NCBI RefSeq assembly: GCF_007747655.1
Contig: NZ_CP036274.1
Span: 7,812,001 to 7,876,000 of the forward strand
Length of the DNA: 64,000 nt
Direction of reading: 5' to 3'
Origin: Anatilimnocola aggregata
GTDB taxonomy: Bacteria > Planctomycetota > Planctomycetia > Pirellulales > Pirellulaceae
This document shows, in pieces, positions 1 to 64,000 of this stretch (the first letter of the stretch is position 1; every line of letters starts with the position of its first letter). Under the pieces are notes generated by a model. That model did not search any database, was not told where the DNA came from, and saw only the letters and a program-made list of their open reading frames with translations. The translations under genes and the position numbers were made by a program.

Positions 1-2
1 TA

Positions 3-908
3 GATGCGCGGGGCAATATCGGCTCTTGGTTCTCGTCGCTGATGTTCGCCGGCGGCGTGCTGATGGTTTATAGCCTGCTCTCGATTCGCGCCCATCGCGT
101 GGACGATTACCGCGGCCGCTATCGCGTTTGGTGGTGGGTCGGCGTCGCACTCGCGTGGGCCAGCATCGATACCGCGACTGGCCTGCACGATGCCTTGGGT
201 CACGCGCTGCAATTGCTGGCCGGCGATGGCATGCCCGGCGGCCATAAGCTGCTGTGGGTCGGCATCTATGGCCTGATCTTTGGCACGCTTGGACTGCGCG
301 CCTCGTTCGAAATCTGGTCTTCGCTGGCTGCGATGGTCGCCGCTTCCTGTGCAGCTTTGCTTTACTTCGCTGGCATCGCCTTGCACCTCGAAATGGCTCC
401 GCTACCTGGCGGGCATGTCCTGCAAACGGTGATCTCCAGCAGCCTCACCTTGCTGGCTCACGTTTCGCTCATCACGGCGGTCCTGCTCTATGCTCGGCAC
501 GTCCACTTCGACGCTCAAGGGCGCTTGATGGTGACGGTCGATGCCTCGCCGAAGGCCAAAAAGAAACCGAAGAGCAAAGCCAAGTTGGCAGTTGTTGCGG
601 ATGACGATGCCGAGAAGAAACCAGCCGCCAAGGACAAGAAGGAAGCGGATAAAAAAGAGGTCGACAAGAAGGAAGCGCCAACTGCTGCCAAGCCCGCCGC
701 AGCCAGTGGCTTGAAGTTTGGCTCGTCAACCGCTCCCACGGCTTCGGCCAGCATCAGCAGCAAGACGAACACCGCACCCAGTAACTATGCCGACGACGAT
801 GACGAGGATGAAGACGAGGACGAAGACTCGAACCTCTCGAAGTCTGAACGTCGCCGCCTGAAAAAGCTCGCCCGCCGCGACCCCGGCCAACAACGCCGCG
901 CCGCGTAG
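3..908 (+). CDS. Polytopic membrane protein with charged C-terminal tail (5' end outside window)
   Basis: The reading frame is open from base 3, so the gene probably begins upstream; the first ATG inside the window is at 42. Five hydrophobic segments can be seen in the first 165 or so residues counted from that ATG, giving an integral membrane domain. The rest is a soluble tail: a Lys/Ala/Glu-rich stretch, an Asp/Glu run (DDDDEDEDEDED) and a basic end (SKSERRRLKKLARRD). I do not recognise a family. The low-complexity tail suggests a cytoplasmic region that contacts nucleic acid or a protein partner, but that is inference. Coding is convincing because the membrane segments are regular and the frame is long. 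Confidence 0.75.
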   Translation, partial: DARGNIGSWFSSLMFAGGVLMVYSLLSIRAHRVDDYRGRYRVWWWVGVALAWASIDTATGLHDALGHALQLLAGDGMPGGHKLLWVGIYGLIFGTLGLRASFEIWSSLAAMVAASCAALLYFAGIALHLEMAPLPGGHVLQTVISSSLTLLAHVSLITAVLLYARHVHFDAQGRLMVTVDASPKAKKKPKSKAKLAVVADDDAEKKPAAKDKKEADKKEVDKKEAPTAAKPAAASGLKFGSSTAPTASASISSKTNTAPSNYADDDDEDEDEDEDSNLSKSERRRLKKLARRDPGQQRRAA

Positions 909-1216
909 CCGGTAGCTGGTAGCTGGTAGGTCAGGCAGGTTGGTTGCGCTTTGCAGTTGGTTGGCCAGGTCGGTACCCCGCACGGACGAACCAGGCCTGA
1001 CCCAACAAACAACACACCGGTTTATTCCCCGCGTTGCGGCAACTCCGGTGATCGATTGTCGCCACGAAATTGTGTCGATAGCGGGACATATTTTGCACAC
1101 ACACCTTGGAGACAACCGTTGATCGGCAAAGGATTCTAAGCGATCCCGCATCGTCTTGCCAAATCACGCTCGCAGCATTTCAAACTCCGTCTGTCAGGAC
1201 GGAGTACCGGCCTGAC
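909..1216. other. Intergenic region with repeat copies, no gene
   Basis: No convincing ORF. The first 100 bases carry small tandem units (GGTAGCTGGTAGCTGGTAGG) and a degenerate version of the local palindromic repeat. A clean copy of that repeat lies at 1193-1220. The small ORFs here overlap on both strands and derive from repeat sequence. Confidence 0.6.
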
Positions 1217-1220
1217 CTAC
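1193..1220 (+). repeat. 28-bp palindromic repeat, copy 1
   Basis: Begins GTCAGGACGGAGTACC and ends GGCCTGACCTAC, so the outer arms (GTCAGG / CCTGAC) can pair. It is identical base for base to the copy at 3365-3392. The stop codon of the minus-strand Imm11-like gene (1217-1219) lies inside it. It is followed by TTAC/TTAC units, as copy 2761-2788 is followed by TGAC/TGAC. Confidence 0.85.
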
Positions 1221-2167
1221 TTACTTACTGCCGAGTTTGCCGGCAACCACGGATTCGGATTTGATGTGAGCAGATCTTCATGAAGTGATCGAAGTGCGGC
1301 ACTACGATCCAGCCCTTCTTCCTCGATCGCAATCAGAACATCAAATGCTACCTGATATGCAACCGCTCGTACCAAATGCGTTATTTCCGACGGTTTCACG
1401 CCGAATCCTTGTAGCTTGCGAATAGCAGCAACCCCTTCGCTCGTCATCGCGGGCAGCTCACTCGACTTAGCGCTGAACATTTCCGTGAGCCTGTCCGAAG
1501 TGGTCCATGAGTCAATTGCGTCCTCCCAGAGTCGCTTCAGCAACCGATCTCGTTTGGTAGTTATTCGTTTCTTGACCCTGGGCAAATCTCCTCTTGAAAC
1601 TTCAGGTAAGCTGGAACTGGTTCCGATAGTACTCTCGCCGCTTCTGCTCCAAACTCGACGAAGCCTCAAGCCCGTAAGAGAGTGTTTTTGAACAAGGTCC
1701 ACCAAGCTATCCGTTGCATAGTAGTGAAAGGATCCCGGGAGCCTAAAAAGTAAGTCATTTGGAATCATATTCTCAACAAACACAGGATCGCGAATCTGAG
1801 AATTGTCTGGTGTCTTCGACCAGAACGGCGATTTATCTAAATCAAGACAACTAGATGTCTTAGGCAAATACAATCCCCAATATGTTTGACCTAGGCTTTC
1901 AAATGGCAGAAGTTCACAACACGAGGCAAGCGGCTTTCCAAGAAGATCAATCACACGTGCAGTCGCAGCGATGCGAGCAAATATCACCGGCCCCCCAACG
2001 AAGTCCCCAGCCATTCCAGGCAAAACATCGACAGGGCCTTTTGTCCAGTACTTCGCTAGCGATACTCCATTGAGCATCTCTTTAAATCTATTCGCGAACA
2101 GGTCCGATCGTTTATCACGAAAGCCAACAAAGCGATTAGTGTCATCTTCCACTCGGAATACATTCAT
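1217..2167 (-). CDS. Imm11-like (DUF1629) immunity-family protein
   Basis: 316 residues from the ATG at 2167 (MNVFRVEDD). I prefer this start to longer in-frame ones because those would read through repeat sequence and because GGGAG lies about 6 bases upstream. The layout fits the Imm11/DUF1629 family: a middle segment with PVIFARIAATARVIDLLG, then LLPFESLGQTYWGLYLPK, then LFRLPGSFHYYATDSLVDLV ending in LTGLRLRRVW. Members usually sit beside polymorphic toxins and neutralise them, but no toxin gene is visible here, so it may be an orphan. A C-terminal helical extension of roughly 100 residues is not part of the pattern I know. Base composition is more AT-rich than the flanks. Its stop codon lies in a palindromic repeat. 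Confidence 0.65.
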   Translation of the reverse strand: MNVFRVEDDTNRFVGFRDKRSDLFANRFKEMLNGVSLAKYWTKGPVDVLPGMAGDFVGGPVIFARIAATARVIDLLGKPLASCCELLPFESLGQTYWGLYLPKTSSCLDLDKSPFWSKTPDNSQIRDPVFVENMIPNDLLFRLPGSFHYYATDSLVDLVQKHSLTGLRLRRVWSRSGESTIGTSSSLPEVSRGDLPRVKKRITTKRDRLLKRLWEDAIDSWTTSDRLTEMFSAKSSELPAMTSEGVAAIRKLQGFGVKPSEITHLVRAVAYQVAFDVLIAIEEEGLDRSAALRSLHEDLLTSNPNPWLPANSAVSK

Positions 2168-2171
2168 CACA

Positions 2172-2215
2172 AACTCCCGCCCTGACTTAATGCGAGGGGA
2201 CCAGGTTGAGCAGGC
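2172..2215. repeat. Partial repeat copy upstream of the Imm11-like gene
   Basis: Contains CCGCCCTGAC followed by AATGCGAGGGGACCA and a GTTGAGCAGGC tail. The same tail, with few changes, follows the palindrome at 2565-2592. The repeat supplies the likely ribosome-binding site (GGGAG on the minus strand) of the gene that starts at 2167. Confidence 0.6.
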
Positions 2216-2425
2216 CGGCGATGGTCGCTGCTTCAGTTTCCATTCACCGTGATTGCCGTGGTTTTGCTGCCCGATCATTCGCACGTATTGGGGCAATTGC
2301 TTCCGACGATCGCGACTCACATTGCTCGAAGAACATTCCAGCAAATTGTATCCGTTCGCGCCAGCACTTGGTGGGATAATGATTTGCGTATTCTTAGGAA
2401 ACCCAAAGAGGTGCTGGAGTCAAAA

Positions 2426-2561
2426 GACGGCGGGGTGGCACCGTCAATCTTGTGAATAGATATTGAAAAGTGTGCCACTGGCTGCCTGGGCCAGTGCTGA
2501 GGTGTGTACGATGCTCGTTGGGCAGTAGGACGTCAAGGGAGTTTTTGGCAGGAGGCGGCAG
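2426..2561. repeat. Dispersed repeat R2, intact copy
   Basis: Starts ACGGCGGGGTGGCAC and contains a hairpin-forming core, CACTGGCTGCC...GGCCAGTG. The last 94 bases (2468-2561) match 6083-6176 at 90 of 94 positions without gaps. The first 42 bases align, less closely, with 4485-4500 joined to 6058-6082, which are now separated by the insertion sequence. This is therefore the undisturbed sister of the repeat that the IS element interrupted. Confidence 0.85.
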
Positions 2562-2564
2562 TAG

Positions 2565-2592
2565 GCAGGTCAGGCAGGTACTCCTGCCTGAC
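2565..2592 (-). repeat. 28-bp palindromic repeat, copy 2
   Basis: Central part TCAGGCAGG-TACT-CCTGCCTGA is a perfect 9-bp stem with a 4-base loop. The 31 bases from 2570 to 2600 are identical to 3251-3281. Confidence 0.85.
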
Positions 2593-2760
2593 ACAATGCG
2601 AGGGGACCACGTTGAACAGGCTCCCGACGATCGCGATTCGCGTTGATCGAAGATTCTCAGCAAGTTTACTCGCCGGTGGTTGAACTAAGGCAGGCACGAG
2701 CAACCTTCCGCCAGAATTGGCGAGTGACCGAATGACCGGCGTCACGACAATTGCTATTCT

Positions 2761-2788
2761 GTCAGGGCGGAGTACTGACCTGACCTAC
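2761..2788 (+). repeat. 28-bp palindromic repeat, copy 3
   Basis: Begins GTCAGGGCGGAGTACT and ends GACCTGACCTAC, then TGACTGAC units. It lies 27 bases before the start codon of the small gene at 2816. Confidence 0.8.
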
Positions 2789-2815
2789 TGACTGACTACA
2801 ACCCTTCACATTAAC

Positions 2816-3208
2816 ATGTCATCGCACGCAATACTAATAGTCAACGGCAAAAAGCACTCCGTCTCAGACGGTTGCCTTGCAATTGCCATGCTTTATTTGA
2901 TCGATGCAGCGTCGTCTGATCTTCAGGAATCCGAACAAGGAAATGCGGAGAAGTTATCGGGGTGGTGGAATGACCGTGCTACGACGGGGATCTACTATCT
3001 GGATGTCGAAAGTGAGTTGCGCGAAGTCGAGGTCCCCCACGTCGACTTTCAGAGGCTCGCAAAGGCAGCATTAGAGAGAATGTCGCAGGAAGAGGGAGAA
3101 TTCTTGAATCGCGATAAATGCACTCGCCTTACTGCTGCGGTTGGACGTAAGGACGAGACGTGCCACACCCCTCCGCTTCGGGAGATTCTTGGAATTCTGG
3201 CCGGATAA
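2816..3208 (+). CDS. Hypothetical protein, 130 aa
   Basis: Starts MSSHAILIVNGKKHSVSDG and is soluble and mixed-charge throughout, with no signal peptide or membrane segment. I recognise no domain. It looks like a real gene because composition is even along the frame and it does not overlap repeats, but no strong ribosome-binding site precedes the ATG. It sits between palindrome copies at 2761-2788 and 3246-3273, and like its neighbours is more AT-rich than the surrounding chromosome. A role in an accessory toxin or immunity system is possible from context only. Confidence 0.5.
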   Translation: MSSHAILIVNGKKHSVSDGCLAIAMLYLIDAASSDLQESEQGNAEKLSGWWNDRATTGIYYLDVESELREVEVPHVDFQRLAKAALERMSQEEGEFLNRDKCTRLTAAVGRKDETCHTPPLREILGILAG

Positions 3209-3245
3209 AACGGTAAGCTTTTCATGGGCCCGACTTGATCAGTAG

Positions 3246-3273
3246 GTAGTTCAGGCAGGTACTCCTGCCTGAC
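3246..3273 (-). repeat. 28-bp palindromic repeat, copy 4
   Basis: Same perfect core stem as copy 2 (TCAGGCAGG-TACT-CCTGCCTGA). It lies 37 bases after the stop of the 130-residue gene, where it could act as a transcript-end hairpin. Confidence 0.85.
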
Positions 3274-3364
3274 ACAATGCGGTTCGACTCGGCGCATGGG
3301 ACCAGAGTTGCGGGGCAACGCGGGAGAGTTAAACGGCGGTTTGTTGTTGGGGCAGGGCTGGTTT

Positions 3365-3392
3365 GTCAGGACGGAGTACCGGCCTGACCTAC
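3365..3392 (+). repeat. 28-bp palindromic repeat, copy 5
   Basis: Identical to copy 1 at 1193-1220. Read on the minus strand it encodes the last residues (VGQAGTPS) and stop codon of the gene at 3366-3782, so the element has become part of that coding sequence. Confidence 0.85.
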
Positions 3393-3782
3393 AAACTCAT
3401 TCAGATCTTCTTCCCAAAACTGTTTGCTGCTAACGCGATTACCAATTTGAAGCGTGTAGTATGGTCGCTCTTGCTTCCAATGCCATTGAACGCCGACAAC
3501 TGTGCCGTTTACATCGCCCGATTTTCCGTTTATGCGGATCCTTTGGTTTAAATGAAAACGTGGTGCATGAACTGTTTCGAAAAGAGAGGGGGCGACCCTG
3601 AATCGCTCATCGCCATATGAAATATAAATCCAATCACCTTCTATACCCTCAACACAAAACACCTTTCCGTATGGACTGAGTCTTGTCAGTCTCTCGAGGT
3701 CATCTGGCTGTACCTTGTCAATTCCATGCTCCTTGAACCATGGATAGAGACCGTACGAACCAACAGCAACTGGCACCGTCAT
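3366..3782 (-). CDS. Hypothetical protein, 138 aa
   Basis: Starts MTVPVAVGSYGLYPWFKEHG, with GAGGAG and GTAGGA upstream of the ATG as ribosome-binding sequence. The protein is soluble and rich in beta-prone segments (GDWIYISYGDERFRV, YYTLQIGNRVSS), which suggests a small SH3- or OB-like barrel; no family is assigned. The final eight residues and the stop come from a copy of the local 28-bp palindromic repeat, so the C-terminus was either extended or trimmed by repeat insertion. The gene is AT-rich relative to the flanks and sits in the accessory block. Confidence 0.6.
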   Translation of the reverse strand: MTVPVAVGSYGLYPWFKEHGIDKVQPDDLERLTRLSPYGKVFCVEGIEGDWIYISYGDERFRVAPSLFETVHAPRFHLNQRIRINGKSGDVNGTVVGVQWHWKQERPYYTLQIGNRVSSKQFWEEDLNEFVGQAGTPS

Positions 3783-3841
3783 ACATCCTACTCCTCTGCA
3801 TCTCCTTGACCATAGACTGGCGGGGCCATGCCGTTAAGCCG

Positions 3842-3869
3842 GTAGCTCAGGTCGGTACTCCGCCCTGAC
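3842..3869 (-). repeat. 28-bp palindromic repeat, copy 6
   Basis: Reads GTAGCTCAGGTCGGTACTCC then GCCCTGAC. A short relic, CAGGGC next to the stop codon at 3959, may be a remnant of a further copy. Confidence 0.75.
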
Positions 3870-3958
3870 AAATGAGCGCTGCCGAAGGTTGTGTGCGCGA
3901 ATGTTTCTTTGGTGGCGATCCTCACGATTCGCTTTTTATTCAGCTCAAAGTCAACGTG

Positions 3959-4468
3959 TCAGGGCTGAATATCCTCCGGATGTAGCCGAAGTAACTGTTC
4001 TTGAGACTTTCCAATTGTCAACCGAAACCTGGACGCTCCACACGGCTTCACGATCATCCCTTTGCCGAGGACATACTCCGAAAACCCCAGATCATCAACA
4101 TTCACATGAGCATCCAAGAACTTAGTTTTTTGCGCATGGCGCTTTCGCATTCCCAAAGTGATAGGCTGTGTAGGTTCCAAATCTAACTTTAAACCATAAA
4201 CTCTTCGCGGCGTTCCTGAAATAGTCACACGGTCTAACTCACCTGGAACAGAAAGAAGGTCGTAGTAACTTTCAAACGTTCCATCGCTGCGACGCAACTC
4301 AATCTCTATCATTCCATTTGCGCCTACTGAGTTCGCCATCCGCGTTTTGTACACCTGCACGTGAGCATACGCATCTGGAAACCACAGACGATACAGTGGA
4401 ATCGAAATCCCGAGAAAAAGGGCAACTGCGCATACGACCATCAACAATGAACGCACAGAGAATCGCAT
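3959..4468 (-). CDS. Single-pass membrane protein, unknown function
   Basis: About 169 residues from the ATG at 4468 (MRFSVRSLL). That start gives a typical planctomycete layout: a basic N-terminus, one membrane segment (VCAVALFLGISIPLYRLW) and an outside domain of about 130 residues with no recognised motif. The longer in-frame start at 4597 would run through the insertion sequence's left end and is rejected. The IS element begins only 32 bases upstream of the ATG, so the original promoter has been separated from the gene; expression may now depend on the element. Confidence 0.6.
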   Translation of the reverse strand: MRFSVRSLLMVVCAVALFLGISIPLYRLWFPDAYAHVQVYKTRMANSVGANGMIEIELRRSDGTFESYYDLLSVPGELDRVTISGTPRRVYGLKLDLEPTQPITLGMRKRHAQKTKFLDAHVNVDDLGFSEYVLGKGMIVKPCGASRFRLTIGKSQEQLLRLHPEDIQP

Positions 4469-4491
4469 GAATGAATTCGTCCTCACGGCGG

Positions 4492-4500
4492 GGTGGCACT
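4492..4500. repeat. Target-site duplication, left copy
   Basis: GGTGGCACT immediately outside the left inverted repeat. The same nine bases follow the right end at 6049-6057. One extra G on each side could make it ten. Confidence 0.85.
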
Positions 4501-6048
4501 CAACGCCGTGAACCCTTTTTGGCGAGAGTGAAAAAGTCTTGATGCGATTGAGGTTAGTGGCGATGCTTTCGTTTCTCACCGCGAAAGGATCGTTCACCGC
4601 TCACCCGAAAGGATTCGGGAATGTCGCATCAAGACCCTAGTCGAAGTCAGCAAGGTCGAAGTCAGGTTGTCGTTGCCGAGTTCCAAGCGGATCAGCTCAA
4701 GCAGTCACTGGAGCGATTGCTCGGCGAGGGGGACTGGGGTGCGATTCGGTTTCGTGACGACTGCACGTGGGGCCCACGGCAATTGGCGGCCACGGCGTTG
4801 CTCTGGGCTTGGTCGGATGAACTCACGCTGGGGGACCGCTTCTTTGCTGCCCGCAGATTAGCTCAATTTCTGTTTGCGCCGCAACAGGAGTTTGCCAGTT
4901 CGGTGCAAGCCTTCATGAAGTTGCTGCTGCGTTGGACGGTGCTGCTGGTCGGCGTATTGCAGGTGACGTTTCGACGGCAGATGCAGCGTGCATTACCCAC
5001 CCTTTGGCGAGTTCATGGCCTGGTCCTCTTCGGCATTGATGGCAGCCGAGTCGACGTGCCGCGAAGCAAGTCACACGAGGCGGCACATGCTCCGGTTCGC
5101 GATGGTAAGGGACGAAAACTCAAACGCAATCGTCGCCAGAAACCGCGCACCGCGATTCACTCGCGCAAGGCAAGCGTCCCGCAAATGTGGTTGACCCTGC
5201 TGTTTCACGTCGGCACAGGACTGCCTTGGTCGTGGCGAATCGGTCCGACCGGCAGTAGCGAGCGCGAGCATTGGTTGGCGATGCTCGACGAACTTCCGAG
5301 CAATGCCCTGATCACCGCCGATGCTGGCTTCGTGGGTTACGATTGTCTGCGCGCCGTTGTTAACAGTGGTCGCCATTTCCTGGTGCGAGTCGGTTCGAAT
5401 GTGCGTCTGCTGTACAAGCTGGGCTTCTCCCGCGAAGTCGTTGGCACGGTGTATCTCTGGCCCGATCGTGCTGCCCGTCGCAGTCAGCCGCCGCTCGTGT
5501 TACGCCTCGTCGTGGCCACTGGTGGAAAGTATCCGGTCTACTTGCTCACCAGCGTCGGAGAAGAAGAATTATCGCGCGGGCAAGTCCTCGACGTTTACCG
5601 TCGTCGCTGGGGCGTGGAACTCTTCTTTCGCCACTTGAAGCAAACGTATCAGCGCCGCAAACTTCGCAGCACCAATGCCGCGCATGCGCGTTTGGAGTTG
5701 GAGTGGTCGCTGCTGGGACTATGGAGCATGGCGCTCGATGCTCAGGTCCAAGCGACGCGCGTACAACTAGATCCTACTCAACTCAGCCTAGCGGGCGTCT
5801 GGCGCACGTATCGGCGGCTGATGCGCGACTATCGACATCCGCTGGCTCGGCAACAATCGCTCCCCCACCAACTCCCTCAAGCAGTGCGCGACACCTACGA
5901 GCGAGCCAACAAATCCAGCCGCAACTATCCTCGCAAAAAACGTCCCGACCCGCCCGCTGGCTCTCCCGAGTTCCTACTCGCCACCAAGTCCCAAATCCAT
6001 CGCGCCCGCTACCTCACGACCGCTGCCTAAAAAGGGTTCACGGCGTTG
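4501..6048 (+). mobile_element. Complete IS4-family insertion sequence, 1548 bp
   Basis: Perfect 20-bp terminal inverted repeats: CAACGCCGTGAACCCTTTTT at 4501-4520 and its reverse complement at 6029-6048. Nine-base direct repeats (GGTGGCACT) flank it. One transposase gene fills the element. Matching ends, intact duplication and an uninterrupted gene point to a recent, probably still active insertion. Removing the element and one duplication restores a copy of dispersed repeat R2. Confidence 0.93.
4621..6030 (+). CDS. IS4-family DDE transposase
   Basis: 469 residues. The DDE catalytic core is readable: Asp140 in LFGIDGSRVDV, Asp234 in ITADAGFVGYD and Glu333 in the C-terminal signature. That signature, YRRRWGVELFFRHLK, has Tyr326, Arg329, Glu333 and Lys340 with the exact Y-x2-R-x3-E-x6-K spacing of IS4 transposases. 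A beta-rich insertion lies between the second Asp and the Glu, as is common in the family. The frame is full-length, and its stop codon overlaps the right inverted repeat by two bases. The enzyme would cut and join the terminal repeats of its own element. Confidence 0.95.
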   Translation: MSHQDPSRSQQGRSQVVVAEFQADQLKQSLERLLGEGDWGAIRFRDDCTWGPRQLAATALLWAWSDELTLGDRFFAARRLAQFLFAPQQEFASSVQAFMKLLLRWTVLLVGVLQVTFRRQMQRALPTLWRVHGLVLFGIDGSRVDVPRSKSHEAAHAPVRDGKGRKLKRNRRQKPRTAIHSRKASVPQMWLTLLFHVGTGLPWSWRIGPTGSSEREHWLAMLDELPSNALITADAGFVGYDCLRAVVNSGRHFLVRVGSNVRLLYKLGFSREVVGTVYLWPDRAARRSQPPLVLRLVVATGGKYPVYLLTSVGEEELSRGQVLDVYRRRWGVELFFRHLKQTYQRRKLRSTNAAHARLELEWSLLGLWSMALDAQVQATRVQLDPTQLSLAGVWRTYRRLMRDYRHPLARQQSLPHQLPQAVRDTYERANKSSRNYPRKKRPDPPAGSPEFLLATKSQIHRARYLTTAA

Positions 6049-6554
6049 GGTGGCACTGCCTAATATGTGATTAGTTATTCACAAGTGTGCCACTGGCTGC
6101 CTTGGCCAGTGCTGAGGTGGGTACGATGCTCGTTGGGCAGTCGGACGTCAAGGGAGTTTTTGGCAGGAGGTGGCAGCTCGAACCAGGCCAGAACTCGCGG
6201 GAGACAAATCGTGCGTTACGGGCCAAGCCAGAAGTCCGGCGGCGTGGGTGGCACCTATAGGAAGTCCCAACTCAAGTCTGACGCTGGTTGCCCGGGGCGA
6301 GTGCTGGTGGGGGTACAAACGTCATGCGGCAACAAGAAATCGACGTAAGTCGATAATAGCTAAAATGGGTGGTGTTCAACTACTGCCGCAGCCACCTGCG
6401 ATTTTTCTCGGGGAAACCCAATACAAACCACCCGAAAGAACTGGTCTTAATTGGACAAGTTGGTGGTGCGGAGTGACTGGGCCGGCAAAGTTACGTCGCG
6501 GATGAACGGGGCGAGCAGAGCAAAAGCCAGATAGCCACTTCGCCAAGTCTTGGC
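6049..6554. other. Intergenic region, interrupted repeat R2 and degraded sequence
   Basis: Holds the right target duplication (6049-6057) and the remainder of repeat R2 (6058-6176). The remaining 380 bases carry scattered GGGTGGCAC-like fragments but no convincing ORF: frames overlap on several strands and have no start signals. Confidence 0.6.
6058..6176. repeat. Dispersed repeat R2, copy split by the insertion sequence
   Basis: Bases 6083-6176 match 2468-2561 at 90 of 94 positions. The left part of this copy is at 4485-4500, on the other side of the IS element. Confidence 0.85.
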
Positions 6555-7511
6555 ATGTCTTGGGTCGCTCCCGGTGGTAGACTCCGGTTCTATTTGCTGG
6601 CGATCGTACTGCTGACGATCTTGAATTCAACGTTCGCTGCCTCTTCACTCGCGGTGACTGCCATGTGGGATATTTGGACCGCGGTTGTAGTGATGTCGTT
6701 CGTCTCGGCGGGCGCGGCGATTCTTTCCGCTCGATTCCTTTGGGCAGAGAAGGGGCAAAGCAACATGCTGCTGCTGGCCCTTTCGATTCTGGCGATGGTG
6801 TTGTTCCTGCAATTCTGGGCAGGCCAACTTTTCTGGGCCCGCGTTGTTCCCAGCTCGGCCGCCATCGTCTACACGAACCTGACCGCGATCTTCGCCGCGC
6901 TGGGTGCAGGGTGGGCCTGGCGATTGCCACAGATGGCACGCTGGCGTCGAGCCCTGATGGCGACCGCCTTGGGGTTCGCTTCGCTAGCGGCGATTCTCTG
7001 GCCTCTCTTGTCGATCGCTTTGCGGCCGCCGCCGGCAGGTCAAGACAAATGGCAAGGGCCCGTGGCGATGCAAAGCTCGTGGGCCACTTGCAGCCCGGCC
7101 GCCGCCGCCACGTTGCTACGTGCGGAAGGAATCTCCGTCAGCGAGCGCGACATGATCCCGCTCTGCCTGACCGACTACGACGGCACGCCCACGCTGGGAC
7201 TCTATCGCGGCATCCAACTGATGGCCGCGAAAAACAACCGCCAAGTCGAGATCGTCGACCGCAGCTTGAGTCGATTGCTCCTCGACAACGACTGGCCGGT
7301 GCTCATGGCCGTCCGATTGCCGCTGGGGGTTGAAGACGAGCGCTTCGAAAAGGAATGGGGCTGGATCCCCGGCATGGGGCACGCCGTCGTCGCCCTCGAC
7401 CGCCACCCCGATGGCGGCTTCGTCATGGCCGATCCAGCTGTCGGCCTGGAGGTCTGGTCCGAGGAGAAACTCAAGACACTCTGGCAGGGGAACGGAATGA
7501 GGATGAAGTAG
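6555..7511 (+). CDS. Membrane-anchored C39-like cysteine peptidase-fold protein
   Basis: 318 residues. The first 155 or so contain four hydrophobic segments. The rest resembles a C39-like peptidase domain: Gln173-x5-Cys179 (QSSWATC) followed by SPAAAATLL, His276 in GMGHAVVAL and Asp293 in VMADPAVG. These are the positions expected for the oxyanion Gln and the Cys-His-Asp triad, although the usual CGPA is CSPA here. C39 domains cleave double-glycine leaders in transporters; there is no ATPase domain or substrate gene here, so the function could be a stand-alone peptidase or a processing sensor. No strong ribosome-binding site precedes the ATG. Confidence 0.65.
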   Translation: MSWVAPGGRLRFYLLAIVLLTILNSTFAASSLAVTAMWDIWTAVVVMSFVSAGAAILSARFLWAEKGQSNMLLLALSILAMVLFLQFWAGQLFWARVVPSSAAIVYTNLTAIFAALGAGWAWRLPQMARWRRALMATALGFASLAAILWPLLSIALRPPPAGQDKWQGPVAMQSSWATCSPAAAATLLRAEGISVSERDMIPLCLTDYDGTPTLGLYRGIQLMAAKNNRQVEIVDRSLSRLLLDNDWPVLMAVRLPLGVEDERFEKEWGWIPGMGHAVVALDRHPDGGFVMADPAVGLEVWSEEKLKTLWQGNGMRMK

Positions 7512-7650
7512 CGCTATTTCCTGGGCGGTTCACTCCCCGCTTGGGTTGGGGCACGGTTCGCCCAGGATTTGGCGAGCGCTCAGGCGCTTGGTACATTGGG
7601 CGACGGCTTCCTTTGCCCTCACGCAGAAAACTCGCCCAGGAACCTCGATC

Positions 7651-9108
7651 ATGTCTCGCTGCCGCCTGTTCCTCTGTTTGCTGATTGGCACGCTCGTCGA
7701 TCTGTCTGGCGCAATCGCTTCGGCTGCCGATAAACCCCCGGTCTTTCGCGCGGGGGCTTTTGCGATGGATGTCACGCCGCTGCAGTTGCCGGTGATTGTG
7801 AACGGCGGCATGAGCGAACGAGTTGCCGACAAGATCGAAGATCGGCTGCATGCCCGCTGCCTGGTCCTCGACGACGGGAAGAATCAAATCGCCATCGTCG
7901 TTGTCGATAGTTGCATGATGCCGCGCGAATTGCTCGACGAAGCCAAAGAGATGGCCAGCAAAGCGACCGGCATTCCCACCGAGCGCATGCTCATTTCGGC
8001 CACGCACACCCATAGCGCGCCGAGCGTGCATGGCTGCCTGGGGTCGGATGCCGACGAAGCTTATAGCAAGTTCTTGCCCGTGCAGATTGCCAAGGGAATT
8101 GCCCAAGCTCACTCCCGCTTGCAGCCCGCGCGCATTGGTTGGGGCGTAGGTCGCGATGAGCAGAACGTGGCTTGCCGGCATTGGGAAATGAAGCCTGGCA
8201 TCGCGCCGACGAATCCGTTTGGAGGCACCAAGAACGACACCGTGATGATGCACCCTGGGTTTGACAATCCCAATAAGATTCGCGCCACGGGGCCGACCGA
8301 TCCTGAAGTTCCCGTGCTCAGTTTGCAAACTCCGGAAGGCAAGCCATTAGCAGTTCTGACCAACTATTCGCTCCACTATGTCGGCGCGCCGGCCCTCTCG
8401 GCCGATTACTTCGCGCTGGTCTGCGAAGAGATGCAGCGCCTGCTTAAAGCGGATGAGGTACCGGGGTTTATGGCCGCGCATAGCAATGCCACCAGCGGCG
8501 ATCTTTGGTTGATGGATTACACCAAGCCGCGGCGGATGTTCGATCGGCAAACCGTGGCCAAGGAAGTCTCGGCAGCTGCTTTCGCCGCGTTTGAGAAGAT
8601 TCAATATTTCGACTGGGTGCCGCTGGTGATGACCGAAGAAAAACTGACGCTAAAAATTCGCAAGCCCACGGCGGAAGAAATCGAACAAGCGCGCGAGTTT
8701 GTCAAAACCTATGAAGGTCGCAAACCCAAGACTGTGCCAGAAGTCTATGCTCGCGAAACGCTCCTCATGCACGATATGCCGCCGACGCGCGAGTTGAAGT
8801 TGCAAGCCATTCGGCTGGGCGACTTGGGCATCGCCACGATTCCCAACGAGACTTACGCGAGCACGGGCCTGTTCATCAAAAAGAACAGCCCGCTCAAGAC
8901 CACCATGAATATCGAGCTGGCTAATGGGTGCGAAGGTTATATTCCACCCGAAGAATTGCACAAGCTGGGCGGTTACACCACCTGGCGAGCGCGCACGAGT
9001 TGCCTGCAAGTGGATGCCGAAGAGCAGATTCGCAACAAGCTGGTCGAGTTGCTGCAGGTCGTTGCCAAAGAGCGAACCGCGGAAGCTGCGGTACCCTCCA
9101 AACCCTAG
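7651..9108 (+). CDS. Secreted neutral/alkaline ceramidase-like protein
   Basis: 485 residues from the ATG at 7651. That start gives a clean signal peptide (CRLFLCLLIGTLVDLSGAIASAA); a longer frame from 7546 would put 35 residues ahead of it. The body matches the N-terminal domain of neutral/alkaline ceramidases: GAFAMDVTP near the start, then THTH (118-121) followed by SAPS, which supplies zinc-binding histidines. Planctomycetes have many such exported proteins, and their substrate may not be ceramide; amide or ester hydrolysis is the safe statement. It follows the C39-like gene in the same direction, 140 bases on, with no obvious functional link. Confidence 0.75.
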   Translation: MSRCRLFLCLLIGTLVDLSGAIASAADKPPVFRAGAFAMDVTPLQLPVIVNGGMSERVADKIEDRLHARCLVLDDGKNQIAIVVVDSCMMPRELLDEAKEMASKATGIPTERMLISATHTHSAPSVHGCLGSDADEAYSKFLPVQIAKGIAQAHSRLQPARIGWGVGRDEQNVACRHWEMKPGIAPTNPFGGTKNDTVMMHPGFDNPNKIRATGPTDPEVPVLSLQTPEGKPLAVLTNYSLHYVGAPALSADYFALVCEEMQRLLKADEVPGFMAAHSNATSGDLWLMDYTKPRRMFDRQTVAKEVSAAAFAAFEKIQYFDWVPLVMTEEKLTLKIRKPTAEEIEQAREFVKTYEGRKPKTVPEVYARETLLMHDMPPTRELKLQAIRLGDLGIATIPNETYASTGLFIKKNSPLKTTMNIELANGCEGYIPPEELHKLGGYTTWRARTSCLQVDAEEQIRNKLVELLQVVAKERTAEAAVPSKP

Positions 9109-9117
9109 GTCGAGGGG

Positions 9118-10005
9118 CTAACGGGAACTGCTGTTGGTTTCACTCGTCGGCTGGGGCAACTGTTTGAGCCAGGTTTCGAGCGAAACCAGGTTGTTGCAAA
9201 AGTTAGCGCCTGGCATTGCCGCGCGCAAGTTCTCGTCGACCGCGCGACCACCAACCACAATGGGCGTATTGCTCCCTAGTGTGGCTGCGAGTCGCCCATA
9301 GTCGGCCGCAAAATCTGGCGGGTTCGAGACGTGCGACACGCTGAGCCAGAACAATCCCGGCCGCTGTTGCAGGGCAGCAGTTGCCAGCGTTTCGAAGGGC
9401 AAGTTGCTCCCCAGCGAAACCGTGCGCCAACCATTCTGCCGCATTACTAGTTCGACCAACGCCCCGGGCAGTTCGTACCAATCGCCAGTCGGCGTTGCAC
9501 CGAGCGCAAGCGGTGCTTCGGGCGGCGGTTGCACAATCAGTCGGCGAATTTCGTCGATCACCCGCGTGCAAATTCGGCAGGCCAATCGTTCGCGATAGAC
9601 TTCGACATCGCCGCAGGCCCACAGTTCGCCGATTCGCGCAAACGCGGGCGCTAAGACCGCATCGCCAATCTGACTCACGCGGTGATGGTCGAGAAACAAA
9701 TCCATCAGCAGGCGACGTGCGCCGAGTTCATCGCCGGCGACGAGCAGGTTAACGAGTTCGGCACTTCCATCGCTGAGCGTTCGACGCCGGCCACCCAAAG
9801 GAGAAGGTAGCCCAAGTACCTCGGGGTGCGCGAGCGTTCGCTGGCTCGTCTTGATGAAATCGAGCACGCCCTGCACAGGCAACCGACGATGTCCCCCGAC
9901 CGTGCAAACGGTGGGAATCAGCCCGCGGTCGCACCACCGCTTCAGCGACGACTCGCTGACGCCGATGGCTCGGGCAACCTGTTTAGGGGAGAAAGTTTCG
10001 GACAC
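9118..10005 (-). CDS. MerR-family regulator with LitR/CarH-type B12-binding fold
   Basis: 295 residues. Residues 4-55 form a MerR helix-turn-helix (FSPKQVARAIGVSESSLKRW, then GGHRRLP). Residues 80-155 form the four-helix bundle, and 165-285 a Rossmann-like B12-binding domain ending in IVVGGRAV. CarH/LitR photoreceptors bind adenosylcobalamin through a W-x9-E-H motif and a lower-ligand His. Here the motif reads W129-x9-E139-R140, and the place of the ligand His is taken by Tyr177 (GDWYELPG). This points to a B12-independent or altered sensor. It is transcribed divergently from a sigma-factor gene and precedes a lipid-modification cluster of the kind that LitR/CarH regulators control elsewhere. 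Confidence 0.8.
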   Translation of the reverse strand: MSETFSPKQVARAIGVSESSLKRWCDRGLIPTVCTVGGHRRLPVQGVLDFIKTSQRTLAHPEVLGLPSPLGGRRRTLSDGSAELVNLLVAGDELGARRLLMDLFLDHHRVSQIGDAVLAPAFARIGELWACGDVEVYRERLACRICTRVIDEIRRLIVQPPPEAPLALGATPTGDWYELPGALVELVMRQNGWRTVSLGSNLPFETLATAALQQRPGLFWLSVSHVSNPPDFAADYGRLAATLGSNTPIVVGGRAVDENLRAAMPGANFCNNLVSLETWLKQLPQPTSETNSSSR

Positions 10006-10092
10006 AGCAGTGCCTGCCTGAGTAATGAGATACCGAACCGTCGACTTGGTATCGTCCTGGACATTTTGACAACGAACGACCTGATGGCAAGT

Positions 10093-10136
10093 GTGTTTAT
10101 TTGGCAGACAATTCGTAAGCCTTTGCAGATAAACAC
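10093..10136. promoter_or_regulatory. Candidate operator: inverted repeat between regulator and sigma gene
   Basis: GTGTTTAT at 10093-10100 and ATAAACAC at 10129-10136 form an 8-bp inverted repeat with 28 bases between the arms. It lies in the AT-rich divergent intergenic region, where a MerR-family dimer would be expected to bind. Direct repeats TTTGGCAGA and TTTGCAGA lie inside it. Confidence 0.4.
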
Positions 10137-10271
10137 CTTAAATGCAACTGCGAACGAATTGGCCTTTTTCTGCCAGTCGTCGGTTGTGCCTGATTTGCGG
10201 CTGCGGTAATAATGGTGCGTGAACGATTTGAACGATTTAATGCCGTTAAGAGAGTTCTGGAGTGTCGAGTA

Positions 10272-11246
10272 ATGATTCTTCTCACCGCCCGGAGTGATGC
10301 CGATTCCAATTCTCCGACCACCGAATCTGCGCCGCGGCGCTCAGCTAGCCGCACCTTGAAACAGTGGCGCGAAGCAGCCCATCAACTGGCTGCCCTCGAG
10401 CCGGAGTTTATGTACAACGCCGCCTTTCGCAGCCCGCGCCATGGCCGCGAGATCATGGCAGCCTTGCCGCTGGAAGTCGACCCGCGCGAGCAACAGTGGC
10501 AGCCCGGCAAAGGGATGCCCGTCCATTTGGCGCGACTGTGCGAGGCGAAGTTGCTCAAGCCCGCGGAAGAAGTCGCCCTCTTCCGCCGCATGAACTACTG
10601 CAAGTACGAAGCAGATCGTTTGCGCCGCAAATTAAACCCGCAGCGGCCCAATCGCGAACTCGTACACCAGATCGAAGCTTGCCTGTTGCAAGCGAAAGCC
10701 GATCGCGATCGCATTGTGCGAGCTAACTTGCGGCTCGTGGTTTCCATTGCCAAGAAGTTTGCCAATCCGCGCCTGGCCTTCGATGATCTCTTGAGTGAGG
10801 GAATCGGTTCGCTCCTGCGGGCAGCTGAGAAGTTTGATTATGACCGTGGTTTTCGCTTTAGCACTTACGCCACCCAGGCGGTGCGCCGCACGCTCTGCCG
10901 CTACCTGCAAAATTCTCAGCGCGACGATCGCCGCTTTGTGAATGCCGATGCCCTGTTGTTTGAAGATCAGCACGAAGAGCAAACCGATCCGGCGCTGACC
11001 GAATCTCGCTGGGAGGATCTGCGCCGCAACCTCAAACGACTCCTTGCGCGGCTCGATCCTCGCGAACGAGCCATCATTCGTCGCCGGTTTGGCCTCGATG
11101 AACAGGCAGAAGTACAAACTTTGCAAAGTCTGGCGGAAGAGTTGGGTGTTTGTAAGGAGCGTGTGCGACAATTGGAGATGCGCGCCATCTCTAAACTCCG
11201 CACCCTGGCGGAGAAAGTGAAACTCGCCCCGCCTGAAGAGGCTTAG
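10272..11246 (+). CDS. Sigma-70 family RNA polymerase sigma factor
   Basis: About 324 residues from ATG 10272; an earlier in-frame start at 10212 cannot be excluded. Region 2 is clear (VRANLRLVVSIAKKFAN, LLSEGIGSLLRAAEKFDYDRG, then RFSTYATQAVRRTL) and region 4 ends in a helix-turn-helix (LQSLAEELGVCKERVRQLE, then MRAISKLR). Region 1.1 is absent and region 3 is short, as in alternative group 2/3 factors rather than ECF sigmas. The gene diverges from the MerR/B12-type regulator and is followed 48 bases later by the lipid-modification genes, so it may direct their transcription. Confidence 0.88.
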   Translation: MILLTARSDADSNSPTTESAPRRSASRTLKQWREAAHQLAALEPEFMYNAAFRSPRHGREIMAALPLEVDPREQQWQPGKGMPVHLARLCEAKLLKPAEEVALFRRMNYCKYEADRLRRKLNPQRPNRELVHQIEACLLQAKADRDRIVRANLRLVVSIAKKFANPRLAFDDLLSEGIGSLLRAAEKFDYDRGFRFSTYATQAVRRTLCRYLQNSQRDDRRFVNADALLFEDQHEEQTDPALTESRWEDLRRNLKRLLARLDPRERAIIRRRFGLDEQAEVQTLQSLAEELGVCKERVRQLEMRAISKLRTLAEKVKLAPPEEA

Positions 11247-11294
11247 TTCTCGCCCTTTCGCAATTCCTCCAGCATCAAACTCGAAACTTCTCCC

Positions 11295-12698
11295 ATGACA
11301 CACACTTTCGAACGTCGCTCGCAGCTGCCGGTCTCGGCCGCCGAGGCCTATGCCTGGCACCTGCGACCCGGCGCGTTCGAACGGTTGAGTCCGCCTTGGG
11401 AGACGGTCAAGGTCTTAAAGCGAGAAGGAACGATCGAAACGGGCGGGACGGTGCAAATCGCAGTTCCCGTCGGTCCGCTCTCGATTCGTTGGCTGGCCAA
11501 GCATCACGATTTTCTCCCCGGTCAGGAATTCCACGATACGCAAGTCACCGGCCCCTTTGCTAAGTGGGAACATACACATCGCTTTGAAGCCCAATCGGGG
11601 GGCGAGTCAACGCTGCTCGATCATATCGAGTACAAACTGCCCGCTGGTGGCGTCGGCAATTTGGTAGCGGGTAACTCCATTCGTCACAAGTTGGAACGAA
11701 TGTTTGCCTATCGCCATCGCGTGACCCTGGCAGACATTCAAGCCCATGCCCGTTATGCAGAAAGAGATCGCATGCACATTGCCATCACCGGCGCGAGTGG
11801 CTTGGTCGGCTCCGCCCTCGCAGCATTCCTCAGCACGGGCGGTCATCGAGTCACCAAGTTGAATCGCTCCCGTAGTAACAAACAGAGCCAGGACGATGGT
11901 CTGGCTGCTGCAGCATGGAACGCGGAGACCGGCGCAATTGATATTCCTGTCGACGACTTTCCCGAGGTAGTGGTTCACCTGGCTGGCGAGAATATCGCCG
12001 GCAGTCGCTGGAATGCGAAAGTGAAGGACCGCATCAAGCAGAGTCGCGTCGGTCCCACCCGGCAACTTTGCGAGAAACTGGCAACTGCACCACGTAAGCC
12101 GTCCGTGCTCATTTGCGCTTCGGCCATAGGCTATTACGGCGATCGCGGCGAGGAGGTCCTCACCGAAGAGAGTGCGCCGGGCGAGGGTTTTCTGGCTGAC
12201 GTTTGCCGCGAGTGGGAAGCAGCCACGCAACCTGCCGTCGACGCGGGCATTCGAGTTGTGAATGCGCGGTTCGGCATGATTGTGACCACGGCAGGTGGCG
12301 CGCTGGCGAAAATGCTGACACCGTTCAAACTCGGCGGCGGCGGCATCGTTGGCTCCGGCAAGCAGTATTGGAGTTGGATCACGCTCGACGATGTAATCGG
12401 CGCGATTCACCACTCCATCATGGCCGAGTCGCTGCGCGGTCCCGTGAATGTGGTGGCCCCCGAAACGCTGAACAATCATGACTTCACCAAAGTGCTTGGT
12501 CAGGTTTTGCATCGCCCCACCATCATGCCGCTGCCAGCCTTTGCCGCTCGACTGATGCTGGGCGAAATGGCTGACGAACTCCTTCTCGCCTCTGCCCGCG
12601 TGGTGCCAGCCAAACTAGAAGCGACGCAGTACCCGTTTCGCTTTCCCACCTTGGCTGCCGGTCTGCGGCACGTCTTGGGCAAGATTGAAAAATCTTAG
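11295..12698 (+). CDS. SRPBCC domain fused to TIGR01777-type NAD-binding epimerase
   Basis: 467 residues. Residues 1-155 form an SRPBCC/polyketide-cyclase-like domain (THTFERRSQLPVSAAEAYAW). From Met160 a Rossmann domain begins with TGASGLVGS (165-173), continues with VVHLAGENIAG and SAIGYYGDRG, and ends with the short C-terminal domain of TIGR01777 SDR proteins. This fusion occurs in several bacteria; the substrate is unknown. It opens a four-gene run in which the next genes follow within a few bases or overlap, so they are probably co-transcribed. Confidence 0.88.
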   Translation: MTHTFERRSQLPVSAAEAYAWHLRPGAFERLSPPWETVKVLKREGTIETGGTVQIAVPVGPLSIRWLAKHHDFLPGQEFHDTQVTGPFAKWEHTHRFEAQSGGESTLLDHIEYKLPAGGVGNLVAGNSIRHKLERMFAYRHRVTLADIQAHARYAERDRMHIAITGASGLVGSALAAFLSTGGHRVTKLNRSRSNKQSQDDGLAAAAWNAETGAIDIPVDDFPEVVVHLAGENIAGSRWNAKVKDRIKQSRVGPTRQLCEKLATAPRKPSVLICASAIGYYGDRGEEVLTEESAPGEGFLADVCREWEAATQPAVDAGIRVVNARFGMIVTTAGGALAKMLTPFKLGGGGIVGSGKQYWSWITLDDVIGAIHHSIMAESLRGPVNVVAPETLNNHDFTKVLGQVLHRPTIMPLPAFAARLMLGEMADELLLASARVVPAKLEATQYPFRFPTLAAGLRHVLGKIEKS

Positions 12699-12708
12699 AA
12701 AGGTTCGC

Positions 12709-14019
12709 ATGCAGATTGCCGTCATTGGTTCCGGGATCAGCGGGCTGCTGACCGCGCGCCTATTAGCTAGCCGGCATCAGGTCTGCCTCTATGAAGCGAG
12801 CGCCACGATCGGCGGCCATACATGCACGATTGACGTCGAACTAGCTGGCCGCAGTTTTGCGGTCGATACCGGCTTTATGGTCTTCAACGAGCGGACCTAT
12901 CCGAACTTCTGTCAGTTGCTCGACCTGATTGGCATCGACTCGCAACCGTCGGACATGAGCTTCAGCGTGCGCTGCGATCGTTCGGGCCTGGAGTACGAAG
13001 GGAGCTCGCTCTCTGGTCTATTTGCGCAGCGCCGGAACATATTTCGCCCGCGGTTCTATCGCTTGCTGGCCGACATCCTTCGCTTCAATCGGGTCGCCAT
13101 CGCTGCCCTGCAAAAACTGAACGACGACCAAACACTGGGGCATTTTGTTCAGCAGCATCATTTGGGAAGTGACTTTGTCGACCAGTATTTAGTCCCAATG
13201 GGAGCTGCCATTTGGTCGACGCGGCCGCGCGACATGCTTGATTTTCCCGCGAAGTTCACGCTCGCGTTTTTTCATAACCACGGGCTACTGCAGATTCGCG
13301 ATCGCCCGGTCTGGCGCACGATTCCCGGCGGCGCGCGGCGGTATGCGTTGCGCTTGGCAGCCGACATTCCAGAGATTCAACTCAGCGCGCCCATTCGCCA
13401 AATCACTCGGACAGCGGACGGCGTCTGGGTCTCGGCGATGGGGGCCGATCCCCGCCACTTCGACCATGTGGTGCTCGGTTGCCACTCCGATCAAGCGTTA
13501 CGACTGCTTGCCGATGCTACGGCCACCGAGCGTGAGATTCTCGCCGCGATCCCCTACCAGCAAAACGAAGTGATCGTCCATACCGATACTTCGATCTTGC
13601 CGCGTTCCCAGCGTGCCTGGGCCAGTTGGAACTATCTCACTCCGCGAGTAACGGACGAGCAGGAGACTGGCAACGTTGCGGTAACCTACGACCTCTCGCG
13701 CTTGCAGCGGGTGAACTCGCCAACGCCCATTCTGGCCACGCTCAACACTCCGTATGAGATTGCGCCGGCGAAGGTATTGCGCCGAATGCAATTTCAGCAT
13801 CCGGTGTTCAGTCGCGCCAGCGCTATTGCGCAATCTCGCTGGGCCGAAATCAATGGCCCACGGCGAACCTGGTTTTGCGGCGCGTATTGGGGCCACGGTT
13901 TTCATGAAGATGGCGTGCGCAGCGCGCTCGCTGTCGCCCGCGAATTTGGAGTCACGCTCGAAGCATGCACAGCAGTCTGTACGAAGGAACGGTCTGGCAC
14001 CGTCGCGACCGCCCGGTGA
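12709..14019 (+). CDS. FAD-dependent oxidoreductase (amine-oxidase-like)
   Basis: About 436 residues from ATG 12709, which has GAAAGG upstream and lies 10 bases after the previous stop. Dinucleotide-binding motif GSGISG (7-12) is followed by LYEAS and GGHT, the usual FAD-binding layout. A C-terminal FAD-contacting segment, FCGAYWGHGFHEDGVRSAL, is conserved in the subgroup found beside DUF1365 and cyclopropane-fatty-acid-synthase-like genes. Such enzymes are proposed to oxidise or desaturate fatty acyl chains, and the neighbours here support a lipid substrate. The 3' end overlaps the DUF1365 start by 55 bases, so translation is probably coupled. Confidence 0.88.
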   Translation: MQIAVIGSGISGLLTARLLASRHQVCLYEASATIGGHTCTIDVELAGRSFAVDTGFMVFNERTYPNFCQLLDLIGIDSQPSDMSFSVRCDRSGLEYEGSSLSGLFAQRRNIFRPRFYRLLADILRFNRVAIAALQKLNDDQTLGHFVQQHHLGSDFVDQYLVPMGAAIWSTRPRDMLDFPAKFTLAFFHNHGLLQIRDRPVWRTIPGGARRYALRLAADIPEIQLSAPIRQITRTADGVWVSAMGADPRHFDHVVLGCHSDQALRLLADATATEREILAAIPYQQNEVIVHTDTSILPRSQRAWASWNYLTPRVTDEQETGNVAVTYDLSRLQRVNSPTPILATLNTPYEIAPAKVLRRMQFQHPVFSRASAIAQSRWAEINGPRRTWFCGAYWGHGFHEDGVRSALAVAREFGVTLEACTAVCTKERSGTVATAR

Positions 14020-14750
14020 TCCACCAGTTCCAATACAGGCAATTCATGCTGTACTTGGACCTGGACGAAATTCCCGCCCTCGCCGCGGCTGGCATCTTCG
14101 CGCGCGAAACGCACCTGGCCACGGCCAGCTTCTGCTTGGCCGACCATCCCGTTGGGGAAGCAGGCTCGAACGAGGTAACTCTCAAGACAGCGGTGAGCGA
14201 TTTGGTTCGGGAGCGGACGGGACTGCACATCACCGGCCCGATTCGGCTCCTCACGCACTTGCGTTTTTTCGGCTACTACTTCAGCCCGTTGAATCTTTAC
14301 TACTGCTTCGATCCGCGCGAAGAGCTGCAGTGCGTGGTTGCCGAGGTGAGTAACATCCCGTGGCGCGAACGGCACTGGTATGTGTTGTGGTCGGGAAATC
14401 AGACATCGACTGAGTTCGGTCGCTTCCGGCACGAGAAGCAATTTCATGTTTCGCCTTTCTTGAGCATGCAGCAGCAATATCGCTGGTTGATTCAGCCGCC
14501 AGGCGAGCAGTTGAAAGTTTCTCTGCGGGCGGAACTTGACGACCAGCCAATACTGACGGCAGTGCAGTCGATGCGCCGTCGCGAACTGACGCGCGCGTCG
14601 CTAGCCGCCGCGATGATTCGCCAAGGCTGGATGTCGGCCAAAGTGGTCGCTGCCATTTATTACCAGGCTTTTTGGCTGTGGCGCAAACAACTGCCGGTCT
14701 ATTCGCACCCCAAGGAATCGCAACCATGTCCGACGACGCAGGGCTTGTAA
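13965..14750 (+). CDS. DUF1365 family protein
   Basis: 261 residues. Opening LYEGTVWHRRDRPVIHQFQY, then FCLADHP, LLTHLRFFGYYFSPLNLYYC and EVSNIPWRERHWYVL, are the typical DUF1365 blocks. The biochemical role is not established; across bacteria the gene sits between an FAD oxidoreductase and a cyclopropane-fatty-acid-synthase-type methyltransferase, as here, and is linked to lipid modification under oxidative or light stress. Its 3' end overlaps the following gene by 25 bases. Confidence 0.9.
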   Translation: MHSSLYEGTVWHRRDRPVIHQFQYRQFMLYLDLDEIPALAAAGIFARETHLATASFCLADHPVGEAGSNEVTLKTAVSDLVRERTGLHITGPIRLLTHLRFFGYYFSPLNLYYCFDPREELQCVVAEVSNIPWRERHWYVLWSGNQTSTEFGRFRHEKQFHVSPFLSMQQQYRWLIQPPGEQLKVSLRAELDDQPILTAVQSMRRRELTRASLAAAMIRQGWMSAKVVAAIYYQAFWLWRKQLPVYSHPKESQPCPTTQGL

Positions 14751-16018
14751 TGCCCCGCCTGGCAACACCTGCCGATGAAGTTAGTGACAGCAAACCTGCA
14801 AACCAAAGAAAGGCGACTGCCAGTCATTGGAACTGGCAGACCCGTGCGTGGCGTTCTGCCGTCCATCGTTCGCTGGTCAGTTTAGACCAAGGCGTGCTCA
14901 CGCTCACCGATGCGCTGGAATCGACGACCTTTGGCACGCCTTCGGCCGATGGCGTGGCAGCTGAGATCACGGTGCATGATCCGGCGCTTTACAGCCGTGT
15001 GGCCTTGGGAGGAAGCATTGGCGCAGCCGAATCGTACATGGCCGGTGAGTGGTCGACCAACGACCTGCCCGCCGTTGTGCGGCTGATGATTCGCAACGCG
15101 CGCGTCACGGGCGCGCTCGAACGCTGCGGAAAATGGCTGTTGCAGCCTTGGCTGCGTTGGGGGCATTGGTTGCGGCGGAATAACGAGCAAGGAAGCAAGC
15201 AGAACATCGCGGCCCACTACGATTTGGGGAACGATTTCTATTCGCTGTGGCTCGATGAATCGCTGGCTTACTCGAGCGCGGTCTTTGAATCTCCGCAAGC
15301 CACGCTGGCCGAAGCGCAAATCGCGAAATTCGACCGCTTGTGCCAAAAGCTGCAACTTCAGCCCGGAGATCGCGTGCTAGAAATTGGTTGCGGGTGGGGC
15401 GGCCTCGCGCTTCATGCAGCCCGGAATTATGGCTGCCACGTCACGGGGACGACTATCTCGCGCGAGCAGGCAAATTGCGTGCGCGAGCGAGTGGAGCAGG
15501 CCGGACTAGCGAGCCGGATCACGTTGCTTCAGCAAGATTACCGGGCACTGACCGGTGAATACGACAAGCTGGTATCGGTCGAAATGATCGAAGCCGTTGG
15601 TCCGCAATTTCTCGACGAGTACTTTCGAACTTGCTCGCGCCTGCTGAAGCCCGGCGGTCTGTTGGTGCTGCAAGGAATCACGATTGCCGACGACTTATAC
15701 AAAGACTATTGCCGTTCGGTCGATTTCATTCAGAAGTACATTTTTCCCGGCGGACACTTGCCCGCGGTCTCGCCCATGCTGCAAGCGATTTCTGAGCACA
15801 CCGATCTCAAGCTACAGCAACTTGATAATCTGCCGCAGCACTACGCGCGCACGCTGGCAGCCTGGCGGTCAAACTTTCACGCAGCTGACGAAAAGTTGGC
15901 TCAACTCGGATTGCCGATCTCATTTCGGCGGATGTGGGACTTCTACTTCAGCTATTGCGAAGGAGGCTTTCGCGAACAGCAACTCGGGCTGGTGCAGATG
16001 AAGCTGCAGAAGATGTAG
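14726..16018 (+). CDS. Cyclopropane-fatty-acid-synthase-type SAM methyltransferase
   Basis: About 430 residues from ATG 14726, which has AAGGA upstream; the frame can be read from 14672. HYDLGNDFYSLWLD and the SAM motif LEIGCGWGG (218-226) are diagnostic, followed by DYRALTGEYDKLVSVEMIEA and FIQKYIFPGG. Enzymes of this class transfer a methyl or methylene group from S-adenosylmethionine to an unsaturated acyl chain of membrane phospholipids. Whether the product here is a cyclopropane, a methylated or a furan-type chain cannot be told from sequence. It is the last gene of the cluster and ends 24 bases from the convergent scpA gene. Confidence 0.92.
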   Translation: MSDDAGLVMPRLATPADEVSDSKPANQRKATASHWNWQTRAWRSAVHRSLVSLDQGVLTLTDALESTTFGTPSADGVAAEITVHDPALYSRVALGGSIGAAESYMAGEWSTNDLPAVVRLMIRNARVTGALERCGKWLLQPWLRWGHWLRRNNEQGSKQNIAAHYDLGNDFYSLWLDESLAYSSAVFESPQATLAEAQIAKFDRLCQKLQLQPGDRVLEIGCGWGGLALHAARNYGCHVTGTTISREQANCVRERVEQAGLASRITLLQQDYRALTGEYDKLVSVEMIEAVGPQFLDEYFRTCSRLLKPGGLLVLQGITIADDLYKDYCRSVDFIQKYIFPGGHLPAVSPMLQAISEHTDLKLQQLDNLPQHYARTLAAWRSNFHAADEKLAQLGLPISFRRMWDFYFSYCEGGFREQQLGLVQMKLQKM

Positions 16019-16042
16019 CCCGCGACTGCAGGCTTGCTGAAA

Positions 16043-16840
16043 TTACCGTCCTTGGACCGGCATATCGTCTGAGATGGGCCGCGCATCGTAGTTATCGATG
16101 GCGACGATCTCTTTCGCGGGATCGAACTCGGCATCGGGCACAATCCAGATTTCGCCGTGCAGATCATTCTGTTCCGCCCGCACGCTGTGATGCCGCACGA
16201 GTTCCAGCACGGCGAGGAACACGCCGATCATCGCTGACTTGTGCATGCCCGGCGCGAACATCTCGCTGAACGCCGCCCGCTGCTGGCTGGTCAGCTTTTC
16301 GTGAATCCGCTTCATGTAGACCTGGATCGGCGTTTCGTCGTACGTGATTGTCGCCTGTTTGACGGCCTTTTTCTCCCGCAAGATGCGTCCCATCGCACTC
16401 ACCAGATCCCACAGTTCCACTTCGTGGATTGGTTGATCGGCGGGAGCAATTTCGCGCGGTGGCAGGTCGCTGGCCAGGCGCGAAACGTGCCGCTGCCAAT
16501 CGCGACCGCGCTCTTCGAGCATACTGGCGGCGTCTTTGATCTGCTTGTACTCCAGCAACTTTTGCACGAGGTTTTCGCGCGGGTCGTCGAACGTCTCGAC
16601 CTCTTCGCCACCGTGCGGCAGCACTTCCCGCGACTTGATCTCAATCAGCGTGCTGGCCATCTCCAAAAAATCGGCGACGCTGTTCACATCGAGGTGTTCG
16701 AGCAATTCGAGGTACTGCAGATATTGCTCGGTGATGAGCGCAATCGGCAGATCGGCCAGATCGACCTCCTGCTTGCGTACCAGGTACAACAGCAGATCGA
16801 GCGGCCCGCGAAAGGTCGTTAGGTCGACGCGAAAATCCAT
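16043..16840 (-). CDS. scpA: Segregation and condensation protein A
   Basis: 265 residues, normal for the family. MDFRVDLTTFRGPLDLLLYL is the kleisin N-terminal block, followed by ADLPIALITEQYLQYLELLE and DFLEMASTLIEIKSREVLP. ScpA links the SMC ATPase heads and, with ScpB, forms the bacterial condensin. The C-terminal winged-helix block (FSEMFAPGMHKSAMIGVFLAVLELVRHH) is present. No scpB or smc gene is adjacent. It lies 85 bases downstream of a small membrane-protein gene on the same strand. Confidence 0.95.
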   Translation of the reverse strand: MDFRVDLTTFRGPLDLLLYLVRKQEVDLADLPIALITEQYLQYLELLEHLDVNSVADFLEMASTLIEIKSREVLPHGGEEVETFDDPRENLVQKLLEYKQIKDAASMLEERGRDWQRHVSRLASDLPPREIAPADQPIHEVELWDLVSAMGRILREKKAVKQATITYDETPIQVYMKRIHEKLTSQQRAAFSEMFAPGMHKSAMIGVFLAVLELVRHHSVRAEQNDLHGEIWIVPDAEFDPAKEIVAIDNYDARPISDDMPVQGR

Positions 16841-16925
16841 TACTTATTTATTCCAAGTGACTGGTCACGTCAGCGATTATTTGCAGTATCCCAGGAATCG
16901 CGCTGAGCGGCGAGGCGCGGGGAAG

Positions 16926-17213
16926 TTAATCAGTGAAGGACTTCTCTGTCTTTTTTCGCTCTGGGGACAATGGTGATTCAAGCTGACGAGCTTCGTATGC
17001 TTCAATCGCTGCCTTCAGTTGCTGCATGTTTTGTTGCACTTGATTGCGACGAACTGATTCGCGGACAGACTGCAGCGCAATGGGCAACACGCAGAGAAAC
17101 AGACTGACGGCCAGCAGCAAGCAAACCAGAGACAAGCCAACCAGCACCCAAACCAGGCGATTGGTGGCCGGCTTCGTGCTGCCAGTTGATACCTGGGAAT
17201 TATCGTCTCTCAT
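16926..17213 (-). CDS. Small membrane protein with coiled-coil tail
   Basis: About 95 residues from ATG 17213; an ATG at 17234 adds seven. One strong membrane segment (LVWVLVGLSLVCLLLAVSLFL) is followed by a helical stretch, VRRNQVQQNMQQLKAAIEAYEA, which resembles the start of type II/IV pseudopilins but without the usual prepilin cleavage site. Function unknown. Its position between hpnH and scpA on the same strand may be incidental. Confidence 0.5.
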   Translation of the reverse strand: MRDDNSQVSTGSTKPATNRLVWVLVGLSLVCLLLAVSLFLCVLPIALQSVRESVRRNQVQQNMQQLKAAIEAYEARQLESPLSPERKKTEKSFTD

Positions 17214-17273
17214 TTCGACCACGTGGCGATTCATTCCGGTCGAAGGATTGGCTCAATTTCAATGACAACCCGC

Positions 17274-18392
17274 CTACTTCCCAATCTTCAGCAGCGAACC
17301 GCTCCGAGATTTGCCAACGTGCGGCGGCGGAACTTTGCCCGCGGAAGCAAGTGCCAGGGCAGGTTGGTCGAGGTTCGTCGACGAACCAAACAGGCTCACC
17401 TTGGCAGTATGCAGGAAGCCCTTGAGTGTGCCGAAGGTGGCGGCGACGGCGCTCGGTTCGTGACCACAGTGGACCATGCAATCCTGGCAGCGGCTATTTC
17501 CGCTCTTTTGCCCGTACTTATCCCAGGCAGTCAGTTCCATCAACTCTTTGAAGGTCTGCACGTAGCCTTCGTTAAGCAAGTAGCAAGGCTTTTGCCAGCC
17601 AAAGACGTTGTACGTTGGGCTGCCCCACGGCGTGCATTCAAGATCGAACTTGCCTTGCAGGAATTCGAGGAACAGCGGCGTTTGATTGAACTGCCAACGC
17701 CGCGGCGCGCGATTGAGCAGTCGTTGAAAAAGGTTCGTAGTTTGTTGTCGTTTGAGAAAGTGATTCTGATCGGGAGCCTTTTCGTAGCTATAGCCCGGTG
17801 AGACCATCATCCCTTCGACGCCAAGCCGCATCATGTCGTCGAAGAAGCCGCGCATCCGTTCGGGATTGGCACCATCGAAGAGTGTGCTATTGGTGGTAAC
17901 GCGAAAGCCTTTGGCACGGGCCGCTTTGATCGCCGCGACCGCGATATCATAAACGCCTTCGCGGCAGACGGCCTGATCGTGTTCTTCTTTGGGCCCGTCC
18001 ATGTGTACCGAAAACGCCAGGTATTTGCTCGGTTTGAACTTGGGCAGCGCTGCTTCCAGCTTGAGCGCGTTCGTGCAGAGATAGACATACTTCTTGCGCT
18101 GCACGAGCCCCGCGACGATTTCGTCGATCTGCGGATGCATCAAAGGTTCACCGCCAGGAATTGAAACGATCGGCGCGCCGCATTCGTCGGCGGCGTGCAG
18201 GCATTTCTCGGGTGAGAGATTCTGCCGCAGAATCTCAGCCGGGAACTGAATCTTGCCGCACCCAGCGCAGGCCAGGTTGCAACGAAACAGCGGCTCCAGC
18301 ATCAGCACCAGTGGATAGCGATTGATGCCGGCCAGCTTCTTGCCCAGCACATAACTGGCGACCGTCCACATTTGGCTGATGGGTACCGACAT
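17274..18392 (-). CDS. hpnH: HpnH, adenosylhopane-forming radical SAM enzyme
   Basis: 372 residues from ATG 18392 (MSVPISQMWTVASYVLGKKL). Cys38-x3-Cys42-x2-Cys45 (CNLACAGC) binds the 4Fe-4S cluster; GGEPLMH and a C-terminal HCGHEPSAV follow, as in the HpnH family. The enzyme joins the 5'-deoxyadenosyl group of SAM to hopene, the first step in making extended hopanoids. Longer in-frame starts up to 18620 are artefacts: the extra residues translate a repeat element (GEAPAEP and LADASGY peptides). The squalene-hopene cyclase gene lies directly upstream on the same strand, so the two probably work as a hopanoid pair. Confidence 0.93.
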   Translation of the reverse strand: MSVPISQMWTVASYVLGKKLAGINRYPLVLMLEPLFRCNLACAGCGKIQFPAEILRQNLSPEKCLHAADECGAPIVSIPGGEPLMHPQIDEIVAGLVQRKKYVYLCTNALKLEAALPKFKPSKYLAFSVHMDGPKEEHDQAVCREGVYDIAVAAIKAARAKGFRVTTNSTLFDGANPERMRGFFDDMMRLGVEGMMVSPGYSYEKAPDQNHFLKRQQTTNLFQRLLNRAPRRWQFNQTPLFLEFLQGKFDLECTPWGSPTYNVFGWQKPCYLLNEGYVQTFKELMELTAWDKYGQKSGNSRCQDCMVHCGHEPSAVAATFGTLKGFLHTAKVSLFGSSTNLDQPALALASAGKVPPPHVGKSRSGSLLKIGK

Positions 18393-18407
18393 GATTCTCT
18401 CTTTTAG

Positions 18408-18430
18408 GTAGCCCGACGCGTCAGCGAGGG
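18408..18430. repeat. Dispersed 23-bp repeat, copy 1
   Basis: GTAGCCCGACGCGTCAGCG then AGGG; identical over 23 bases to 59030-59052. A shortened form (GTAGCCCGA) starts at 51466, and a diverged one lies near 26199. Confidence 0.85.
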
Positions 18431-18438
18431 TCGTTTTT

Positions 18439-18535
18439 GGGAGGGCGAAGCTCCTGCTGAGCCGCCCGTTTGGATTTGCAATGGCTGTCTGTGCTAATGC
18501 TCCACCGTTCGGCTCGGCGGGAGCCTCGCCCTCCC
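18439..18535. repeat. Long inverted-repeat element, 26-bp arms
   Basis: Left arm GGGAGGGCGAAGCTCC then TGCTGAGCCG (18439-18464); right arm, near its complement, at 18510-18535. Related to the element at 37760-37840. It lies between shc and hpnH, so it could trim or terminate the shared transcript. Confidence 0.88.
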
Positions 18536-18549
18536 GAGCGATCGGGTAG

Positions 18550-20667
18550 CTATCCCACCACTCGTAACCGCGGCGAGACGGATTCGCGCTGGGGCTTCGG
18601 TAGCTCCTGGCCGCGGGCATTGGCGTAGGTCGCCAAGGCCAACAGCGGGAAGTAAATCGGGTAGGCGTGGTACTTTAAGTAGAACACTCGCGGGAAACCG
18701 GTGCCGGTGAACTCGGTTTCGGCCCAGGTGCCGTCTTCTTGCTGTTGATCGACGAGCCATTGCACGCCTCGTTCGACAGCGGGATGTTCGGCGAGTCCCG
18801 CCGCCAGCAAGCCGAGCAATGCCCAGGCAGTTTGCGAAGCAGTGGCCGGACCTTGCCCGCGCAGGTGCGGCTTTTCGTAAGTATCTGCCGATTCACCCCA
18901 AGCACCCGAAGCTTGCTGATGAGTCAACAGCCAATTCGCTGCCCGCTGCATGAGCGGATCGTCCTTGGCGATATCGATGGCATTCAGTCCGACGAGCACT
19001 TGCCAAGTGCCATAGATGTAGTTCACACCCCAGCGGCCAAACCAGCTGCCGTCGCTCTCTTGCGTTTCGCGCAGGTATTGCAAAGCGCGGTCAACGGCAG
19101 GCTGGCCACGTTTCGCACCCCAATGCGCCAGCGCTTCCAGCACGCGGCCCGTCAGGTCCGGCGTACTGGGATCGATCATGGCGTTGTGATCGGCAAACGG
19201 CACGCGGCAAAGAAATTCGCTGTCGTTGTCTTTGTCGAACGCGCCCCAGCCACCATCTTTGTTCTGCATGGCCAGAACCCAGCGCCGGGCGCGTTCGCAA
19301 GCACCAATGGCCCACCGACGACGAGCATCGGCTTCGTCGATTTGCATATCGCTGCTGCTGCGCGGATGTTGCAACTCTCGATTGACTGGTTTCGCAGCTG
19401 CAGAAGATTCCGAAGCAATCAGCAGTTCTTTGACGGCGATCATCACCATCACGGTGTCGTCGATATCGGGATAAAAATCGTTGTGATGCTCGAAGAACCA
19501 ACCAGCTGGTGCAGCGTTCACATTGGCGGCCCAATCGCCGGGACGGGTCACTTCCTTCTCGAGCAGCCAATCGATGGCGGCGATCAAGGATTGGTCGTCA
19601 ATCGTCACACCACTGGCAGCCAGCGCGCGCACGGTGATGGCCGTATCCCACACGGGAGACAAGCAGGGCTGCAAATGGGCCGAAGTTTCTTCTTCTACCG
19701 TCAGCCCGGCCAGTTGCTCGTGGTTGTAACGCACCTCGGCAGAGTCGTCGTCATAGCCGAGGCACTTGAGCGCGATGATGCTCCAAATGATTGGCGGGAA
19801 AATGGCTCCCAAGCCGTCGCTATGCGCGAAGCGCGTGGTCATCCATTGCGTGGCGACTTTCAGGGCTCGCTTGCGAAGAGGCTTGATCTTGCGGCGTTCG
19901 AGCCACTTGATGGATTGATCCGCGCGCCGAAAGAACTTGTCCCACGAGAACCAACTCTGTTCTTGCTCCAGACCCGGGCATTTCAGTTCTGGCCAATGAT
20001 CGGGCTGCTTCAGAAATAATTCGCCAATGCTGCGATCAGGCGCGAGTTGCCGCACCGGTCGATGGGCCCACATGATGGCCAGCGGCACAACAATCGTGCG
20101 CGACCAGGCGCTCATGCGGTAGATATTGATGGGGGACCACTTGGGCAACAGCACCAGCTCGGGCGGCACAGCGGGGCAATGATCGTACGAGATCTGCCCG
20201 AGCAGCGCGAGATAGAACCGGGTGAAGCTATTCACGGCATCGGCACCGCCGGCCGCGCGAATGGCATCGCGAGCCCGCACCATGTACTCGGCATTGCGAT
20301 CGTGGCCCGTCAGTTTGAGCGCGAAGTAAGCTTTCACGCTACCGCTGATTTCTAATTCGCCGCCGGGATACATGGCCCAGCCACCCGTGGGCAACTGAGT
20401 GTCGATCAGCCGCTGAGCACATTTTTTCGCGATCGGCAGATTCTCGCGGCGCAACCAGGCGAGCAGCAGAATGTACTCGCTTTGCAGGATGCTATCCCCT
20501 TCGAGTTCCGCACACCAAAAGCCGGCCGGCTGTTGCTGGTCGAGCAGCCACTGGCGGGTGTTGTGCACGGCGGCGGCCAGCGTTCCCGGCTCGGGCGCTT
20601 CCTCTGTGCGAGTGGTCGGTGGGATAAAATGCGGGCGTGGTACGCGAATTGGCTCACGGGCTGACAT
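18550..20667 (-). CDS. shc: Squalene-hopene cyclase
   Basis: 705 residues, close to the family norm. The protonating motif Asp401-Ile-Asp403-Asp404 (FYPDIDDT) matches the DxDD of class II cyclases, and QW repeats (for example QNKDGGWGAFD, QESDGSWFGRWG, QQASGAWGESAD, QQEDGTWAETEFTGTGFP) are spread along the chain. It turns squalene into hopene and diplopterol at the inner membrane. GGAGGAAG lies just before the ATG. The next gene on the strand is hpnH. A second, more divergent cyclase of the same superfamily is encoded at 40587-42383. Confidence 0.96.
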   Translation of the reverse strand: MSAREPIRVPRPHFIPPTTRTEEAPEPGTLAAAVHNTRQWLLDQQQPAGFWCAELEGDSILQSEYILLLAWLRRENLPIAKKCAQRLIDTQLPTGGWAMYPGGELEISGSVKAYFALKLTGHDRNAEYMVRARDAIRAAGGADAVNSFTRFYLALLGQISYDHCPAVPPELVLLPKWSPINIYRMSAWSRTIVVPLAIMWAHRPVRQLAPDRSIGELFLKQPDHWPELKCPGLEQEQSWFSWDKFFRRADQSIKWLERRKIKPLRKRALKVATQWMTTRFAHSDGLGAIFPPIIWSIIALKCLGYDDDSAEVRYNHEQLAGLTVEEETSAHLQPCLSPVWDTAITVRALAASGVTIDDQSLIAAIDWLLEKEVTRPGDWAANVNAAPAGWFFEHHNDFYPDIDDTVMVMIAVKELLIASESSAAAKPVNRELQHPRSSSDMQIDEADARRRWAIGACERARRWVLAMQNKDGGWGAFDKDNDSEFLCRVPFADHNAMIDPSTPDLTGRVLEALAHWGAKRGQPAVDRALQYLRETQESDGSWFGRWGVNYIYGTWQVLVGLNAIDIAKDDPLMQRAANWLLTHQQASGAWGESADTYEKPHLRGQGPATASQTAWALLGLLAAGLAEHPAVERGVQWLVDQQQEDGTWAETEFTGTGFPRVFYLKYHAYPIYFPLLALATYANARGQELPKPQRESVSPRLRVVG

Positions 20668-20947
20668 TCCCTGGCTTCCTCCCTGATCTGCAGCGGCCGC
20701 AGGCGTAACCGGCTCCCCAAGAGCAAGCTCGCTAGCGGCCCCATGCCTGTCAAAATGTCGTATAAGGAATCGAGCGCGTGCCTACAAGATCAATCCCGGA
20801 GCGCTACAATGCTGAATACCCGCCACCCTGACCGCGTTACGCTGATGGTCGCGAAATTCGCCAGAATTCCGACCGCAGCCTATTGTGCCTGAATAGGGGC
20901 GATTTCTCCTACACGAAAAAGGGCGGCTGTGCCGCAAACCACGGACG

Positions 20948-22483
20948 ATGGCCGCTGACTGGGATCAAGACGACGCAGAAGATTCGGCGGAAGATATCGT
21001 CGCCGCGGAACTGCAAGCAGCGGCTGCCGAAGCCGAAGAAGGACCACAGCCTTCGGAAGCGGAAGTCGATGCGGCCCTCGATCAGGTTGCGGGGCCGCTA
21101 GCACCCGATGCTTCGCTGGAAGAAGCTGCGGCGGCCGCAGAGGCCGCCGCCGATCCCGGCTATCGTTACGAATTTGCCTTTCGCCGGGCAGCTGCCAAGG
21201 TTCGCGAGTTTCCCCGCGCGCCGGGCGTCTATCTGTTCAAAGATACCTCGGGCATCACCATTTATGTCGGCAAGGCCAAGAACTTGCGAAGCCGCGCGGG
21301 AAGCTACTTCTTGATCGGTGCCCAGCAGGAGCGCCGCACTGCCGACTGGGTGCTCGATATCGCCGATGCCGACTACATTGAGTGCGAAAGCGATGTCGAT
21401 GCCCTACTGATGGAAGCCCGGCTGATCAAAGACATTCAGCCCAAGCACAACAAGGAACTCAAGGACGATAAGACCTTCCCTTACCTGATGATCACCAAGG
21501 GGGAAGATTTTCCGCGCGTCGAAGTGACTCGCCAACCGCCCGATCGTGGTGTGCGTCTGTTCGGCCCGTTTGCCAGCGCTGGTGCTTTGCGCGGCGCAAT
21601 GCAGGTGCTGCAGCGGATTTTTAAGTTCCGCACCTGTAGTCTCGATATCGAAGAGAACGACGAACGGTGGAAGTGGTTCCGCCCCTGCCTGCTCGCTAGC
21701 ATTCAACAGTGCACCGCGCCGTGCAACTTGCGAATCAGCAAGGAAGAGTACAAGCACGATATTCAGCGCCTGGTCATGTTCCTGGAAGGGAACAAAAAGC
21801 GACTGCTGAAAGAACTGCGCGAAGAAATGCAGACTGCAGCCCAGGCCAAGCAGTTTGAAAATGCAGCCCGCCTGCGCGACGAAATCAAGATGCTCGAATC
21901 GCTCGACCGCCGCGGCGATATCGACGTCCACGCTCAGCCCGAAGTCTTTTACATCGACCCGAAGAAGGGTCTCGCCGGCCTGAAGAAAGCTCTCAAGTTG
22001 GCCGAGGTGCCGCGGACCATCGAAGGGATGGATATCGCGCACTTAGGCGGCGGCGAAACGGTCGCCAGCGTCGTGCAGTTTCTCGACGGGCTGCCGTTCA
22101 AGCCCGGCTATCGTCGCTACAAGATCAACGGCGTCAGTGGCATCGACGACTTCCGCAGCTTGCACGAAGTTGTCTCGCGCCGCTATCGCAAGCTGAGCGA
22201 CGAAGATGAAGTCTTCCCCGACCTGCTGCTGATCGACGGTGGCAAGGGGCAACTCAATGCCGCTTTGCAAGCGTTTCGCGATCAAGACATTACTCCGCCA
22301 GCCATTCTGTCGCTGGCCAAGCGAGAAGAAGAGATCTATCTGCCCGATCTCGACGAGCCGATTCGCCTCTCGAAGAACAACTTTGCCCTCCGACTGCTGC
22401 AATATGTGCGGGACGAAGCCCATCGCTTTGCCCAGCACTATCACCATCAACTGCGGCGCAAGTCGCAGCTCGGCGATTCGTAA
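20948..22483 (+). CDS. uvrC: UvrC-type excinuclease lacking the C-terminal HhH domain
   Basis: 511 residues. Residues 1-70 are an acidic, Ala/Glu-rich extension. The GIY-YIG nuclease domain follows (GVYLF 93-97, IYVGKAKNLR 105-114), then the UVR motif (AKQFENAARLRDEIKMLE) and the RNase-H-like second nuclease domain (IEGMDIAHLGG, PDLLLIDGGKGQ, YVRDEAHRFA). UvrC cuts DNA on both sides of a lesion marked by UvrAB. The chain ends right after the second nuclease domain; the tandem helix-hairpin-helix domain present in E. coli UvrC is missing, and the 101 bases before the next gene cannot encode it. It diverges from shc across 280 bases. Confidence 0.9.
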   Translation: MAADWDQDDAEDSAEDIVAAELQAAAAEAEEGPQPSEAEVDAALDQVAGPLAPDASLEEAAAAAEAAADPGYRYEFAFRRAAAKVREFPRAPGVYLFKDTSGITIYVGKAKNLRSRAGSYFLIGAQQERRTADWVLDIADADYIECESDVDALLMEARLIKDIQPKHNKELKDDKTFPYLMITKGEDFPRVEVTRQPPDRGVRLFGPFASAGALRGAMQVLQRIFKFRTCSLDIEENDERWKWFRPCLLASIQQCTAPCNLRISKEEYKHDIQRLVMFLEGNKKRLLKELREEMQTAAQAKQFENAARLRDEIKMLESLDRRGDIDVHAQPEVFYIDPKKGLAGLKKALKLAEVPRTIEGMDIAHLGGGETVASVVQFLDGLPFKPGYRRYKINGVSGIDDFRSLHEVVSRRYRKLSDEDEVFPDLLLIDGGKGQLNAALQAFRDQDITPPAILSLAKREEEIYLPDLDEPIRLSKNNFALRLLQYVRDEAHRFAQHYHHQLRRKSQLGDS

Positions 22484-22561
22484 TCGTCGATTCCGCTCTT
22501 CGAACCGGAACCATGCGGACGCGAGCAATTCGTCGTTGAATGAGAATGCGCGGCGGGTTAT

Positions 22562-22578
22562 GGTCCGCACAGCGGACC
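22562..22578. terminator. Hairpin between convergent genes
   Basis: GGTCCGC-ACA-GCGGACC, a perfect 7-bp stem without a T-tract. It lies between uvrC (+) and the DUF1501 gene (-) and could be a shared transcript end or a dispersed repeat. Confidence 0.5.
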
Positions 22579-22584
22579 CTACGC

Positions 22585-23907
22585 CTAAGCGACCAATTCG
22601 GCGAGCGGTTGTACGCCTGCTTCGACCAGGTACTGCGGCCGGCCGTGCAAGTCGGGAATGGTCGCGTGCCGGACGTCGATTCCCAAGTTGCGATAGAGCG
22701 TGGCGTAGACTTCTTGAAACGTGACGGGTCGATCCTTGGCTTCGCTGCCGGTGCGATCGGTGGAACCAATGACCTGCCCTGTTCGCATGCCACCACCCGC
22801 TAATAGCGCGCACGAAACCTGCGGCCAGTGGTCGCGACCAGCATTCTTGTTGATCTTTGGCGTGCGGCCGAATTCGCCCCAAGCGAGCACCGTCACATCG
22901 TCGGACATACCCCGCTCGTGCAGGTCATCGACCAGGGCCGTGAGTGCTCGGTCAAAGATCGGAAATTGCTTTTGGGCGTTTTTAAAGTTGTCGTTATGCC
23001 AATCCCAAATGGCATGGTTCAGCGTAACGACGCGCGCTCCGGCCTCAACCAACCGGCGGGCCATCAGGAAATGTTGCGGCACACTGGCGAGGCGAATCTT
23101 GGGGTCGCCGTGGCCATAGCGGGCTACGATTCGCGGATCTTCCTGGCTCAGGTCGAGTGCGGTCGCCAATTTGCCCGAGGTCAAAATGCCGAAGGCCTGT
23201 TCTTGAAACGCAGTGCTCCCTTGCACGCGGGCATCGGCTTCGCGCTGGAGCCGATCGAAGCTGTGGAGCAGGTTGCGGCGATCGCCCAAGCGGTCGAGCG
23301 TCATGCCTTGCAGCACCATGTTCTGCCGCTCGTTGCCAATCGGTTCGAACGGTGCCTGCGACGAACCGAGAAAACCGGGGCCCGGGTTCTCTTCGTTCCA
23401 CTTGTACCACAGGCTCATACCCGGTGGCGCGTGCGCGCTGGCTGGGCCTTTCAGTTTCGCGACGGCAGCGGGCAATGATGGCCAGCCGCGCATCGGTGCC
23501 TTTTGCGGCGGCCAACCCGTCGTGCATTGGTACTGCGAATGGCCACCCTCGCTGCCGACCATCGAGCGGATGGCGACGAGTTTGTCCATCGACGCCGCAA
23601 TCCGAGGCAAGTGTTCGCAGACTTGAATGCCGGCCACATTCGTGGCAATCGGCTGGAAGGGGCCGCGAATCTCGGCGGGCGCTTCCATCTTCAGGTCGTA
23701 CATGTCTTGATGGGGCGGTCCCCCGGTCAAGAAGATCATGATGATCGCTTTGTGCGAACCGCGGATTCCTTGCTGCGCCTCAGCCTGCAGCAACTGCGGT
23801 AGCGCCAATCCACCTAATCCCAGCCCACCGATCCGCAGAAAATCGCGTCGCGAATGCCCGTCGCAAAAACCAGCTTGCCGATCAGCCTGCCCAAGAATTG
23901 TCAGCAT
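22585..23907 (-). CDS. DUF1501 family protein, Tat-exported
   Basis: About 440 residues from ATG 23907. A Tat signal is clear (SRRDFLRIGGLGLGGLALP, twin Arg at 20-21). The body has the DUF1501 blocks: IIMIFLTGGPPHQDMYDLK, SEGGHSQYQC, VTLNHAIWDWHND and DVTVLAWGEFGRTPKINKNAGRDHWP. The fold belongs to the alkaline-phosphatase/sulfatase superfamily; function is unproven. In planctomycetes the gene usually follows a DUF1549/DUF1553 cytochrome-like gene, but no such partner is adjacent, so this is a solitary copy. Confidence 0.93.
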   Translation of the reverse strand: MLTILGQADRQAGFCDGHSRRDFLRIGGLGLGGLALPQLLQAEAQQGIRGSHKAIIMIFLTGGPPHQDMYDLKMEAPAEIRGPFQPIATNVAGIQVCEHLPRIAASMDKLVAIRSMVGSEGGHSQYQCTTGWPPQKAPMRGWPSLPAAVAKLKGPASAHAPPGMSLWYKWNEENPGPGFLGSSQAPFEPIGNERQNMVLQGMTLDRLGDRRNLLHSFDRLQREADARVQGSTAFQEQAFGILTSGKLATALDLSQEDPRIVARYGHGDPKIRLASVPQHFLMARRLVEAGARVVTLNHAIWDWHNDNFKNAQKQFPIFDRALTALVDDLHERGMSDDVTVLAWGEFGRTPKINKNAGRDHWPQVSCALLAGGGMRTGQVIGSTDRTGSEAKDRPVTFQEVYATLYRNLGIDVRHATIPDLHGRPQYLVEAGVQPLAELVA

Positions 23908-24019
23908 CGGGTGCGTGTCCTTCCGGTCCACTTAAGAATTCACATCTGCAGCCCGCATCGTATAAGCAGCGATTGATGGGGTCAAGCGAAATGGGCTGCC
24001 AAAAGGTAGTGGGCGAAAG

Positions 24020-24337
24020 CTATGTTTCTGGCAGGATGAAATCAATATCACGGGCACCATGCAGAACGCGTACGATCTCGATCTCCTGTGGTCGTCTGTA
24101 ATAAAACAACACGTGATTAGGAAAGCCGCTCACTCGGAAAACAGATAGGTTTTCGAGCCGCTGGTCAGTTGTCGGATAAGCTCCGCCGATCCCTGGCGAA
24201 TCTGCCAACAACTGAAATGTTGACTCACAAGCATTGAGAAACCGGTCAGCTAACTCCGCGTTACGCTCGCCCAAGAACACGGCCAACTCAACGATGTCCA
24301 AACGCGCGCGAGGACGGATGCAGATGGAGTTAGGCAT
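24020..24337 (-). CDS. RelE/ParE-family toxin
   Basis: About 105 residues from ATG 24337 (MPNSICIRPRARLDIVELA). ARLDIVELAVFLGERN, then FLNACESTFQLLADSPGIG and VFYY-type strands ending in EIEIVRVLHGARDID, are the ParE/RelE layout. Such toxins inhibit gyrase or cleave mRNA; which one applies here cannot be read from sequence. Its start overlaps the antitoxin stop by 8 bases, the normal arrangement of a toxin-antitoxin operon. Confidence 0.88.
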   Translation of the reverse strand: MPNSICIRPRARLDIVELAVFLGERNAELADRFLNACESTFQLLADSPGIGGAYPTTDQRLENLSVFRVSGFPNHVLFYYRRPQEIEIVRVLHGARDIDFILPET

Positions 24338-24575
24338 GCGAACGTCGCTGTTCGATATCGCGACGAATTCGGCTCCATTCGTCAGCGTCAAGTTGAATCG
24401 GATCGCCGCTTTCCAAACCCTCGATAAGTTGTGCGTGTAGTTGCTCTTTGCCGTCTTTGGCTCGTTCGATCAGCGCAGCAATATAGCCGGCCGGACTATC
24501 AAACTGTCCTGCCGCAGTTTCGCTAGCGACGAACTGCTGCAGTTCGTCGGAAAGATTTAGAGTGACATTGGTCAT
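24330..24575 (-). CDS. ParD/CopG-like antitoxin
   Basis: 81 residues from ATG 24575 (MTNVTLNLSDELQQFVASE), with GAGGACC upstream. The N-terminal ribbon-helix-helix (VTLNLSDELQQFV) binds DNA; the FDSPAGYIAALIERA segment and acidic C-terminal tail would bind and neutralise the toxin. It lies first in the operon and would repress it. A longer frame begins at 24641, but that start has no ribosome-binding site. Confidence 0.85.
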   Translation of the reverse strand: MTNVTLNLSDELQQFVASETAAGQFDSPAGYIAALIERAKDGKEQLHAQLIEGLESGDPIQLDADEWSRIRRDIEQRRSHA

Positions 24576-24673
24576 GACGCACTGGTCCTCGCGAAACTCG
24601 CTCCCGATTTTGCCAGGGATACCAATTCTGATTGTACTCACGTCAGATTCGTGTGCTCAACAGCAACGGTTGC

Positions 24674-26137
24674 TTACGAAGACGGCCCTTCGGCTGTCGG
24701 CGGGGGCACTTCCGGCATCGGTGGCGGGGCCACAATGACCACATTGGGCTCTGGAGGTTCCAAAATGGCCAGCGGCGAAGTTGCCAGGGCTTCGCCGGGG
24801 GCTTCGCGCACGTAGCCATCGAGCAGGCAGCTGACGTTCACATCGCCCATGACGTTGAGCGCGGTGCGGCAGCGGTCAAGGAACCAGTCGACGGCAAGCA
24901 GCATGGGTATGTGCTTGATATCGAGACCAACGGCCGTGAAGACGAGCGTCATGGTGACGAGTCCCGCTTCCGGAATGCCCGCCGCCCCGACCGAGGCAAT
25001 CACACTGGTGACGACAACCATAAACTGCTGCCACATGCTGAGCTTCGCGCCAATCAGCTGCGCAATGAAGAGGGCCGACATCGCTTCGTAGAGCGCAGTG
25101 CCGTCGTTATTAAAGTTCGCCCCGACCAGCGAACCCAAGCTGGCCGACTGTTCGCGGAGCCCGACTTTCTCGCGCAGGCAGGCGTAGGTGACCGGCATCG
25201 TGGCGGTCGAACTTCCCGTCGAGAAGGCCATCACGAGGGCATCACGCATGCCGTACAACACCGCCCACGGCGAACACCACGAGAAGAACTTGATCCGAAT
25301 CAGGTAATAGGCCATCTGCAGGGTCAGCGCGAGGAGCACCGCAATCACGAAGCCGCCGAGGGACATGAAGGGAGCGAACCCCTTCACGCCGACGAGGTTG
25401 GCCACTTTGCAAAAGACGGCGAGCGGAATGACTTCGATCACCCAGTGCAGCATGGTAATGAGGACGGCGAACATAATGTCCACAACGTCCGCCACTTTGG
25501 TGATCGGCACGTTCTTGTTGGGCCGCAGCGCGAGCCCCAACGTAACGGCCAGGATGATTACCGAAATCGCCTTGCCGTTGTCGGTCAGCGGACCTAGCAC
25601 GCTGCGGGGAATGTTTTCGAGGATTTCCTCCATCGAAAACTTCGGCCCTTCGGCGTCCTTCGGTTTTTCAGCTGTCGGTTTTGCTGCTTGTTTGGCCGCG
25701 GGCGCGTCAACGCCAAACTTCCACTTGCCGGGCTGCAATGTGTTTGCCACGGCCAGGCCAATCAAAATCGCAACGATCGTATTGATCAGCAGCAGCGAGA
25801 CCAGTCGCCCCAGTGTCCCCGGCGGGAACTTGGCGTGCATGAGCGCCTGAATGATGGCGAGCAAGATCAGTGGCGGAGCCAATGCCCCCAGCACTCGCAG
25901 CACCAGATTCGCGGGAACTTCGAGCACGTGAAGCAAACCGGCGGCATAGCTCTGGACGGTTTGCTGGCCGCTGGGCTCTTTGATCTCGCTCCCGGCAATT
26001 TGGGCGAGGACCAGGCCGAAGACCAGCCCGGCAATCACGCCGAAGAGAATCCGCAGATAGAGCGGCCAGGAATGCCAAACTTGAAAAATTCGGCCCACGG
26101 ATGAGGTAGGACTGGCCGCTTCGTGCGATTTCTGCAT
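24674..26137 (-). CDS. Dicarboxylate/amino acid:cation symporter (DAACS family)
   Basis: 487 residues, with at least eight hydrophobic segments. The re-entrant serine motif FSTGSSTATMPVT and the substrate-site motif FNNDGTALYEA (usual form NMDGTA) identify the glutamate/C4-dicarboxylate symporter family. It carries acidic amino acids or dicarboxylates with sodium or protons across the inner membrane. An Ala/Lys-rich loop of about 40 residues (AAKQAAKPTAEKPKDAEG) and a proline-rich C-terminus are additions to the usual core. GGAGAGAG precedes the ATG. Confidence 0.94.
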   Translation of the reverse strand: MQKSHEAASPTSSVGRIFQVWHSWPLYLRILFGVIAGLVFGLVLAQIAGSEIKEPSGQQTVQSYAAGLLHVLEVPANLVLRVLGALAPPLILLAIIQALMHAKFPPGTLGRLVSLLLINTIVAILIGLAVANTLQPGKWKFGVDAPAAKQAAKPTAEKPKDAEGPKFSMEEILENIPRSVLGPLTDNGKAISVIILAVTLGLALRPNKNVPITKVADVVDIMFAVLITMLHWVIEVIPLAVFCKVANLVGVKGFAPFMSLGGFVIAVLLALTLQMAYYLIRIKFFSWCSPWAVLYGMRDALVMAFSTGSSTATMPVTYACLREKVGLREQSASLGSLVGANFNNDGTALYEAMSALFIAQLIGAKLSMWQQFMVVVTSVIASVGAAGIPEAGLVTMTLVFTAVGLDIKHIPMLLAVDWFLDRCRTALNVMGDVNVSCLLDGYVREAPGEALATSPLAILEPPEPNVVIVAPPPMPEVPPPTAEGPSS

Positions 26138-26219
26138 GGACTCTCTCCACCGCCTGACAAGGTGCAGAGAGCAGCTTAGTTTGCTGGCCGAGAATTAGGT
26201 AGCCCGACCTCACGCGTGG

Positions 26220-26239
26220 GACAGGCATCCTTGCCTGTC
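26220..26239. terminator. Hairpin repeat upstream of the symporter gene
   Basis: GACAGGCA-TCCT-TGCCTGTC, a perfect 8-bp stem. It sits between the symporter start and the 3' end of the RTX gene at 26275, where it could end the latter's minus-strand transcript. A GTAGCCCGA-type repeat fragment precedes it. Confidence 0.5.
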
Positions 26240-26274
26240 GCGCCTTGTTAGCGAATCAGCCCGCTGCCAATTTT

Positions 26275-28788
26275 CTATTGCGTCACCAGATCATTGGCGC
26301 TGTACTGGCAGTTGTAATCGCCAAATTGCAGAAAGAGCCAATCGGCACCGTTGCCAGATGGAAGGCAGTCCTGTTCTTGGTCGTCGAAAATCGTCTGCCC
26401 CAATTCAAGACGCACGCCGTTGACGCCATTTAGCAAGTTGAGACTTCGATTGGCCAGCGAGTTGCCGCTCGTCCATTCGGCCAGAATCGATTGCAGTGCC
26501 AGGGTCTGGGCATCGTAACTCGTTGCCCCGCCGATCAGCAGGTCGTCGCCCTCGCCGGCATCGAGCACGTCCCGCCCTTCGCCGCCAATCAGGACGTCGT
26601 TCCCTGTGAAGCCGATCAGCCGATCGTCGCCATCACCACCAACAAGCACATCGTCCCCTTCGCGCCCTTCGAGGATATCGTTGACCGGGCCACCCAGGAG
26701 GATATCGTTCCCCGGCCCACCGATCAGCCGATTGAAGCCGTCGCCACCATCGAGGATATCGTCCGCACGACCGCCGACGATATTATCCTGGCCCGCCTGG
26801 CCGTAGATCGTGACCGGGGCAGCACTGTCGGTGGCATAAACCCAATCGTTGCCGCCCCCTGCGTAGACAATTACTCGCCCGCCGGCACCGAGCGTGAAGG
26901 GGCCGCGATTGACACCAGCCAGCCAGGTCATCACCTGCCCCGAGGCATTGGTCCAGACATAGATATATTCACCAGCATCGGTCCCTTGCACGATTACGTT
27001 CGGGCCCGCTTGATACACGGGGCCAACCGGAGCTTCGACTACATTGGTCAATTGAATCGAAACGTTCGCCTCGGCAAAGCGGGCGGGGGTGCCGTTGTCG
27101 GTCACGCGCACAACCAGGTTGAAGGCTGGAGTTGTTTCAAAATCGAGCGCACCGACATTGGCGACGACGATCTGACCCGTCGCAGCGTTGATCGCAAAGG
27201 CCCCGCTCGTGTTGCCAGAGACGATGGAGTAGGCGAGCGTTTGCCCCGCATCGACATCACTGCCGCTGACTTGTCCCACAACGGTTCCCGCAGCGGAGTT
27301 TTCAGGCAACACGAAGTTGCCGTTCGCTGTGGTTGGTTGTTCGTTCTCATTCAGCACATTGACAGTCACGACGGCATCGGTCGACAGCGCTGGATCGCCG
27401 TTATCGGTCGCGCGAATCGTAAGCTGGAACGAGGCATTGGTTTCGTAGTCGATGCCTGCGGGAAACACAACGTTCAAATGACCGGTCACCGAATCGATGG
27501 CGAAAACCGCATTCGTATTGCCGCTGACGATTGCATACGACAAGGTTTGACCCACGTCGGGATCGGTGGCGACCACCACGCCCGCAGTGGTGCCCAGCGC
27601 GGGATTCTCCGCCAGCGAGAACGATTGCGCCGAGAACTGAGGAGCGCGATTGGGAAGCACTTCTACGATATCGCGCAGGTTGATCGTCACGACGGCGTCG
27701 GCAAATAATGAGGGCGCACCATTGTCCATAGCGCGCACCGTCAAGTTGAAGGTCGGTGTCGCTTCGTAATCCAGGGGAGCCGCATTGGCGACTGTGACTT
27801 GCCCGGTCGCACTGTTGATGGCAAAGCCGCCGGCCAAATTGCCACTGACGATGGAATAAGACAGGGACTGCCCGACGTTCGCGTCGCTGGCGATGACTTG
27901 TCCCACAGCTGATCCAGCGGCGGTGTTCTCGTCCAGGTTGAAGACCGCTGCGTTGATGGTGGGAGCAACATTGACCGGCGCTGGTGGTTCCGATTCAGCA
28001 ATCAGCCGCTGCGCGATCACTTGGCCGAACAAGCGAGCACTGAAGTTATCTTCGGCGGTGATGATCTTGCCATCGACCCAGACATCGTCGGCGGTTGTAT
28101 TCGGATTGCCGACCGAAGCGTGCGGACGAGTAAGTCCGCCGTTCGTTTCCATCTGTGTCGATTGGCGGTACTGGTAGTAGCTGTAGAATTGCCCGTTGTA
28201 AAACACGGGAGGTCCGCCACCGTTCGTCACTCCACCTTGGGGCGTCATCACGGTCTTCCCCGCAATCGGACTCACACCATCGACGCGCGCCCAAGCCAGC
28301 ACAGTGGTGGCGTGGCACACGGCAGCGACGTACTTGTCTTGATCGGTGAACTCGTTGATCAGCCGATTCACGGTCTCCTTGGTCGTGGCATCGCCGCGGT
28401 ACAGCCCATCGGAATAAATCCCGGTGAAAGCATACTGATACATCGACGAACCCCAGCCCCCAATGAAGACGATGGCTGAGTAATCCTGCGAATTCACATC
28501 GGCCAGTCGCAGGTCGGGTGTCACGATGCCGCTTCCCGTTTGCCCGCTGTTCGCATGCGGCGTGCTGGGTGAAGTGGTCGTCGCAGCCACGCGAGTGGTG
28601 AGCCCCGCTTCCAGCAGCGATTGACGCGTATCGCCGTACTCCTGATAGAAGAAGTCGCGCTGATCGGCGATCACCATCAGCACGGGCAGGACATCGCCTG
28701 CAGCAAAGACTTCGCGGCGTTCCAGGGTTTCGAAAAAGGAGCGGCGACGTTGAGGGGTTCGAGTCGGGCGGCGGCTGGAGTTCTTCAT
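26275..28788 (-). CDS. Secreted DJ-1/PfpI-like, cadherin and RTX repeat protein (three cadherin repeats)
   Basis: 837 residues from ATG 28788 (MKNSSRRPTRTPQRRRSFF). The N-terminus LERREVFAAGDVLP is a planctomycete-type export leader. Residues 33-265 resemble DJ-1/PfpI: LPVLMVIADQRDFFYQEYG with Glu50, and the nucleophile-elbow segment VAAVCHATTVLAWA with Cys158-His159. Three cadherin-like repeats follow (each with SYSIVSGN or AIVSGN and LDYEAT- or IDYETN-like motifs), then about six GGxGxDxLxG calcium-binding RTX turns and an end block (SILAEWTSGNSLANR) shared with other planctomycete RTX proteins. It is probably a calcium-stabilised surface protein with an enzymatic or binding head. Its paralog lies directly upstream. 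Confidence 0.85.
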   Translation of the reverse strand: MKNSSRRPTRTPQRRRSFFETLERREVFAAGDVLPVLMVIADQRDFFYQEYGDTRQSLLEAGLTTRVAATTTSPSTPHANSGQTGSGIVTPDLRLADVNSQDYSAIVFIGGWGSSMYQYAFTGIYSDGLYRGDATTKETVNRLINEFTDQDKYVAAVCHATTVLAWARVDGVSPIAGKTVMTPQGGVTNGGGPPVFYNGQFYSYYQYRQSTQMETNGGLTRPHASVGNPNTTADDVWVDGKIITAEDNFSARLFGQVIAQRLIAESEPPAPVNVAPTINAAVFNLDENTAAGSAVGQVIASDANVGQSLSYSIVSGNLAGGFAINSATGQVTVANAAPLDYEATPTFNLTVRAMDNGAPSLFADAVVTINLRDIVEVLPNRAPQFSAQSFSLAENPALGTTAGVVVATDPDVGQTLSYAIVSGNTNAVFAIDSVTGHLNVVFPAGIDYETNASFQLTIRATDNGDPALSTDAVVTVNVLNENEQPTTANGNFVLPENSAAGTVVGQVSGSDVDAGQTLAYSIVSGNTSGAFAINAATGQIVVANVGALDFETTPAFNLVVRVTDNGTPARFAEANVSIQLTNVVEAPVGPVYQAGPNVIVQGTDAGEYIYVWTNASGQVMTWLAGVNRGPFTLGAGGRVIVYAGGGNDWVYATDSAAPVTIYGQAGQDNIVGGRADDILDGGDGFNRLIGGPGNDILLGGPVNDILEGREGDDVLVGGDGDDRLIGFTGNDVLIGGEGRDVLDAGEGDDLLIGGATSYDAQTLALQSILAEWTSGNSLANRSLNLLNGVNGVRLELGQTIFDDQEQDCLPSGNGADWLFLQFGDYNCQYSANDLVTQ

Positions 28789-28811
28789 GGCGTCTGTTCC
28801 TCTGCGTGTTC

Positions 28812-28847
28812 CGAGATGAGATAAGTGCGGACAGAAGAGAAATGGCA
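28812..28847 (-). promoter_or_regulatory. Upstream block shared by the two RTX paralogs (copy A)
   Basis: CGAGATGAGAT (28812-28822) and GAAATGGCA (28839-28847), written on the plus strand, lie 24-59 bases upstream of the start codon. The same two blocks in the same order lie upstream of the paralog at 30835-30867, while the sequence between differs. This suggests a conserved leader or binding site. Confidence 0.5.
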
Positions 28848-28919
28848 AGCTGGGAAAGGATCTTTCAGCAGCTTGCCAGAATTGTTGTCGCCACACGAAA
28901 CAAGCGGCCCGGTAACGAC

Positions 28920-30803
28920 TTACAGAACGTCCAGCAGATCGCCAGCCTGACTGGCGTGGACATAATCGCTGGCGTGAATCAACAGCCAATCGTTGTCAGC
29001 ACCGCCAATCAAAACGTCCTGCGCACTATCGTCAGCGGTGGTCTGGCCGTTGAACGTCAGTTGAAAGACTCCGCTACGACCGGCAAGATCGGCCCCCGCT
29101 GTCCAGTCGGCCAGAATGGCCTCGAGCGCGAGCTGATTCGAGTCGTAACTCGTCGTACCGCCGATGAGCAGGTCTTCCCCACTCTCTCCTTCGATTCGAT
29201 CGCTGCCTTGGCCGCCAATCAGCACATCGTCGCCCGTGAAGCCGTACAGATAGTCATCGCCGTCCCCCCCGACGATCAGGTCGTTCCCTTCGCGACCGTG
29301 CAGCCAGTCGGTCCCTGCCCCGCCGACGATCAAATCGTCTCCGCCACCAGCCCAGATGCGATCCCAACCTTCACCACCGTCGATGACATCATTGGCCGAT
29401 CCTCCCGTGAGACTATCGTGCCCACCTTCGCCGTAAATGGTCACCGGTTTCGCACTGTCCGTGGCATAAACCTGATCATTTCCATCGCCACCAAACACGA
29501 TGACGCGACCGCCGGAGCCGAGCGCAAGTGGTCCCGTTTGCAGGCCATTGATCCAGACAAACTGCTGGCCGTAGTAGTCACTCCAGATGTAGATGGTGTC
29601 CGCATCGGCAGTTCCCTGCACGAGTACATTCGGTCCGTCGTGCGAAACAGGTCCGGGCGGAGTTTCGAGTTCGTCGAGCAGATCGATCATCACGCTCGCG
29701 ACGCCGTTGAGCGAAGGCGTTCCATTGTCGGTGACTTGCACCGTCAGTTCGAAGAGGGGCGAAGCCTCGAAATCGAGAGCCGCGGGATTAGCCACGGTGA
29801 TGACTCCCGTCGCTGCCTCAATGGTGAAGGCACCACTGTCGTTGCCGCCGATGATGGCATACGTCAGCAATTGCCCCAGGTCACTATCGCTGGCGATCAC
29901 TTGTCCCACGACCGTGCCCGCAACGCTGTTCTCGGCGATGACGAGATTACCGGGCGAAACGATCGGAGCCTGATTTTCAGGCACTTCCTCGACTTCTTCC
30001 ACCGCAGCATTGATGACGTGGGTGGCAATCACATCGCCAAACTCGGCTGCACTGTGGTTGTTCTCGGCGGTGATGAACTGACCATCGACCCAGACATCGT
30101 CGGACGGATCATCGGCGACCCCAATCGCGCCCGAGGGAAAATAGTTGATGCCGTTGGCATCCATTTGCATGGGCTGGGCCCAACCATAGTTGCCGTATTC
30201 AATGCCCATGTAAGTTGCCGCGGGCGAGCCGATGTATGGGACCGCGGCCGTTCGTCCGGCCAGCGGACTCACGCCATCGACGCGCGCCCAAGCCAGCACG
30301 GTGACACCGTTGCAGACGGCTGCGACGTACTTGTCTTGATCGATGAAATCGCCGATCAGATTGTTGACGATGGTCTGGGTCGCTTCATTGCCGTCGTAAG
30401 CATCGTTTGCATAGTCGCCGGGAAAGGCGTACTGATACATCGACGCGCCCCAACCGCCGACGAAGGCAATCGCGGAGTAGTTTTCCGCCTGCACATCGGC
30501 CAGCGCGATATCGGGCGTGACGATTCCGTCGCCCGCACCTTGCCCGGTAAAGGGATGCGCCACGCTGGGGTCGGTGGTTTCCGCGGCGACGACGACTTCC
30601 ACTCCGCGGGCAATCAGCGAATCGTAGGTATCGCCGTACTCCTGGTAGAAAAAGTCTTGCTTGTCAGCAATCACGAGCAGCACGGGAAGGGGCGTGCCCG
30701 AGAAGACTTCGCGCGCTTCCAGTTTCTCGATGACGCCACGCCGCCAGCGTGGTACTGGAGCGGGCTTTGAATGATTGCGGTTCCGATTGTTGATTCGTGA
30801 CAT
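28920..30803 (-). CDS. Secreted DJ-1/PfpI-like, cadherin and RTX repeat protein (one cadherin repeat)
   Basis: 627 residues. Same architecture as the downstream paralog: leader with KLEAREVFSGTPLP, a DJ-1/PfpI-like domain at 38-270 (PVLLVIADKQDFFYQEYG, then VAAVCNGVTVLAWA with Cys164), one cadherin-like repeat instead of three, about six RTX turns (GGDGDDYLYG, GGQGSDRIEG) and the end block AILADWTAGADLAGR. The residue after the Cys is Asn here and His in the paralog, so the two heads may differ in activity. The pair probably arose by tandem duplication followed by gain or loss of cadherin repeats. Confidence 0.85.
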   Translation of the reverse strand: MSRINNRNRNHSKPAPVPRWRRGVIEKLEAREVFSGTPLPVLLVIADKQDFFYQEYGDTYDSLIARGVEVVVAAETTDPSVAHPFTGQGAGDGIVTPDIALADVQAENYSAIAFVGGWGASMYQYAFPGDYANDAYDGNEATQTIVNNLIGDFIDQDKYVAAVCNGVTVLAWARVDGVSPLAGRTAAVPYIGSPAATYMGIEYGNYGWAQPMQMDANGINYFPSGAIGVADDPSDDVWVDGQFITAENNHSAAEFGDVIATHVINAAVEEVEEVPENQAPIVSPGNLVIAENSVAGTVVGQVIASDSDLGQLLTYAIIGGNDSGAFTIEAATGVITVANPAALDFEASPLFELTVQVTDNGTPSLNGVASVMIDLLDELETPPGPVSHDGPNVLVQGTADADTIYIWSDYYGQQFVWINGLQTGPLALGSGGRVIVFGGDGNDQVYATDSAKPVTIYGEGGHDSLTGGSANDVIDGGEGWDRIWAGGGDDLIVGGAGTDWLHGREGNDLIVGGDGDDYLYGFTGDDVLIGGQGSDRIEGESGEDLLIGGTTSYDSNQLALEAILADWTAGADLAGRSGVFQLTFNGQTTADDSAQDVLIGGADNDWLLIHASDYVHASQAGDLLDVL

Positions 30804-30834
30804 GGAGAGGTTCCTCTATACTGCTGTTCCAATT

Positions 30835-30867
30835 CGAGATGAGATTGACGAACAACAGGAAATGGCA
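30835..30867 (-). promoter_or_regulatory. Upstream block shared by the two RTX paralogs (copy B)
   Basis: CGAGATGAGAT (30835-30845) and GAAATGGCA (30859-30867), matching copy A at 28812-28847. It lies 32-64 bases upstream of the second paralog's start codon. Confidence 0.5.
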
Positions 30868-31018
30868 GCCGATTCCGCAACCTTTCAGCTTTTGTGGCCT
30901 ATTGGTGCTAGCCGCCAGAGATAGGGGGCTGGCTTTGGCGGGCTCCTTGGCGCACGATTGACTCTCGTGGGAGGATTCCCACACTCAAGTCGCTTCCTCA
31001 CCCTTCAACGGCAGACGC

Positions 31019-32257
31019 ATGGCACTGGAATTTCGCAAGCACACGCTCGACAACGGCCTGCAGATTGTGGCCGAATGCAACCCGGATGCTTATTCGGCCT
31101 CGTATGCGTATTTCGTCCGCACTGGTTCGCGCGACGAATCGGACGAAGTTGCCGGCGTGAGCCATTTTCTCGAGCACATGGTCTTTAAAGGGACGCCCAC
31201 CCGCACGTCGCTCGATGTAAATCGCGAACTCGACGAACTTTCATCGTCGAGCAACGCCTTCACCAACGAAGAGCAGACGGTCTACTACGCGACCACTTTG
31301 CCCGAAGACCAAAATAAGATCGTTGCCCTGCTCGCCGATATCATGCGCCCATCGCTTCGGCAGGATGATTTCGATACCGAGAAGCAGGTCATCCTCAAGG
31401 AAATTGCCAAGTACGAAGATGAGCCGCCGTTCAACGCCCACGAAAAGGCGATGGCCCTTCACTTCGGCAAGCATCCGCTCGGTCGCAGTGTGCTTGGTAC
31501 CGTCGAAAGTATCGAACAACTGAAACGCGATCAGATGCTCGCTTATTTCGAGCAGCGGTACAGTCCGCAGAACATCATTCTGTCAGCTGCTGGCAATGTC
31601 GATTTCGAACAACTCATTCGCACCGCTGAGAAATACTGCGGCCAATGGAAGGCCTTTCCAGCGCAGCGCAAGCTCGAGCCTTGTGTCGGCGAAGAAGGCT
31701 TTGCCATTTTCGAAAAGAGCACGGCCGCCCAGCAATACATTTTTCAAACGGGTGCCGCTCCCTCGACCGAAGACAACGCCCGTTACGCCGCCCGCTTGAT
31801 GACTACCATCATCGGCGACGACAGTGGCAGCCGTCTGTTCTGGGAACTCGTCGACACCGGCCAGGCCGAGTACGCCGCTATCAGCCCGAGCGAGTATCAA
31901 GGCGCTGGCATCTATATGTCGGCGCTCTGTTGCGCTCCCGACGATACGCAGAACAATTTCGACCAGATGATGGAAATTTTCGCAGGCGCTCAAGCCGACG
32001 GCGTGACGGAAGAAGAACTCAAGCAAGCGCAAAACAAAGTTTGTGCCCAAGTAGTGCTGCACGCCGAACGCCCTGCCAGCCGCATGTTTGCCGTCGGCAA
32101 CGGCTGGCTCCAGCGCCAACAATATCGCACCGTTCGCGAAACGGTCGCTTCCTACCGCAACGTCACCGTCGACGACATCCGCCGTGTTCTCGACCGCTAT
32201 CCACTCACCCGCATGTCCACCGTCGCCATCGGCCCGTGTAAGACGCTCGAGGTGTAA
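31019..32257 (+). CDS. M16-family zinc metallopeptidase
   Basis: 412 residues. His49-x2-Glu52-His53 (SHFLEHMVFKGT) is the inverted zinc motif of insulinase-type peptidases, with a further acidic ligand in the FDTEKQVILKEIAKYEDEP block. The N-terminal domain (1-200) is catalytic; the C-terminal half has the usual FQTGAAP and VSAL-type fold but no metal motif. Such enzymes degrade peptides, often as a pair; here a single subunit is encoded and no second M16 gene is adjacent. There is no signal peptide, so it is probably cytoplasmic. Confidence 0.93.
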   Translation: MALEFRKHTLDNGLQIVAECNPDAYSASYAYFVRTGSRDESDEVAGVSHFLEHMVFKGTPTRTSLDVNRELDELSSSSNAFTNEEQTVYYATTLPEDQNKIVALLADIMRPSLRQDDFDTEKQVILKEIAKYEDEPPFNAHEKAMALHFGKHPLGRSVLGTVESIEQLKRDQMLAYFEQRYSPQNIILSAAGNVDFEQLIRTAEKYCGQWKAFPAQRKLEPCVGEEGFAIFEKSTAAQQYIFQTGAAPSTEDNARYAARLMTTIIGDDSGSRLFWELVDTGQAEYAAISPSEYQGAGIYMSALCCAPDDTQNNFDQMMEIFAGAQADGVTEEELKQAQNKVCAQVVLHAERPASRMFAVGNGWLQRQQYRTVRETVASYRNVTVDDIRRVLDRYPLTRMSTVAIGPCKTLEV

Positions 32258-32403
32258 CTAGTCGAGCATTCGCTGTAGCTGCGAATAGGTTGGATATTAC
32301 ACCTTCGACCACGCCATCGCCGCTTGGCGTCATTGCGAACCGTCCTAATGAGGCAGTTGATCGTAACTTGCGTACTAACTAGCACCGATTCACACCGCCG
32401 AAG

Positions 32404-33192
32404 CTACTGGATATCCCCCATCGTAAGCTGAGTTAGCGTTGAACCTGGGTTAGCATCGTACTCACCTTTCCTCCTGATTAGTAATCTTACAGCAGCAGCA
32501 ACCCAGCCCCTCTCCGCGTTCGTGAGTTCCTGCAGCGTCGCACCCGCATCAAATTTTCTTGCCTCTGCGGGACCACCTTTCGTAGAAACTAGTTCTCCCA
32601 AGTGCTTTAGAACTTGACGGTCGACGGCGTACATTCTTGCTGCCCCATCACGCGCACCTTGATTTCCCTTAAGTCCGGTACTGCCTTCAATAACTGTCAG
32701 GCATGCATACGCCATTGAAAGCAGGGGCTCTCGATCTTCAAGAAATCGCGCATATCTAAACCACATATTCTCTACATCTGACGACGCTTTGAAATTTGTC
32801 GGCGGCTCTGGATAGTCTTTGAACCCCGCAACTACCGTGGGCGCGTAGGCTGTTAGTGTAAGGTGTGCAGTTCCAGCGATACATCGCACGCTGCCATCTG
32901 GAGGAAGTGGTGCGAGGTCAATAATTTCTGATTTTTCGAATAAGAATGTAATCGCTCGCGAGTTTCTGCGGATCGCGAAATCCAACTCCCAGGATCGTAA
33001 AAACGGTTCCACAATATTGCGAGCGGCTTCCTCAGTGGCGCAATGCTGCTTCATCATTACAGTCAATCTGCCACTTTCCAGCCGATATGCGAATTCAGTC
33101 TGATTGCCGTCTAGCGGCGGAGGGTCATCGAACTTAATGGTGGCTTGAGTTTCGAGTTGGTAGTGAAGCGAAACTAAATGCGGATCGATCAT
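32404..33192 (-). CDS. Hypothetical protein, 262 aa
   Basis: Starts MIDPHLVSLHYQLETQATIK. The first half is beta-rich with mixed charge; the second half is helical (MWFRYARFLEDREPLLSMAYACLTVIEGSTG). I recognise no family. Soluble, without signal peptide. Composition is clearly more AT-rich than the flanking M16 and lhr genes and its promoter region is also AT-rich, so it was probably acquired by transfer. No repeats or integrase gene mark the edges. Confidence 0.6.
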   Translation of the reverse strand: MIDPHLVSLHYQLETQATIKFDDPPPLDGNQTEFAYRLESGRLTVMMKQHCATEEAARNIVEPFLRSWELDFAIRRNSRAITFLFEKSEIIDLAPLPPDGSVRCIAGTAHLTLTAYAPTVVAGFKDYPEPPTNFKASSDVENMWFRYARFLEDREPLLSMAYACLTVIEGSTGLKGNQGARDGAARMYAVDRQVLKHLGELVSTKGGPAEARKFDAGATLQELTNAERGWVAAAVRLLIRRKGEYDANPGSTLTQLTMGDIQ

Positions 33193-33358
33193 CGGCTTCC
33201 TTCTTCAGATTATTGGTCGTCGCATCTCGTGCGAGAAATTTGAGATAATTCGCTAGCAACCACCCGGCGGATTATTGGCCTCGTCCACTCAACACCCTCA
33301 CCCACTATAATAGACAATTGCACACTGGTTGGTTTGTCTCGTTGCTGCGGTGATTGCC

Positions 33359-36300
33359 ATGGTTGGATTCAACTTTCATCCGCTCGTTGAACGTTGGTTT
33401 CGTCAGCGTTTCGGTGAGCCTACGCCGCCGCAGTTGGCGGGTTGGCCGCATATTTCCCGCGGCGAACATACGCTGATTGCGGCCCCGACAGGTTCGGGAA
33501 AAACGCTGGCGGCGTTTCTGGTTTGCCTTGATCGGCTGTTTCGTCGCTGGCTGGCGGGCGACATGCCGGACGGCATCGACGTTGTTTATCTCTCGCCGCT
33601 GAAGGCGCTGAGCAACGATATTCAACGCAATCTGCAGACGCCGCTGCAAGAGATTTGCGAACTGGCGATTCAAGAGGGCTTGCCTGCCTGGCCCATTCGC
33701 GTGGCGGTTCGCACCGGTGATACACCGGCCGCGCAGCGGCAAGCAATGCTTCGCAAGCCGCCCCATATTTTGGTCACCACTCCCGAGTCGCTGTACTTAT
33801 TGCTCACCTCGCAGAAGAGCCGCGATCTGCTCCGCACCGTCAGTACGGTCATCGTCGACGAAATCCACGCGCTGGCCCGCGATAAGCGCGGCTCGCATCT
33901 GTCGCTATCGCTCGAACGCCTGACGGCGATTTGCGATCGGCCTCCGACTCGCATCGGTTTATCGGCCACGCAAAAGCCGCTCGATCAGATCGGCGCGTTC
34001 CTCGTCGGCGGACAAGGGCTCGATGCCGCGGGCAATCGTGTAGGCCCCGTCATTATCGACGGCGGTCACGTCCGCAATCTCGATCTGGCCCTGGTTGTGC
34101 CGCCAAGCGAGTTACAGGCTGTTTGCTCTGGCGATCAATGGGGTGAGGTTTATGACAAACTCATCGCGCTGATTCAATCGCACCGCAGCACACTCATCTT
34201 CGTGAATACGCGGCGCATGGCGGAGCGGGTGGCTCACAGCTTGACGCAATTGCTCGGCGATGAAGCGGTGGCCAGTCACCACGGCAGCCTGGCGAAAGAG
34301 ATTCGCCTCGATGCGGAACAACGTCTGAAGGCAGGCGAGTTGAAAGCGATTGTCGCAACCGCTTCGCTCGAAATGGGCATCGACATCGGCTACATCGATC
34401 TCGTGTGTCAGATTGGTTCGCCGCGCAGCATTGCCACGTTCCTGCAGCGGATCGGCCGCTCGGGTCACAACCTGGGAGCCACTCCCAAGGGCCGCCTGTT
34501 TCCGCTCACTCGCGATGAATTACTCGAATCGCTCGCGCTGATTCGCGCGGTTCGAACCGGCCAACTCGACCAGATCGAGATTCCGCAGCAGCCCCTCGAT
34601 ATTCTCGCGCAGCAGATTGTCGCCACCGTAGCCAGCGATGAATGGGAAGAAGACGCGCTGTTCGAGCTATGTCGCGGCGCGTGGCCCTATCGCAATTTGC
34701 CGCGCACCGAGTTCGACGCCATCATCAAAATGCTCAGCGATGGCCTCAAGCCGGGCAGCAAGGCCGGCGCTTATCTCCATCGCGATCAAATCAATAATCG
34801 ACTCAAAGCGCGGCGTCATGCGCGGATCGCTGCCATCACCTGCGGCGGGGCGATTCCCGAACTGGGCGAATACAAAGTCATCATCGAAGGGGAAGGGAAG
34901 CAGGTCGGCACGGTCGACGAGGATTTCGCCATCGACAGCACGGTTGGCAATATCTTCTTACTTGGCAACACCAGTTGGCGGATCACGCAAATCACGCGGG
35001 ATGAAGTGATCGTCGCCGATGCGGGTGGTGCGCCACCTAACATTCCGTTTTGGTTTGGCGAAGCGCCGGGCCGGACGATGGAGTTGTCTCAAGAGCTTTC
35101 GAACTTGCGCCGCGAACTGGCGACGAACCTGGTCGAGGAAGCTTGGGAGCCCGATGCCGAAGGGATTGCTGGTCCGGGACTGTTGGTCACACCGCAGAAC
35201 AAAGACCTGATGGCCTGGCTGATGGAAAACTGCGGAGCCTGCAGTTGGGCTGCCGAACAAGCGATCCGCTATGTCGCGGCCCAGCGTGCGGCCCTTGGCA
35301 CCGTGCCAACTTGCACTGAAGTGGTCTTCGAGCGCTTCTTCGATGAATCAGGAGGCATGCAGTTGATCATTCACGCGCCCATGGGTGCGCGGATCAATCG
35401 TGCGTGGGGACTCGCGATGCGCAAGCGATTCTGCCGCAGCTTCGATTTTGAATTGCAGGCCGCAGCCGACGATAACGGCGTGCTCCTCTCGATCGGCCCC
35501 CAACACAGCTTTGCGATTGAGAGCCTGTTCGGCATGTTGCACGCGGGGAATGCCCAGGAGTTACTTGAGCAAGCTGTCTTCGCCGTGCCGATGTTCGGCA
35601 TTCGCTGGCGCTGGAATATTACCCGCGCACTGGGTGTGCTTCGCTCGTCCGGTGGCAAGCGTGTGCCGCCGTTCTTGCAGAAGTATCGGGCGGAAGATTT
35701 GCTGGCGGCGACGTTTCCCGAAACGGTGGGCTGCCTGGAGAATCACCACGGCGATATCGAAATGCCCGATCATCCGCTGGTGCGGCAGACGATGCACGAC
35801 TGCCTGCATGAGGCAATGGATTTGCCTCGCTGGCTCGATGCTTTGCACCAGGTGAAGGCGGGAACGATCAAGTTCACGCCCGTCGACACGCGCGAGCCAT
35901 CGCCGTTTGCGCATCAGCTTCTGAATGCCCGGCCTTATGCATTTCTCGATGATGCTCCGCTCGAAGAGCGTCGTACCCGCGCGGTGACGACGCGCCGGGG
36001 GCTCGCCATCGATCAGATGCGCGATCTCGCACGACTTGATCCGGCGGCCATCGCGCAAGTGACTGAAGAAGCCTGGCCCTTCGCGCGCGATGCCGACGAA
36101 GTGCATGACATTCTGCTGACTATGGTGGTGCTGCGCGATGACGAGGCCCAGCCCTGGCAGCAATGGCTCAAGCAGTTGGCTGCGGGTGGGCGAGTATACG
36201 CGGGGAAGTGGGCCGATGGTGAGAAGTTCTGGTTCGCCACTGAACGATGGCCGCTGATTCGCGCGGCGTATCCGGCGGTGAAGATCGATCCGCCCCCCAA

Positions 36301-37753
36301 GTTGCCCGCTGCGTTGGACGTGACGATGGAAGGAATCGATGCACGGGTCGAAGTTGTCCGCGGTCGGATTGCCGTCAGCGGACCAGTCACCGCCACGGCG
36401 CTGGCGGCGAAGATTCACCTGGAACCTTCGCAAGTATTTGCCTCGTTCGAGTCGATCGAAGGGCAAGGCTCCGTGATGCGCGGCCGCTACAGCGAAGCAG
36501 CGTTCGCATCCCGAGATCCAGCCACGCTCGAATGGTGCGATCGCCGGCTTCTCGCGCGAATTCATCGCCTCACGCTCGATGGCCTGCGTCGCCGCATTCA
36601 GCCTGTGGCCCCGGAAGTCTTCGTCGATTATCTCACCAGGCTGCACGGTCTCACCCCCGATTCGCAGCGGCAAGGAGAAGTCGGCATTCGGCAAGCGGTC
36701 ACGCAGTTGCAAGGTTTTGAGCTGGCCGCCGGCACTTGGGAAGACAAGATTCTCTCGGCCCGCGTCAGCGATTGGGATCCCAGCGGGCTCGATCATTTGT
36801 TCCTGTGCGGTGAACTCGCCTGGGGCCGCTTTCAGCCGCCGAAGCGGGACGAAGACGATAAGCCTTTGTCGGGAATGACCCGCGTGATGCCCATCACACT
36901 CGCGCTGCGCGAAGATCTCGCCTGGCTGTTGCCGCCGGAGAGGACGCCCTGCGATGCCAACCTAGGTGGTAAGGCCCGTGATGTAATCGCTGCGCTGCAA
37001 GCCCGCGGCGCGCTGTTTCAGCATGACTTGCGCGCGATTACCGGTTTGCTCCCCACGGAACTCGACGAGTCGCTGCGTGAATGTGCGGCAGCTGGATTGG
37101 TTTCGGCCGATACGTTCGCTGCCGTGCGGGCCATTGCGGGGAAGGCCGACCTGCAGCGGAAGAAGTCCGCGTTTTTACGACGCCATACCACGGGCTCGAC
37201 ATTGCCCCCACGAACCAACGCAACTGGTCGCTGGTCGCTGTTCCCCGGCGTTGTCGAAAGTGTCGAGCGCGAGGTGCGCTTAGAAAAATGGTGCCGGCTG
37301 CTGCTCGCGCGTTACGGGGTGGTGTTTCGCGATCTGCTCGCCCGCGAAGTTTCAGCTCCTGCCTGGTGGGAACTGGTGCGAGTGCTGCGTCGCTTGGAAC
37401 TGCGGGGCGAAATTCGGGGCGGGCGGTTCATCGCGGGTATTGGTGAGCAGTATGCACTGGAGTCGGCTGTCTCGCGGCTGCGCGAATTGCGCGATGCACC
37501 CGACGACGAACAGTGGTGCCTCATTTCGGCCGTCGATCCGCTGAATCTCAGCGGGCATGTGACGGCTGGGCCGAAGATTCCGGCGATGCACAAAAATTGC
37601 CTCATTCTGCAGCGCGGCCGTTGTGTCGCTGCCAAAATCAGCGGGCGGATTGAGTTCTACGTTGAGGTCTCTCAGATGCAACAACTGGCGATGCGTCGCT
37701 CGTTGCAACTTGGCTACAAGGTACAGGCACCGCAGTTGGCCGTAGCGAAGTAA
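33359..37753 (+). CDS. lhr: Lhr-type large ATP-dependent helicase
   Basis: 1464 residues from ATG 33359, with GGTGAT upstream; this is the size of full-length bacterial Lhr. Walker A APTGSGKT (42-49), a DEIH box (VIVDEIHAL), LSATQK, VNTRR and QRIGRSGH give the superfamily 2 core (to about residue 400), followed by winged-helix and beta-barrel domains of Lhr-core and the long C-terminal extension typical of full-length Lhr. Lhr unwinds DNA-RNA and DNA forks and is linked to repair. A TATAAT hexamer at 33306-33311 could be its -10 box, without an obvious -35. It ends just before a long inverted repeat. Confidence 0.95.
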   Translation: MVGFNFHPLVERWFRQRFGEPTPPQLAGWPHISRGEHTLIAAPTGSGKTLAAFLVCLDRLFRRWLAGDMPDGIDVVYLSPLKALSNDIQRNLQTPLQEICELAIQEGLPAWPIRVAVRTGDTPAAQRQAMLRKPPHILVTTPESLYLLLTSQKSRDLLRTVSTVIVDEIHALARDKRGSHLSLSLERLTAICDRPPTRIGLSATQKPLDQIGAFLVGGQGLDAAGNRVGPVIIDGGHVRNLDLALVVPPSELQAVCSGDQWGEVYDKLIALIQSHRSTLIFVNTRRMAERVAHSLTQLLGDEAVASHHGSLAKEIRLDAEQRLKAGELKAIVATASLEMGIDIGYIDLVCQIGSPRSIATFLQRIGRSGHNLGATPKGRLFPLTRDELLESLALIRAVRTGQLDQIEIPQQPLDILAQQIVATVASDEWEEDALFELCRGAWPYRNLPRTEFDAIIKMLSDGLKPGSKAGAYLHRDQINNRLKARRHARIAAITCGGAIPELGEYKVIIEGEGKQVGTVDEDFAIDSTVGNIFLLGNTSWRITQITRDEVIVADAGGAPPNIPFWFGEAPGRTMELSQELSNLRRELATNLVEEAWEPDAEGIAGPGLLVTPQNKDLMAWLMENCGACSWAAEQAIRYVAAQRAALGTVPTCTEVVFERFFDESGGMQLIIHAPMGARINRAWGLAMRKRFCRSFDFELQAAADDNGVLLSIGPQHSFAIESLFGMLHAGNAQELLEQAVFAVPMFGIRWRWNITRALGVLRSSGGKRVPPFLQKYRAEDLLAATFPETVGCLENHHGDIEMPDHPLVRQTMHDCLHEAMDLPRWLDALHQVKAGTIKFTPVDTREPSPFAHQLLNARPYAFLDDAPLEERRTRAVTTRRGLAIDQMRDLARLDPAAIAQVTEEAWPFARDADEVHDILLTMVVLRDDEAQPWQQWLKQLAAGGRVYAGKWADGEKFWFATERWPLIRAAYPAVKIDPPPKLPAALDVTMEGIDARVEVVRGRIAVSGPVTATALAAKIHLEPSQVFASFESIEGQGSVMRGRYSEAAFASRDPATLEWCDRRLLARIHRLTLDGLRRRIQPVAPEVFVDYLTRLHGLTPDSQRQGEVGIRQAVTQLQGFELAAGTWEDKILSARVSDWDPSGLDHLFLCGELAWGRFQPPKRDEDDKPLSGMTRVMPITLALREDLAWLLPPERTPCDANLGGKARDVIAALQARGALFQHDLRAITGLLPTELDESLRECAAAGLVSADTFAAVRAIAGKADLQRKKSAFLRRHTTGSTLPPRTNATGRWSLFPGVVESVEREVRLEKWCRLLLARYGVVFRDLLAREVSAPAWWELVRVLRRLELRGEIRGGRFIAGIGEQYALESAVSRLRELRDAPDDEQWCLISAVDPLNLSGHVTAGPKIPAMHKNCLILQRGRCVAAKISGRIEFYVEVSQMQQLAMRRSLQLGYKVQAPQLAVAK

Positions 37754-37759
37754 ATTAAT

Positions 37760-37840
37760 GGGAGGGGGAGGCTCTTGCCGAGCCGATTGCAATGGACAAT
37801 CGTTCCCTCGTCGGCGGCTCGGCAGGAGCCTCGCTCTCCC
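37760..37840. repeat. Long inverted-repeat element, 26-bp arms
   Basis: Left arm GGGAGGGGGAGGCTC then TTGCCGAGCCG (37760-37785), right arm 37815-37840. It is the same family as 18439-18535 and fills the gap between the ends of lhr (+) and the convergent small gene (-), so it probably serves as a two-way terminator. Confidence 0.88.
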
Positions 37841-37842
37841 GT

Positions 37843-38148
37843 TCAAGAACCATTCGCCGAGATCAAACGCAGCAGGTAGGTCTGCTGTTTGCCAAACGAT
37901 TGCGGCAGCAGTTTACGCAGTTCAGGAATGGCCACCGGACCGATTTGCTCCAGCACGCCGAACAAAATCTCGGCTGTGTCGCCAATGGGATGATTCAACC
38001 GCTGGGCCAATTTGTTCGTGAGCGGAAGACAAGATTCGCCCATGGCGACCAGTTCGCGGGCAGCGCGGCTACTCACGACCGGATCGGCAGAGTCGAGTCG
38101 TTCGAGAAAATCTTCAAGCTTGGAAGTGCGGGGCGTAGGAGCAGACAT
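37843..38148 (-). CDS. Small helical-repeat (HEAT-like) protein
   Basis: 101 residues from ATG 38148 (MSAPTPRTSKLEDFL), preceded by AAGGAAAT. Segments DPVVSSRAARELVAMGESCLPLTNKL and ILFGVLEQIGPVAIPELRKLL look like two HEAT-type helical pairs, which usually bind proteins. No signal peptide. Convergent with lhr, its stop is two bases after the inverted-repeat element. Confidence 0.65.
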   Translation of the reverse strand: MSAPTPRTSKLEDFLERLDSADPVVSSRAARELVAMGESCLPLTNKLAQRLNHPIGDTAEILFGVLEQIGPVAIPELRKLLPQSFGKQQTYLLRLISANGS

Positions 38149-38320
38149 ATTTCCTTCGATGATCGCCCCGAGATCTAACTGACAACACGGTTGAATCATT
38201 CAACCGTTACACAAGGGCACGATTCTACTGCCGTTGGCAGCGCTTGACACTATCAATCAATTTGGCCGGCGCTGAGAGGTGTTCAGCGCCGCATCGTTAC
38301 AAAGACGTTTTTAGTGCGGG

Positions 38321-39541
38321 CTATTCCTTCGCCTCAGCGTTTTCGAGAAGCTTCTTGAGCTTAGCCTGCTCCGGCTTGCTTCCAATGTTCCGTTCTTGCT
38401 GTGCCTTTAGCACAGCTTCGAGGTCGGATTTTGCTTCATGAACTCCGACGGCACTCGTCTTCTTTTCTTCCAGCAGCGTCTTCAGTAACTCGCTGATGGC
38501 CTTCGCGTTCTCTTCACCGCTGCCGACTTTGATTGTGCGAATTTTGCCTTGCTGGTCGATGACTACGACGTGCGGAATGCCGCTCACGGCGTAAAAGTCC
38601 GACATCGCACTGCTTTCCTGAATGGCAAAGCGGTGCTTCAGGCTGTGCATCTCCGCAAACTTGACGAGCATTTCGTTTTCTTCGGCGGGCGAGACTTCGT
38701 CTTTCGCCCGCGCAGCCTTCTTCGCCTCTTCGTCCCACTTGAAGTTGTAGTAGCGGGTCATGCCGATGATGACGAGTCCCTTGTCGCCGTATTGCTCCTG
38801 CCATTCGCGCAGGTGGGGAAACGTGGCGATGCAAGGTCCGCACCAGACGGCCCAGAAGTCGAGCAGCACGACCTTGCCCTTGAGATCGGCATCGGTCAGG
38901 GGCTTGCCGTTCACCCAAGCTTCGACATCGAGCGGCGCGGCATCTTTGCCGACGAGTTGTTCCAGCTTGCGGCTGCCGGCGATGGCCCGCTCGATGTTCG
39001 CAAAGTTCTTGAACGTGGAGTCGATCGTTTCCTTGGTCTTGTCATCTTTAGCAGCTTCTTTGATTTTCGTCAGGCTGGCCTTGATGGCGGTCAACTGTTC
39101 GTCGGCCTTCTCTGGCTCCGAGCGTGCCTGACGGCCTATCTCCATGACGGCCTTACGGGTGTAATTTGCAAGTGCCTTTGCATCGTCTGGGTTCGCAGTC
39201 AATTCTTTTTCCAGATCGGCAAACGACATTTGCGCCACGGCCAAACTTGCCCGCAGCGAAGTGAGCGAGGCCTTCATCCGCGTGAGCGAGGTCTTGGCTT
39301 CGTCGCTGGTTGGCGGATGCTTGGTCAGCGTGGCTTCGATTTCGTCGACCTGCTTCAGTGCCGCCTTGGGGTCGGACTGCATCTGGCTAAGGATGATGCG
39401 GAAGTTTTCGCTCCAGTACGCACCCCACGCAGTAACGTCGTTGGGATCGGCCTGCACACGTTCGAGCGGCGATTTCTCCTGGGCCCAGACAGCCAGACTC
39501 AAGCACAAAATCAGCGCGAGTGAACCAACCGCTCGTAACAT
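38321..39541 (-). CDS. Exported TlpA-like thioredoxin-fold protein
   Basis: 406 residues from ATG 39541 (MLRAVGSLALILCLSLAVWAQ), which provides a signal peptide; longer starts up to 39820 lack one. Residues 20-245 are helical with two TPR-like stretches. The C-terminal redoxin domain has the active site WCGPC (VLLDFWAVWCGPCIATFPHL), GKVVLLDFW before it and IPHVVVIDQQGKI after it, including the cis-Pro. TlpA-type proteins reduce disulfides in the envelope. The electron donor is not encoded nearby. Confidence 0.88.
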   Translation of the reverse strand: MLRAVGSLALILCLSLAVWAQEKSPLERVQADPNDVTAWGAYWSENFRIILSQMQSDPKAALKQVDEIEATLTKHPPTSDEAKTSLTRMKASLTSLRASLAVAQMSFADLEKELTANPDDAKALANYTRKAVMEIGRQARSEPEKADEQLTAIKASLTKIKEAAKDDKTKETIDSTFKNFANIERAIAGSRKLEQLVGKDAAPLDVEAWVNGKPLTDADLKGKVVLLDFWAVWCGPCIATFPHLREWQEQYGDKGLVIIGMTRYYNFKWDEEAKKAARAKDEVSPAEENEMLVKFAEMHSLKHRFAIQESSAMSDFYAVSGIPHVVVIDQQGKIRTIKVGSGEENAKAISELLKTLLEEKKTSAVGVHEAKSDLEAVLKAQQERNIGSKPEQAKLKKLLENAEAKE

Positions 39542-39719
39542 GACAGCGACTCCGGAAAGAAAAGGCAGGCAGCGGACTAGCATCGACCCAGTCCGTATTA
39601 GACGGTTGCTTGCAGAGAACCACAAGCTTGAGTGACGAAGCGGGTGGCGTTGGTTTAAGGTCGCAGGCTCGTTTTGTGGGTGGCTGGACAGCGGCACGAG
39701 AGCGTGCGATTCTGGCAGC

Positions 39720-40532
39720 ATGATCAAGTTTTTATACGGAACTGCCTGGAAAGAAGCTGAGACGGCCCGACTGGCGCTTCTAGCGCTGGAACAGGGTTTT
39801 CGTGGCATCGATACGGCCAATCAACGCAAGCACTATCATGAGGCGGGAGTCGGTGAGGCTGTTGCACGGGCTATCGAGCGGGGACTGGTCGCGCGAGAAG
39901 AACTGTTTTTACAGACGAAGTTCACGTTTCTCGGCGGGCAAGATCAGCGCTTGCCGTACGACCCGCAGGCCCCCATAGCCAGGCAAGTCGAACAGTCGTT
40001 TGCTAGTTCGCTCGTGCATCTCGGAACCGACTATTTGGATTCTTACGTGCTGCATGGCCCTTCGCAGCGCGTTGGCTTGGGTGCCGATGATTGGGCAGCC
40101 TGGCGGGCCATGGAAGGGATTCATGCGAGTGGCAGCGCGAAAGTGCTGGGGATCAGCAATGTCTCGCGCGAGCAGTTGGAACAGCTTTGCCAGCAGGCGA
40201 AGGTCCAGCCACGGTTTGTGCAGAATCGTTGCTATGCCAGCCGAGGCTGGGACCGCGCGGTTCGCGAGTTTTGTAAAGCAAACGACATTACGTACCAGGG
40301 TTTTTCACTGCTGACGGCCAATCGCGAAGTGCTGGTGCATCCGGCGGTAGAGAAGCTTGCCCAGCGGTACCAAAGAACGACGAGCCAGATCGTATTTCGC
40401 TTCGCCTGCGACATCGGCATGCTACCTCTCACCGGAACCACCAATGCCGCCCACATGCAGGCCGATTTGAGTATCTTTGATTTTCAGCTGGATCCCGCGG
40501 AAGTTGCCTTGCTGGAGTCCATCGCGGGCTAA
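39720..40532 (+). CDS. Aldo/keto reductase
   Basis: 270 residues. The catalytic tetrad is readable: Asp in RGIDTANQRKHY, Tyr in HYHE, Lys in LFLQTKFT and His in YVLHGPS; ISNVS and PLTGT near the end fit NADPH binding. It reduces carbonyls to alcohols. It is placed directly before the terpene cyclase gene on the same strand, so a tailoring role in that pathway is possible but unproven. Confidence 0.93.
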   Translation: MIKFLYGTAWKEAETARLALLALEQGFRGIDTANQRKHYHEAGVGEAVARAIERGLVAREELFLQTKFTFLGGQDQRLPYDPQAPIARQVEQSFASSLVHLGTDYLDSYVLHGPSQRVGLGADDWAAWRAMEGIHASGSAKVLGISNVSREQLEQLCQQAKVQPRFVQNRCYASRGWDRAVREFCKANDITYQGFSLLTANREVLVHPAVEKLAQRYQRTTSQIVFRFACDIGMLPLTGTTNAAHMQADLSIFDFQLDPAEVALLESIAG

Positions 40533-40564
40533 CGCGGGCTGACGCGGGCTGACGCGGGCTGATT
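40524..40564. repeat. Short tandem repeat after the reductase gene
   Basis: About four copies of CGCGGGCTGA (first copy CGCGGGCTAA), beginning inside the last codons of the reductase. Probably slippage; the copy number would be expected to vary between strains. Confidence 0.85.
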
Positions 40565-40586
40565 CGCAACTTGATTGTCAAGCACC

Positions 40587-42383
40587 ATGAATTACGACCG
40601 CTTGCTGGCTGCATACACTCGCGCGCGGAACGACCTGCTCGCCGCGCGCGGCGAGCATGGCCATTGGGAAGGTCGGCTTGCCAGTTCTTCACTCTCGACG
40701 GCAACTGCCGTCAGCGCCCTAGCGCTTGTGCAGAAACATGGTGCCCAGAATTTGGCGAGCGAACTACAGCCGTTAATTGAAGCCGGCGTGAAGTATCTCG
40801 CCGGGCAGCAAAATGCCGACGGCGGCTTTGGCGATACCGATAAGAGCCACTCCAATATCGCGACGACTTACCTGGTGATTGCTGCGGTGCACCTCGCGGG
40901 GCGAGAGCAGGAGCTTGCACCTTTGCTGACGCGCGCGCAGGGTTATGTCGCTGCGCAAGGAGGAATGGCGGGACTGCGGAAGCGCTACGGCATCGATAAG
41001 ACGTTCGTCGTGCCGATCATGACGAACCTGTCACTTGCCGGCTTGTGCGATTGGCGCGAGATTTCACCGCTCCCCTTCGAACTCGCCTGCATTCCGCAAA
41101 GCTGGTATCGCTTCGCGCAGATGCCGGTAGTCAGTTATGCGATTCCCGCACTCGTGGCGATTGGGCAGGCCCACTATTTTCATCGCAAACCGTGGAATCC
41201 ATACTCGCGCTTCGTGCGTGGCGCGGCGGTCGCGCCGAGCATGAAGGTGCTGCTGCGGATGCAGCCGCAGAGCGGCGGCTATCTCGAAGCCACGCCCCTC
41301 ACCAGTTTTGTGGTGATGAGCCTGGCAGCAACAGGCCGGGCTGATCACGCGGTTTCGCAGGCCGGCGTTCGTTTTTTGAAAGATTCGATGCGCGACGACG
41401 GAAGTTGGCCCATCGATACGAACCTCGCGACTTGGGTCACTTCCCTCTCGCTCAATGCGCTCGCGGCGGGTGGCCAGGAACTACCCGACGATGAGCGCTG
41501 TTGGTCGTGGCTACGTTCGTGTCAACACTTGCAGCGGCATCCGTTCACCGGTGCCGATCCCGGTGGCTGGGGCTGGACCGACCTGAGCGGCGCGGTTCCC
41601 GATGCGGACGATACGCCGGGAGCACTGCTGGCACTGTCACTTTTATTCGATGGTCTCAACTCGGACCGACAGGCAGATATTTCGCAAGCGGCGTCGATGG
41701 GCATTGCTTGGCTGTTGAAGTTACAAAACCGAGATCGTGGTTGGCCAACCTTTTGTCGTGGCTGGGGCAAACTTCCGTTCGATCGTAGCGGCACTGATCT
41801 CACGGCACATGCAATCCGCGCTCTGAACGCTTGGATGCCGCAAGTTCAACTCTTGGCGGAGGTGAATCCACGAAGTGCCGCCTTGGGAAGGCCGGAAGAA
41901 ATCGTCGCGGCAATTGAACGAGGTTTTCACTTTCTGAAGCTCAAGCAAAATCCCGACGGCAGTTGGTCCCCCCTTTGGTTCGGTAACCAAGATCATCCGG
42001 AGGAAGACAACCCGGTCTACGGAACAGCAAAGGTATTGCTGGCCTATCGAGACTTGCAGCGGATGACTGCAGAGCCCGCCACTCGGGGAGTGAATTGGCT
42101 GATCGAGCACCAAAATGCCGATGGAACCTGGGGGAGCAGTCTGGAAGAAACGGCCCTGGCGGTCGAAGCATTGCTGGCAAGTCCACGGTCTGCCAAGTTA
42201 CAATCGAGCGTCGACCGCGGCCTCGGCTGGCTGGTCGAGCAAGTGGAGCAGAATCGGCACCAGAACAGTTCGCCTATTGGCTTTTACTTCGCTAAGCTAT
42301 GGTACTATGAGCAGTTGTATCCACTCATCTTTACAGTGAGTACACTGGGGCAAGCCCTGCCAGCTGCTCGCCCGCCGGAATAA
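40587..42383 (+). CDS. Class II terpene cyclase-like protein (squalene-cyclase superfamily)
   Basis: 598 residues from ATG 40587 (MNYDRLLAAYTRARNDLLAA). Asp339-Ala-Asp341-Asp342 (VPDADDTPG) is the protonation motif of class II cyclases, and QW-type repeats are visible (QNADGGFGD, QPQSGGYLE, RDDGSWPID, QNRDRGWPTF, QNPDGSWSPLW, QNADGTWGSS). It is clearly different from the shc product in this window, about 100 residues shorter, and paired with a polyprenyl synthase gene 75 bases on. The likely substrate is therefore a polyprenyl chain or its diphosphate, but the product cannot be named from sequence. Confidence 0.85.
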   Translation: MNYDRLLAAYTRARNDLLAARGEHGHWEGRLASSSLSTATAVSALALVQKHGAQNLASELQPLIEAGVKYLAGQQNADGGFGDTDKSHSNIATTYLVIAAVHLAGREQELAPLLTRAQGYVAAQGGMAGLRKRYGIDKTFVVPIMTNLSLAGLCDWREISPLPFELACIPQSWYRFAQMPVVSYAIPALVAIGQAHYFHRKPWNPYSRFVRGAAVAPSMKVLLRMQPQSGGYLEATPLTSFVVMSLAATGRADHAVSQAGVRFLKDSMRDDGSWPIDTNLATWVTSLSLNALAAGGQELPDDERCWSWLRSCQHLQRHPFTGADPGGWGWTDLSGAVPDADDTPGALLALSLLFDGLNSDRQADISQAASMGIAWLLKLQNRDRGWPTFCRGWGKLPFDRSGTDLTAHAIRALNAWMPQVQLLAEVNPRSAALGRPEEIVAAIERGFHFLKLKQNPDGSWSPLWFGNQDHPEEDNPVYGTAKVLLAYRDLQRMTAEPATRGVNWLIEHQNADGTWGSSLEETALAVEALLASPRSAKLQSSVDRGLGWLVEQVEQNRHQNSSPIGFYFAKLWYYEQLYPLIFTVSTLGQALPAARPPE

Positions 42384-42458
42384 TCCACAGCCCACCTGCA
42401 ACGTCGTGCCCAAGGCAATCAGCCGTCATCGAACCGCGCCGCCACTGAGGATCTCGCC

Positions 42459-44342
42459 TTGTCCACTCTAAGCTCTCCAGCCTCCGATACGATCGCGCCA
42501 GCGCCGGCGCATCTGGTCGATTCTTTGCCCCCCGAATTTCCCCCGGAACTTGCCGGCCCGCGGCGCAGCAAACGACGCAACACGTCGCACTTAAAAGCAG
42601 TGCCGCCCAGCGAGGAAGAGCGCGAAGCGATCCGGCAAAAGTGTGTGGCGATTGCTGCTACGCTTGATAAGGCGAATCCGCTGACCGTCGATCAGATGGA
42701 AGTGGTCGTCCGCAAGTTGCTCACTGATAACAGCCTGCCGGAGAGCTATCTCGGTTGGGTGATGGTGGTGCTCAGTAGTGAATTTTGGCGCGATCAGGTA
42801 GCTGCGACCGATCCGTCGCGCCGCTTGTTCCTGTTGCCACATTGCCTCAAGCATGCCGAAGGTTGTCCCGCCGATTACGACGAGTATGGCCTGGAGTGCA
42901 AAACCTGCGGCGCTTGCAGCATTGCCGACTTCCGCGCCGAAGCCGAAAAGATGGGCTACAAGGTGCTCGTCGCCGAAGGCTCGCCGATTGTGCTGAAGAT
43001 TATTGTCAGCGGGCATGTCGACGCGATTGTCGGCGTGGCCTGTTTGAACGTGCTCGAAAAAGCGATCGACAAGATTCTGCTCGCTGGCATTCCGTGCATG
43101 GCCGTGCCGCTGCTATCGAGCGATTGCCGTAATACGAGTGTCGATGAGCCGTGGGTCATGGATATGATCCGCGTGCAACCTGCAGCCTCGACGCAGCAGA
43201 CGAGTACTTACGTTCACTTGCTCCGCGCTGCTGCCAATCTGTTCAAGCCGGACGAACTCGAGCGCCTGGTGCCACGCTTGCGTGGCGGTCAGCGGTTGCA
43301 ACCCGGGCAACAAGCGGCCGATATCGAACCGATCGCTGCGACCGAACTGATCGCGCACGATTTTCTCGGCAAGGGTGGCAAGTACTCGCGCCCGTTCATT
43401 ACGCTCGCCGTTCACGACGCCCTCACAGGTGCCAAGGGAACACTGGCCAGCGGGGCCGAACATTTGGCTGCGCTGCCCGATGCCGTGCGCCGCGCGGCGA
43501 TGTCGATCGAAGCGTTTCACAAAGCTTCGCTGGTGCACGACGATATCGAAGATGCCGATGCATTCCGCTACGGCGAAGAAACCGTTCATCGCCGTTTTGG
43601 TGTGCCGACGGCGATTAATGTCGGTGACTATCTGATCGGACTTGGTTATCGCCTGGTTGCCAAAGAAACGGCTGTGCTCGGCGGCGCTGCGGTTGCCGAT
43701 ATTTTGAATTGCCTCTCCGATGCGCACCTGCGACTCAGCGAAGGTCAAGGAGCTGAGCTATTGTGGCGCGACGCGCGCGATAAGCGACTCAAGCCCATCG
43801 ATGCCCTCAAGATTTATGCCCTCAAGACGTCGCCTGCTTTCGAAGCGGCCTTGTTCAGTGGCTGCCGCTTGGCTGGTCCAGCCGAAGCGTATGCAGAACC
43901 GATGAAGCTGTTCGCCCGCAACCTGGGCGTGGCCTTTCAGATTCTCAACGATTTGAACGACTGGGACGGCGACAACCACAACAAGATGTCGGCTGGCGGC
44001 GATACGCTCGGTGGCCGACCAACTGTCCTGTGGGCTTTGGCGCTCGAAGGGCTGAATGCCGCGAAGCAAGAAGAACTGCTGTCGCTGGTAACCAATGAGC
44101 AAGCGGATCCTGCCCATCGCTTGGGCCGCGTCCGTCAGCTGTATAATGAGGCAGGTGCTTTCGAAAAGGCCTCGCGGTTGATCGAAAAGCATCGCGAGCG
44201 AGCCGAAGCAATTGCCGACGAAATCCAACCCGAAGAGTTCCGCCGCCTGCTCTATTATTTAATCGACAGTGTGCTCGATAACCCACCTGCTGCTGCCCAG
44301 CCGGTGAATGTGTTGCAGATTACACCGCAAAAAACTTCGTAG
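42459..44342 (+). CDS. DUF116 domain fused to polyprenyl diphosphate synthase
   Basis: 627 residues, TTG start at 42459 with GAGG about ten bases upstream. Residues 60-290 are DUF116-like with Cys129, 136, 147, 150 and 153 (ECKTCGACS), which probably bind an iron-sulfur cluster or zinc. Residues 295-590 are a prenyl synthase: first aspartate motif DDIED (361-365), second NDLND (497-501, Asn replacing the first Asp), YGEETVHRRFG and KTSPAF. The enzyme would chain isopentenyl units into a diphosphate for the neighbouring cyclase. The fused metal-binding domain is the unusual part. A long inverted repeat covers the stop codon. Confidence 0.88.
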   Translation: MSTLSSPASDTIAPAPAHLVDSLPPEFPPELAGPRRSKRRNTSHLKAVPPSEEEREAIRQKCVAIAATLDKANPLTVDQMEVVVRKLLTDNSLPESYLGWVMVVLSSEFWRDQVAATDPSRRLFLLPHCLKHAEGCPADYDEYGLECKTCGACSIADFRAEAEKMGYKVLVAEGSPIVLKIIVSGHVDAIVGVACLNVLEKAIDKILLAGIPCMAVPLLSSDCRNTSVDEPWVMDMIRVQPAASTQQTSTYVHLLRAAANLFKPDELERLVPRLRGGQRLQPGQQAADIEPIAATELIAHDFLGKGGKYSRPFITLAVHDALTGAKGTLASGAEHLAALPDAVRRAAMSIEAFHKASLVHDDIEDADAFRYGEETVHRRFGVPTAINVGDYLIGLGYRLVAKETAVLGGAAVADILNCLSDAHLRLSEGQGAELLWRDARDKRLKPIDALKIYALKTSPAFEAALFSGCRLAGPAEAYAEPMKLFARNLGVAFQILNDLNDWDGDNHNKMSAGGDTLGGRPTVLWALALEGLNAAKQEELLSLVTNEQADPAHRLGRVRQLYNEAGAFEKASRLIEKHRERAEAIADEIQPEEFRRLLYYLIDSVLDNPPAAAQPVNVLQITPQKTS

Positions 44343-44400
44343 TGTGGGCTGTAGCCTACGCAAGGTGCCAGTTTGCGTGGACTAAAGTCCACGCTACGAA
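44336..44400. repeat. Long inverted-repeat element, 28-bp arms
   Basis: Left arm 44336-44363 (TTCGTAGTGTGGGCTGTAGC...), right arm 44373-44400, 23 of 28 positions pairing. The right arm has a perfect inner stem GTGGACT-AA-AGTCCAC. The stop codon of the polyprenyl synthase fusion lies in the left arm. Related to 44985-45050. Confidence 0.88.
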
Positions 44401-44432
44401 ACCCCTCGGCCGCTAACCAGCCCACCGGTGCC

Positions 44433-44978
44433 ATGGCAGAACAAGACGTCAGCGAAATCCCCGACCTGCAAGAGCTGGTGGCGATCTTCTTTGCTGACGT
44501 GGGGGAATTGGGCACCTTCACACCCGTGCAGCCGCGGCAGATTCCGCAGGCCTATCGCGACCTGCTCGCTCACTACTCGCACATGACCGTCACGGTCGAG
44601 CATTTTCACAAGAGCCCGGTCGATGTTGTAGTCCTCGACCGACAATCGACGGGCCGGCATTACAGCCGCAAGATTCTACTCACGCGGCAATCGGATGGCC
44701 GCGTAGTGCAGTTTGGCATCGTCCGCCTCGATTTCAACTGCGTGAGTGCCGCCGTCCGCGAAGAAATTCAGCGCGAACAAACCCCGCTCGGGCGTGTCCT
44801 CATCAATCATCACGTGCTGCGCGAAGTCGAGTTGAAGCAGATCTATCGAATTGCCTGTGGCGCAGAGTTGGCCCAGCACTTTAACTTGCCCGCGGGGAGC
44901 GAAGTCTACGGCCGGACCGCCCTCATCTATTGCGATGGTGAACCGGCCGTCGAGTTGCTGGAAATAGTGACGCCGTAA
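44433..44978 (+). CDS. Chorismate-lyase-like (DUF98) protein
   Basis: 181 residues from ATG 44433 (MAEQDVSEIPDLQELV). LLAHYSHMTVTVEHFH, then RHYSRKILLTRQ with the Arg, VVQFGIVRLDFNCVS, REEIQREQTPLGRVL and the closing VELLEIVTP match the DUF98 chorismate-pyruvate-lyase family. Characterised members release 4-hydroxybenzoate from chorismate. Next to a polyprenyl synthase and a class II cyclase, this suggests a prenylated aromatic product, but that is inference. A long inverted repeat follows the stop codon by six bases. Confidence 0.75.
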   Translation: MAEQDVSEIPDLQELVAIFFADVGELGTFTPVQPRQIPQAYRDLLAHYSHMTVTVEHFHKSPVDVVVLDRQSTGRHYSRKILLTRQSDGRVVQFGIVRLDFNCVSAAVREEIQREQTPLGRVLINHHVLREVELKQIYRIACGAELAQHFNLPAGSEVYGRTALIYCDGEPAVELLEIVTP

Positions 44979-44984
44979 CCTTGG

Positions 44985-45050
44985 TAGCGTGGGCTTTAGC
45001 CCACGTCGAGAGCGGCTCGAAAATCGACGTGCGCTAAAGCCCACGCTACA
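44985..45050. repeat. Long inverted-repeat element, 26-bp arms
   Basis: Left arm GTAGCGTGGGCTTTAGCC then CACGTCGA (44985-45010), right arm 45025-45050; 25 of 26 positions pair. It begins six bases after the DUF98 stop codon and probably ends its transcript. Confidence 0.9.
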
Positions 45051-45136
45051 CCGGCCTACTAAGAATCTCCGCCACCGGCCACAATACTCCCTTCGCATTT
45101 ACTTCTGCATTCTGCCTTCTAACTTCTACATTTCCC

Positions 45137-46420
45137 ATGTCGCTCTTCGCCGACCTCACCTGGCGTGGTCTTGTCAATCAAACCACAGCCGACGAACATC
45201 TTCCCCAGTGGCTGAACTCCGGTTCACGCACCGTCTACTGCGGCTTTGATCCGACTTCGGACAGCCTGCACGTCGGCAGCTTGTTGCCCGTGATGCTGCT
45301 GCGGCGATTTCAAAAGGCCGGCCATCGCCCCATCGCGCTTGTGGGTGGTGCAACTGGCATGGTGGGCGACCCGACAGGCAAGACCGACGAGCGGAAACTG
45401 CTCGATGCCGATTCGCTGCGGACCAATGTGGCCGGCATTCGTTCGCAGCTGGAGCGGTTTATCGACTTTGGCGATGGCAAGTCGACCAGCGGCGCGATGC
45501 TCGTCAACAACTTCGACTGGATGGGAGGCATTTCGTACCTCGAATTTTTGCGCGACGTCGGCAAACACTTTCCCGTCAACATCATGCTCGCCAAAGATTC
45601 GGTAAAGGGCCGACTCGAGCGCGATAGCGGCATCAGCTACACCGAGTTCAGTTACATGCTGCTCCAGGCGTACGACTTTGTCGTTCTCAAGCGGCGGCAT
45701 GGCTGCGATCTGCAAATCGGCGGCAGCGATCAGTGGGGAAACATCACCGCGGGGATCGATCTCGCCCGCCGCATGGACAGCGTGCAACTTTACGGCATGA
45801 CTTGCCCGCTGCTGCTGAAGAGCGACGGCACGAAGATGGGCAAGTCCGAGAAAGGAGCTGTCTATCTCGACGCTGCGAAGACAAGTCCTTATGCGTTTTA
45901 TCAGTATTGGATTAACCTGGCCGATGCTGATGCCGGGATGGCGCTCCGCTTTCTCACCGAGCTGGCGCACGAAGAAATCGAAGCGCTCGATGCCCAGCGC
46001 ATTGCCGAAGCGCACAAACGCGACAGTCAGAAGCGATTAGCTGAAGAGTTAACCAGGCTCGTGCATGGCGAGGCCGGACTCGCCGCCGCGCGGAAGGCGA
46101 CCGAGATTTTCTTCGGCGCGGAGATTGAGAACTTGTCGGATAGCGAACTTACCGAAATCTTCGCCGATGTGCCCAACAAACAACTTTCGCCATCCATACT
46201 TGCTGGCGAAGGTCTGCCGCTGATCGACGCGCTGGTCGAATCGGGTCTGTGCAAGTCCAAAGGAGATGCGCGGCGCGTCGTCGATCAAGGTGGCGCGTAC
46301 GTCAACAACCGCCGACAAAACGGCGTCGATACGAAGCTCACCACCGCGCAACTTGCCAGCGAAACCGTGATGGTCCTCCGCAGCGGCAAAAAGAACTATG
46401 CCTTGCTGCGGTTTGTGTAG
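45137..46420 (+). CDS. tyrS: Tyrosyl-tRNA synthetase
   Basis: 427 residues. Class I signatures HVGS (45-48, HIGH-type) and KMGKS (233-237, KMSKS-type) are present, with GGSDQWGNITAGIDL for tyrosine and tRNA recognition and a C-terminal S4-like RNA-binding domain (LCKSKGDARRVVDQGGAYVNN). It loads tyrosine onto tRNA-Tyr. The start is clear; an inverted-repeat element begins six bases after the stop. Confidence 0.96.
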   Translation: MSLFADLTWRGLVNQTTADEHLPQWLNSGSRTVYCGFDPTSDSLHVGSLLPVMLLRRFQKAGHRPIALVGGATGMVGDPTGKTDERKLLDADSLRTNVAGIRSQLERFIDFGDGKSTSGAMLVNNFDWMGGISYLEFLRDVGKHFPVNIMLAKDSVKGRLERDSGISYTEFSYMLLQAYDFVVLKRRHGCDLQIGGSDQWGNITAGIDLARRMDSVQLYGMTCPLLLKSDGTKMGKSEKGAVYLDAAKTSPYAFYQYWINLADADAGMALRFLTELAHEEIEALDAQRIAEAHKRDSQKRLAEELTRLVHGEAGLAAARKATEIFFGAEIENLSDSELTEIFADVPNKQLSPSILAGEGLPLIDALVESGLCKSKGDARRVVDQGGAYVNNRRQNGVDTKLTTAQLASETVMVLRSGKKNYALLRFV

Positions 46421-46425
46421 CCTCC

Positions 46426-46493
46426 GTGGGATAGGCTTCCAGCCTGTCGTGCCTTGAGCAAAAAGAAATTGACAGGCAGGATGCCTATCCCAC
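46426..46493. repeat. Long inverted-repeat element, 23-bp arms
   Basis: GTGGGATAGGCTTCC then AGCCTGTC (46426-46448) and its near-complement (46471-46493), two mismatches in 23. It lies six bases after the tyrS stop. Inner part resembles the GACAGGCA hairpin at 26220-26239. Confidence 0.88.
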
Positions 46494-46643
46494 GAGATAA
46501 CCGCAAAAGGGAAGCGTTCAACAATCGACGCCATTGTTGAACAAGTACGCTGCCAGTAAGCCCCGGCTCTTGCCAAAAGTGCACAGGCAGCTTCAGTTGG
46601 AACGAGTGCAATTCCCTGACCTCGTTGCGACTGAGAGTGCCCC

Positions 46644-47087
46644 ATGAACGACATCCTTCCCGCGAAGCCCGGTTGGCTTTGGTTCGCTATGGGTTCCGCG
46701 CTGTTTGCAGCGGCGACGACGCTCTTGGGCAAAATCGGCGTCAGCGAAGTGAACTCGAATGTGGCGACGTTCATCCGCGTCGTCGTGATGTTCGCCGTCA
46801 TGGCTGGTCTGCTAACGGCCCGTCGCGAGTGGAGTGGCTTCAGCGTGGTTTCGCCGCGCAGTTTGTTCTTTGTCGTCGCCAGCGGCCTGGCGACCGGTCT
46901 CTCGTGGCTCTGCTACTTCCGGGCGTTGCAACTCGCCCCAGCTTCGCGCGTGGCACCCATCGACAAACTGAGCGTGGCGCTGGTCATCATCTTTGCCGTC
47001 GCCTTCCTCGGCGAACCACTCACCTGGCAAGTCGCGCTGGGCGGTCTGCTAATCGTCACCGGCGTGATGGTGCTGTCGCTGGCTTAA
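46644..47087 (+). CDS. EamA-type membrane transporter, single domain
   Basis: 147 residues with five hydrophobic segments, the size of one EamA (DUF6) domain. GWLWFAMGSALFAAATTLLGKIG and the later PASRVAPIDKLSVALVII and LGEPLTWQVALGGLLIVTGV are typical EamA blocks. Half-size members form dimers that move small metabolites; the substrate is unknown. It overlaps the convergent ketosynthase gene by four bases at the 3' end. Confidence 0.9.
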   Translation: MNDILPAKPGWLWFAMGSALFAAATTLLGKIGVSEVNSNVATFIRVVVMFAVMAGLLTARREWSGFSVVSPRSLFFVVASGLATGLSWLCYFRALQLAPASRVAPIDKLSVALVIIFAVAFLGEPLTWQVALGGLLIVTGVMVLSLA

Positions 47088-48343
47088 CCCGCCGTCAGCA
47101 CGATGGCAGCTGCGCCGCCGTAGTCGCTGTGATTGAGCAGCAGGGCGGCAGGTTTGTCGGTGGCGAGCGAAGCATCGCGAACGACATTCACCGGGCATTC
47201 GGGGTCGGGCTCTCGATAGTTAAGCGTACGAGGAATGCGACCGTGCTGTAGCGCGAGAACGCTGGCGATCGCTTCGACGGCACCGCTGCTGGCCCCCAGA
47301 TCGCCAAAGAAGCTCTTGGGTGCAGTCACCGGGACATCGCCCAGTTCGGCACGAATGGCTTGTGCTTCGAGCCGGTCATCAACCAGGTAGCCACCGGCAT
47401 TGGCGTTGACGTGGCCTACGTCCTGTGGGCTTAGGCCGGCAGATTGAATCGCAGTCGCGATCGACGCGCGAATGCCCGAGCCGGTGAGGCGACCATCGAC
47501 GGGTGGCTCGAAGCGATTGCTCCAGCCAGCTACCTTGGCCAGGATTTTGGCTCCGCGCCGTTCCGCATGTTCGCGAGCTTCGAAAATGAACATGCCGGCC
47601 CCTTCGCCAACTAATCCACCATCGCGGCGACGATCGAAGGGCTTGATTGCTTCGGTGGGGGGACCTTGCCAATGCGTGAGGTTTGCCCAGCCACGGAACG
47701 GAGCACCACTGAAGGCGATCTTCGCGCCGCTGCCGCCGGTGACCATTACGTCGGCATGGCCGCGCTGAATCACGGCGGCCGCCTCTTGCATCGCCAGCAA
47801 GCTGGAGGTCGCGCCTTGCACGATGGTGTTATTCGGCCCGCGGGCATCGTTCACAATGCCGATGTGGCAAGCAGCCATATTCGGCAGATACTTGAGCATC
47901 CAGAGCGGAAAGAGGCTCTTCATGGCGTGCGGAGTCCACTCGTTGATGTGGAAGACGCCGTCGTGAGTTGACTGCCGATAGGTATCGATCAGTTCGTCGA
48001 TTTCGCCGTACAAAATTTCACTGCCGAGCACGACCCCGAGCTTAAAGGGGTCGACTTGCTCTTTCGTGAGCGCTGCATCCTGCATCGCGATCACCGCTGC
48101 GGCATAAGCAGCTTGAATTTCGCGGGCCATGACCTTGATGGTCTTGCGCGGCTGCACATACTGCTTGGCGTCGAAATTGGGAAACAGCCCAGCCAGACGA
48201 TAGGGGACGTCGGTGGCACCCGCCAATTCGGGCACCGTTACGATGCCGCTTTGCCCTTGATCGAGCGCAGTCCAAAAGGCGTCGCGACCGATGCCAATCG
48301 GGCTGACCATGCCTACGCCCGTAATCACCACTTCGCGTTTCAT
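47084..48343 (-). CDS. Beta-ketoacyl synthase-fold protein lacking catalytic residues
   Basis: 419 residues, thiolase fold, FabF-like throughout (MKREVVITGVGMVSPIGIG, ADVMVTGG, FDRRRDGGLVGEGAGMF). The catalytic Cys of the TACSS-type motif is Ala178 (VQGATSS), the His of NAHGT is Asn315 (HVNANAGG) and the second His of the GHxxGA motif is Asp348 (KSFFGDLGAS). Lys343 is retained. All three residues needed for acyl transfer and decarboxylation are therefore gone. Comparable inactive partners are the chain-length factors of type II polyketide synthases. No catalytic KS or ACP gene is adjacent, so its partner is unknown. Confidence 0.85.
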   Translation of the reverse strand: MKREVVITGVGMVSPIGIGRDAFWTALDQGQSGIVTVPELAGATDVPYRLAGLFPNFDAKQYVQPRKTIKVMAREIQAAYAAAVIAMQDAALTKEQVDPFKLGVVLGSEILYGEIDELIDTYRQSTHDGVFHINEWTPHAMKSLFPLWMLKYLPNMAACHIGIVNDARGPNNTIVQGATSSLLAMQEAAAVIQRGHADVMVTGGSGAKIAFSGAPFRGWANLTHWQGPPTEAIKPFDRRRDGGLVGEGAGMFIFEAREHAERRGAKILAKVAGWSNRFEPPVDGRLTGSGIRASIATAIQSAGLSPQDVGHVNANAGGYLVDDRLEAQAIRAELGDVPVTAPKSFFGDLGASSGAVEAIASVLALQHGRIPRTLNYREPDPECPVNVVRDASLATDKPAALLLNHSDYGGAAAIVLTAG

Positions 48344-48498
48344 CGCCTAACGTCGTGTTGAGCGGGCCAGTGCCGCGGAAATCCTGCTATGTAAAGGAAA
48401 GTGAGCCGTTAAGCATACCGGAGGCGGCCCCCGGCGGGAAGGCAGAGAGGGGAAGTTGGTCACTTAAGGGGAACGGTGAAATAAGGGGACTTGGCAGT

Positions 48499-49695
48499 CT
48501 ATTTCATGGGTAACAGGGCCCCAATGTCGGCTAGCGACACTTTGAATAGCTCCGATTGGTTCTTGTTGCGAGAGAAAGCAATCAGCAAGTGGCCGTCGTG
48601 CTCGATGACGTGCGGATATTGCAAGGTGCCGGGCTTGGGCGATGGAATGCCCAGTCGGGCCATGTGGCGAAAGGTCAGCCCATCGGTCGAAACGGACAAA
48701 TGGAGTTCGCGGCGACCTACCTTGGGGTTGGCATTCGAGACCAATACGCGCTGACCGGTGGTGGTCTGCAGCGAAAAGATCTTGCTGGTCGAATTGGGGA
48801 AATTGCTGATCGCCGGTAACGACCAACTGCGACCGTTATCGGTCGAGAAGGCCTGGAACAAGCGACTGCTGCCGCCGTTGTCGCGAAACAGGGCGACGAG
48901 CTTTTTCTCGGGGCTATTTGCGCCCGAGTTGCTGGCCCCAGCCACTTCCCACCAAATCGGTTCATCGGGACTGAATCCCTTGATGCGGGACCGCTCGACG
49001 ACGGGATACGCTTGCCAATCGTCGTACGACTTTACTCCGCCGATGAGCATCGAAACGTTGAAGCGACTGTCGCGCTTGGTGGTCATCCAATCACCCGACG
49101 AGAGCCGTTGCGGAGGGAAATTGTTGATCGCGTTATCGGCCACAGTCCCCTTCAACTTCCAGGCTGCGGCTTTGCCATCCCACACATGGGCTTGCAACTT
49201 CAGTTCTTTATTGACTCCGAAGGCTCCCTTCCCTTTGAAGAAGGCAACCAGCGCGAGGAGTTCTCCTTCGCGCACCCAAAGCCCACGGGCAATGTAACCA
49301 TAACCTTCAGGCGGCGATCCGCTGAGGGATTTTGGCTCGCTCCACTTCAGCCCGTCTTCGCTGGTGGCATAGCGAATGAATTGTGAAGGCTCGTCTTCGA
49401 CGGGCGGACCTTGGCTCCACATGCACCAGAACTTCCCTTCGTGATGCAACAGATAGTTGTGCAATTGAAACTTCAGCGTCGTCTCGCCGGGGCAGATTAC
49501 CGCGTGCTTGCCCGGCAATACCGGCAGCTGAGCATAGTCGATGGCTGTCTCATCGGTGCCTGTCCCTGGCAGGTCGAGCACCTTTGCTGGCGTCGCCTTA
49601 ATCTCGGCAACTGCCTGGGCACTCGCCAGTCGAGTCGGCCAGGTTCCACCGAGAAGCGTAAAGACAATCAAGCAGATTCGCCAGCTGAAGATCAT
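48499..49695 (-). CDS. Secreted BNR/sialidase-like beta-propeller protein
   Basis: 398 residues from ATG 49695 (MIFSWRICLIVFTLLGGTWP), which yields a signal peptide. Asp-box repeats are visible: ATSEDGLKWSEP, FSTDNGRSWSLP and VSTDGLTFRH, the S-x-D-x-G-x-x-W motif of sialidase propellers. Planctomycetes have many such exo-sialidase-like proteins that probably act on polysaccharides. The typical FRIP motif is not clear, so sugar specificity is open. No sulfatase or SusD-type genes adjoin. Confidence 0.78.
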   Translation of the reverse strand: MIFSWRICLIVFTLLGGTWPTRLASAQAVAEIKATPAKVLDLPGTGTDETAIDYAQLPVLPGKHAVICPGETTLKFQLHNYLLHHEGKFWCMWSQGPPVEDEPSQFIRYATSEDGLKWSEPKSLSGSPPEGYGYIARGLWVREGELLALVAFFKGKGAFGVNKELKLQAHVWDGKAAAWKLKGTVADNAINNFPPQRLSSGDWMTTKRDSRFNVSMLIGGVKSYDDWQAYPVVERSRIKGFSPDEPIWWEVAGASNSGANSPEKKLVALFRDNGGSSRLFQAFSTDNGRSWSLPAISNFPNSTSKIFSLQTTTGQRVLVSNANPKVGRRELHLSVSTDGLTFRHMARLGIPSPKPGTLQYPHVIEHDGHLLIAFSRNKNQSELFKVSLADIGALLPMK

Positions 49696-50019
49696 GTTCG
49701 AACTCACGGGCAAGAGAGGCTTAAGTTTGCTGCTGCCGTTGATGCCACAGATTAACACCGTCCTGCGCCCAATGCTTGCGGGCGAGACGCTCCAGGGTGG
49801 AATACATCGGCTGCCAGGCTACGAACCAATGTCTGGGCCGATGGTCGCAGCGACACTGCGACTTCATCTCGTTGCCTGCGAACAAGTTAGCGAACTGCGC
49901 CAGGGGAAGTCCCGCGTTTTTAAATTTCCCCACGTTCACGTGATCGTTAGAATTGAGTTTAGCCCTTTTCAGTCCGCACCGGCCTCGCCTTGCTAGAACC
50001 TCTTTCGAAGCGCCTTGCC

Positions 50020-51465
50020 ATGTTTCCCAAACGTGATGAAACCAAGCCGAAGTTCAAGTTCCGCCGGACTCCGCCGCCAAATTACCAAGACCGTTCCGTC
50101 AAACTGAAATTGTTTGCTCTGGTGGCCATGCTCATCGGCATTTTGTGGATTGCCGAACGCTGGAGCCAACCCGGAAGTTGGGATTGGTTCTGGCGTTTGG
50201 AAACGCAACAAGAAGACGTGAAGAATCGGCTGGAACCGAAGCTCAGCAGAACTGCCCACGATGAGCCGGGAACCATCGTGCAGACCAGCAAGCCAGTCGA
50301 AGAACCAATAGTCGAGAAACCGGAAGCGACCGAGCCCGACGCAGCTGAATTGGCCTGGCGTCAAGGTTGGAAGGATATCTACGGCCAGCTCGACCCAACC
50401 GAACGGACCTTGCTGTTCGAGATTCTCGCCCAGGCGCGCGGCGAGCACACACTCGGTCCCGCTGCCCTCGATCAAGCCAGCAAGCTTGTCGTGAAGTTAA
50501 ATGAAAACTGGAATGCTTATGGCGAATCGGCATTTCAATCGTTGGCCGAACTAAAGCCCGACGATCGCGATGCCTGGCAAAAAGTGCTGCGCGAAGTGAA
50601 CGAGCGGTGGTCGGTGAGCACCCGTCCGCCACTCGAAGCGGCCGCGCAAGGAGTTCCGCTGCAAGACGAGCAATTGAAGGCAGCGCAAGCGTTTCAAAAG
50701 TCGCTCGATCGACTGGCGCTAAATCTGATTAAGGACGACACTCCGCTCCGACCCAACGAAAGCGACATCTGGTTCCGCCTGATGACTCAGGCGCAGCACA
50801 GTTCGGCTGACGAACTCGCCAAGCAATCGCTCAAGGGGATTACCTATCTGCAAATGTTCAAGCAGAGTTCACACTATCGAGGCGATCCGATTCGAATCCG
50901 CGGCATTGTGCGCGGAGGTTGGAAGGCGACCGCGGTTCACAATCCGTGGAACTTGAAGGATTACTACGTGCTGTGGATTCATCCCCAAGGTGGCCCGAAC
51001 TCTCCCATCGTGGTCCATTTGCCCGAGCTTCCTGCTGGCTTTCCCAAAGTCAACGAGCGCGCCCAGGATGGGAGCCTGACGAAACTACATGAAGATGTGG
51101 TTGTCGACGCTTACTTCTTCAAGCGGCAAGCTTATCTGGGCCTGGACGGCACTTACACCGCGCCGCTCTTGATTGCCAAAACGGTCAGTTGGATACCGGA
51201 AAACTCGCCCGATGCGCGATCGGCCGCCCGAAATTTGGAGTACAGCTGGCCAGTCATTTTGACGATGGTCGCCAGTGCCCTGGCAATTTCGCTCTTCTTT
51301 GTGGGCTTCATGTACTGGCGACTCCGCGAGCAAGAGCAACATAGCCCGCACGAAAAGATGATCGCCGCGGCCGATATGTCGCAGCTTCAAGGTGTCGAAT
51401 TGACGCCCTCCGTTGAAGAAGGACTGAAACAACTAGAACAGGACTACGTTCCGCGCGGCAAATAA
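50020..51465 (+). CDS. Two-TM protein of unknown function
   Basis: About 481 residues from ATG 50020. One membrane segment near residues 30-46 (LFALVAMLIGILWIAERW), a large helical outside domain with Gln/Glu-rich stretches (LDPTERTLLFEILAQARG), a beta-rich region (PIRIRGIVRGGWKATAVH, then VDAYFFKRQAYLGLDGTY), a second membrane segment near the end (VILTMVASALAISLFFVGFM), and a short cytoplasmic tail. No family recognised. The small convergent gap to the CPBP gene suggests independent transcription. Confidence 0.75.
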   Translation: MFPKRDETKPKFKFRRTPPPNYQDRSVKLKLFALVAMLIGILWIAERWSQPGSWDWFWRLETQQEDVKNRLEPKLSRTAHDEPGTIVQTSKPVEEPIVEKPEATEPDAAELAWRQGWKDIYGQLDPTERTLLFEILAQARGEHTLGPAALDQASKLVVKLNENWNAYGESAFQSLAELKPDDRDAWQKVLREVNERWSVSTRPPLEAAAQGVPLQDEQLKAAQAFQKSLDRLALNLIKDDTPLRPNESDIWFRLMTQAQHSSADELAKQSLKGITYLQMFKQSSHYRGDPIRIRGIVRGGWKATAVHNPWNLKDYYVLWIHPQGGPNSPIVVHLPELPAGFPKVNERAQDGSLTKLHEDVVVDAYFFKRQAYLGLDGTYTAPLLIAKTVSWIPENSPDARSAARNLEYSWPVILTMVASALAISLFFVGFMYWRLREQEQHSPHEKMIAAADMSQLQGVELTPSVEEGLKQLEQDYVPRGK

Positions 51466-51485
51466 GTAGCCCGAGATGAAATTAG

Positions 51486-52109
51486 CTAACAACCCATGTT
51501 GTTATTAGCTTGCCGGCTTTCGTCGGCCAGATAGACGAGCGCGACAAAGTCGTAAAACGCGTGGGCGATGATTGCCGGCACAATGCTGCCGCTCACGAGC
51601 ATCAACATGCCGAAGTAAAGCCCGGCGATGGTCGCCAGCACGAAGTAGGTGCGGCTCAAAAAGTGGCAGAGGCCAAACGCTACGGACGCAATCACTAGCG
51701 AACCTAAGACCGCCCAAGAACCCGGCAACAAGTGAACAAGCCCGGCCTGCAAGAAGCCACGAAAGAGGAGTTCTTCGCCAATGCCGGCAAGACAGGCGAT
51801 CAACAACAATTCTCCCGCCGTCGCGCCCGCTAAAACTCGCCCCAAAAGGTCAGTCACTTGGTCTTTGACCGCCTGCAGCGGCTGCCCAGGGATTCGATCT
51901 TCGACCAACAGCACAAGCACCGGCGGCGCTGTGGCAAATAGTCCCCAGAGGATGTCGCGACTCGCCCGCACCAGATCGTAGCCCTCGGGAGGCACGCCAT
52001 ACCAGGGAGAAAATCCGAGCAGCCAACCGAGGCCCAGCGCAAGAACCGCCAATGCTCCTTCGAAGCAAACGGTAATCAGCACAAATCGCTGCGCGGCAGT
52101 GGCAGGCAT
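51486..52109 (-). CDS. CPBP-family intramembrane metalloprotease
   Basis: 207 residues with several membrane segments. The EExxxR motif is Glu112-Glu113...Arg117 (GEELLFRG), the FxxxH motif ends at His149 (FGLCH) and a third motif is His183-AFYD. These are the catalytic and metal-binding residues of CAAX/bacteriocin-processing proteases. Its start lies nine bases after the stop of a RING-like membrane protein gene on the same strand, so the three genes from 53817 down are probably an operon. Confidence 0.88.
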   Translation of the reverse strand: MPATAAQRFVLITVCFEGALAVLALGLGWLLGFSPWYGVPPEGYDLVRASRDILWGLFATAPPVLVLLVEDRIPGQPLQAVKDQVTDLLGRVLAGATAGELLLIACLAGIGEELLFRGFLQAGLVHLLPGSWAVLGSLVIASVAFGLCHFLSRTYFVLATIAGLYFGMLMLVSGSIVPAIIAHAFYDFVALVYLADESRQANNNMGC

Positions 52110-52118
52110 GCGGAAGGA

Positions 52119-52979
52119 TCATTTCTTGGCGAGGCGATACTTCTTTTGTCCGCAAGCATAGACGCTGCACGAACCAAAATACTGCCAACAGTCGAGATGA
52201 TGGGGCGTCTGGCAACTCGTGCAATAGACGATCTTCTCAGCGAGCGATTCGCCGCAAACCTGGCATTGAGTCTCTGGTGGAGCCTGGGTGGTGACCGGCG
52301 AAATGAACTCGATGCCCGTTTGGCGCGACGCCACGAGCGCCGTGAAGACTTGCTCCGCTAGTCGCAGAAAACGAGTCAACTCTGCTTCGGTTTGAAAGTT
52401 GGCCCGCTTGGTGATGCGAAGCGAACCGTTGGCGACCAGCAAATACAAGTCGGGAGAAAAGCCAGCCGAGTAATGGGCCAGCGTCTGAATCGCCAACTGG
52501 GCGTCGCGCGTCAGATACTCGCGAATTACTTTGCGGTGACTACCACTGATGATGAACGCATTGTCGAATTCGTGCGAGCCAATCTCGATGTCTTCCATCC
52601 CCAGCAGCTTTTTCATCTGCTGCACCAAATCCTGCTGATAGATCTCCAATCGCAAGCGAGGATCGGGAAACGGAATTGTCAGATGAGTGCTACGGCCATG
52701 CTTGCCGCGCTTGGTGTAGTGAAGTCTGGCTGTAGTGCCGCCAAGGCGAAACGTAGCCTCGGGATAGCTGAACCAGTTTCCCTCTTGCACACTGCCGCGA
52801 AATTGATGGGCCACCGCTTCGAGCGACTGCCGACGATTCGCTTGCGTGAGGGCCGAAATGACGATCACAATCGCCACGAAGGCCATGATGACGACGATGG
52901 GAAAAAAGTTATCCACGGTGACAAACAACGAAGAGAGGTTTTTAGCGCGGTTTGCTCGGTCGACCCGGTGGTAATTCAT
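52119..52979 (-). CDS. Membrane protein with C-terminal prokaryotic RING-like zinc finger (B)
   Basis: 286 residues from ATG 52979. One membrane segment near residues 22-42 (FFPIVVIMAFVAIVIVIS), a middle domain of about 190 residues, and a zinc-binding end: CQVCGESL, then YCTSCQTPHHLDCWQY and SCSVYACG. The C-x2-C...C-x2-C-x3-HH-x2-CW layout matches the Prok-RING-1 family. Such domains may bind proteins; a ubiquitin-like role is not shown. Its start overlaps the upstream paralog's end by 38 bases; a slightly later start is possible. Confidence 0.75.
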   Translation of the reverse strand: MNYHRVDRANRAKNLSSLFVTVDNFFPIVVIMAFVAIVIVISALTQANRRQSLEAVAHQFRGSVQEGNWFSYPEATFRLGGTTARLHYTKRGKHGRSTHLTIPFPDPRLRLEIYQQDLVQQMKKLLGMEDIEIGSHEFDNAFIISGSHRKVIREYLTRDAQLAIQTLAHYSAGFSPDLYLLVANGSLRITKRANFQTEAELTRFLRLAEQVFTALVASRQTGIEFISPVTTQAPPETQCQVCGESLAEKIVYCTSCQTPHHLDCWQYFGSCSVYACGQKKYRLAKK

Positions 52980-53817
52980 CGCTGGCCGGCGCGGGCTGTG
53001 AGATGCCTCGCCGCGGCACCAGATAGATTGTCTCGCGGCAGCCATACGTGGCACAGCCCCCGGCATACTCCCAGCAATCGCGGTGATGCGGCGTCTGGCA
53101 ACGGCGGCAGACCACGATCTCGCCGAGCATCCGTTCGCCGCAGATATGACAATTCGCCTGATCGATGATCTGCGGCTCATCGCTGGCCACAAACTCGATT
53201 CCCTCGCTCTTGGTCAGCAGCAGTTGGTCGTACAGCCCGAGCGACATTTCGACGTAACGTTCCAGGTCGTGCGTGCGCGACGATTCCCAAACCTTGCGAA
53301 CGACGAGCCAGCCGGGATAAACCAAGACGACGGTTTCGCTGGCGTCGGGGCTCTTGCTCACGCGTTCGAGTTGGACGCGCACGCCAGTGCTAAGTAGCAA
53401 GCGCGCTTCGTCGGCCGCTTCGGCCCAGACGGTCCAGCGCGCGCGGAAGTCGTCCCAATCAAATTCGACCTCGGAAAAGTTGCGCAGGTCGACCGCGATT
53501 TGCCGCCGCGTCAGCCGTGGGACGAGAGCCACGAAAACATCGATATCGGACCACTGCACGATCATTTCGAGGCATTTGCGCCCCGAGGAGCCGGGCATCG
53601 CATAGACGGACAGCCGCGCGTAGGTCGTGCCGTAAGGAATTCGCAGCATGGGATTGCTGAACCAACCGCCGCGGGTGAGAGTGCCGCCGAACCGCTGAGC
53701 CACGGCCGCCAAGGCGCTATTCCAGCGCTCGAACCGGGCTGCTGTTTGGCTGAAGACACCAAATGCGGCGAGCACGACCACCAAACCAACCAGCAGTAAA
53801 ACCCCAATGCACTCCAC
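52942..53817 (-). CDS. Membrane protein with C-terminal prokaryotic RING-like zinc finger (A)
   Basis: About 291 residues. I chose the GTG at 53817 because GAGAGGGG lies seven bases upstream; an ATG at 53898 would add 27 unremarkable residues. It has an N-terminal membrane segment (IGVLLLVGLVVVLAAFGVF), a middle domain of 190 residues like that of its neighbour, and the same zinc-binding end (CHICGERM, CRRCQTPHHRDCWEY, GCATYGC) before a Pro-rich tail. It is the first gene of the putative three-gene operon with its paralog and the CPBP protease. Confidence 0.75.
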   Translation of the reverse strand: MECIGVLLLVGLVVVLAAFGVFSQTAARFERWNSALAAVAQRFGGTLTRGGWFSNPMLRIPYGTTYARLSVYAMPGSSGRKCLEMIVQWSDIDVFVALVPRLTRRQIAVDLRNFSEVEFDWDDFRARWTVWAEAADEARLLLSTGVRVQLERVSKSPDASETVVLVYPGWLVVRKVWESSRTHDLERYVEMSLGLYDQLLLTKSEGIEFVASDEPQIIDQANCHICGERMLGEIVVCRRCQTPHHRDCWEYAGGCATYGCRETIYLVPRRGISQPAPASDELPPGRPSKPR

Positions 53818-54027
53818 CGCCACTCCCCTCTCGCAGGCATCGCTGCCTGCAGGGACAACGCCCGAACCCGGCAGGTTCAGCACAGGCGTTGTAAACACGA
53901 ACCGGGTCTTTCAGTCCCTTGTCATTGTGAGATGCAGGGGGCCAGTTGTGCAATCGCGGGTGCGCGCTGCTAGCGACCAGCGGTAGTGAGGAGAACGACT
54001 GAACTTGTTCCCAGTGCTAATCGCGAT

Positions 54028-54231
54028 CTAGCGTCGACCGCGGCGTCCGTAAGTGGAGCTTTTGCCGGTGCTCTTGCCGTGGGTTCGGTCCCATTGCTGA
54101 GCGCCGTAGTTCACGCCGCTGATGTTGTAACTGGAGTAGGGGTTCTTCGAGTTCCCCGCCGAGACGGTCATAGTGTCGACGCAGGCAACGGCCAGCAGCA
54201 ATCCGACCAGGATCAAGATTCCGCGCGTCAT
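54028..54231 (-). CDS. Small exported protein, candidate lipoprotein
   Basis: 67 residues from ATG 54231 (MTRGILILVGLLLAVACVDT), with AAGGAAC upstream. LAVAC is a plausible lipobox, giving a mature protein of about 50 residues that is polar and rich in Ser, Gly and Tyr and ends in RRGRR. No family known. Divergent from the HEAT-like gene. Confidence 0.55.
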   Translation of the reverse strand: MTRGILILVGLLLAVACVDTMTVSAGNSKNPYSSYNISGVNYGAQQWDRTHGKSTGKSSTYGRRGRR

Positions 54232-54401
54232 GTTCCGTTCCTTGTGCAAATGGCTTTGTAACGATCGGGCCGGGTAATTATCGGGCTGGCTGGCCGATTT
54301 AACCACGGTTGTTGGGTTGCTTCTCTGTTAGGCGTGCCCGCGAGCGAGTTGTTACTGAAATTCGCTCTTACAATCGGAATGGCGGGAAAATCCGGCGAAA
54401 A

Positions 54402-54431
54402 TTGGCCTCACTGGCGGCTGCCGCTTATACT
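54402..54431 (+). promoter_or_regulatory. Candidate sigma-70-type promoter for the HEAT-like gene
   Basis: TTGGCC (54402-54407), 18-base spacer, TATACT (54426-54431), 63 bases before the start codon at 54494. Confidence 0.35.
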
Positions 54432-54493
54432 AAACAGAGTCGGCAGGTGGCAAACGTCAGGGGCTCTAGCGTTTGCGCCAGCGGGAGCTAGTC

Positions 54494-55717
54494 ATGAGTG
54501 CGGCTCGTTCATTCATTCTCGTCAGCAGCTTGGCCTGCGGTCTCGCTCTCACTGGGACGAATCCCGCGCGGGGCGAGGTCTTTCTGCTCCGTTCCGGCGG
54601 TCGCGTGGAAGGGCAATGGCTGAACCCGCAACGAACCCAAGCTGACGATTACGTGCTGCGGACCTTCGCTGGCGTGCAACTCGCCCTGGCAGGACCGCAG
54701 GTACAACGCGTGCTGGCCACTTCGGACGTGCAAAAGCAGTACGAAGACCTGCTGCACAAATCGCCCGCCAGCGTGGCTGGGCATCTGCAAATGGCCCTGT
54801 GGTGCCGCGATGCTCAGTTGCTGTCGCAGCGGAAGTTTCATCTCGAAGAAATCATTAAACTCGAGCCCGATCACGAAGAAGCGCGGCTCGCACTCGGTTA
54901 CGGTCGCTTTCCGAATGGGGGCTGGCTAAAGCCCGACGAATACATGCTGCGGCAAGGTTATGTGAAATCGGCCGGGCAATGGAAGTTGCCGCAAGAGATT
55001 GAGATCGAAGCGCGGGCTCGCGAATTTGAAGTGGCCGATAAGCAATGGCGCAAGCAGCTCAAAATTTGGCTCGGCAATCTCGATAGCAAGAAGTACGGCG
55101 GCGATGCCGTGCAGGGAATTCAAAACATTCGCGACCCAGCTGCCGCGAGCGCCGTGGCCGATGCCTTGGCCGACGAGACGCTGCCCAAACCGGTACGGAT
55201 GATGTTTCTGGACGTCATCGGCAAGTTGCCGCCGGGTTCGGCCCTCGACACGTTGATTCGCCTGTCGATTCACGATGTGGACGAAAACGTGCGAGAACGC
55301 TGCCTGGCCGAGATCAAACGCCAAGCGCCCCACCGAGCCATTCCGGTTTACATCAAAGAACTGAAGAGCAAGGAAAATCACATCGTCCGTCGCGCGGCCG
55401 TCGGCTTGCACGTGATGGGCGGTCTGAGTGCCACGCAAGCGCTGATCGACGCGCTCGTTACCACGCATAAACTGGTGGTGAAGGGAAACCCTGGTCAGAT
55501 GAGCGCCACGCTAGGAAGCGACTCCGGCGGCATGGGTGGCCTGAGCATGGGGCAGAAGACACAGGTCTATAAGCGCGACGTGCAGAACGAAGAAGTTCTC
55601 GCCGCCCTGGCATCGATTCATCCCGGCGTCAACTTCGCCTACGACAAAGACTCGTGGCGGCGCTGGTTTCTCTCCAACAAGTCGACCGTCGCCGCCGACC
55701 TGCGCCGCGGTGAGTAG
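54494..55717 (+). CDS. Exported HEAT-repeat-like protein
   Basis: 407 residues from ATG 54494 (MSAARSFILVSSLACGLALT), with a signal peptide. After a beta-rich N-terminal part (VFLLRSGGRVEGQWLNP, the usual opening of several planctomycete envelope proteins) it contains TPR-like helices around ASVAGHLQMALWCRDA and then HEAT-type repeats (AASAVADALADETLPKPVRM, VDENVRERCLAEIKRQAP, NHIVRRAAVGLHVMGGL). It probably scaffolds other envelope proteins. It is convergent with rpsR across a bidirectional terminator. Confidence 0.78.
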   Translation: MSAARSFILVSSLACGLALTGTNPARGEVFLLRSGGRVEGQWLNPQRTQADDYVLRTFAGVQLALAGPQVQRVLATSDVQKQYEDLLHKSPASVAGHLQMALWCRDAQLLSQRKFHLEEIIKLEPDHEEARLALGYGRFPNGGWLKPDEYMLRQGYVKSAGQWKLPQEIEIEARAREFEVADKQWRKQLKIWLGNLDSKKYGGDAVQGIQNIRDPAAASAVADALADETLPKPVRMMFLDVIGKLPPGSALDTLIRLSIHDVDENVRERCLAEIKRQAPHRAIPVYIKELKSKENHIVRRAAVGLHVMGGLSATQALIDALVTTHKLVVKGNPGQMSATLGSDSGGMGGLSMGQKTQVYKRDVQNEEVLAALASIHPGVNFAYDKDSWRRWFLSNKSTVAADLRRGE

Positions 55718-55775
55718 CAATCGCCTGCGTTGCTGGGTTCAGTAAGCTGTGTTCAGTAAGTAGAGCGCGTGCATC

Positions 55776-55819
55776 AAAAAAAGCCCGCAACGGTTGGCCG
55801 TCGCGGGCTTGGATTTTTT
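55776..55819. terminator. Bidirectional intrinsic terminator
   Basis: Stem AAGCCCGCAACGG...CCGTCGCGGGCTT (55781-55810), followed by TTTTTT on the plus strand and preceded by AAAAAAA, which acts as the T-tract on the minus strand. It serves the HEAT-like gene (+) and rpsR (-). Confidence 0.9.
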
Positions 55820-55868
55820 CAGATTGCGGGCGCTAATTGCGGTTACTAGTCGAGCCTGCTGATTGCGA

Positions 55869-56204
55869 TTATTCGCCAACGTAAGGGAGCAGGGCCATGA
55901 AGCGGGCTCGCTTGATCGCGACTGCAACGGCGTGTTGGCTGAGAGCGGTGCAGCCTGTTTTGCGACGGCTGACGATCTTGCCATGACGGTTGATCATCTT
56001 CTTGAGGAGCTCGATGTCCTTATAGTCGACGAAAATCGGACGGGGGCGTTCGCCATTGACGAAGATGGGATCGCGTTTCTTAATCTTGATGCGGGCCTTG
56101 GGGCGCTTCTTATTGCGCATGGCACCCTTGCCACCAGGACCGCCAAAGCGTCCGCCGCCACCGCCACCATCTCGTCCGCCGCCACCACCGCTGTACATCG
56201 ACAT
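55869..56204 (-). CDS. rpsR: Ribosomal protein bS18
   Basis: 111 residues. The conserved core is clear: [19 protein letters not shown], then [20 protein letters not shown] and [13 protein letters not shown]. It binds bS6 and 16S rRNA in the small subunit platform. The first 28 residues are an unusual Gly/Arg-rich tail ([20 protein letters not shown]) not present in E. coli. It stands alone; rpsF and rplI are not adjacent. Confidence 0.95.
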
Positions 56205-56403
56205 AACTTGTGCGCTCTTAAAGTTCCATGGTCATACGCCGGCGAGACTTAGCTAGCCGGAGAACTTGAAAATTGGGAATCTGTGATTTTACGGTCTTTA
56301 GCCGCTAACGCAAGGCACATTCCAGCCGTTTCTTGGCATCGGCTGAGCATCATCGGCAAATTTCGCCCGTCAGCGTAAGTGCTTTCGGAAAAAGTACTTT
56401 GCG

Positions 56404-58101
56404 TCACTCCGCATTCAGCGGATAGACGGTTTTTCCCTCGATCACCGTGCGGACGACTTTAATGTCTTTGATCGTTTGCGGATCGACGGTCAGCGGGTCC
56501 GCGGCCAGCAGGACGAAGTCGGCGAGTTTGCCGGGCGTGATTGAACCCTTCTGTTTTTCTTCAAACGACGCGTAGGCCCCGTGCAACGTGCAAATGCGCA
56601 GGGCCTCGGCAGCGGCGACCTTTTGATTCTCGCCCCAAGTGCGCCCTTTGTAGTCGCGCCGGGTCACCATGCTTTGCATGGCCATCAGTGGTTCGAAGGG
56701 GCCCGGCACATAGTCGGAAGCACCTGCCACCTTGATGCCGTGATCGAGAAACGACCGATGGGCGAACATCGAACGCGTCCGTTCTTCGCCGTACTGAGCC
56801 CACTTGTCGCCGTGATAGTAGACGTAGGTATAGAACGGAGTCGGAATCGCCCCGAGCTTGGCCATTCGTTCCAGCAGCAGTTCGTTCACGAGCGTGCAGT
56901 GCTCGATGCGGAACCGCGGGTCTCGCTGCGGCCGCAGACGGTTGGCCAACTCAAAGGCGTTGAGCACCATATCGATGGCGACATCGCCGTTGGCATGCAC
57001 CCCGACTTGAAAGCCCGCTTCGTGCGCCGCGAGCACCTGTTCGTTCAACTTGTCCTGTGTCGTCACCAGCAGGCCAAAATCGTTGGGCCGCCCGATGTAA
57101 GGCTTCGACATCCGCATTGTCCGCTCGGAAGCCGAGCCATCGGCATACAACTTGAGCCCGCCAATGCGCAGGTGGTTGTCGCCGAAGCCCGTGCGTAAAC
57201 CAGCTGCCAGCCACGAATCGAATAAACTTGCGTGGGCCATGACGTAGACGCGAAAGAGCAACTCGCCGGCTTCGCGGGCATCTTGATAGGCGAGAAAGTT
57301 CGATTTATCGGCGTCGGCATCGTGAACCGAAGTGAGCCCCGCAGCAGTCATCAACTGCGAGATCACTTTGACACCATCGCGCGCCTGAGCGCGCGACGGA
57401 ATCGGCAGCCGTTTGATTCGGTCGACTGCTTTTTCGGCCACATAGCCGCTTAATTCGCCGGCGCTGGTGCGGCCGAACTTGCCGTCAGCTGGGTCGGGCG
57501 TATCTTTCGTGATCCCTGCGCGCTCAAATGCCACGCTGTTGTAGATGGCCGTATGTCCGCCCCGATGCGTGACGCGCACCGGATGCTTGGGTGCCGCTTC
57601 ATCAAGATCGGTGCGGAGTAGTGGTCGTCCATCGGTCAGCTTCGTATCGTCGTACTTGAAGCCAATGACCCATTCTCCCGCGGGAGTCTTCGCGACCTGG
57701 TGACGAATCGCCTCCTTGATTTCCGCGATGCTGCGGTGATCGCAATTTACATACATCAGGTGCTCGGCACCCGCAGCTGCGGGATGCGTATGCGCATCGA
57801 TGAAGCCGGGAACGATGGTCATTCCTTCCGCATCGATCACCCGCGTGCGACGCGTGACGATCGCGCGAATTTCGGCCGTACTGCCGACGACGGCAAAGCG
57901 TCCATCGACCACCCCCAGCGCCGCTGCTTTTGGCTGGCGATCGTCGACGGTGTGGATGTTAGCATTGACGATGGCTAGGTCGAGCCCCGCAGAACCATCT
58001 GCCACTTCTTGGGCAAAGCTTCGGCCCGGCACTCCGCCCGTCAGTCCGAGCGCGGCCAGTGAAGCCCAGTGGACGAAACTTCGGCGCGAATGCCTGTGCA
58101 T
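56404..58101 (-). CDS. Tat-exported amidohydrolase (YtcJ-like)
   Basis: 565 residues from ATG 58101 (MHRHSRRSFVHWASLAALGL), with GGAAGG nine bases upstream and a twin-Arg signal (RR at 6-7). GFIDAHTHPAA has the HxH metal motif, HANGDVAIDMVL and RIEHC supply further histidines, and GASDYVPGPFEP the final Asp. The fold matches the YtcJ-type amidohydrolase 3 branch, which hydrolyses amide bonds in unknown substrates. It is the last gene on this strand before the fab cluster; no functional link is evident. Confidence 0.9.
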   Translation of the reverse strand: MHRHSRRSFVHWASLAALGLTGGVPGRSFAQEVADGSAGLDLAIVNANIHTVDDRQPKAAALGVVDGRFAVVGSTAEIRAIVTRRTRVIDAEGMTIVPGFIDAHTHPAAAGAEHLMYVNCDHRSIAEIKEAIRHQVAKTPAGEWVIGFKYDDTKLTDGRPLLRTDLDEAAPKHPVRVTHRGGHTAIYNSVAFERAGITKDTPDPADGKFGRTSAGELSGYVAEKAVDRIKRLPIPSRAQARDGVKVISQLMTAAGLTSVHDADADKSNFLAYQDAREAGELLFRVYVMAHASLFDSWLAAGLRTGFGDNHLRIGGLKLYADGSASERTMRMSKPYIGRPNDFGLLVTTQDKLNEQVLAAHEAGFQVGVHANGDVAIDMVLNAFELANRLRPQRDPRFRIEHCTLVNELLLERMAKLGAIPTPFYTYVYYHGDKWAQYGEERTRSMFAHRSFLDHGIKVAGASDYVPGPFEPLMAMQSMVTRRDYKGRTWGENQKVAAAEALRICTLHGAYASFEEKQKGSITPGKLADFVLLAADPLTVDPQTIKDIKVVRTVIEGKTVYPLNAE

Positions 58102-58230
58102 GGCCAATGACCTTCCGCGTGAATTCCACAGCCAAGCGTAATGAGCCCGGCACGATTGGCGGATTCTAACGGGTCGCCACGCAGAATGCGCGGCGATTCA
58201 AAGACACAAAAGTTGTTTCACACCAGGCAA

Positions 58231-59001
58231 CTACCCTGTCATGCCGCCGTCGACGGTCAGCACCGCGCCGGTGACGTAACCCGCTGCGGGGCTGGCGAGA
58301 AACAGGACGCAGGCAGCGACATCTTCGGCTTTGCCGACGCGGCCAGCGGGGATGCGCTTCTTGGCTTCTTCGATGACGACATCGCCGAGGATCTTCGTCA
58401 TTTCGCTTTCGATGAAGCCGGGGCAGACCGCGTTGATGGTAACTTTGCGCTTGGCCAACTCGCGGCTCATGCTGCGGGTGAAGCCGATCAAACCAGCCTT
58501 CGAGGCCGAGTAATTGGTTTGCCCAGCGTTGCCCATCAGGCCACTGACGCTCGACATGTTGATGATCCGGCCATAGCGCTGGCGCATCATCAGGCGGCTG
58601 GCGGCACGGGCAAAAAGGAACGGCCCGCGGAGATTGGTGGCGATTACTTCGTCCCATTGTTCGTCGCTCATGACGGGGAGGAGCGTATCGCGCGTGACGC
58701 CGGCATTGTTGACGAGAATATCGATGCGGCCCCACTTTTCGTTGATGTCGTTCATCAACTTATCGACGGCAGAAGACTCGCGCACATCGCAGGGGAAGGC
58801 TTCACCTTGACCGCCAGCCGCGGTGATGTCGGCCACGGTGGCAGCCAATTTTTCGGCATTGCGGGCGATGCAAGCGACCTTCGCGCCACTCTTGGCCAAG
58901 GCGACGGCAATCGCCTTGCCCAGCCCTTGCGAGGCGCCGGTGACGACCGCAATCTGTCCGCTGAGATCGACCTTCAAGCTGTCATAGGGATTGTCGGCCA
59001 T
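58231..59001 (-). CDS. fabG: 3-oxoacyl-ACP reductase
   Basis: 256 residues. TGASQGLG binds NADPH, NNAG is present, and the Ser-Tyr-Lys site is SSVSGLMGNAGQTNYSASK. The C-terminus ends VTGAVLTVDGGMTG. It reduces 3-oxoacyl-ACP in fatty acid elongation. AAGGATAG precedes the ATG. It follows fabD on the same strand after a repeat-bearing gap; acpP, often next, is not found in the following 90 bases. Confidence 0.95.
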   Translation of the reverse strand: MADNPYDSLKVDLSGQIAVVTGASQGLGKAIAVALAKSGAKVACIARNAEKLAATVADITAAGGQGEAFPCDVRESSAVDKLMNDINEKWGRIDILVNNAGVTRDTLLPVMSDEQWDEVIATNLRGPFLFARAASRLMMRQRYGRIINMSSVSGLMGNAGQTNYSASKAGLIGFTRSMSRELAKRKVTINAVCPGFIESEMTKILGDVVIEEAKKRIPAGRVGKAEDVAACVLFLASPAAGYVTGAVLTVDGGMTG

Positions 59002-59029
59002 CGAATTCTATCCTTATCAATGTCCGCAA

Positions 59030-59052
59030 GTAGCCCGACGCGTCAGCGAGGG
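59030..59052. repeat. Dispersed 23-bp repeat, copy 2
   Basis: Identical to 18408-18430; located between fabD and fabG. Confidence 0.85.
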
Positions 59053-59077
59053 TGAGCAGCGAACTCCAGGAAAAGTT

Positions 59078-59989
59078 TTACGCTTCAATGCCTTCGGCGG
59101 CGACCTTGCGATCGATCCGCTTGAGCAGGCCGCGGAGCACGCGTCCGGGACCAATTTCCCAGAAGGGGGCAAAGCCTTGACCGAGCAGCGACCGCATCGA
59201 ATCTTCCCAGCGAACCGGTGATACGACTTGCTGAACCAGCAAGTGGCGAATCTCGTGCGGATCGTCGTGGGCCAGAGCATCGACATTCGAAATCACGGGA
59301 ATGCGTGGGCGAGTGAGCGGCACATGTTGCAGGGCGGCAGCCAGGCGTTGCACCGCGGGTTGCATGATCGACGTATGAAAGGCACCTGCGACGGAGAGAC
59401 GAATGGTCTTCATCGCCCCAGCTTTTTCGGCCAGTTCGGGTACGCGATCACAGGCCGACTTGTGGCCGCTGATGACGATATTGCCTGGGCAAAGCAGGTT
59501 GGCGATCTGCAGCACTTCGCCCGGTTGGCGAGCTTCGTCGCACAGAGCTTGGACTTGTTCGATGGTCAGACCGAGCACGCTGACCATGCCACTGGGGACG
59601 GCATCGGCGGCATCTTGCATGGCTTGGCCACGCTGCTGCACAACTTTCAGGCCGTCTTCGAAGGACATGACGCCGGCAAAGACGAGCGCCGTGTATTCAC
59701 CCAAGCTCAGGCCCGCGGCAGCTTGGGCTTCGTTGGCGACTTCCGGCTTGGTGGCTTTGAGTTGTTCGAGGGCGGCCAAACTGCAAACATACAGGGCCGG
59801 CTGGCTATGCACGGTGGAATCGAGCTTTTCGCTCGGGCCTTCGAAGCACAATTGGGCCAAATCGTAGCCCAAGACGCTGTTAGCGCGATCGAACAGCGAC
59901 CGCGCAGCGGGGAGTGTTTCGGCTAACTGTCGGCCCATGCCGACTGCCTGTGCACCTTGCCCGGGAAAGAGTATTGCAATCTTGCTCAA
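59078..59989 (-). CDS. fabD: Malonyl-CoA:ACP transacylase
   Basis: 303 residues, TTG start at 59989, 15 bases after the rpmF stop. FPGQGAQAVGMGRQL opens it, the active Ser is in AGLSLGEYTAL (the usual GHSLGE has Leu for His), and GAFHTSIMQPA carries the second catalytic residue. It moves malonyl groups to the acyl carrier protein. A weak start and short spacing suggest coupling to rpmF. Confidence 0.95.
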   Translation of the reverse strand: MSKIAILFPGQGAQAVGMGRQLAETLPAARSLFDRANSVLGYDLAQLCFEGPSEKLDSTVHSQPALYVCSLAALEQLKATKPEVANEAQAAAGLSLGEYTALVFAGVMSFEDGLKVVQQRGQAMQDAADAVPSGMVSVLGLTIEQVQALCDEARQPGEVLQIANLLCPGNIVISGHKSACDRVPELAEKAGAMKTIRLSVAGAFHTSIMQPAVQRLAAALQHVPLTRPRIPVISNVDALAHDDPHEIRHLLVQQVVSPVRWEDSMRSLLGQGFAPFWEIGPGRVLRGLLKRIDRKVAAEGIEA

Positions 59990-60004
59990 GACCAGCGATC
60001 CGCT

Positions 60005-60187
60005 TTAGGTCTCTTCCGATTCCACAATCACCCGGCCCATATAGTAGCCGCATTTTTCGCAAACTACGTGTTGCAGCGTGGACGTGCTGCATTTTGGGCA
60101 GAACGACAGTTGCTTGGCCTTTTTGGCGTGGTGAGCGCGGCGTTTGCCGGTCCGCGAATTGGAATGTCGTCGCTTTGGTACAGCCAT
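60005..60187 (-). CDS. rpmF: Ribosomal protein bL32
   Basis: 60 residues; MAVPKRRHSNSRTGKRRAHH and two CxxC pairs (CPKC, CEKC) for zinc are diagnostic. It is part of the large subunit. GAGAAGAAG precedes the ATG. In many bacteria rpmF heads the fatty acid cluster (plsX-fabH-fabD-fabG); here plsX and fabH are missing and fabD follows directly. Confidence 0.96.
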   Translation of the reverse strand: MAVPKRRHSNSRTGKRRAHHAKKAKQLSFCPKCSTSTLQHVVCEKCGYYMGRVIVESEET

Positions 60188-60631
60188 GACTTCTTCTCGA
60201 AACTACCGACGGAACCGCGAAAAAACGGGCAGCCGTCTGCTAACCAGGATTTGCAGAGAAACGACCGAATTTAGGGCTGCGATCAAGACCTGTCAAGGCG
60301 TTTTAATCGACCCAACCGCGACTGGCCAACGGTTCTAGCGACGATTTCGCCTGTCCGAACCGCATTCGCTCCGATTTCGCCTCCCGCTATTTCGTTGCGT
60401 TTTGCCGGGAACCAACTAGGATAAAGGCCGAGCGAAGGTATCTGCCGCGCAGGGGCGGGCGGACCTGGGAGGATCTTGACGCTCGCGATTGGTCAATTTG
60501 AGCCTGTTTTGATCAGCGGACCGCCGCTGCCTTCTCACCGTGCGCAGTAACTAATCGCCAGCCACTCGACCAGACGCGAATCGCCCATCTCGCACGCTCC
60601 AACTTTCGTCTCATCGGAACAAGGCTCACTA
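60188..60631. other. Divergent intergenic region, no gene
   Basis: 444 bases between rpmF (-) and the first DUF1598 gene (+). No ORF is supported. It must hold promoters for both directions, but I could not pick clear -35/-10 pairs. AAGG lies shortly before the DUF1598 start. Confidence 0.6.
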
Positions 60632-62074
60632 ATGCGCACTCTTTCTCGTCCTTTCTTGGTCGCTTGCGGCCTCACGTTGTTGCTAGCTGGTGCAGCGGTC
60701 GCCCAGAATAACAACGGTGGTGGTAACAATGGCGGCGGCAATAATGGCGGCGGTAATAACGGCGGAGGTGGTGGGGGCGGCGGCTTCGGTGCTGCTGGTG
60801 TCTTGATCGACCCCAACGGCACGCTGAAGATGCGCCGCTTTGACGAACCGAATGGCCAACTGACGATGCGCCGCATCGCGGAAGCCCGCGCTCGCCTGCC
60901 TGGCAATCTCGCCCAGCAAGCTCCGCTGCGCAAGGTTTCGCTTAATCGCCTGGAAGCAGCCATTGCTCAGCGCGCGGCCAATGGACAGGGTCCGACCGAC
61001 GAAATGAAGTATCTGGCCGGCCTGACCCGCGCTCAGTACGTCTTCTTTTATCCCGAGACTCGCGACATCGTGATCGCTGGTCCTGCCGAAGGCTACGTCG
61101 CCGATCCCTCGGGTCGGATGATTGGCATGAACTCCGGTCGGGCGATTGTCGAACTTCAAGATTTGGTCGTCGCCCTGCGAGCCTATCCGCCACAAGGCAA
61201 ACCGACCCAAATCATTGCTTGCTCGATCGATGCCACGCAGGAAGGCCTCGCAAATCTGCAAAAGTTCTTCGCCAGCTTTCATGGCCGTCTCCCCTCCGGT
61301 GGCGAAGCTCGCATTGCCGAAGGCGCTCGCAATGCACTCGGCCTGCAAGTGGTCACCATTCGCGGCCTGTCCCCCAAGACTCACTTCGCGCAAGTGCTGG
61401 TCGAAGCTGACTACCGCATGAAATTGATTGGCATCGGACTGGAACAGCCGCCAGTTCGCATTCCCAGCTATGCTTCGCTGGCCACGGCAGCCACGGTTCG
61501 CGGCAATGCGATGCAACGATGGTTCTTCACTCCGAATTATGAATGTGTGAAGGTCAGCGAAGACGAACTGGCCATGGAATTGGTCGGCGATGGCGTCAAG
61601 TTGATTGGTGAAGACGAAGTGGTGCAGGCCGATGGCACACGTGTGGCTGCAGCTGGTGGCAAGAACAAAGCCAGCCAACAATTCTGTCAGCAGTTTACGA
61701 CCAACTATGCTCAATTGGCCCAGCGGAGCCCTGTTTATGGTCAGCTGCGGAATTTAATCGATTGCTCGGTCGCAGCTGCCTTTATTCAACAGCAAGATTA
61801 TTATGGCAAGTGCGCCTGGAAGATGGAGCACTTTGGCGACGAGAAGAAGTATCCAGTCGAAACTTGCGAAACGCCCAAGATGGTCGAAACGGCCTGTTCG
61901 GTGCTGAAGAAGGGGAGCCAAACCGCTTTCCCGATTGGTGGCGGCGTGCACATCGAAGCTCGCACGGCGCTTGAACCTCAATATCGGGTAGCCGATGATG
62001 GAGGCAAGCTGCAAGCCGTTCGCAACAAAGTCACCACCGACAAGCTCACGGAAAATCAATGGTGGTGGGATTAG
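60632..62074 (+). CDS. DUF1598 protein, first of tandem pair
   Basis: 480 residues. A signal peptide (LACGLTLLLAGAAVAQ-like region near residues 7-25) is followed by an Asn/Gly-rich linker of about 30 residues and a DUF1598 core starting GAAGVLIDPNGTLKMRRFD. Features include an RIAEARARLP helix, YFFYPETRDIVIAGPAEGYV and a C-terminal part with several Cys and QWWWD at the end. DUF1598 is largely planctomycete-specific and of unknown function. It is exported or envelope-bound by its signal peptide. The tandem paralog begins 113 bases later. Confidence 0.88.
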   Translation: MRTLSRPFLVACGLTLLLAGAAVAQNNNGGGNNGGGNNGGGNNGGGGGGGGFGAAGVLIDPNGTLKMRRFDEPNGQLTMRRIAEARARLPGNLAQQAPLRKVSLNRLEAAIAQRAANGQGPTDEMKYLAGLTRAQYVFFYPETRDIVIAGPAEGYVADPSGRMIGMNSGRAIVELQDLVVALRAYPPQGKPTQIIACSIDATQEGLANLQKFFASFHGRLPSGGEARIAEGARNALGLQVVTIRGLSPKTHFAQVLVEADYRMKLIGIGLEQPPVRIPSYASLATAATVRGNAMQRWFFTPNYECVKVSEDELAMELVGDGVKLIGEDEVVQADGTRVAAAGGKNKASQQFCQQFTTNYAQLAQRSPVYGQLRNLIDCSVAAAFIQQQDYYGKCAWKMEHFGDEKKYPVETCETPKMVETACSVLKKGSQTAFPIGGGVHIEARTALEPQYRVADDGGKLQAVRNKVTTDKLTENQWWWD

Positions 62075-62187
62075 TCTTCCGCCCAGTTCATTTTTGTCCC
62101 TTTCATTTGTACCTCAACCGATTTCTCTTCGTACCTCAATAGGTTTGTATCTTCTCGACGGCAATGATCATTTAAAAGGCACTGATC

Positions 62188-63636
62188 ATGCAAAAGTTCA
62201 CTCGTTCGATTTTGGTCGCGTTTAGTTGCGCCCTATTGTTAGCCGGCACCGCACTGGCTCAAAACAATAATGGTGGCAACAACAACGGCGGCAATAATAA
62301 TGGTGGTAACAACGGCGGCAATAACGGCGGCGGCGGTGGCAACCTGTTCGGTGCCGCCGGTGTGATGGTGGATGCTGGCGGAGTGCTGAAGGTGCGGCGC
62401 TTCGACGAGCCCAATGGGCAACTCACCATGCGCCGCCTGGCTGAGGCCCGCGCCCGCTTGCCCGGCAATCTGGCCCAGCAAGCTCCGCTCCGTAAGGTTT
62501 CGCTCAATCGCCTGGAAGCAGCCATTGCCCAGCGCGCCGCCAATGGACAGGGCCCCACGGATGAGATGAAGTATCTGGCCGGTCTGACGCGTGCTCAGTA
62601 CGTCTTCTTTTATCCCGACACGAACGACATCGTGATCGCGGGCCCCGCGGAAGGCTATGTCGCCGACCCTTCGGGGCGCATGATCGGCATGAATACGGGC
62701 CGGGCAATTGTCGAGCTGCAAGACCTGGTCGTTGCCCTGCGTGCGTTCCCGCCCCAAGGCCGGCCGACGCCGATTATTGCCTGTTCGATTGACGCCACCA
62801 AGGAAGGTCTCGCGAACCTGCAGAAGTTCTTCGCCAGCTTTCATGGCCGCATGCCTGCCGGTGGAGAACTTCGGATTGCCGAGGGTGCTCGCCAAGCGCT
62901 GGGTTTGCAAGAAGTGACCATTCGTGGCCTGTCGCCCAAGACTCACTTCGCCCAAGTCCTTGTCGAAGCCGACTATCGCATGAAGCTGATCGGCATCGGG
63001 CTCGAGCAGCCCCCGGTTCGGATTCCCAGCTATGCTTCACTTGCTAGCGCCGCAACCGTGCGGGGCAATGCCATGCAACGGTGGTTTTTCACGCCCAATT
63101 ATGAATGCGTGAAAGTCAGTGACGACGAACTGGCCATGGAACTGGTCGGCGAAGGGGTGCAACTAATTGGCGAAGATGAACTGGTGCAGGCCGACGGCAC
63201 GCGTGTGGCTGCGGCTGGCGGCAAGAACAAAGCCAGTCAGCAATATTGCCAGCAGTTCACCAACAACTACCCACAATTGGCTCAGCGCAGCCCGGTCTAT
63301 GGCCAGCTGCGCAATCTGATTGACTTGTCGGTCGCAGCTGCCTTCATTCAGCAGCAGGATTACTACGGCAAGTGCGAATGGAAGATGGAGCACTTCGCGG
63401 ACGAGAAGAAATACCCCGTCGAAACCTGCGAAACTCCCAAGAATGTCGAAACAGCTTGTGCCGTAATGAAGAAGGGGAACCAAACCTCGTTCCCCATCGG
63501 CGGCGGTGTGCATATCGAAGCCCGCACGGCCCTTGAGCCGCAGTATCGCATTGCCGACGAAGGGAGCAAACTGCAAACCCTCCGCAGCAAAGTAACCACC
63601 GACAAGCTGGCCGAAAATCAATGGTGGTGGGACTAA
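62188..63636 (+). CDS. DUF1598 protein, second of tandem pair
   Basis: 482 residues, very similar to the preceding gene over the whole core, including QWWWD at the end; differences concentrate in the signal peptide and the Asn/Gly linker (NNNGGNNNGGNNNGGNNGG). The linker copy numbers differ from the paralog, as expected of slippage. AAAAGG lies before the ATG. Recent duplication is likely, and both copies have kept open frames and the same set of Cys residues. Confidence 0.88.
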   Translation: MQKFTRSILVAFSCALLLAGTALAQNNNGGNNNGGNNNGGNNGGNNGGGGGNLFGAAGVMVDAGGVLKVRRFDEPNGQLTMRRLAEARARLPGNLAQQAPLRKVSLNRLEAAIAQRAANGQGPTDEMKYLAGLTRAQYVFFYPDTNDIVIAGPAEGYVADPSGRMIGMNTGRAIVELQDLVVALRAFPPQGRPTPIIACSIDATKEGLANLQKFFASFHGRMPAGGELRIAEGARQALGLQEVTIRGLSPKTHFAQVLVEADYRMKLIGIGLEQPPVRIPSYASLASAATVRGNAMQRWFFTPNYECVKVSDDELAMELVGEGVQLIGEDELVQADGTRVAAAGGKNKASQQYCQQFTNNYPQLAQRSPVYGQLRNLIDLSVAAAFIQQQDYYGKCEWKMEHFADEKKYPVETCETPKNVETACAVMKKGNQTSFPIGGGVHIEARTALEPQYRIADEGSKLQTLRSKVTTDKLAENQWWWD

Positions 63637-64000
63637 TTCCCGCGACGTTGATTTTGACCCTGAATTGAATGACCCCTGGGGGACAGTCGTCGTCCAGGGG
63701 TTTTCTGTTGGGCGAATGCCAGCCGGCCGATTCTGTGGGCAAGACTTCAACCTGGGCAATCTTTCAACTTCCGCGCCCGCCGTTCGATTTCTGGCGGAAT
63801 ATTTCTGCAAATTTTCGGCCCGCTCGTGACCAGCCTAGTCAACGTGTGCGCATCAAGAACAACGGCAAGACATGATGCCTAATTAAATCTCACTTGATTT
63901 AGAACAAAACAACATATGTACCGTTGTTGTTGTGGATTTATTTCGGAGCCCCGTGATTAGTAACAGGCACTTGGCTCTGGAAACTGGAAATTTTGGCTGG
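63637..64000. other. Intergenic region after the DUF1598 pair
   Basis: Contains a terminator (63672-63704). The rest has no supported ORF. An AT-rich stretch near the end has the 6-bp inverted repeat TAAATC-N6-GATTTA (63884-63901) and AACAAC...GTTGTT (near 63906-63930), possibly a regulatory region of a gene beyond the window. Confidence 0.5.
63672..63704 (+). terminator. Intrinsic terminator of the DUF1598 genes
   Basis: ACCCCTGG...CCAGGGGT stem (63672-63679 with 63694-63701) continuing into TTTT, 35 bases after the stop codon. Confidence 0.8.

Follow-up and report, generated by a model that had tools for sequence, protein, structure and literature searches.

A class II cyclase and a DUF116-polyprenyl synthase fusion as candidate parts of an isoprenoid pathway in planctomycetes

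Analysis of a 64,000-nucleotide stretch of the Anatilimnocola aggregata genome (here called the window) revealed a conserved pair of genes, one for a class II cyclase (here named cyc) and one for a protein in which a DUF116 domain is fused to a polyprenyl diphosphate synthase (here named D116PPS). Judged from sequence, the pair and an adjoining gene, chly, are on balance likely to belong, as one fragment, to a large and so far undescribed planctomycete pathway whose product would be a cyclized polyprenoid modified by Fe-S and radical enzymes. The pathway is probably common to many planctomycetes, in which a ring-closed isoprenoid lipid would be built and then altered by Fe-S enzymes encoded elsewhere. 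Family assignment, co-occurrence, gene neighborhood, and motif conservation all point in this direction.

The cyc-D116PPS pair

The locus (positions 39720 to 44978) consists of four open reading frames on the plus strand, and the coordinates given for them in an earlier note on this DNA were confirmed. That note had also read the four genes as one unit, which did not hold in relatives. The first, AKR (39720 to 40532), is indeed an aldo/keto reductase gene (PF00248) and ends 42 bases before cyc and may be cotranscribed here; it was rejected as a pathway member after blastp gave no match at 1e-6 in 45 related stretches, some of them short upstream of cyc. A nearby tyrosyl-tRNA synthetase gene, an EamA gene, and a ketosynthase gene (47084 to 48343) were likewise unmatched in the 45 related loci and were dismissed. 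By a refuting condition that the note itself had set, conservation of the four-gene order in relatives does not hold, given that AKR drops out and that chly is optional, with most of its occurrences in a different conserved set. The conserved unit is cyc plus D116PPS, not four genes.

Neighborhoods were compared in 46 loci, comprising the window's own, those from 40 of the 56 other cyc genomes, and five of six further loci; the sixth (L044), a 27% poribacterial match, was left out. The 16 cyc genomes outside this set are G181, G227, G069, G035, G114, G036, G141, G089, G220, G010, G110, G171, G241, G219, G145, and G243. G069 entered with its DUF98 locus only, and G187 with the weaker of its two cyc copies. 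Several of the relatives' stretches stop at contig ends, so that absences of neighbors are to be read as lower bounds.

The cyc gene (40575 to 42383, plus strand) encodes 602 amino acids with both SQHop domains (PF13249 and PF13243) over the cut-off, and hence matches the profile of the class II terpene cyclase superfamily. Its DxDD catalytic acid motif, the DADD already noticed in the earlier reading, lies at residues 343 to 346 (41601 to 41612). The three aspartates are invariant in all 46 cyc rows and in all 18 comparison rows (17 squalene-hopene cyclases [SHCs] plus the distant L044 protein), and W287, W379, W468, and D403 are also common to cyc and SHCs. In contrast to SHCs, cyc carries peculiar invariant PTFC and PLW stretches, reaches only 93.5 bits against the SHC equivalog TIGR01507 (cut-off, 431.1 bits), and is surrounded by Fe-S, lipoyl, and radical SAM genes; it also falls below every other NCBIfam cyclase cut-off listed. 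In a tree of planctomycete SHCs and one distant poribacterial row, with no SHC from other phyla and no characterized cyclase, the 46 cyc rows were split from the 17 planctomycete SHCs by a long-stemmed branch with 100/100 support, in keeping with the claim of a separate second cyclase. The hopanoid pair itself lies elsewhere in the window, as had been noted (SHC, 18550 to 20667, 667.7 bits against TIGR01507; HpnH, 17274 to 18620), with both proteins over their NCBIfam cut-offs. Taken by sequence, cyc is a candidate class II cyclase of a clade distinct from planctomycete SHCs.

Orthologs of cyc, bounded at E < 1e-54, were found in 57 of 246 planctomycete genomes (own genome included), with 15 of the 16 genomes from the window's class represented; matches in 31 other genomes were weak and SHC-like only.

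D116PPS (42459 to 44342, plus strand; 627 amino acids) was known from the earlier note as a polyprenyl synthase, which the PF00348 domain at 43350 to 44111 bears out (139.9 bits; cut-off, 27), while its N-terminal fusion to DUF116 (PF01976; 42729 to 43169; 2.3e-39, 134.8 bits against a cut-off of 25) had been overlooked. Seven cysteines of the DUF116 domain (129, 136, 147, 150, 153, 195, and 223) are invariant in 40/40 rows. The first aspartate motif, DDxxD (DDIED, 361 to 365), and the second, [N/D]DxxD (NDLND, 497 to 501), are likewise present in every one of the 40 rows, the latter starting with N in 21, the window's included, and with D in 19. Coupling of cyclase and synthase, as proposed before, is evident from 40 of the 46 loci, where D116PPS lies on the cyc strand at a distance of up to 3.5 kb; it was not found near cyc in L066, L072, L073, L077, L080, and L083. 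In NCBIfam, the synthase domain comes closest to the family 2 encapsulin cargo polyprenyl transferase (NF041169; 1e-38), from which D116PPS differs in its score (133 bits against a cut-off of 450), in the DUF116 fusion, and in the absence of an encapsulin among the annotated neighbors of the cyc/D116PPS loci. A sequence search of the PDB with DUF116 returned no relative and only two chance-level matches, and the structure model of the fusion was poor (pLDDT 58). Among the literature matches listed, no title concerned the DUF116 domain, and none concerned the set of cyc, D116PPS, and partner genes; six terms looked for in connection with the set do not occur in the main text of the P. limnophila essential-gene paper (PMC10632474).

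Partner genes and their co-occurrence with cyc

In many relatives, the pair is surrounded by genes for a GcvH-like lipoyl protein, a G3E GTPase, a radical SAM enzyme, a 2x4Fe4S protein (ferredoxin), and a single alpha-toroid protein, sometimes with a cysteine desulfurase gene; these partner genes form operon-like runs, for example, in L062 and L075. Across the 246 genomes, over which co-occurrence P values ignore shared ancestry, the ferredoxin gene was present in all 57 cyc genomes and three others; the corresponding counts for the toroid gene were 56 and two. The radical SAM gene was found in 50 cyc genomes (missing in seven) and one other, and the GcvH-like gene in 44 (missing in 13) and one other, with cut-offs of E < 1e-130 and E < 1e-39, respectively, chosen where the ranked scores show a gap; with looser cut-offs, 67/246 and 208/246 genomes matched, the 208 mostly through proteins that resemble ordinary GcvH. 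The GTPase gene occurred in 44 cyc genomes (missing in 13) and eight others. Cyc genomes without the GcvH-like, GTPase, or radical SAM gene are mostly fragmented assemblies. However, the one-contig genomes G167 (no GcvH-like, DUF98-fold, or HemN-like gene) and G107 (no radical SAM gene) also carry cyc, so that the Fe-S/radical step in its full form is not obligate.

The radical SAM partner has three extra conserved cysteines. Like GcvH, the GcvH-like partner matches a lipoyl-domain profile, and its candidate lipoyl lysine is invariant in 10/10 relatives, whereas its own-genome copy (L092) stays below the GcvH cut-off of TIGR00527 (73.6 against 115.85 bits) and its partners are others. LbpA, the lipoate-binding proteins of sulfur oxidation, are likewise comparable, with different partners. 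The toroid profile matched the Rab geranylgeranyltransferase beta subunit (5.5e-18) and also class II cyclases, with MstE matched only weakly (E of about 0.01); no invariant DxDD was seen in the toroid alignment.

Adjoining the ferredoxin gene in other lineages is a gene for a small protein (112 amino acids in L075) with an invariant cysteine. A likeness to the HdrA N terminus found no support: apart from one other weak match, only designed or engineered proteins came up when its profile was run against the PDB; hhalign against the N-terminal part of the window's own-class ferredoxin protein gave a probability of 51%, which is suggestive only.

The DUF98-fold protein and a second gene set

The last gene of the locus, chly (44373 to 44978, plus strand), encodes 201 amino acids as called. 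The likelier start is the ATG at 44433, since residues 1 to 28 have a pLDDT of <50 and most mechanically called open reading frames of relatives begin at about this point or later. The earlier assignment to DUF98 stands for the fold, while sequence profiles do not place chly there: neither Pfam nor NCBIfam gave a match at 1e-3, and the DUF98/Rv2949c-like profile PF01947 had no match in chly or anywhere in its own genome at E ≤ 0.001. In a Foldseek search, the AlphaFold model (mean pLDDT 83) matched best the DUF98 protein AF1396 (2nwi; E = 3.9e-9, target TM 0.77), and weaker matches went to the chorismate lyase UbiC (about 3e-6) and to UTRA domains, with 16 to 20% identity to DUF98 and UbiC in the structural alignments. 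As modeled, chly has the chorismate-lyase fold, one common also to UTRA ligand-binding domains. R99 and E197, which may be the counterparts of the catalytic Arg and Glu of UbiC (R76 and E155), are invariant in 9/9 rows.

Next to cyc and D116PPS, chly occurs in nine of the 46 loci, window included; it is missing from 28 of the 57 cyc genomes and present in eight genomes without cyc. Mostly it belongs to a second conserved set with genes for an AMP-binding protein, an ALDH-like protein, an Fe-ADH, a HemN-like radical SAM protein, and a halogenase-like flavoprotein. G198 (L123) and G148 (L120) carry an extensive version of this set but no cyc. The HemN-like gene (E < 1e-100) was searched for in 28 selected genomes, namely, 15 of the 28 with cyc and without chly, 5 of the 8 with chly and without cyc, and 8 with neither. 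It was present in 13 of the first 15 versus none of the last eight, which come from five families only.

The partner genes of the window's genome lie at four places apart from the cyc locus. One of them is a single-strand run in the order AMP-binding, ALDH-like, Fe-ADH, PQQ propeller, (two Uma2), HemN-like, GcvH-like, and ferredoxin; the two gene sets are thus partly interleaved in this genome. Other contacts between the sets were found in L040, L045, L046, L057, L060, L063, L071, and L074.

A candidate pathway and its alternatives

From its motifs, the synthase domain of D116PPS would form an all-trans polyprenyl diphosphate. This chain, or a product of it, may be protonated by the DxDD acid of cyc and closed into rings, as the conserved acid and tryptophan positions suggest. 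The product could then be altered by the radical SAM enzyme, the 2x4Fe4S protein, the seven-cysteine DUF116 domain, the GcvH-like protein, and the G3E GTPase, and in other lineages also with the cysteine desulfurase encoded alongside; speculatively, sulfur insertion or ferredoxin-driven reduction would be the likeliest chemistry. In the window's lineage, interleaving suggests that the second set (chly, AMP-binding, ALDH-like, Fe-ADH, HemN-like, and an ABC transporter) contributes to the same product, perhaps by supplying an aryl or a fatty group and by exporting it. An aromatic head on the product is possible.

That the two sets are unrelated pathways whose genes became intermingled by chance, here and in some further lineages, we consider somewhat unlikely: the extensive DUF98 sets of G198 and G148 fit such a separation, but the sets touch in several lineages, and the HemN-like gene accompanies cyc in most of the tested genomes where chly is missing. 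Alternatively, 4-hydroxybenzoate from chly could be prenylated and its chain cyclized, with the Fe-S genes as mere neighbors. The modeled fold of chly and its nine places beside the pair would suit such a meroterpenoid, as would a planctomycete product with 4-hydroxybenzoate reported in PMC12078418. We nevertheless regard it as unlikely, as the distribution of cyc is matched far more closely by the ferredoxin and toroid genes than by chly. Furthermore, the absence of a prenyl-transfer gene from the locus, conceded in the earlier note, was borne out for the UbiA family, three members of which are encoded in the genome (4.50, 4.63, and 8.57 Mb), none near the cyc or partner loci. Meroterpenoid and other class II cyclases such as MstE (PDB 6sbb) share the toroid fold and the synthase-plus-cyclase logic, whereas here a linked UbiA gene is lacking and Fe-S/radical partners are present.

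Considerably less probable is ordinary triterpene cyclization, in which cyc, as a divergent squalene cyclase, would yield a minor hopanoid-like lipid from farnesyl diphosphate supplied by D116PPS. The domains, acid motif, and tryptophans common to cyc and SHC would allow it; the separate clade, the scores below the cyclase cut-offs, the SHC and HpnH already present, and the absence of a squalene synthase among the annotated conserved neighbors argue against it. The Rab geranylgeranyltransferase match of the toroid raises protein prenylation or lipid anchoring, with a chain attached to the GcvH-like protein. Protein prenyltransferase beta subunits bind zinc through Asp, Cys, and His, but no cysteine or histidine is invariant among ten aligned toroid rows, which thus have no conserved zinc site, and no cysteine among ten GcvH-like rows; with these residues not conserved, and with class II cyclases matching the same profile, this reading was rejected as very improbable.

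For the cyclized, Fe-S-modified polyprenoid, a bolder and only tentative version is a third class of planctomycete cyclic isoprenoids beside hopanoids/sterols and carotenoids. A new class II cyclase would form these lipids from polyprenyl diphosphate, and lipoyl-carrier, ferredoxin, and radical SAM proteins would complete them, with the Fe-S domain DUF116, fused to the prenyl synthase, handing over the substrate. Among known terpenoid pathways, we know of no counterpart to such chemistry, for instance, a lipoyl-coupled reduction or a sulfur insertion served by its own cysteine desulfurase. If the set makes a lipid, DUF116 would gain its first pathway context, class II cyclases a new clade, and the search for an as yet unknown biomarker a list of genes to start from. 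With cyc carried by roughly one in four of the planctomycete genomes sampled, such a lipid would be expected to occur widely in the phylum and could be absent from present lipid catalogues.

A class II cyclase set apart from the hopene cyclases

ORF reading of the window revealed four genes on one strand (39720-44978), which had earlier been interpreted, from sequence alone, as a candidate terpenoid or meroterpenoid locus. The first encodes an aldo/keto reductase (39720-40532) and the second (here named cyc; 40575-42383, plus strand) a protein with both squalene-hopene cyclase (SHC) domains. The third (42459-44342, plus strand), previously labeled a polyprenyl synthase, does carry this domain (residues 298 to 551) but is not a stand-alone enzyme, since Pfam places a DUF116 domain at residues 91 to 237; we call it DUF116-synthase. 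The fourth (44373-44978, plus strand) matched no Pfam or NCBIfam profile at 1e-3, the top profile at a loose cut-off being UTRA (E = 0.011). An AlphaFold model built from a five-row alignment (mean pLDDT 83) was closest to the DUF98 structure 2nwi, followed by UbiC chorismate lyase, and the DUF98 label is therefore correct at the fold level.

With 93.5 bits against the NCBIfam hopene-cyclase cut-off of 431, cyc is, by its sequence, not an ordinary SHC. In a tree of 46 cyc proteins, 17 planctomycete SHCs, and 1 distant poribacterial protein, a branch with 100/100 support separated cyc from the SHCs, supporting the proposal of a second, distinct class II cyclase. The DxDD acid motif is present in 46/46 cyc rows, and W287, W379, W468, D403, and H412 are also invariant; the SHCs share all of these except H412, where they mostly have Arg. 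PTFC (391 to 394) and PLW (466 to 468), invariant in cyc, are shared by the SHCs in part. Probably, the acid chemistry has been kept and the substrate or product has changed. Orthologs at E < 1e-54, a cut-off that also leaves out fragments of orthologous genes (44 to 55% identical), occur in 57 of 246 planctomycete genomes, including the genome under study; below a gap in the score list follow SHC-like matches of ~26 to 35% identity (E = 3e-17 or weaker).

The hopanoid pair of the window (17274-20667, minus strand) is genuine and separate from the cyc locus, as had been stated, with NCBIfam scores of 529 bits for HpnH (cut-off 225) and 668 bits for the SHC (cut-off 431). Elsewhere in the window, consecutive genes for a Polyketide_cyc/epimerase fusion, an amine-oxidase-type flavoprotein, DUF1365, and a CMAS-domain cyclopropane synthase-like protein (11295-16018, plus strand) perhaps form a lipid-methylation locus. 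By eye, two adjoining large proteins (26275-30803, minus strand) resemble each other; DJ-1/PfpI, cadherin, and RTX repeats are present in the one at 26275-28989. A tandem pair of DUF1598 proteins (60632-63636, plus strand) also shows close likeness by eye, and a transposase with a DDE_Tnp_1 domain lies at 4621-6030 (plus strand).

A dispersed gene set inherited with cyc

Among 46 loci, counting the window, DUF116-synthase lies within 3.5 kb of cyc on the same strand, upstream or downstream, in 40; it was not found near cyc in L066, L072, L073, L077, L080, and L083. The DUF98-fold gene adjoins the pair in 9/46 loci, and the window's aldo/keto reductase, tyrosyl-tRNA synthetase, and ketosynthase had no match at 1e-6 in the other 45. 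Thus, a two-gene core of cyc and DUF116-synthase is conserved, while the four-gene order suggested in the earlier note is not.

In many relatives, the core is flanked by genes absent around the window. According to Pfam and NCBIfam, locus L075 encodes a GcvH-like protein, a CobW/G3E GTPase, a cysteine desulfurase, a radical SAM enzyme, a 4Fe-4S protein, DUF116-synthase, a prenyltransferase-toroid protein, and cyc, together with a small Cys protein without family assignment. In the 45 relatives' loci (tblastn, 1e-10), we counted the ferredoxin protein in 30, radical SAM in 26, toroid in 25, GcvH-like in 23, GTPase in 20, the small Cys protein in 18, and cysteine desulfurase in 14. Nine genes of the set follow one another on one strand in L062, where, by mechanical ORF calling, six of the eight junctions are overlaps and the remaining two are gaps of 66 and ~216 bases. 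The small Cys and ferredoxin proteins seem to share one open frame in L074, G041, G145, G051, G031, and G241; a fusion of the two with later decay of the small protein's cysteines is possible. In A. aggregata itself, the partners are scattered (genome coordinates; the window starts at 7812001): GcvH-like at 867899-868363, ferredoxin at 868464-869639, toroid at 1102727-1103665, GTPase at 1360272-1361423, and radical SAM at 7611637-7612935 on the minus strand. A search of this genome did not find the small Cys protein, which occurs in 30/57 cyc genomes and in 0/16 genomes of the window's class.

Across the 57 cyc genomes, the ferredoxin protein is present in 57, toroid in 56, radical SAM in 50 (E < 1e-130), GcvH-like in 44 (E < 1e-39), and GTPase in 44, and cyc-negative genomes holding them number 3, 2, 1, 1, and 8, respectively. 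Fisher tests gave p of ~1e-28 or lower for these five partners, values that ignore relatedness. The radical SAM and GcvH-like cut-offs were chosen by us at gaps in the score lists; looser ones returned 67/246 and 208/246 genomes, the latter presumably because ordinary GcvH proteins were caught, as the gap and genomes with two matches indicate. From genome G087, cyc and four partners (ferredoxin, toroid, radical SAM, and GTPase) are all missing, as the loss of a unit would predict. Against a strict unit count two single-contig genomes: G167 has these five genes with a weak GcvH match, and searches there found neither the DUF98-fold nor the HemN-like gene described below; in G107, radical SAM was not found.

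A second gene set around the DUF98-fold gene

The DUF98-fold gene occurs in 37/246 genomes, 8 of them without cyc, and elsewhere often belongs to another conserved cluster. The fullest version, in a cyc-less genome (L123:1433-19414), encodes a Na/solute symporter, an AMP-binding protein, an aldehyde dehydrogenase-like protein, an Fe-ADH, a PQQ-type propeller, a HemN-like radical SAM protein, the DUF98-fold protein, a flavoprotein, a glycosyltransferase (GT4), a 4HBT thioesterase, and an ABC transporter. Partial versions exist in L120, L121, L122, L112, and L116; few or no such genes adjoin the DUF98-fold gene in L113 to L115, L117, L118, and L124. The flavoprotein (L122 copy) is nearest to the CmlS halogenase model (7e-69), yet reaches 233 bits against a cut-off of 900; 5/5 copies examined carry WxWxI, which we take to be a halogenase motif. 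With its chorismate-lyase-fold member, halogenase-like flavoprotein, and thioesterase, the second set would be a reasonable candidate for products of the 4-hydroxybenzoate/chlorinated fatty acid kind, alichondrichlorin among them.

In A. aggregata, the AMP-binding, aldehyde dehydrogenase-like, Fe-ADH, propeller, and HemN-like genes are followed directly by two genes of the first set, GcvH-like and ferredoxin. Two Uma2-family genes (C1:865253-866552; L092:5254-6553) separate the propeller from the HemN-like gene, and ABC genes come after the toroid gene. In the parts of this genome that were examined, we found none of the second set's flavoprotein, glycosyltransferase, thioesterase, or symporter genes. 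Second-set members adjoin cyc in L040, L045, L046, L057, L060, L063, L071, and L074; L066 and L081 each show a single such contact. The HemN-like gene was detected in 13/15 tested cyc genomes without the DUF98-fold gene, in 5/5 tested with the DUF98-fold gene and no cyc, and, at E < 1e-100, in 0/8 tested with neither, the eight representing only five families and two having weaker matches near 1e-61. We hold with moderate confidence that the two sets are functionally joined.

Predicted chemistry and meaning of the locus

The first Asp motif and the second, [N/D]DxxD, of the synthase domain are conserved in 40/40 rows, the window having N. The small residue Ala356, five places ahead of the first motif, suggests a chain beyond C15 under a rule known from the literature. 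Invariant cysteines number seven in DUF116 (40 rows) and eight in the ferredoxin protein (10 rows); the radical SAM enzyme has CxxxCxxC plus three more (10 rows), the GcvH-like protein has one invariant Lys, at the lipoyl site (10 rows), and the toroid shows no invariant Cys or His across 10 rows. The pathway inferred here would make a polyprenyl diphosphate, cyclize it in an acid-started reaction, and then modify it by Fe-S/radical chemistry. The desulfurase and lipoyl partners lead us to guess at sulfur insertion into the product. For an aromatic head, the sole pointer would be the modeled fold of one optional protein, the DUF98-fold one, and no UbiA-family gene linked to the locus was found.

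A review (PMC12078418) mentions C30 carotenoids, and a planctomycete product that contains 4-hydroxybenzoate is reported there. Literature listings offered no account of DUF116 function or of the gene set, and the terms searched for were absent from the main text of an essential-gene paper (PMC10632474).

The locus pointed out in the earlier note is a real finding and larger than described: it exposes one part of a gene set that is dispersed over the genome and inherited together.
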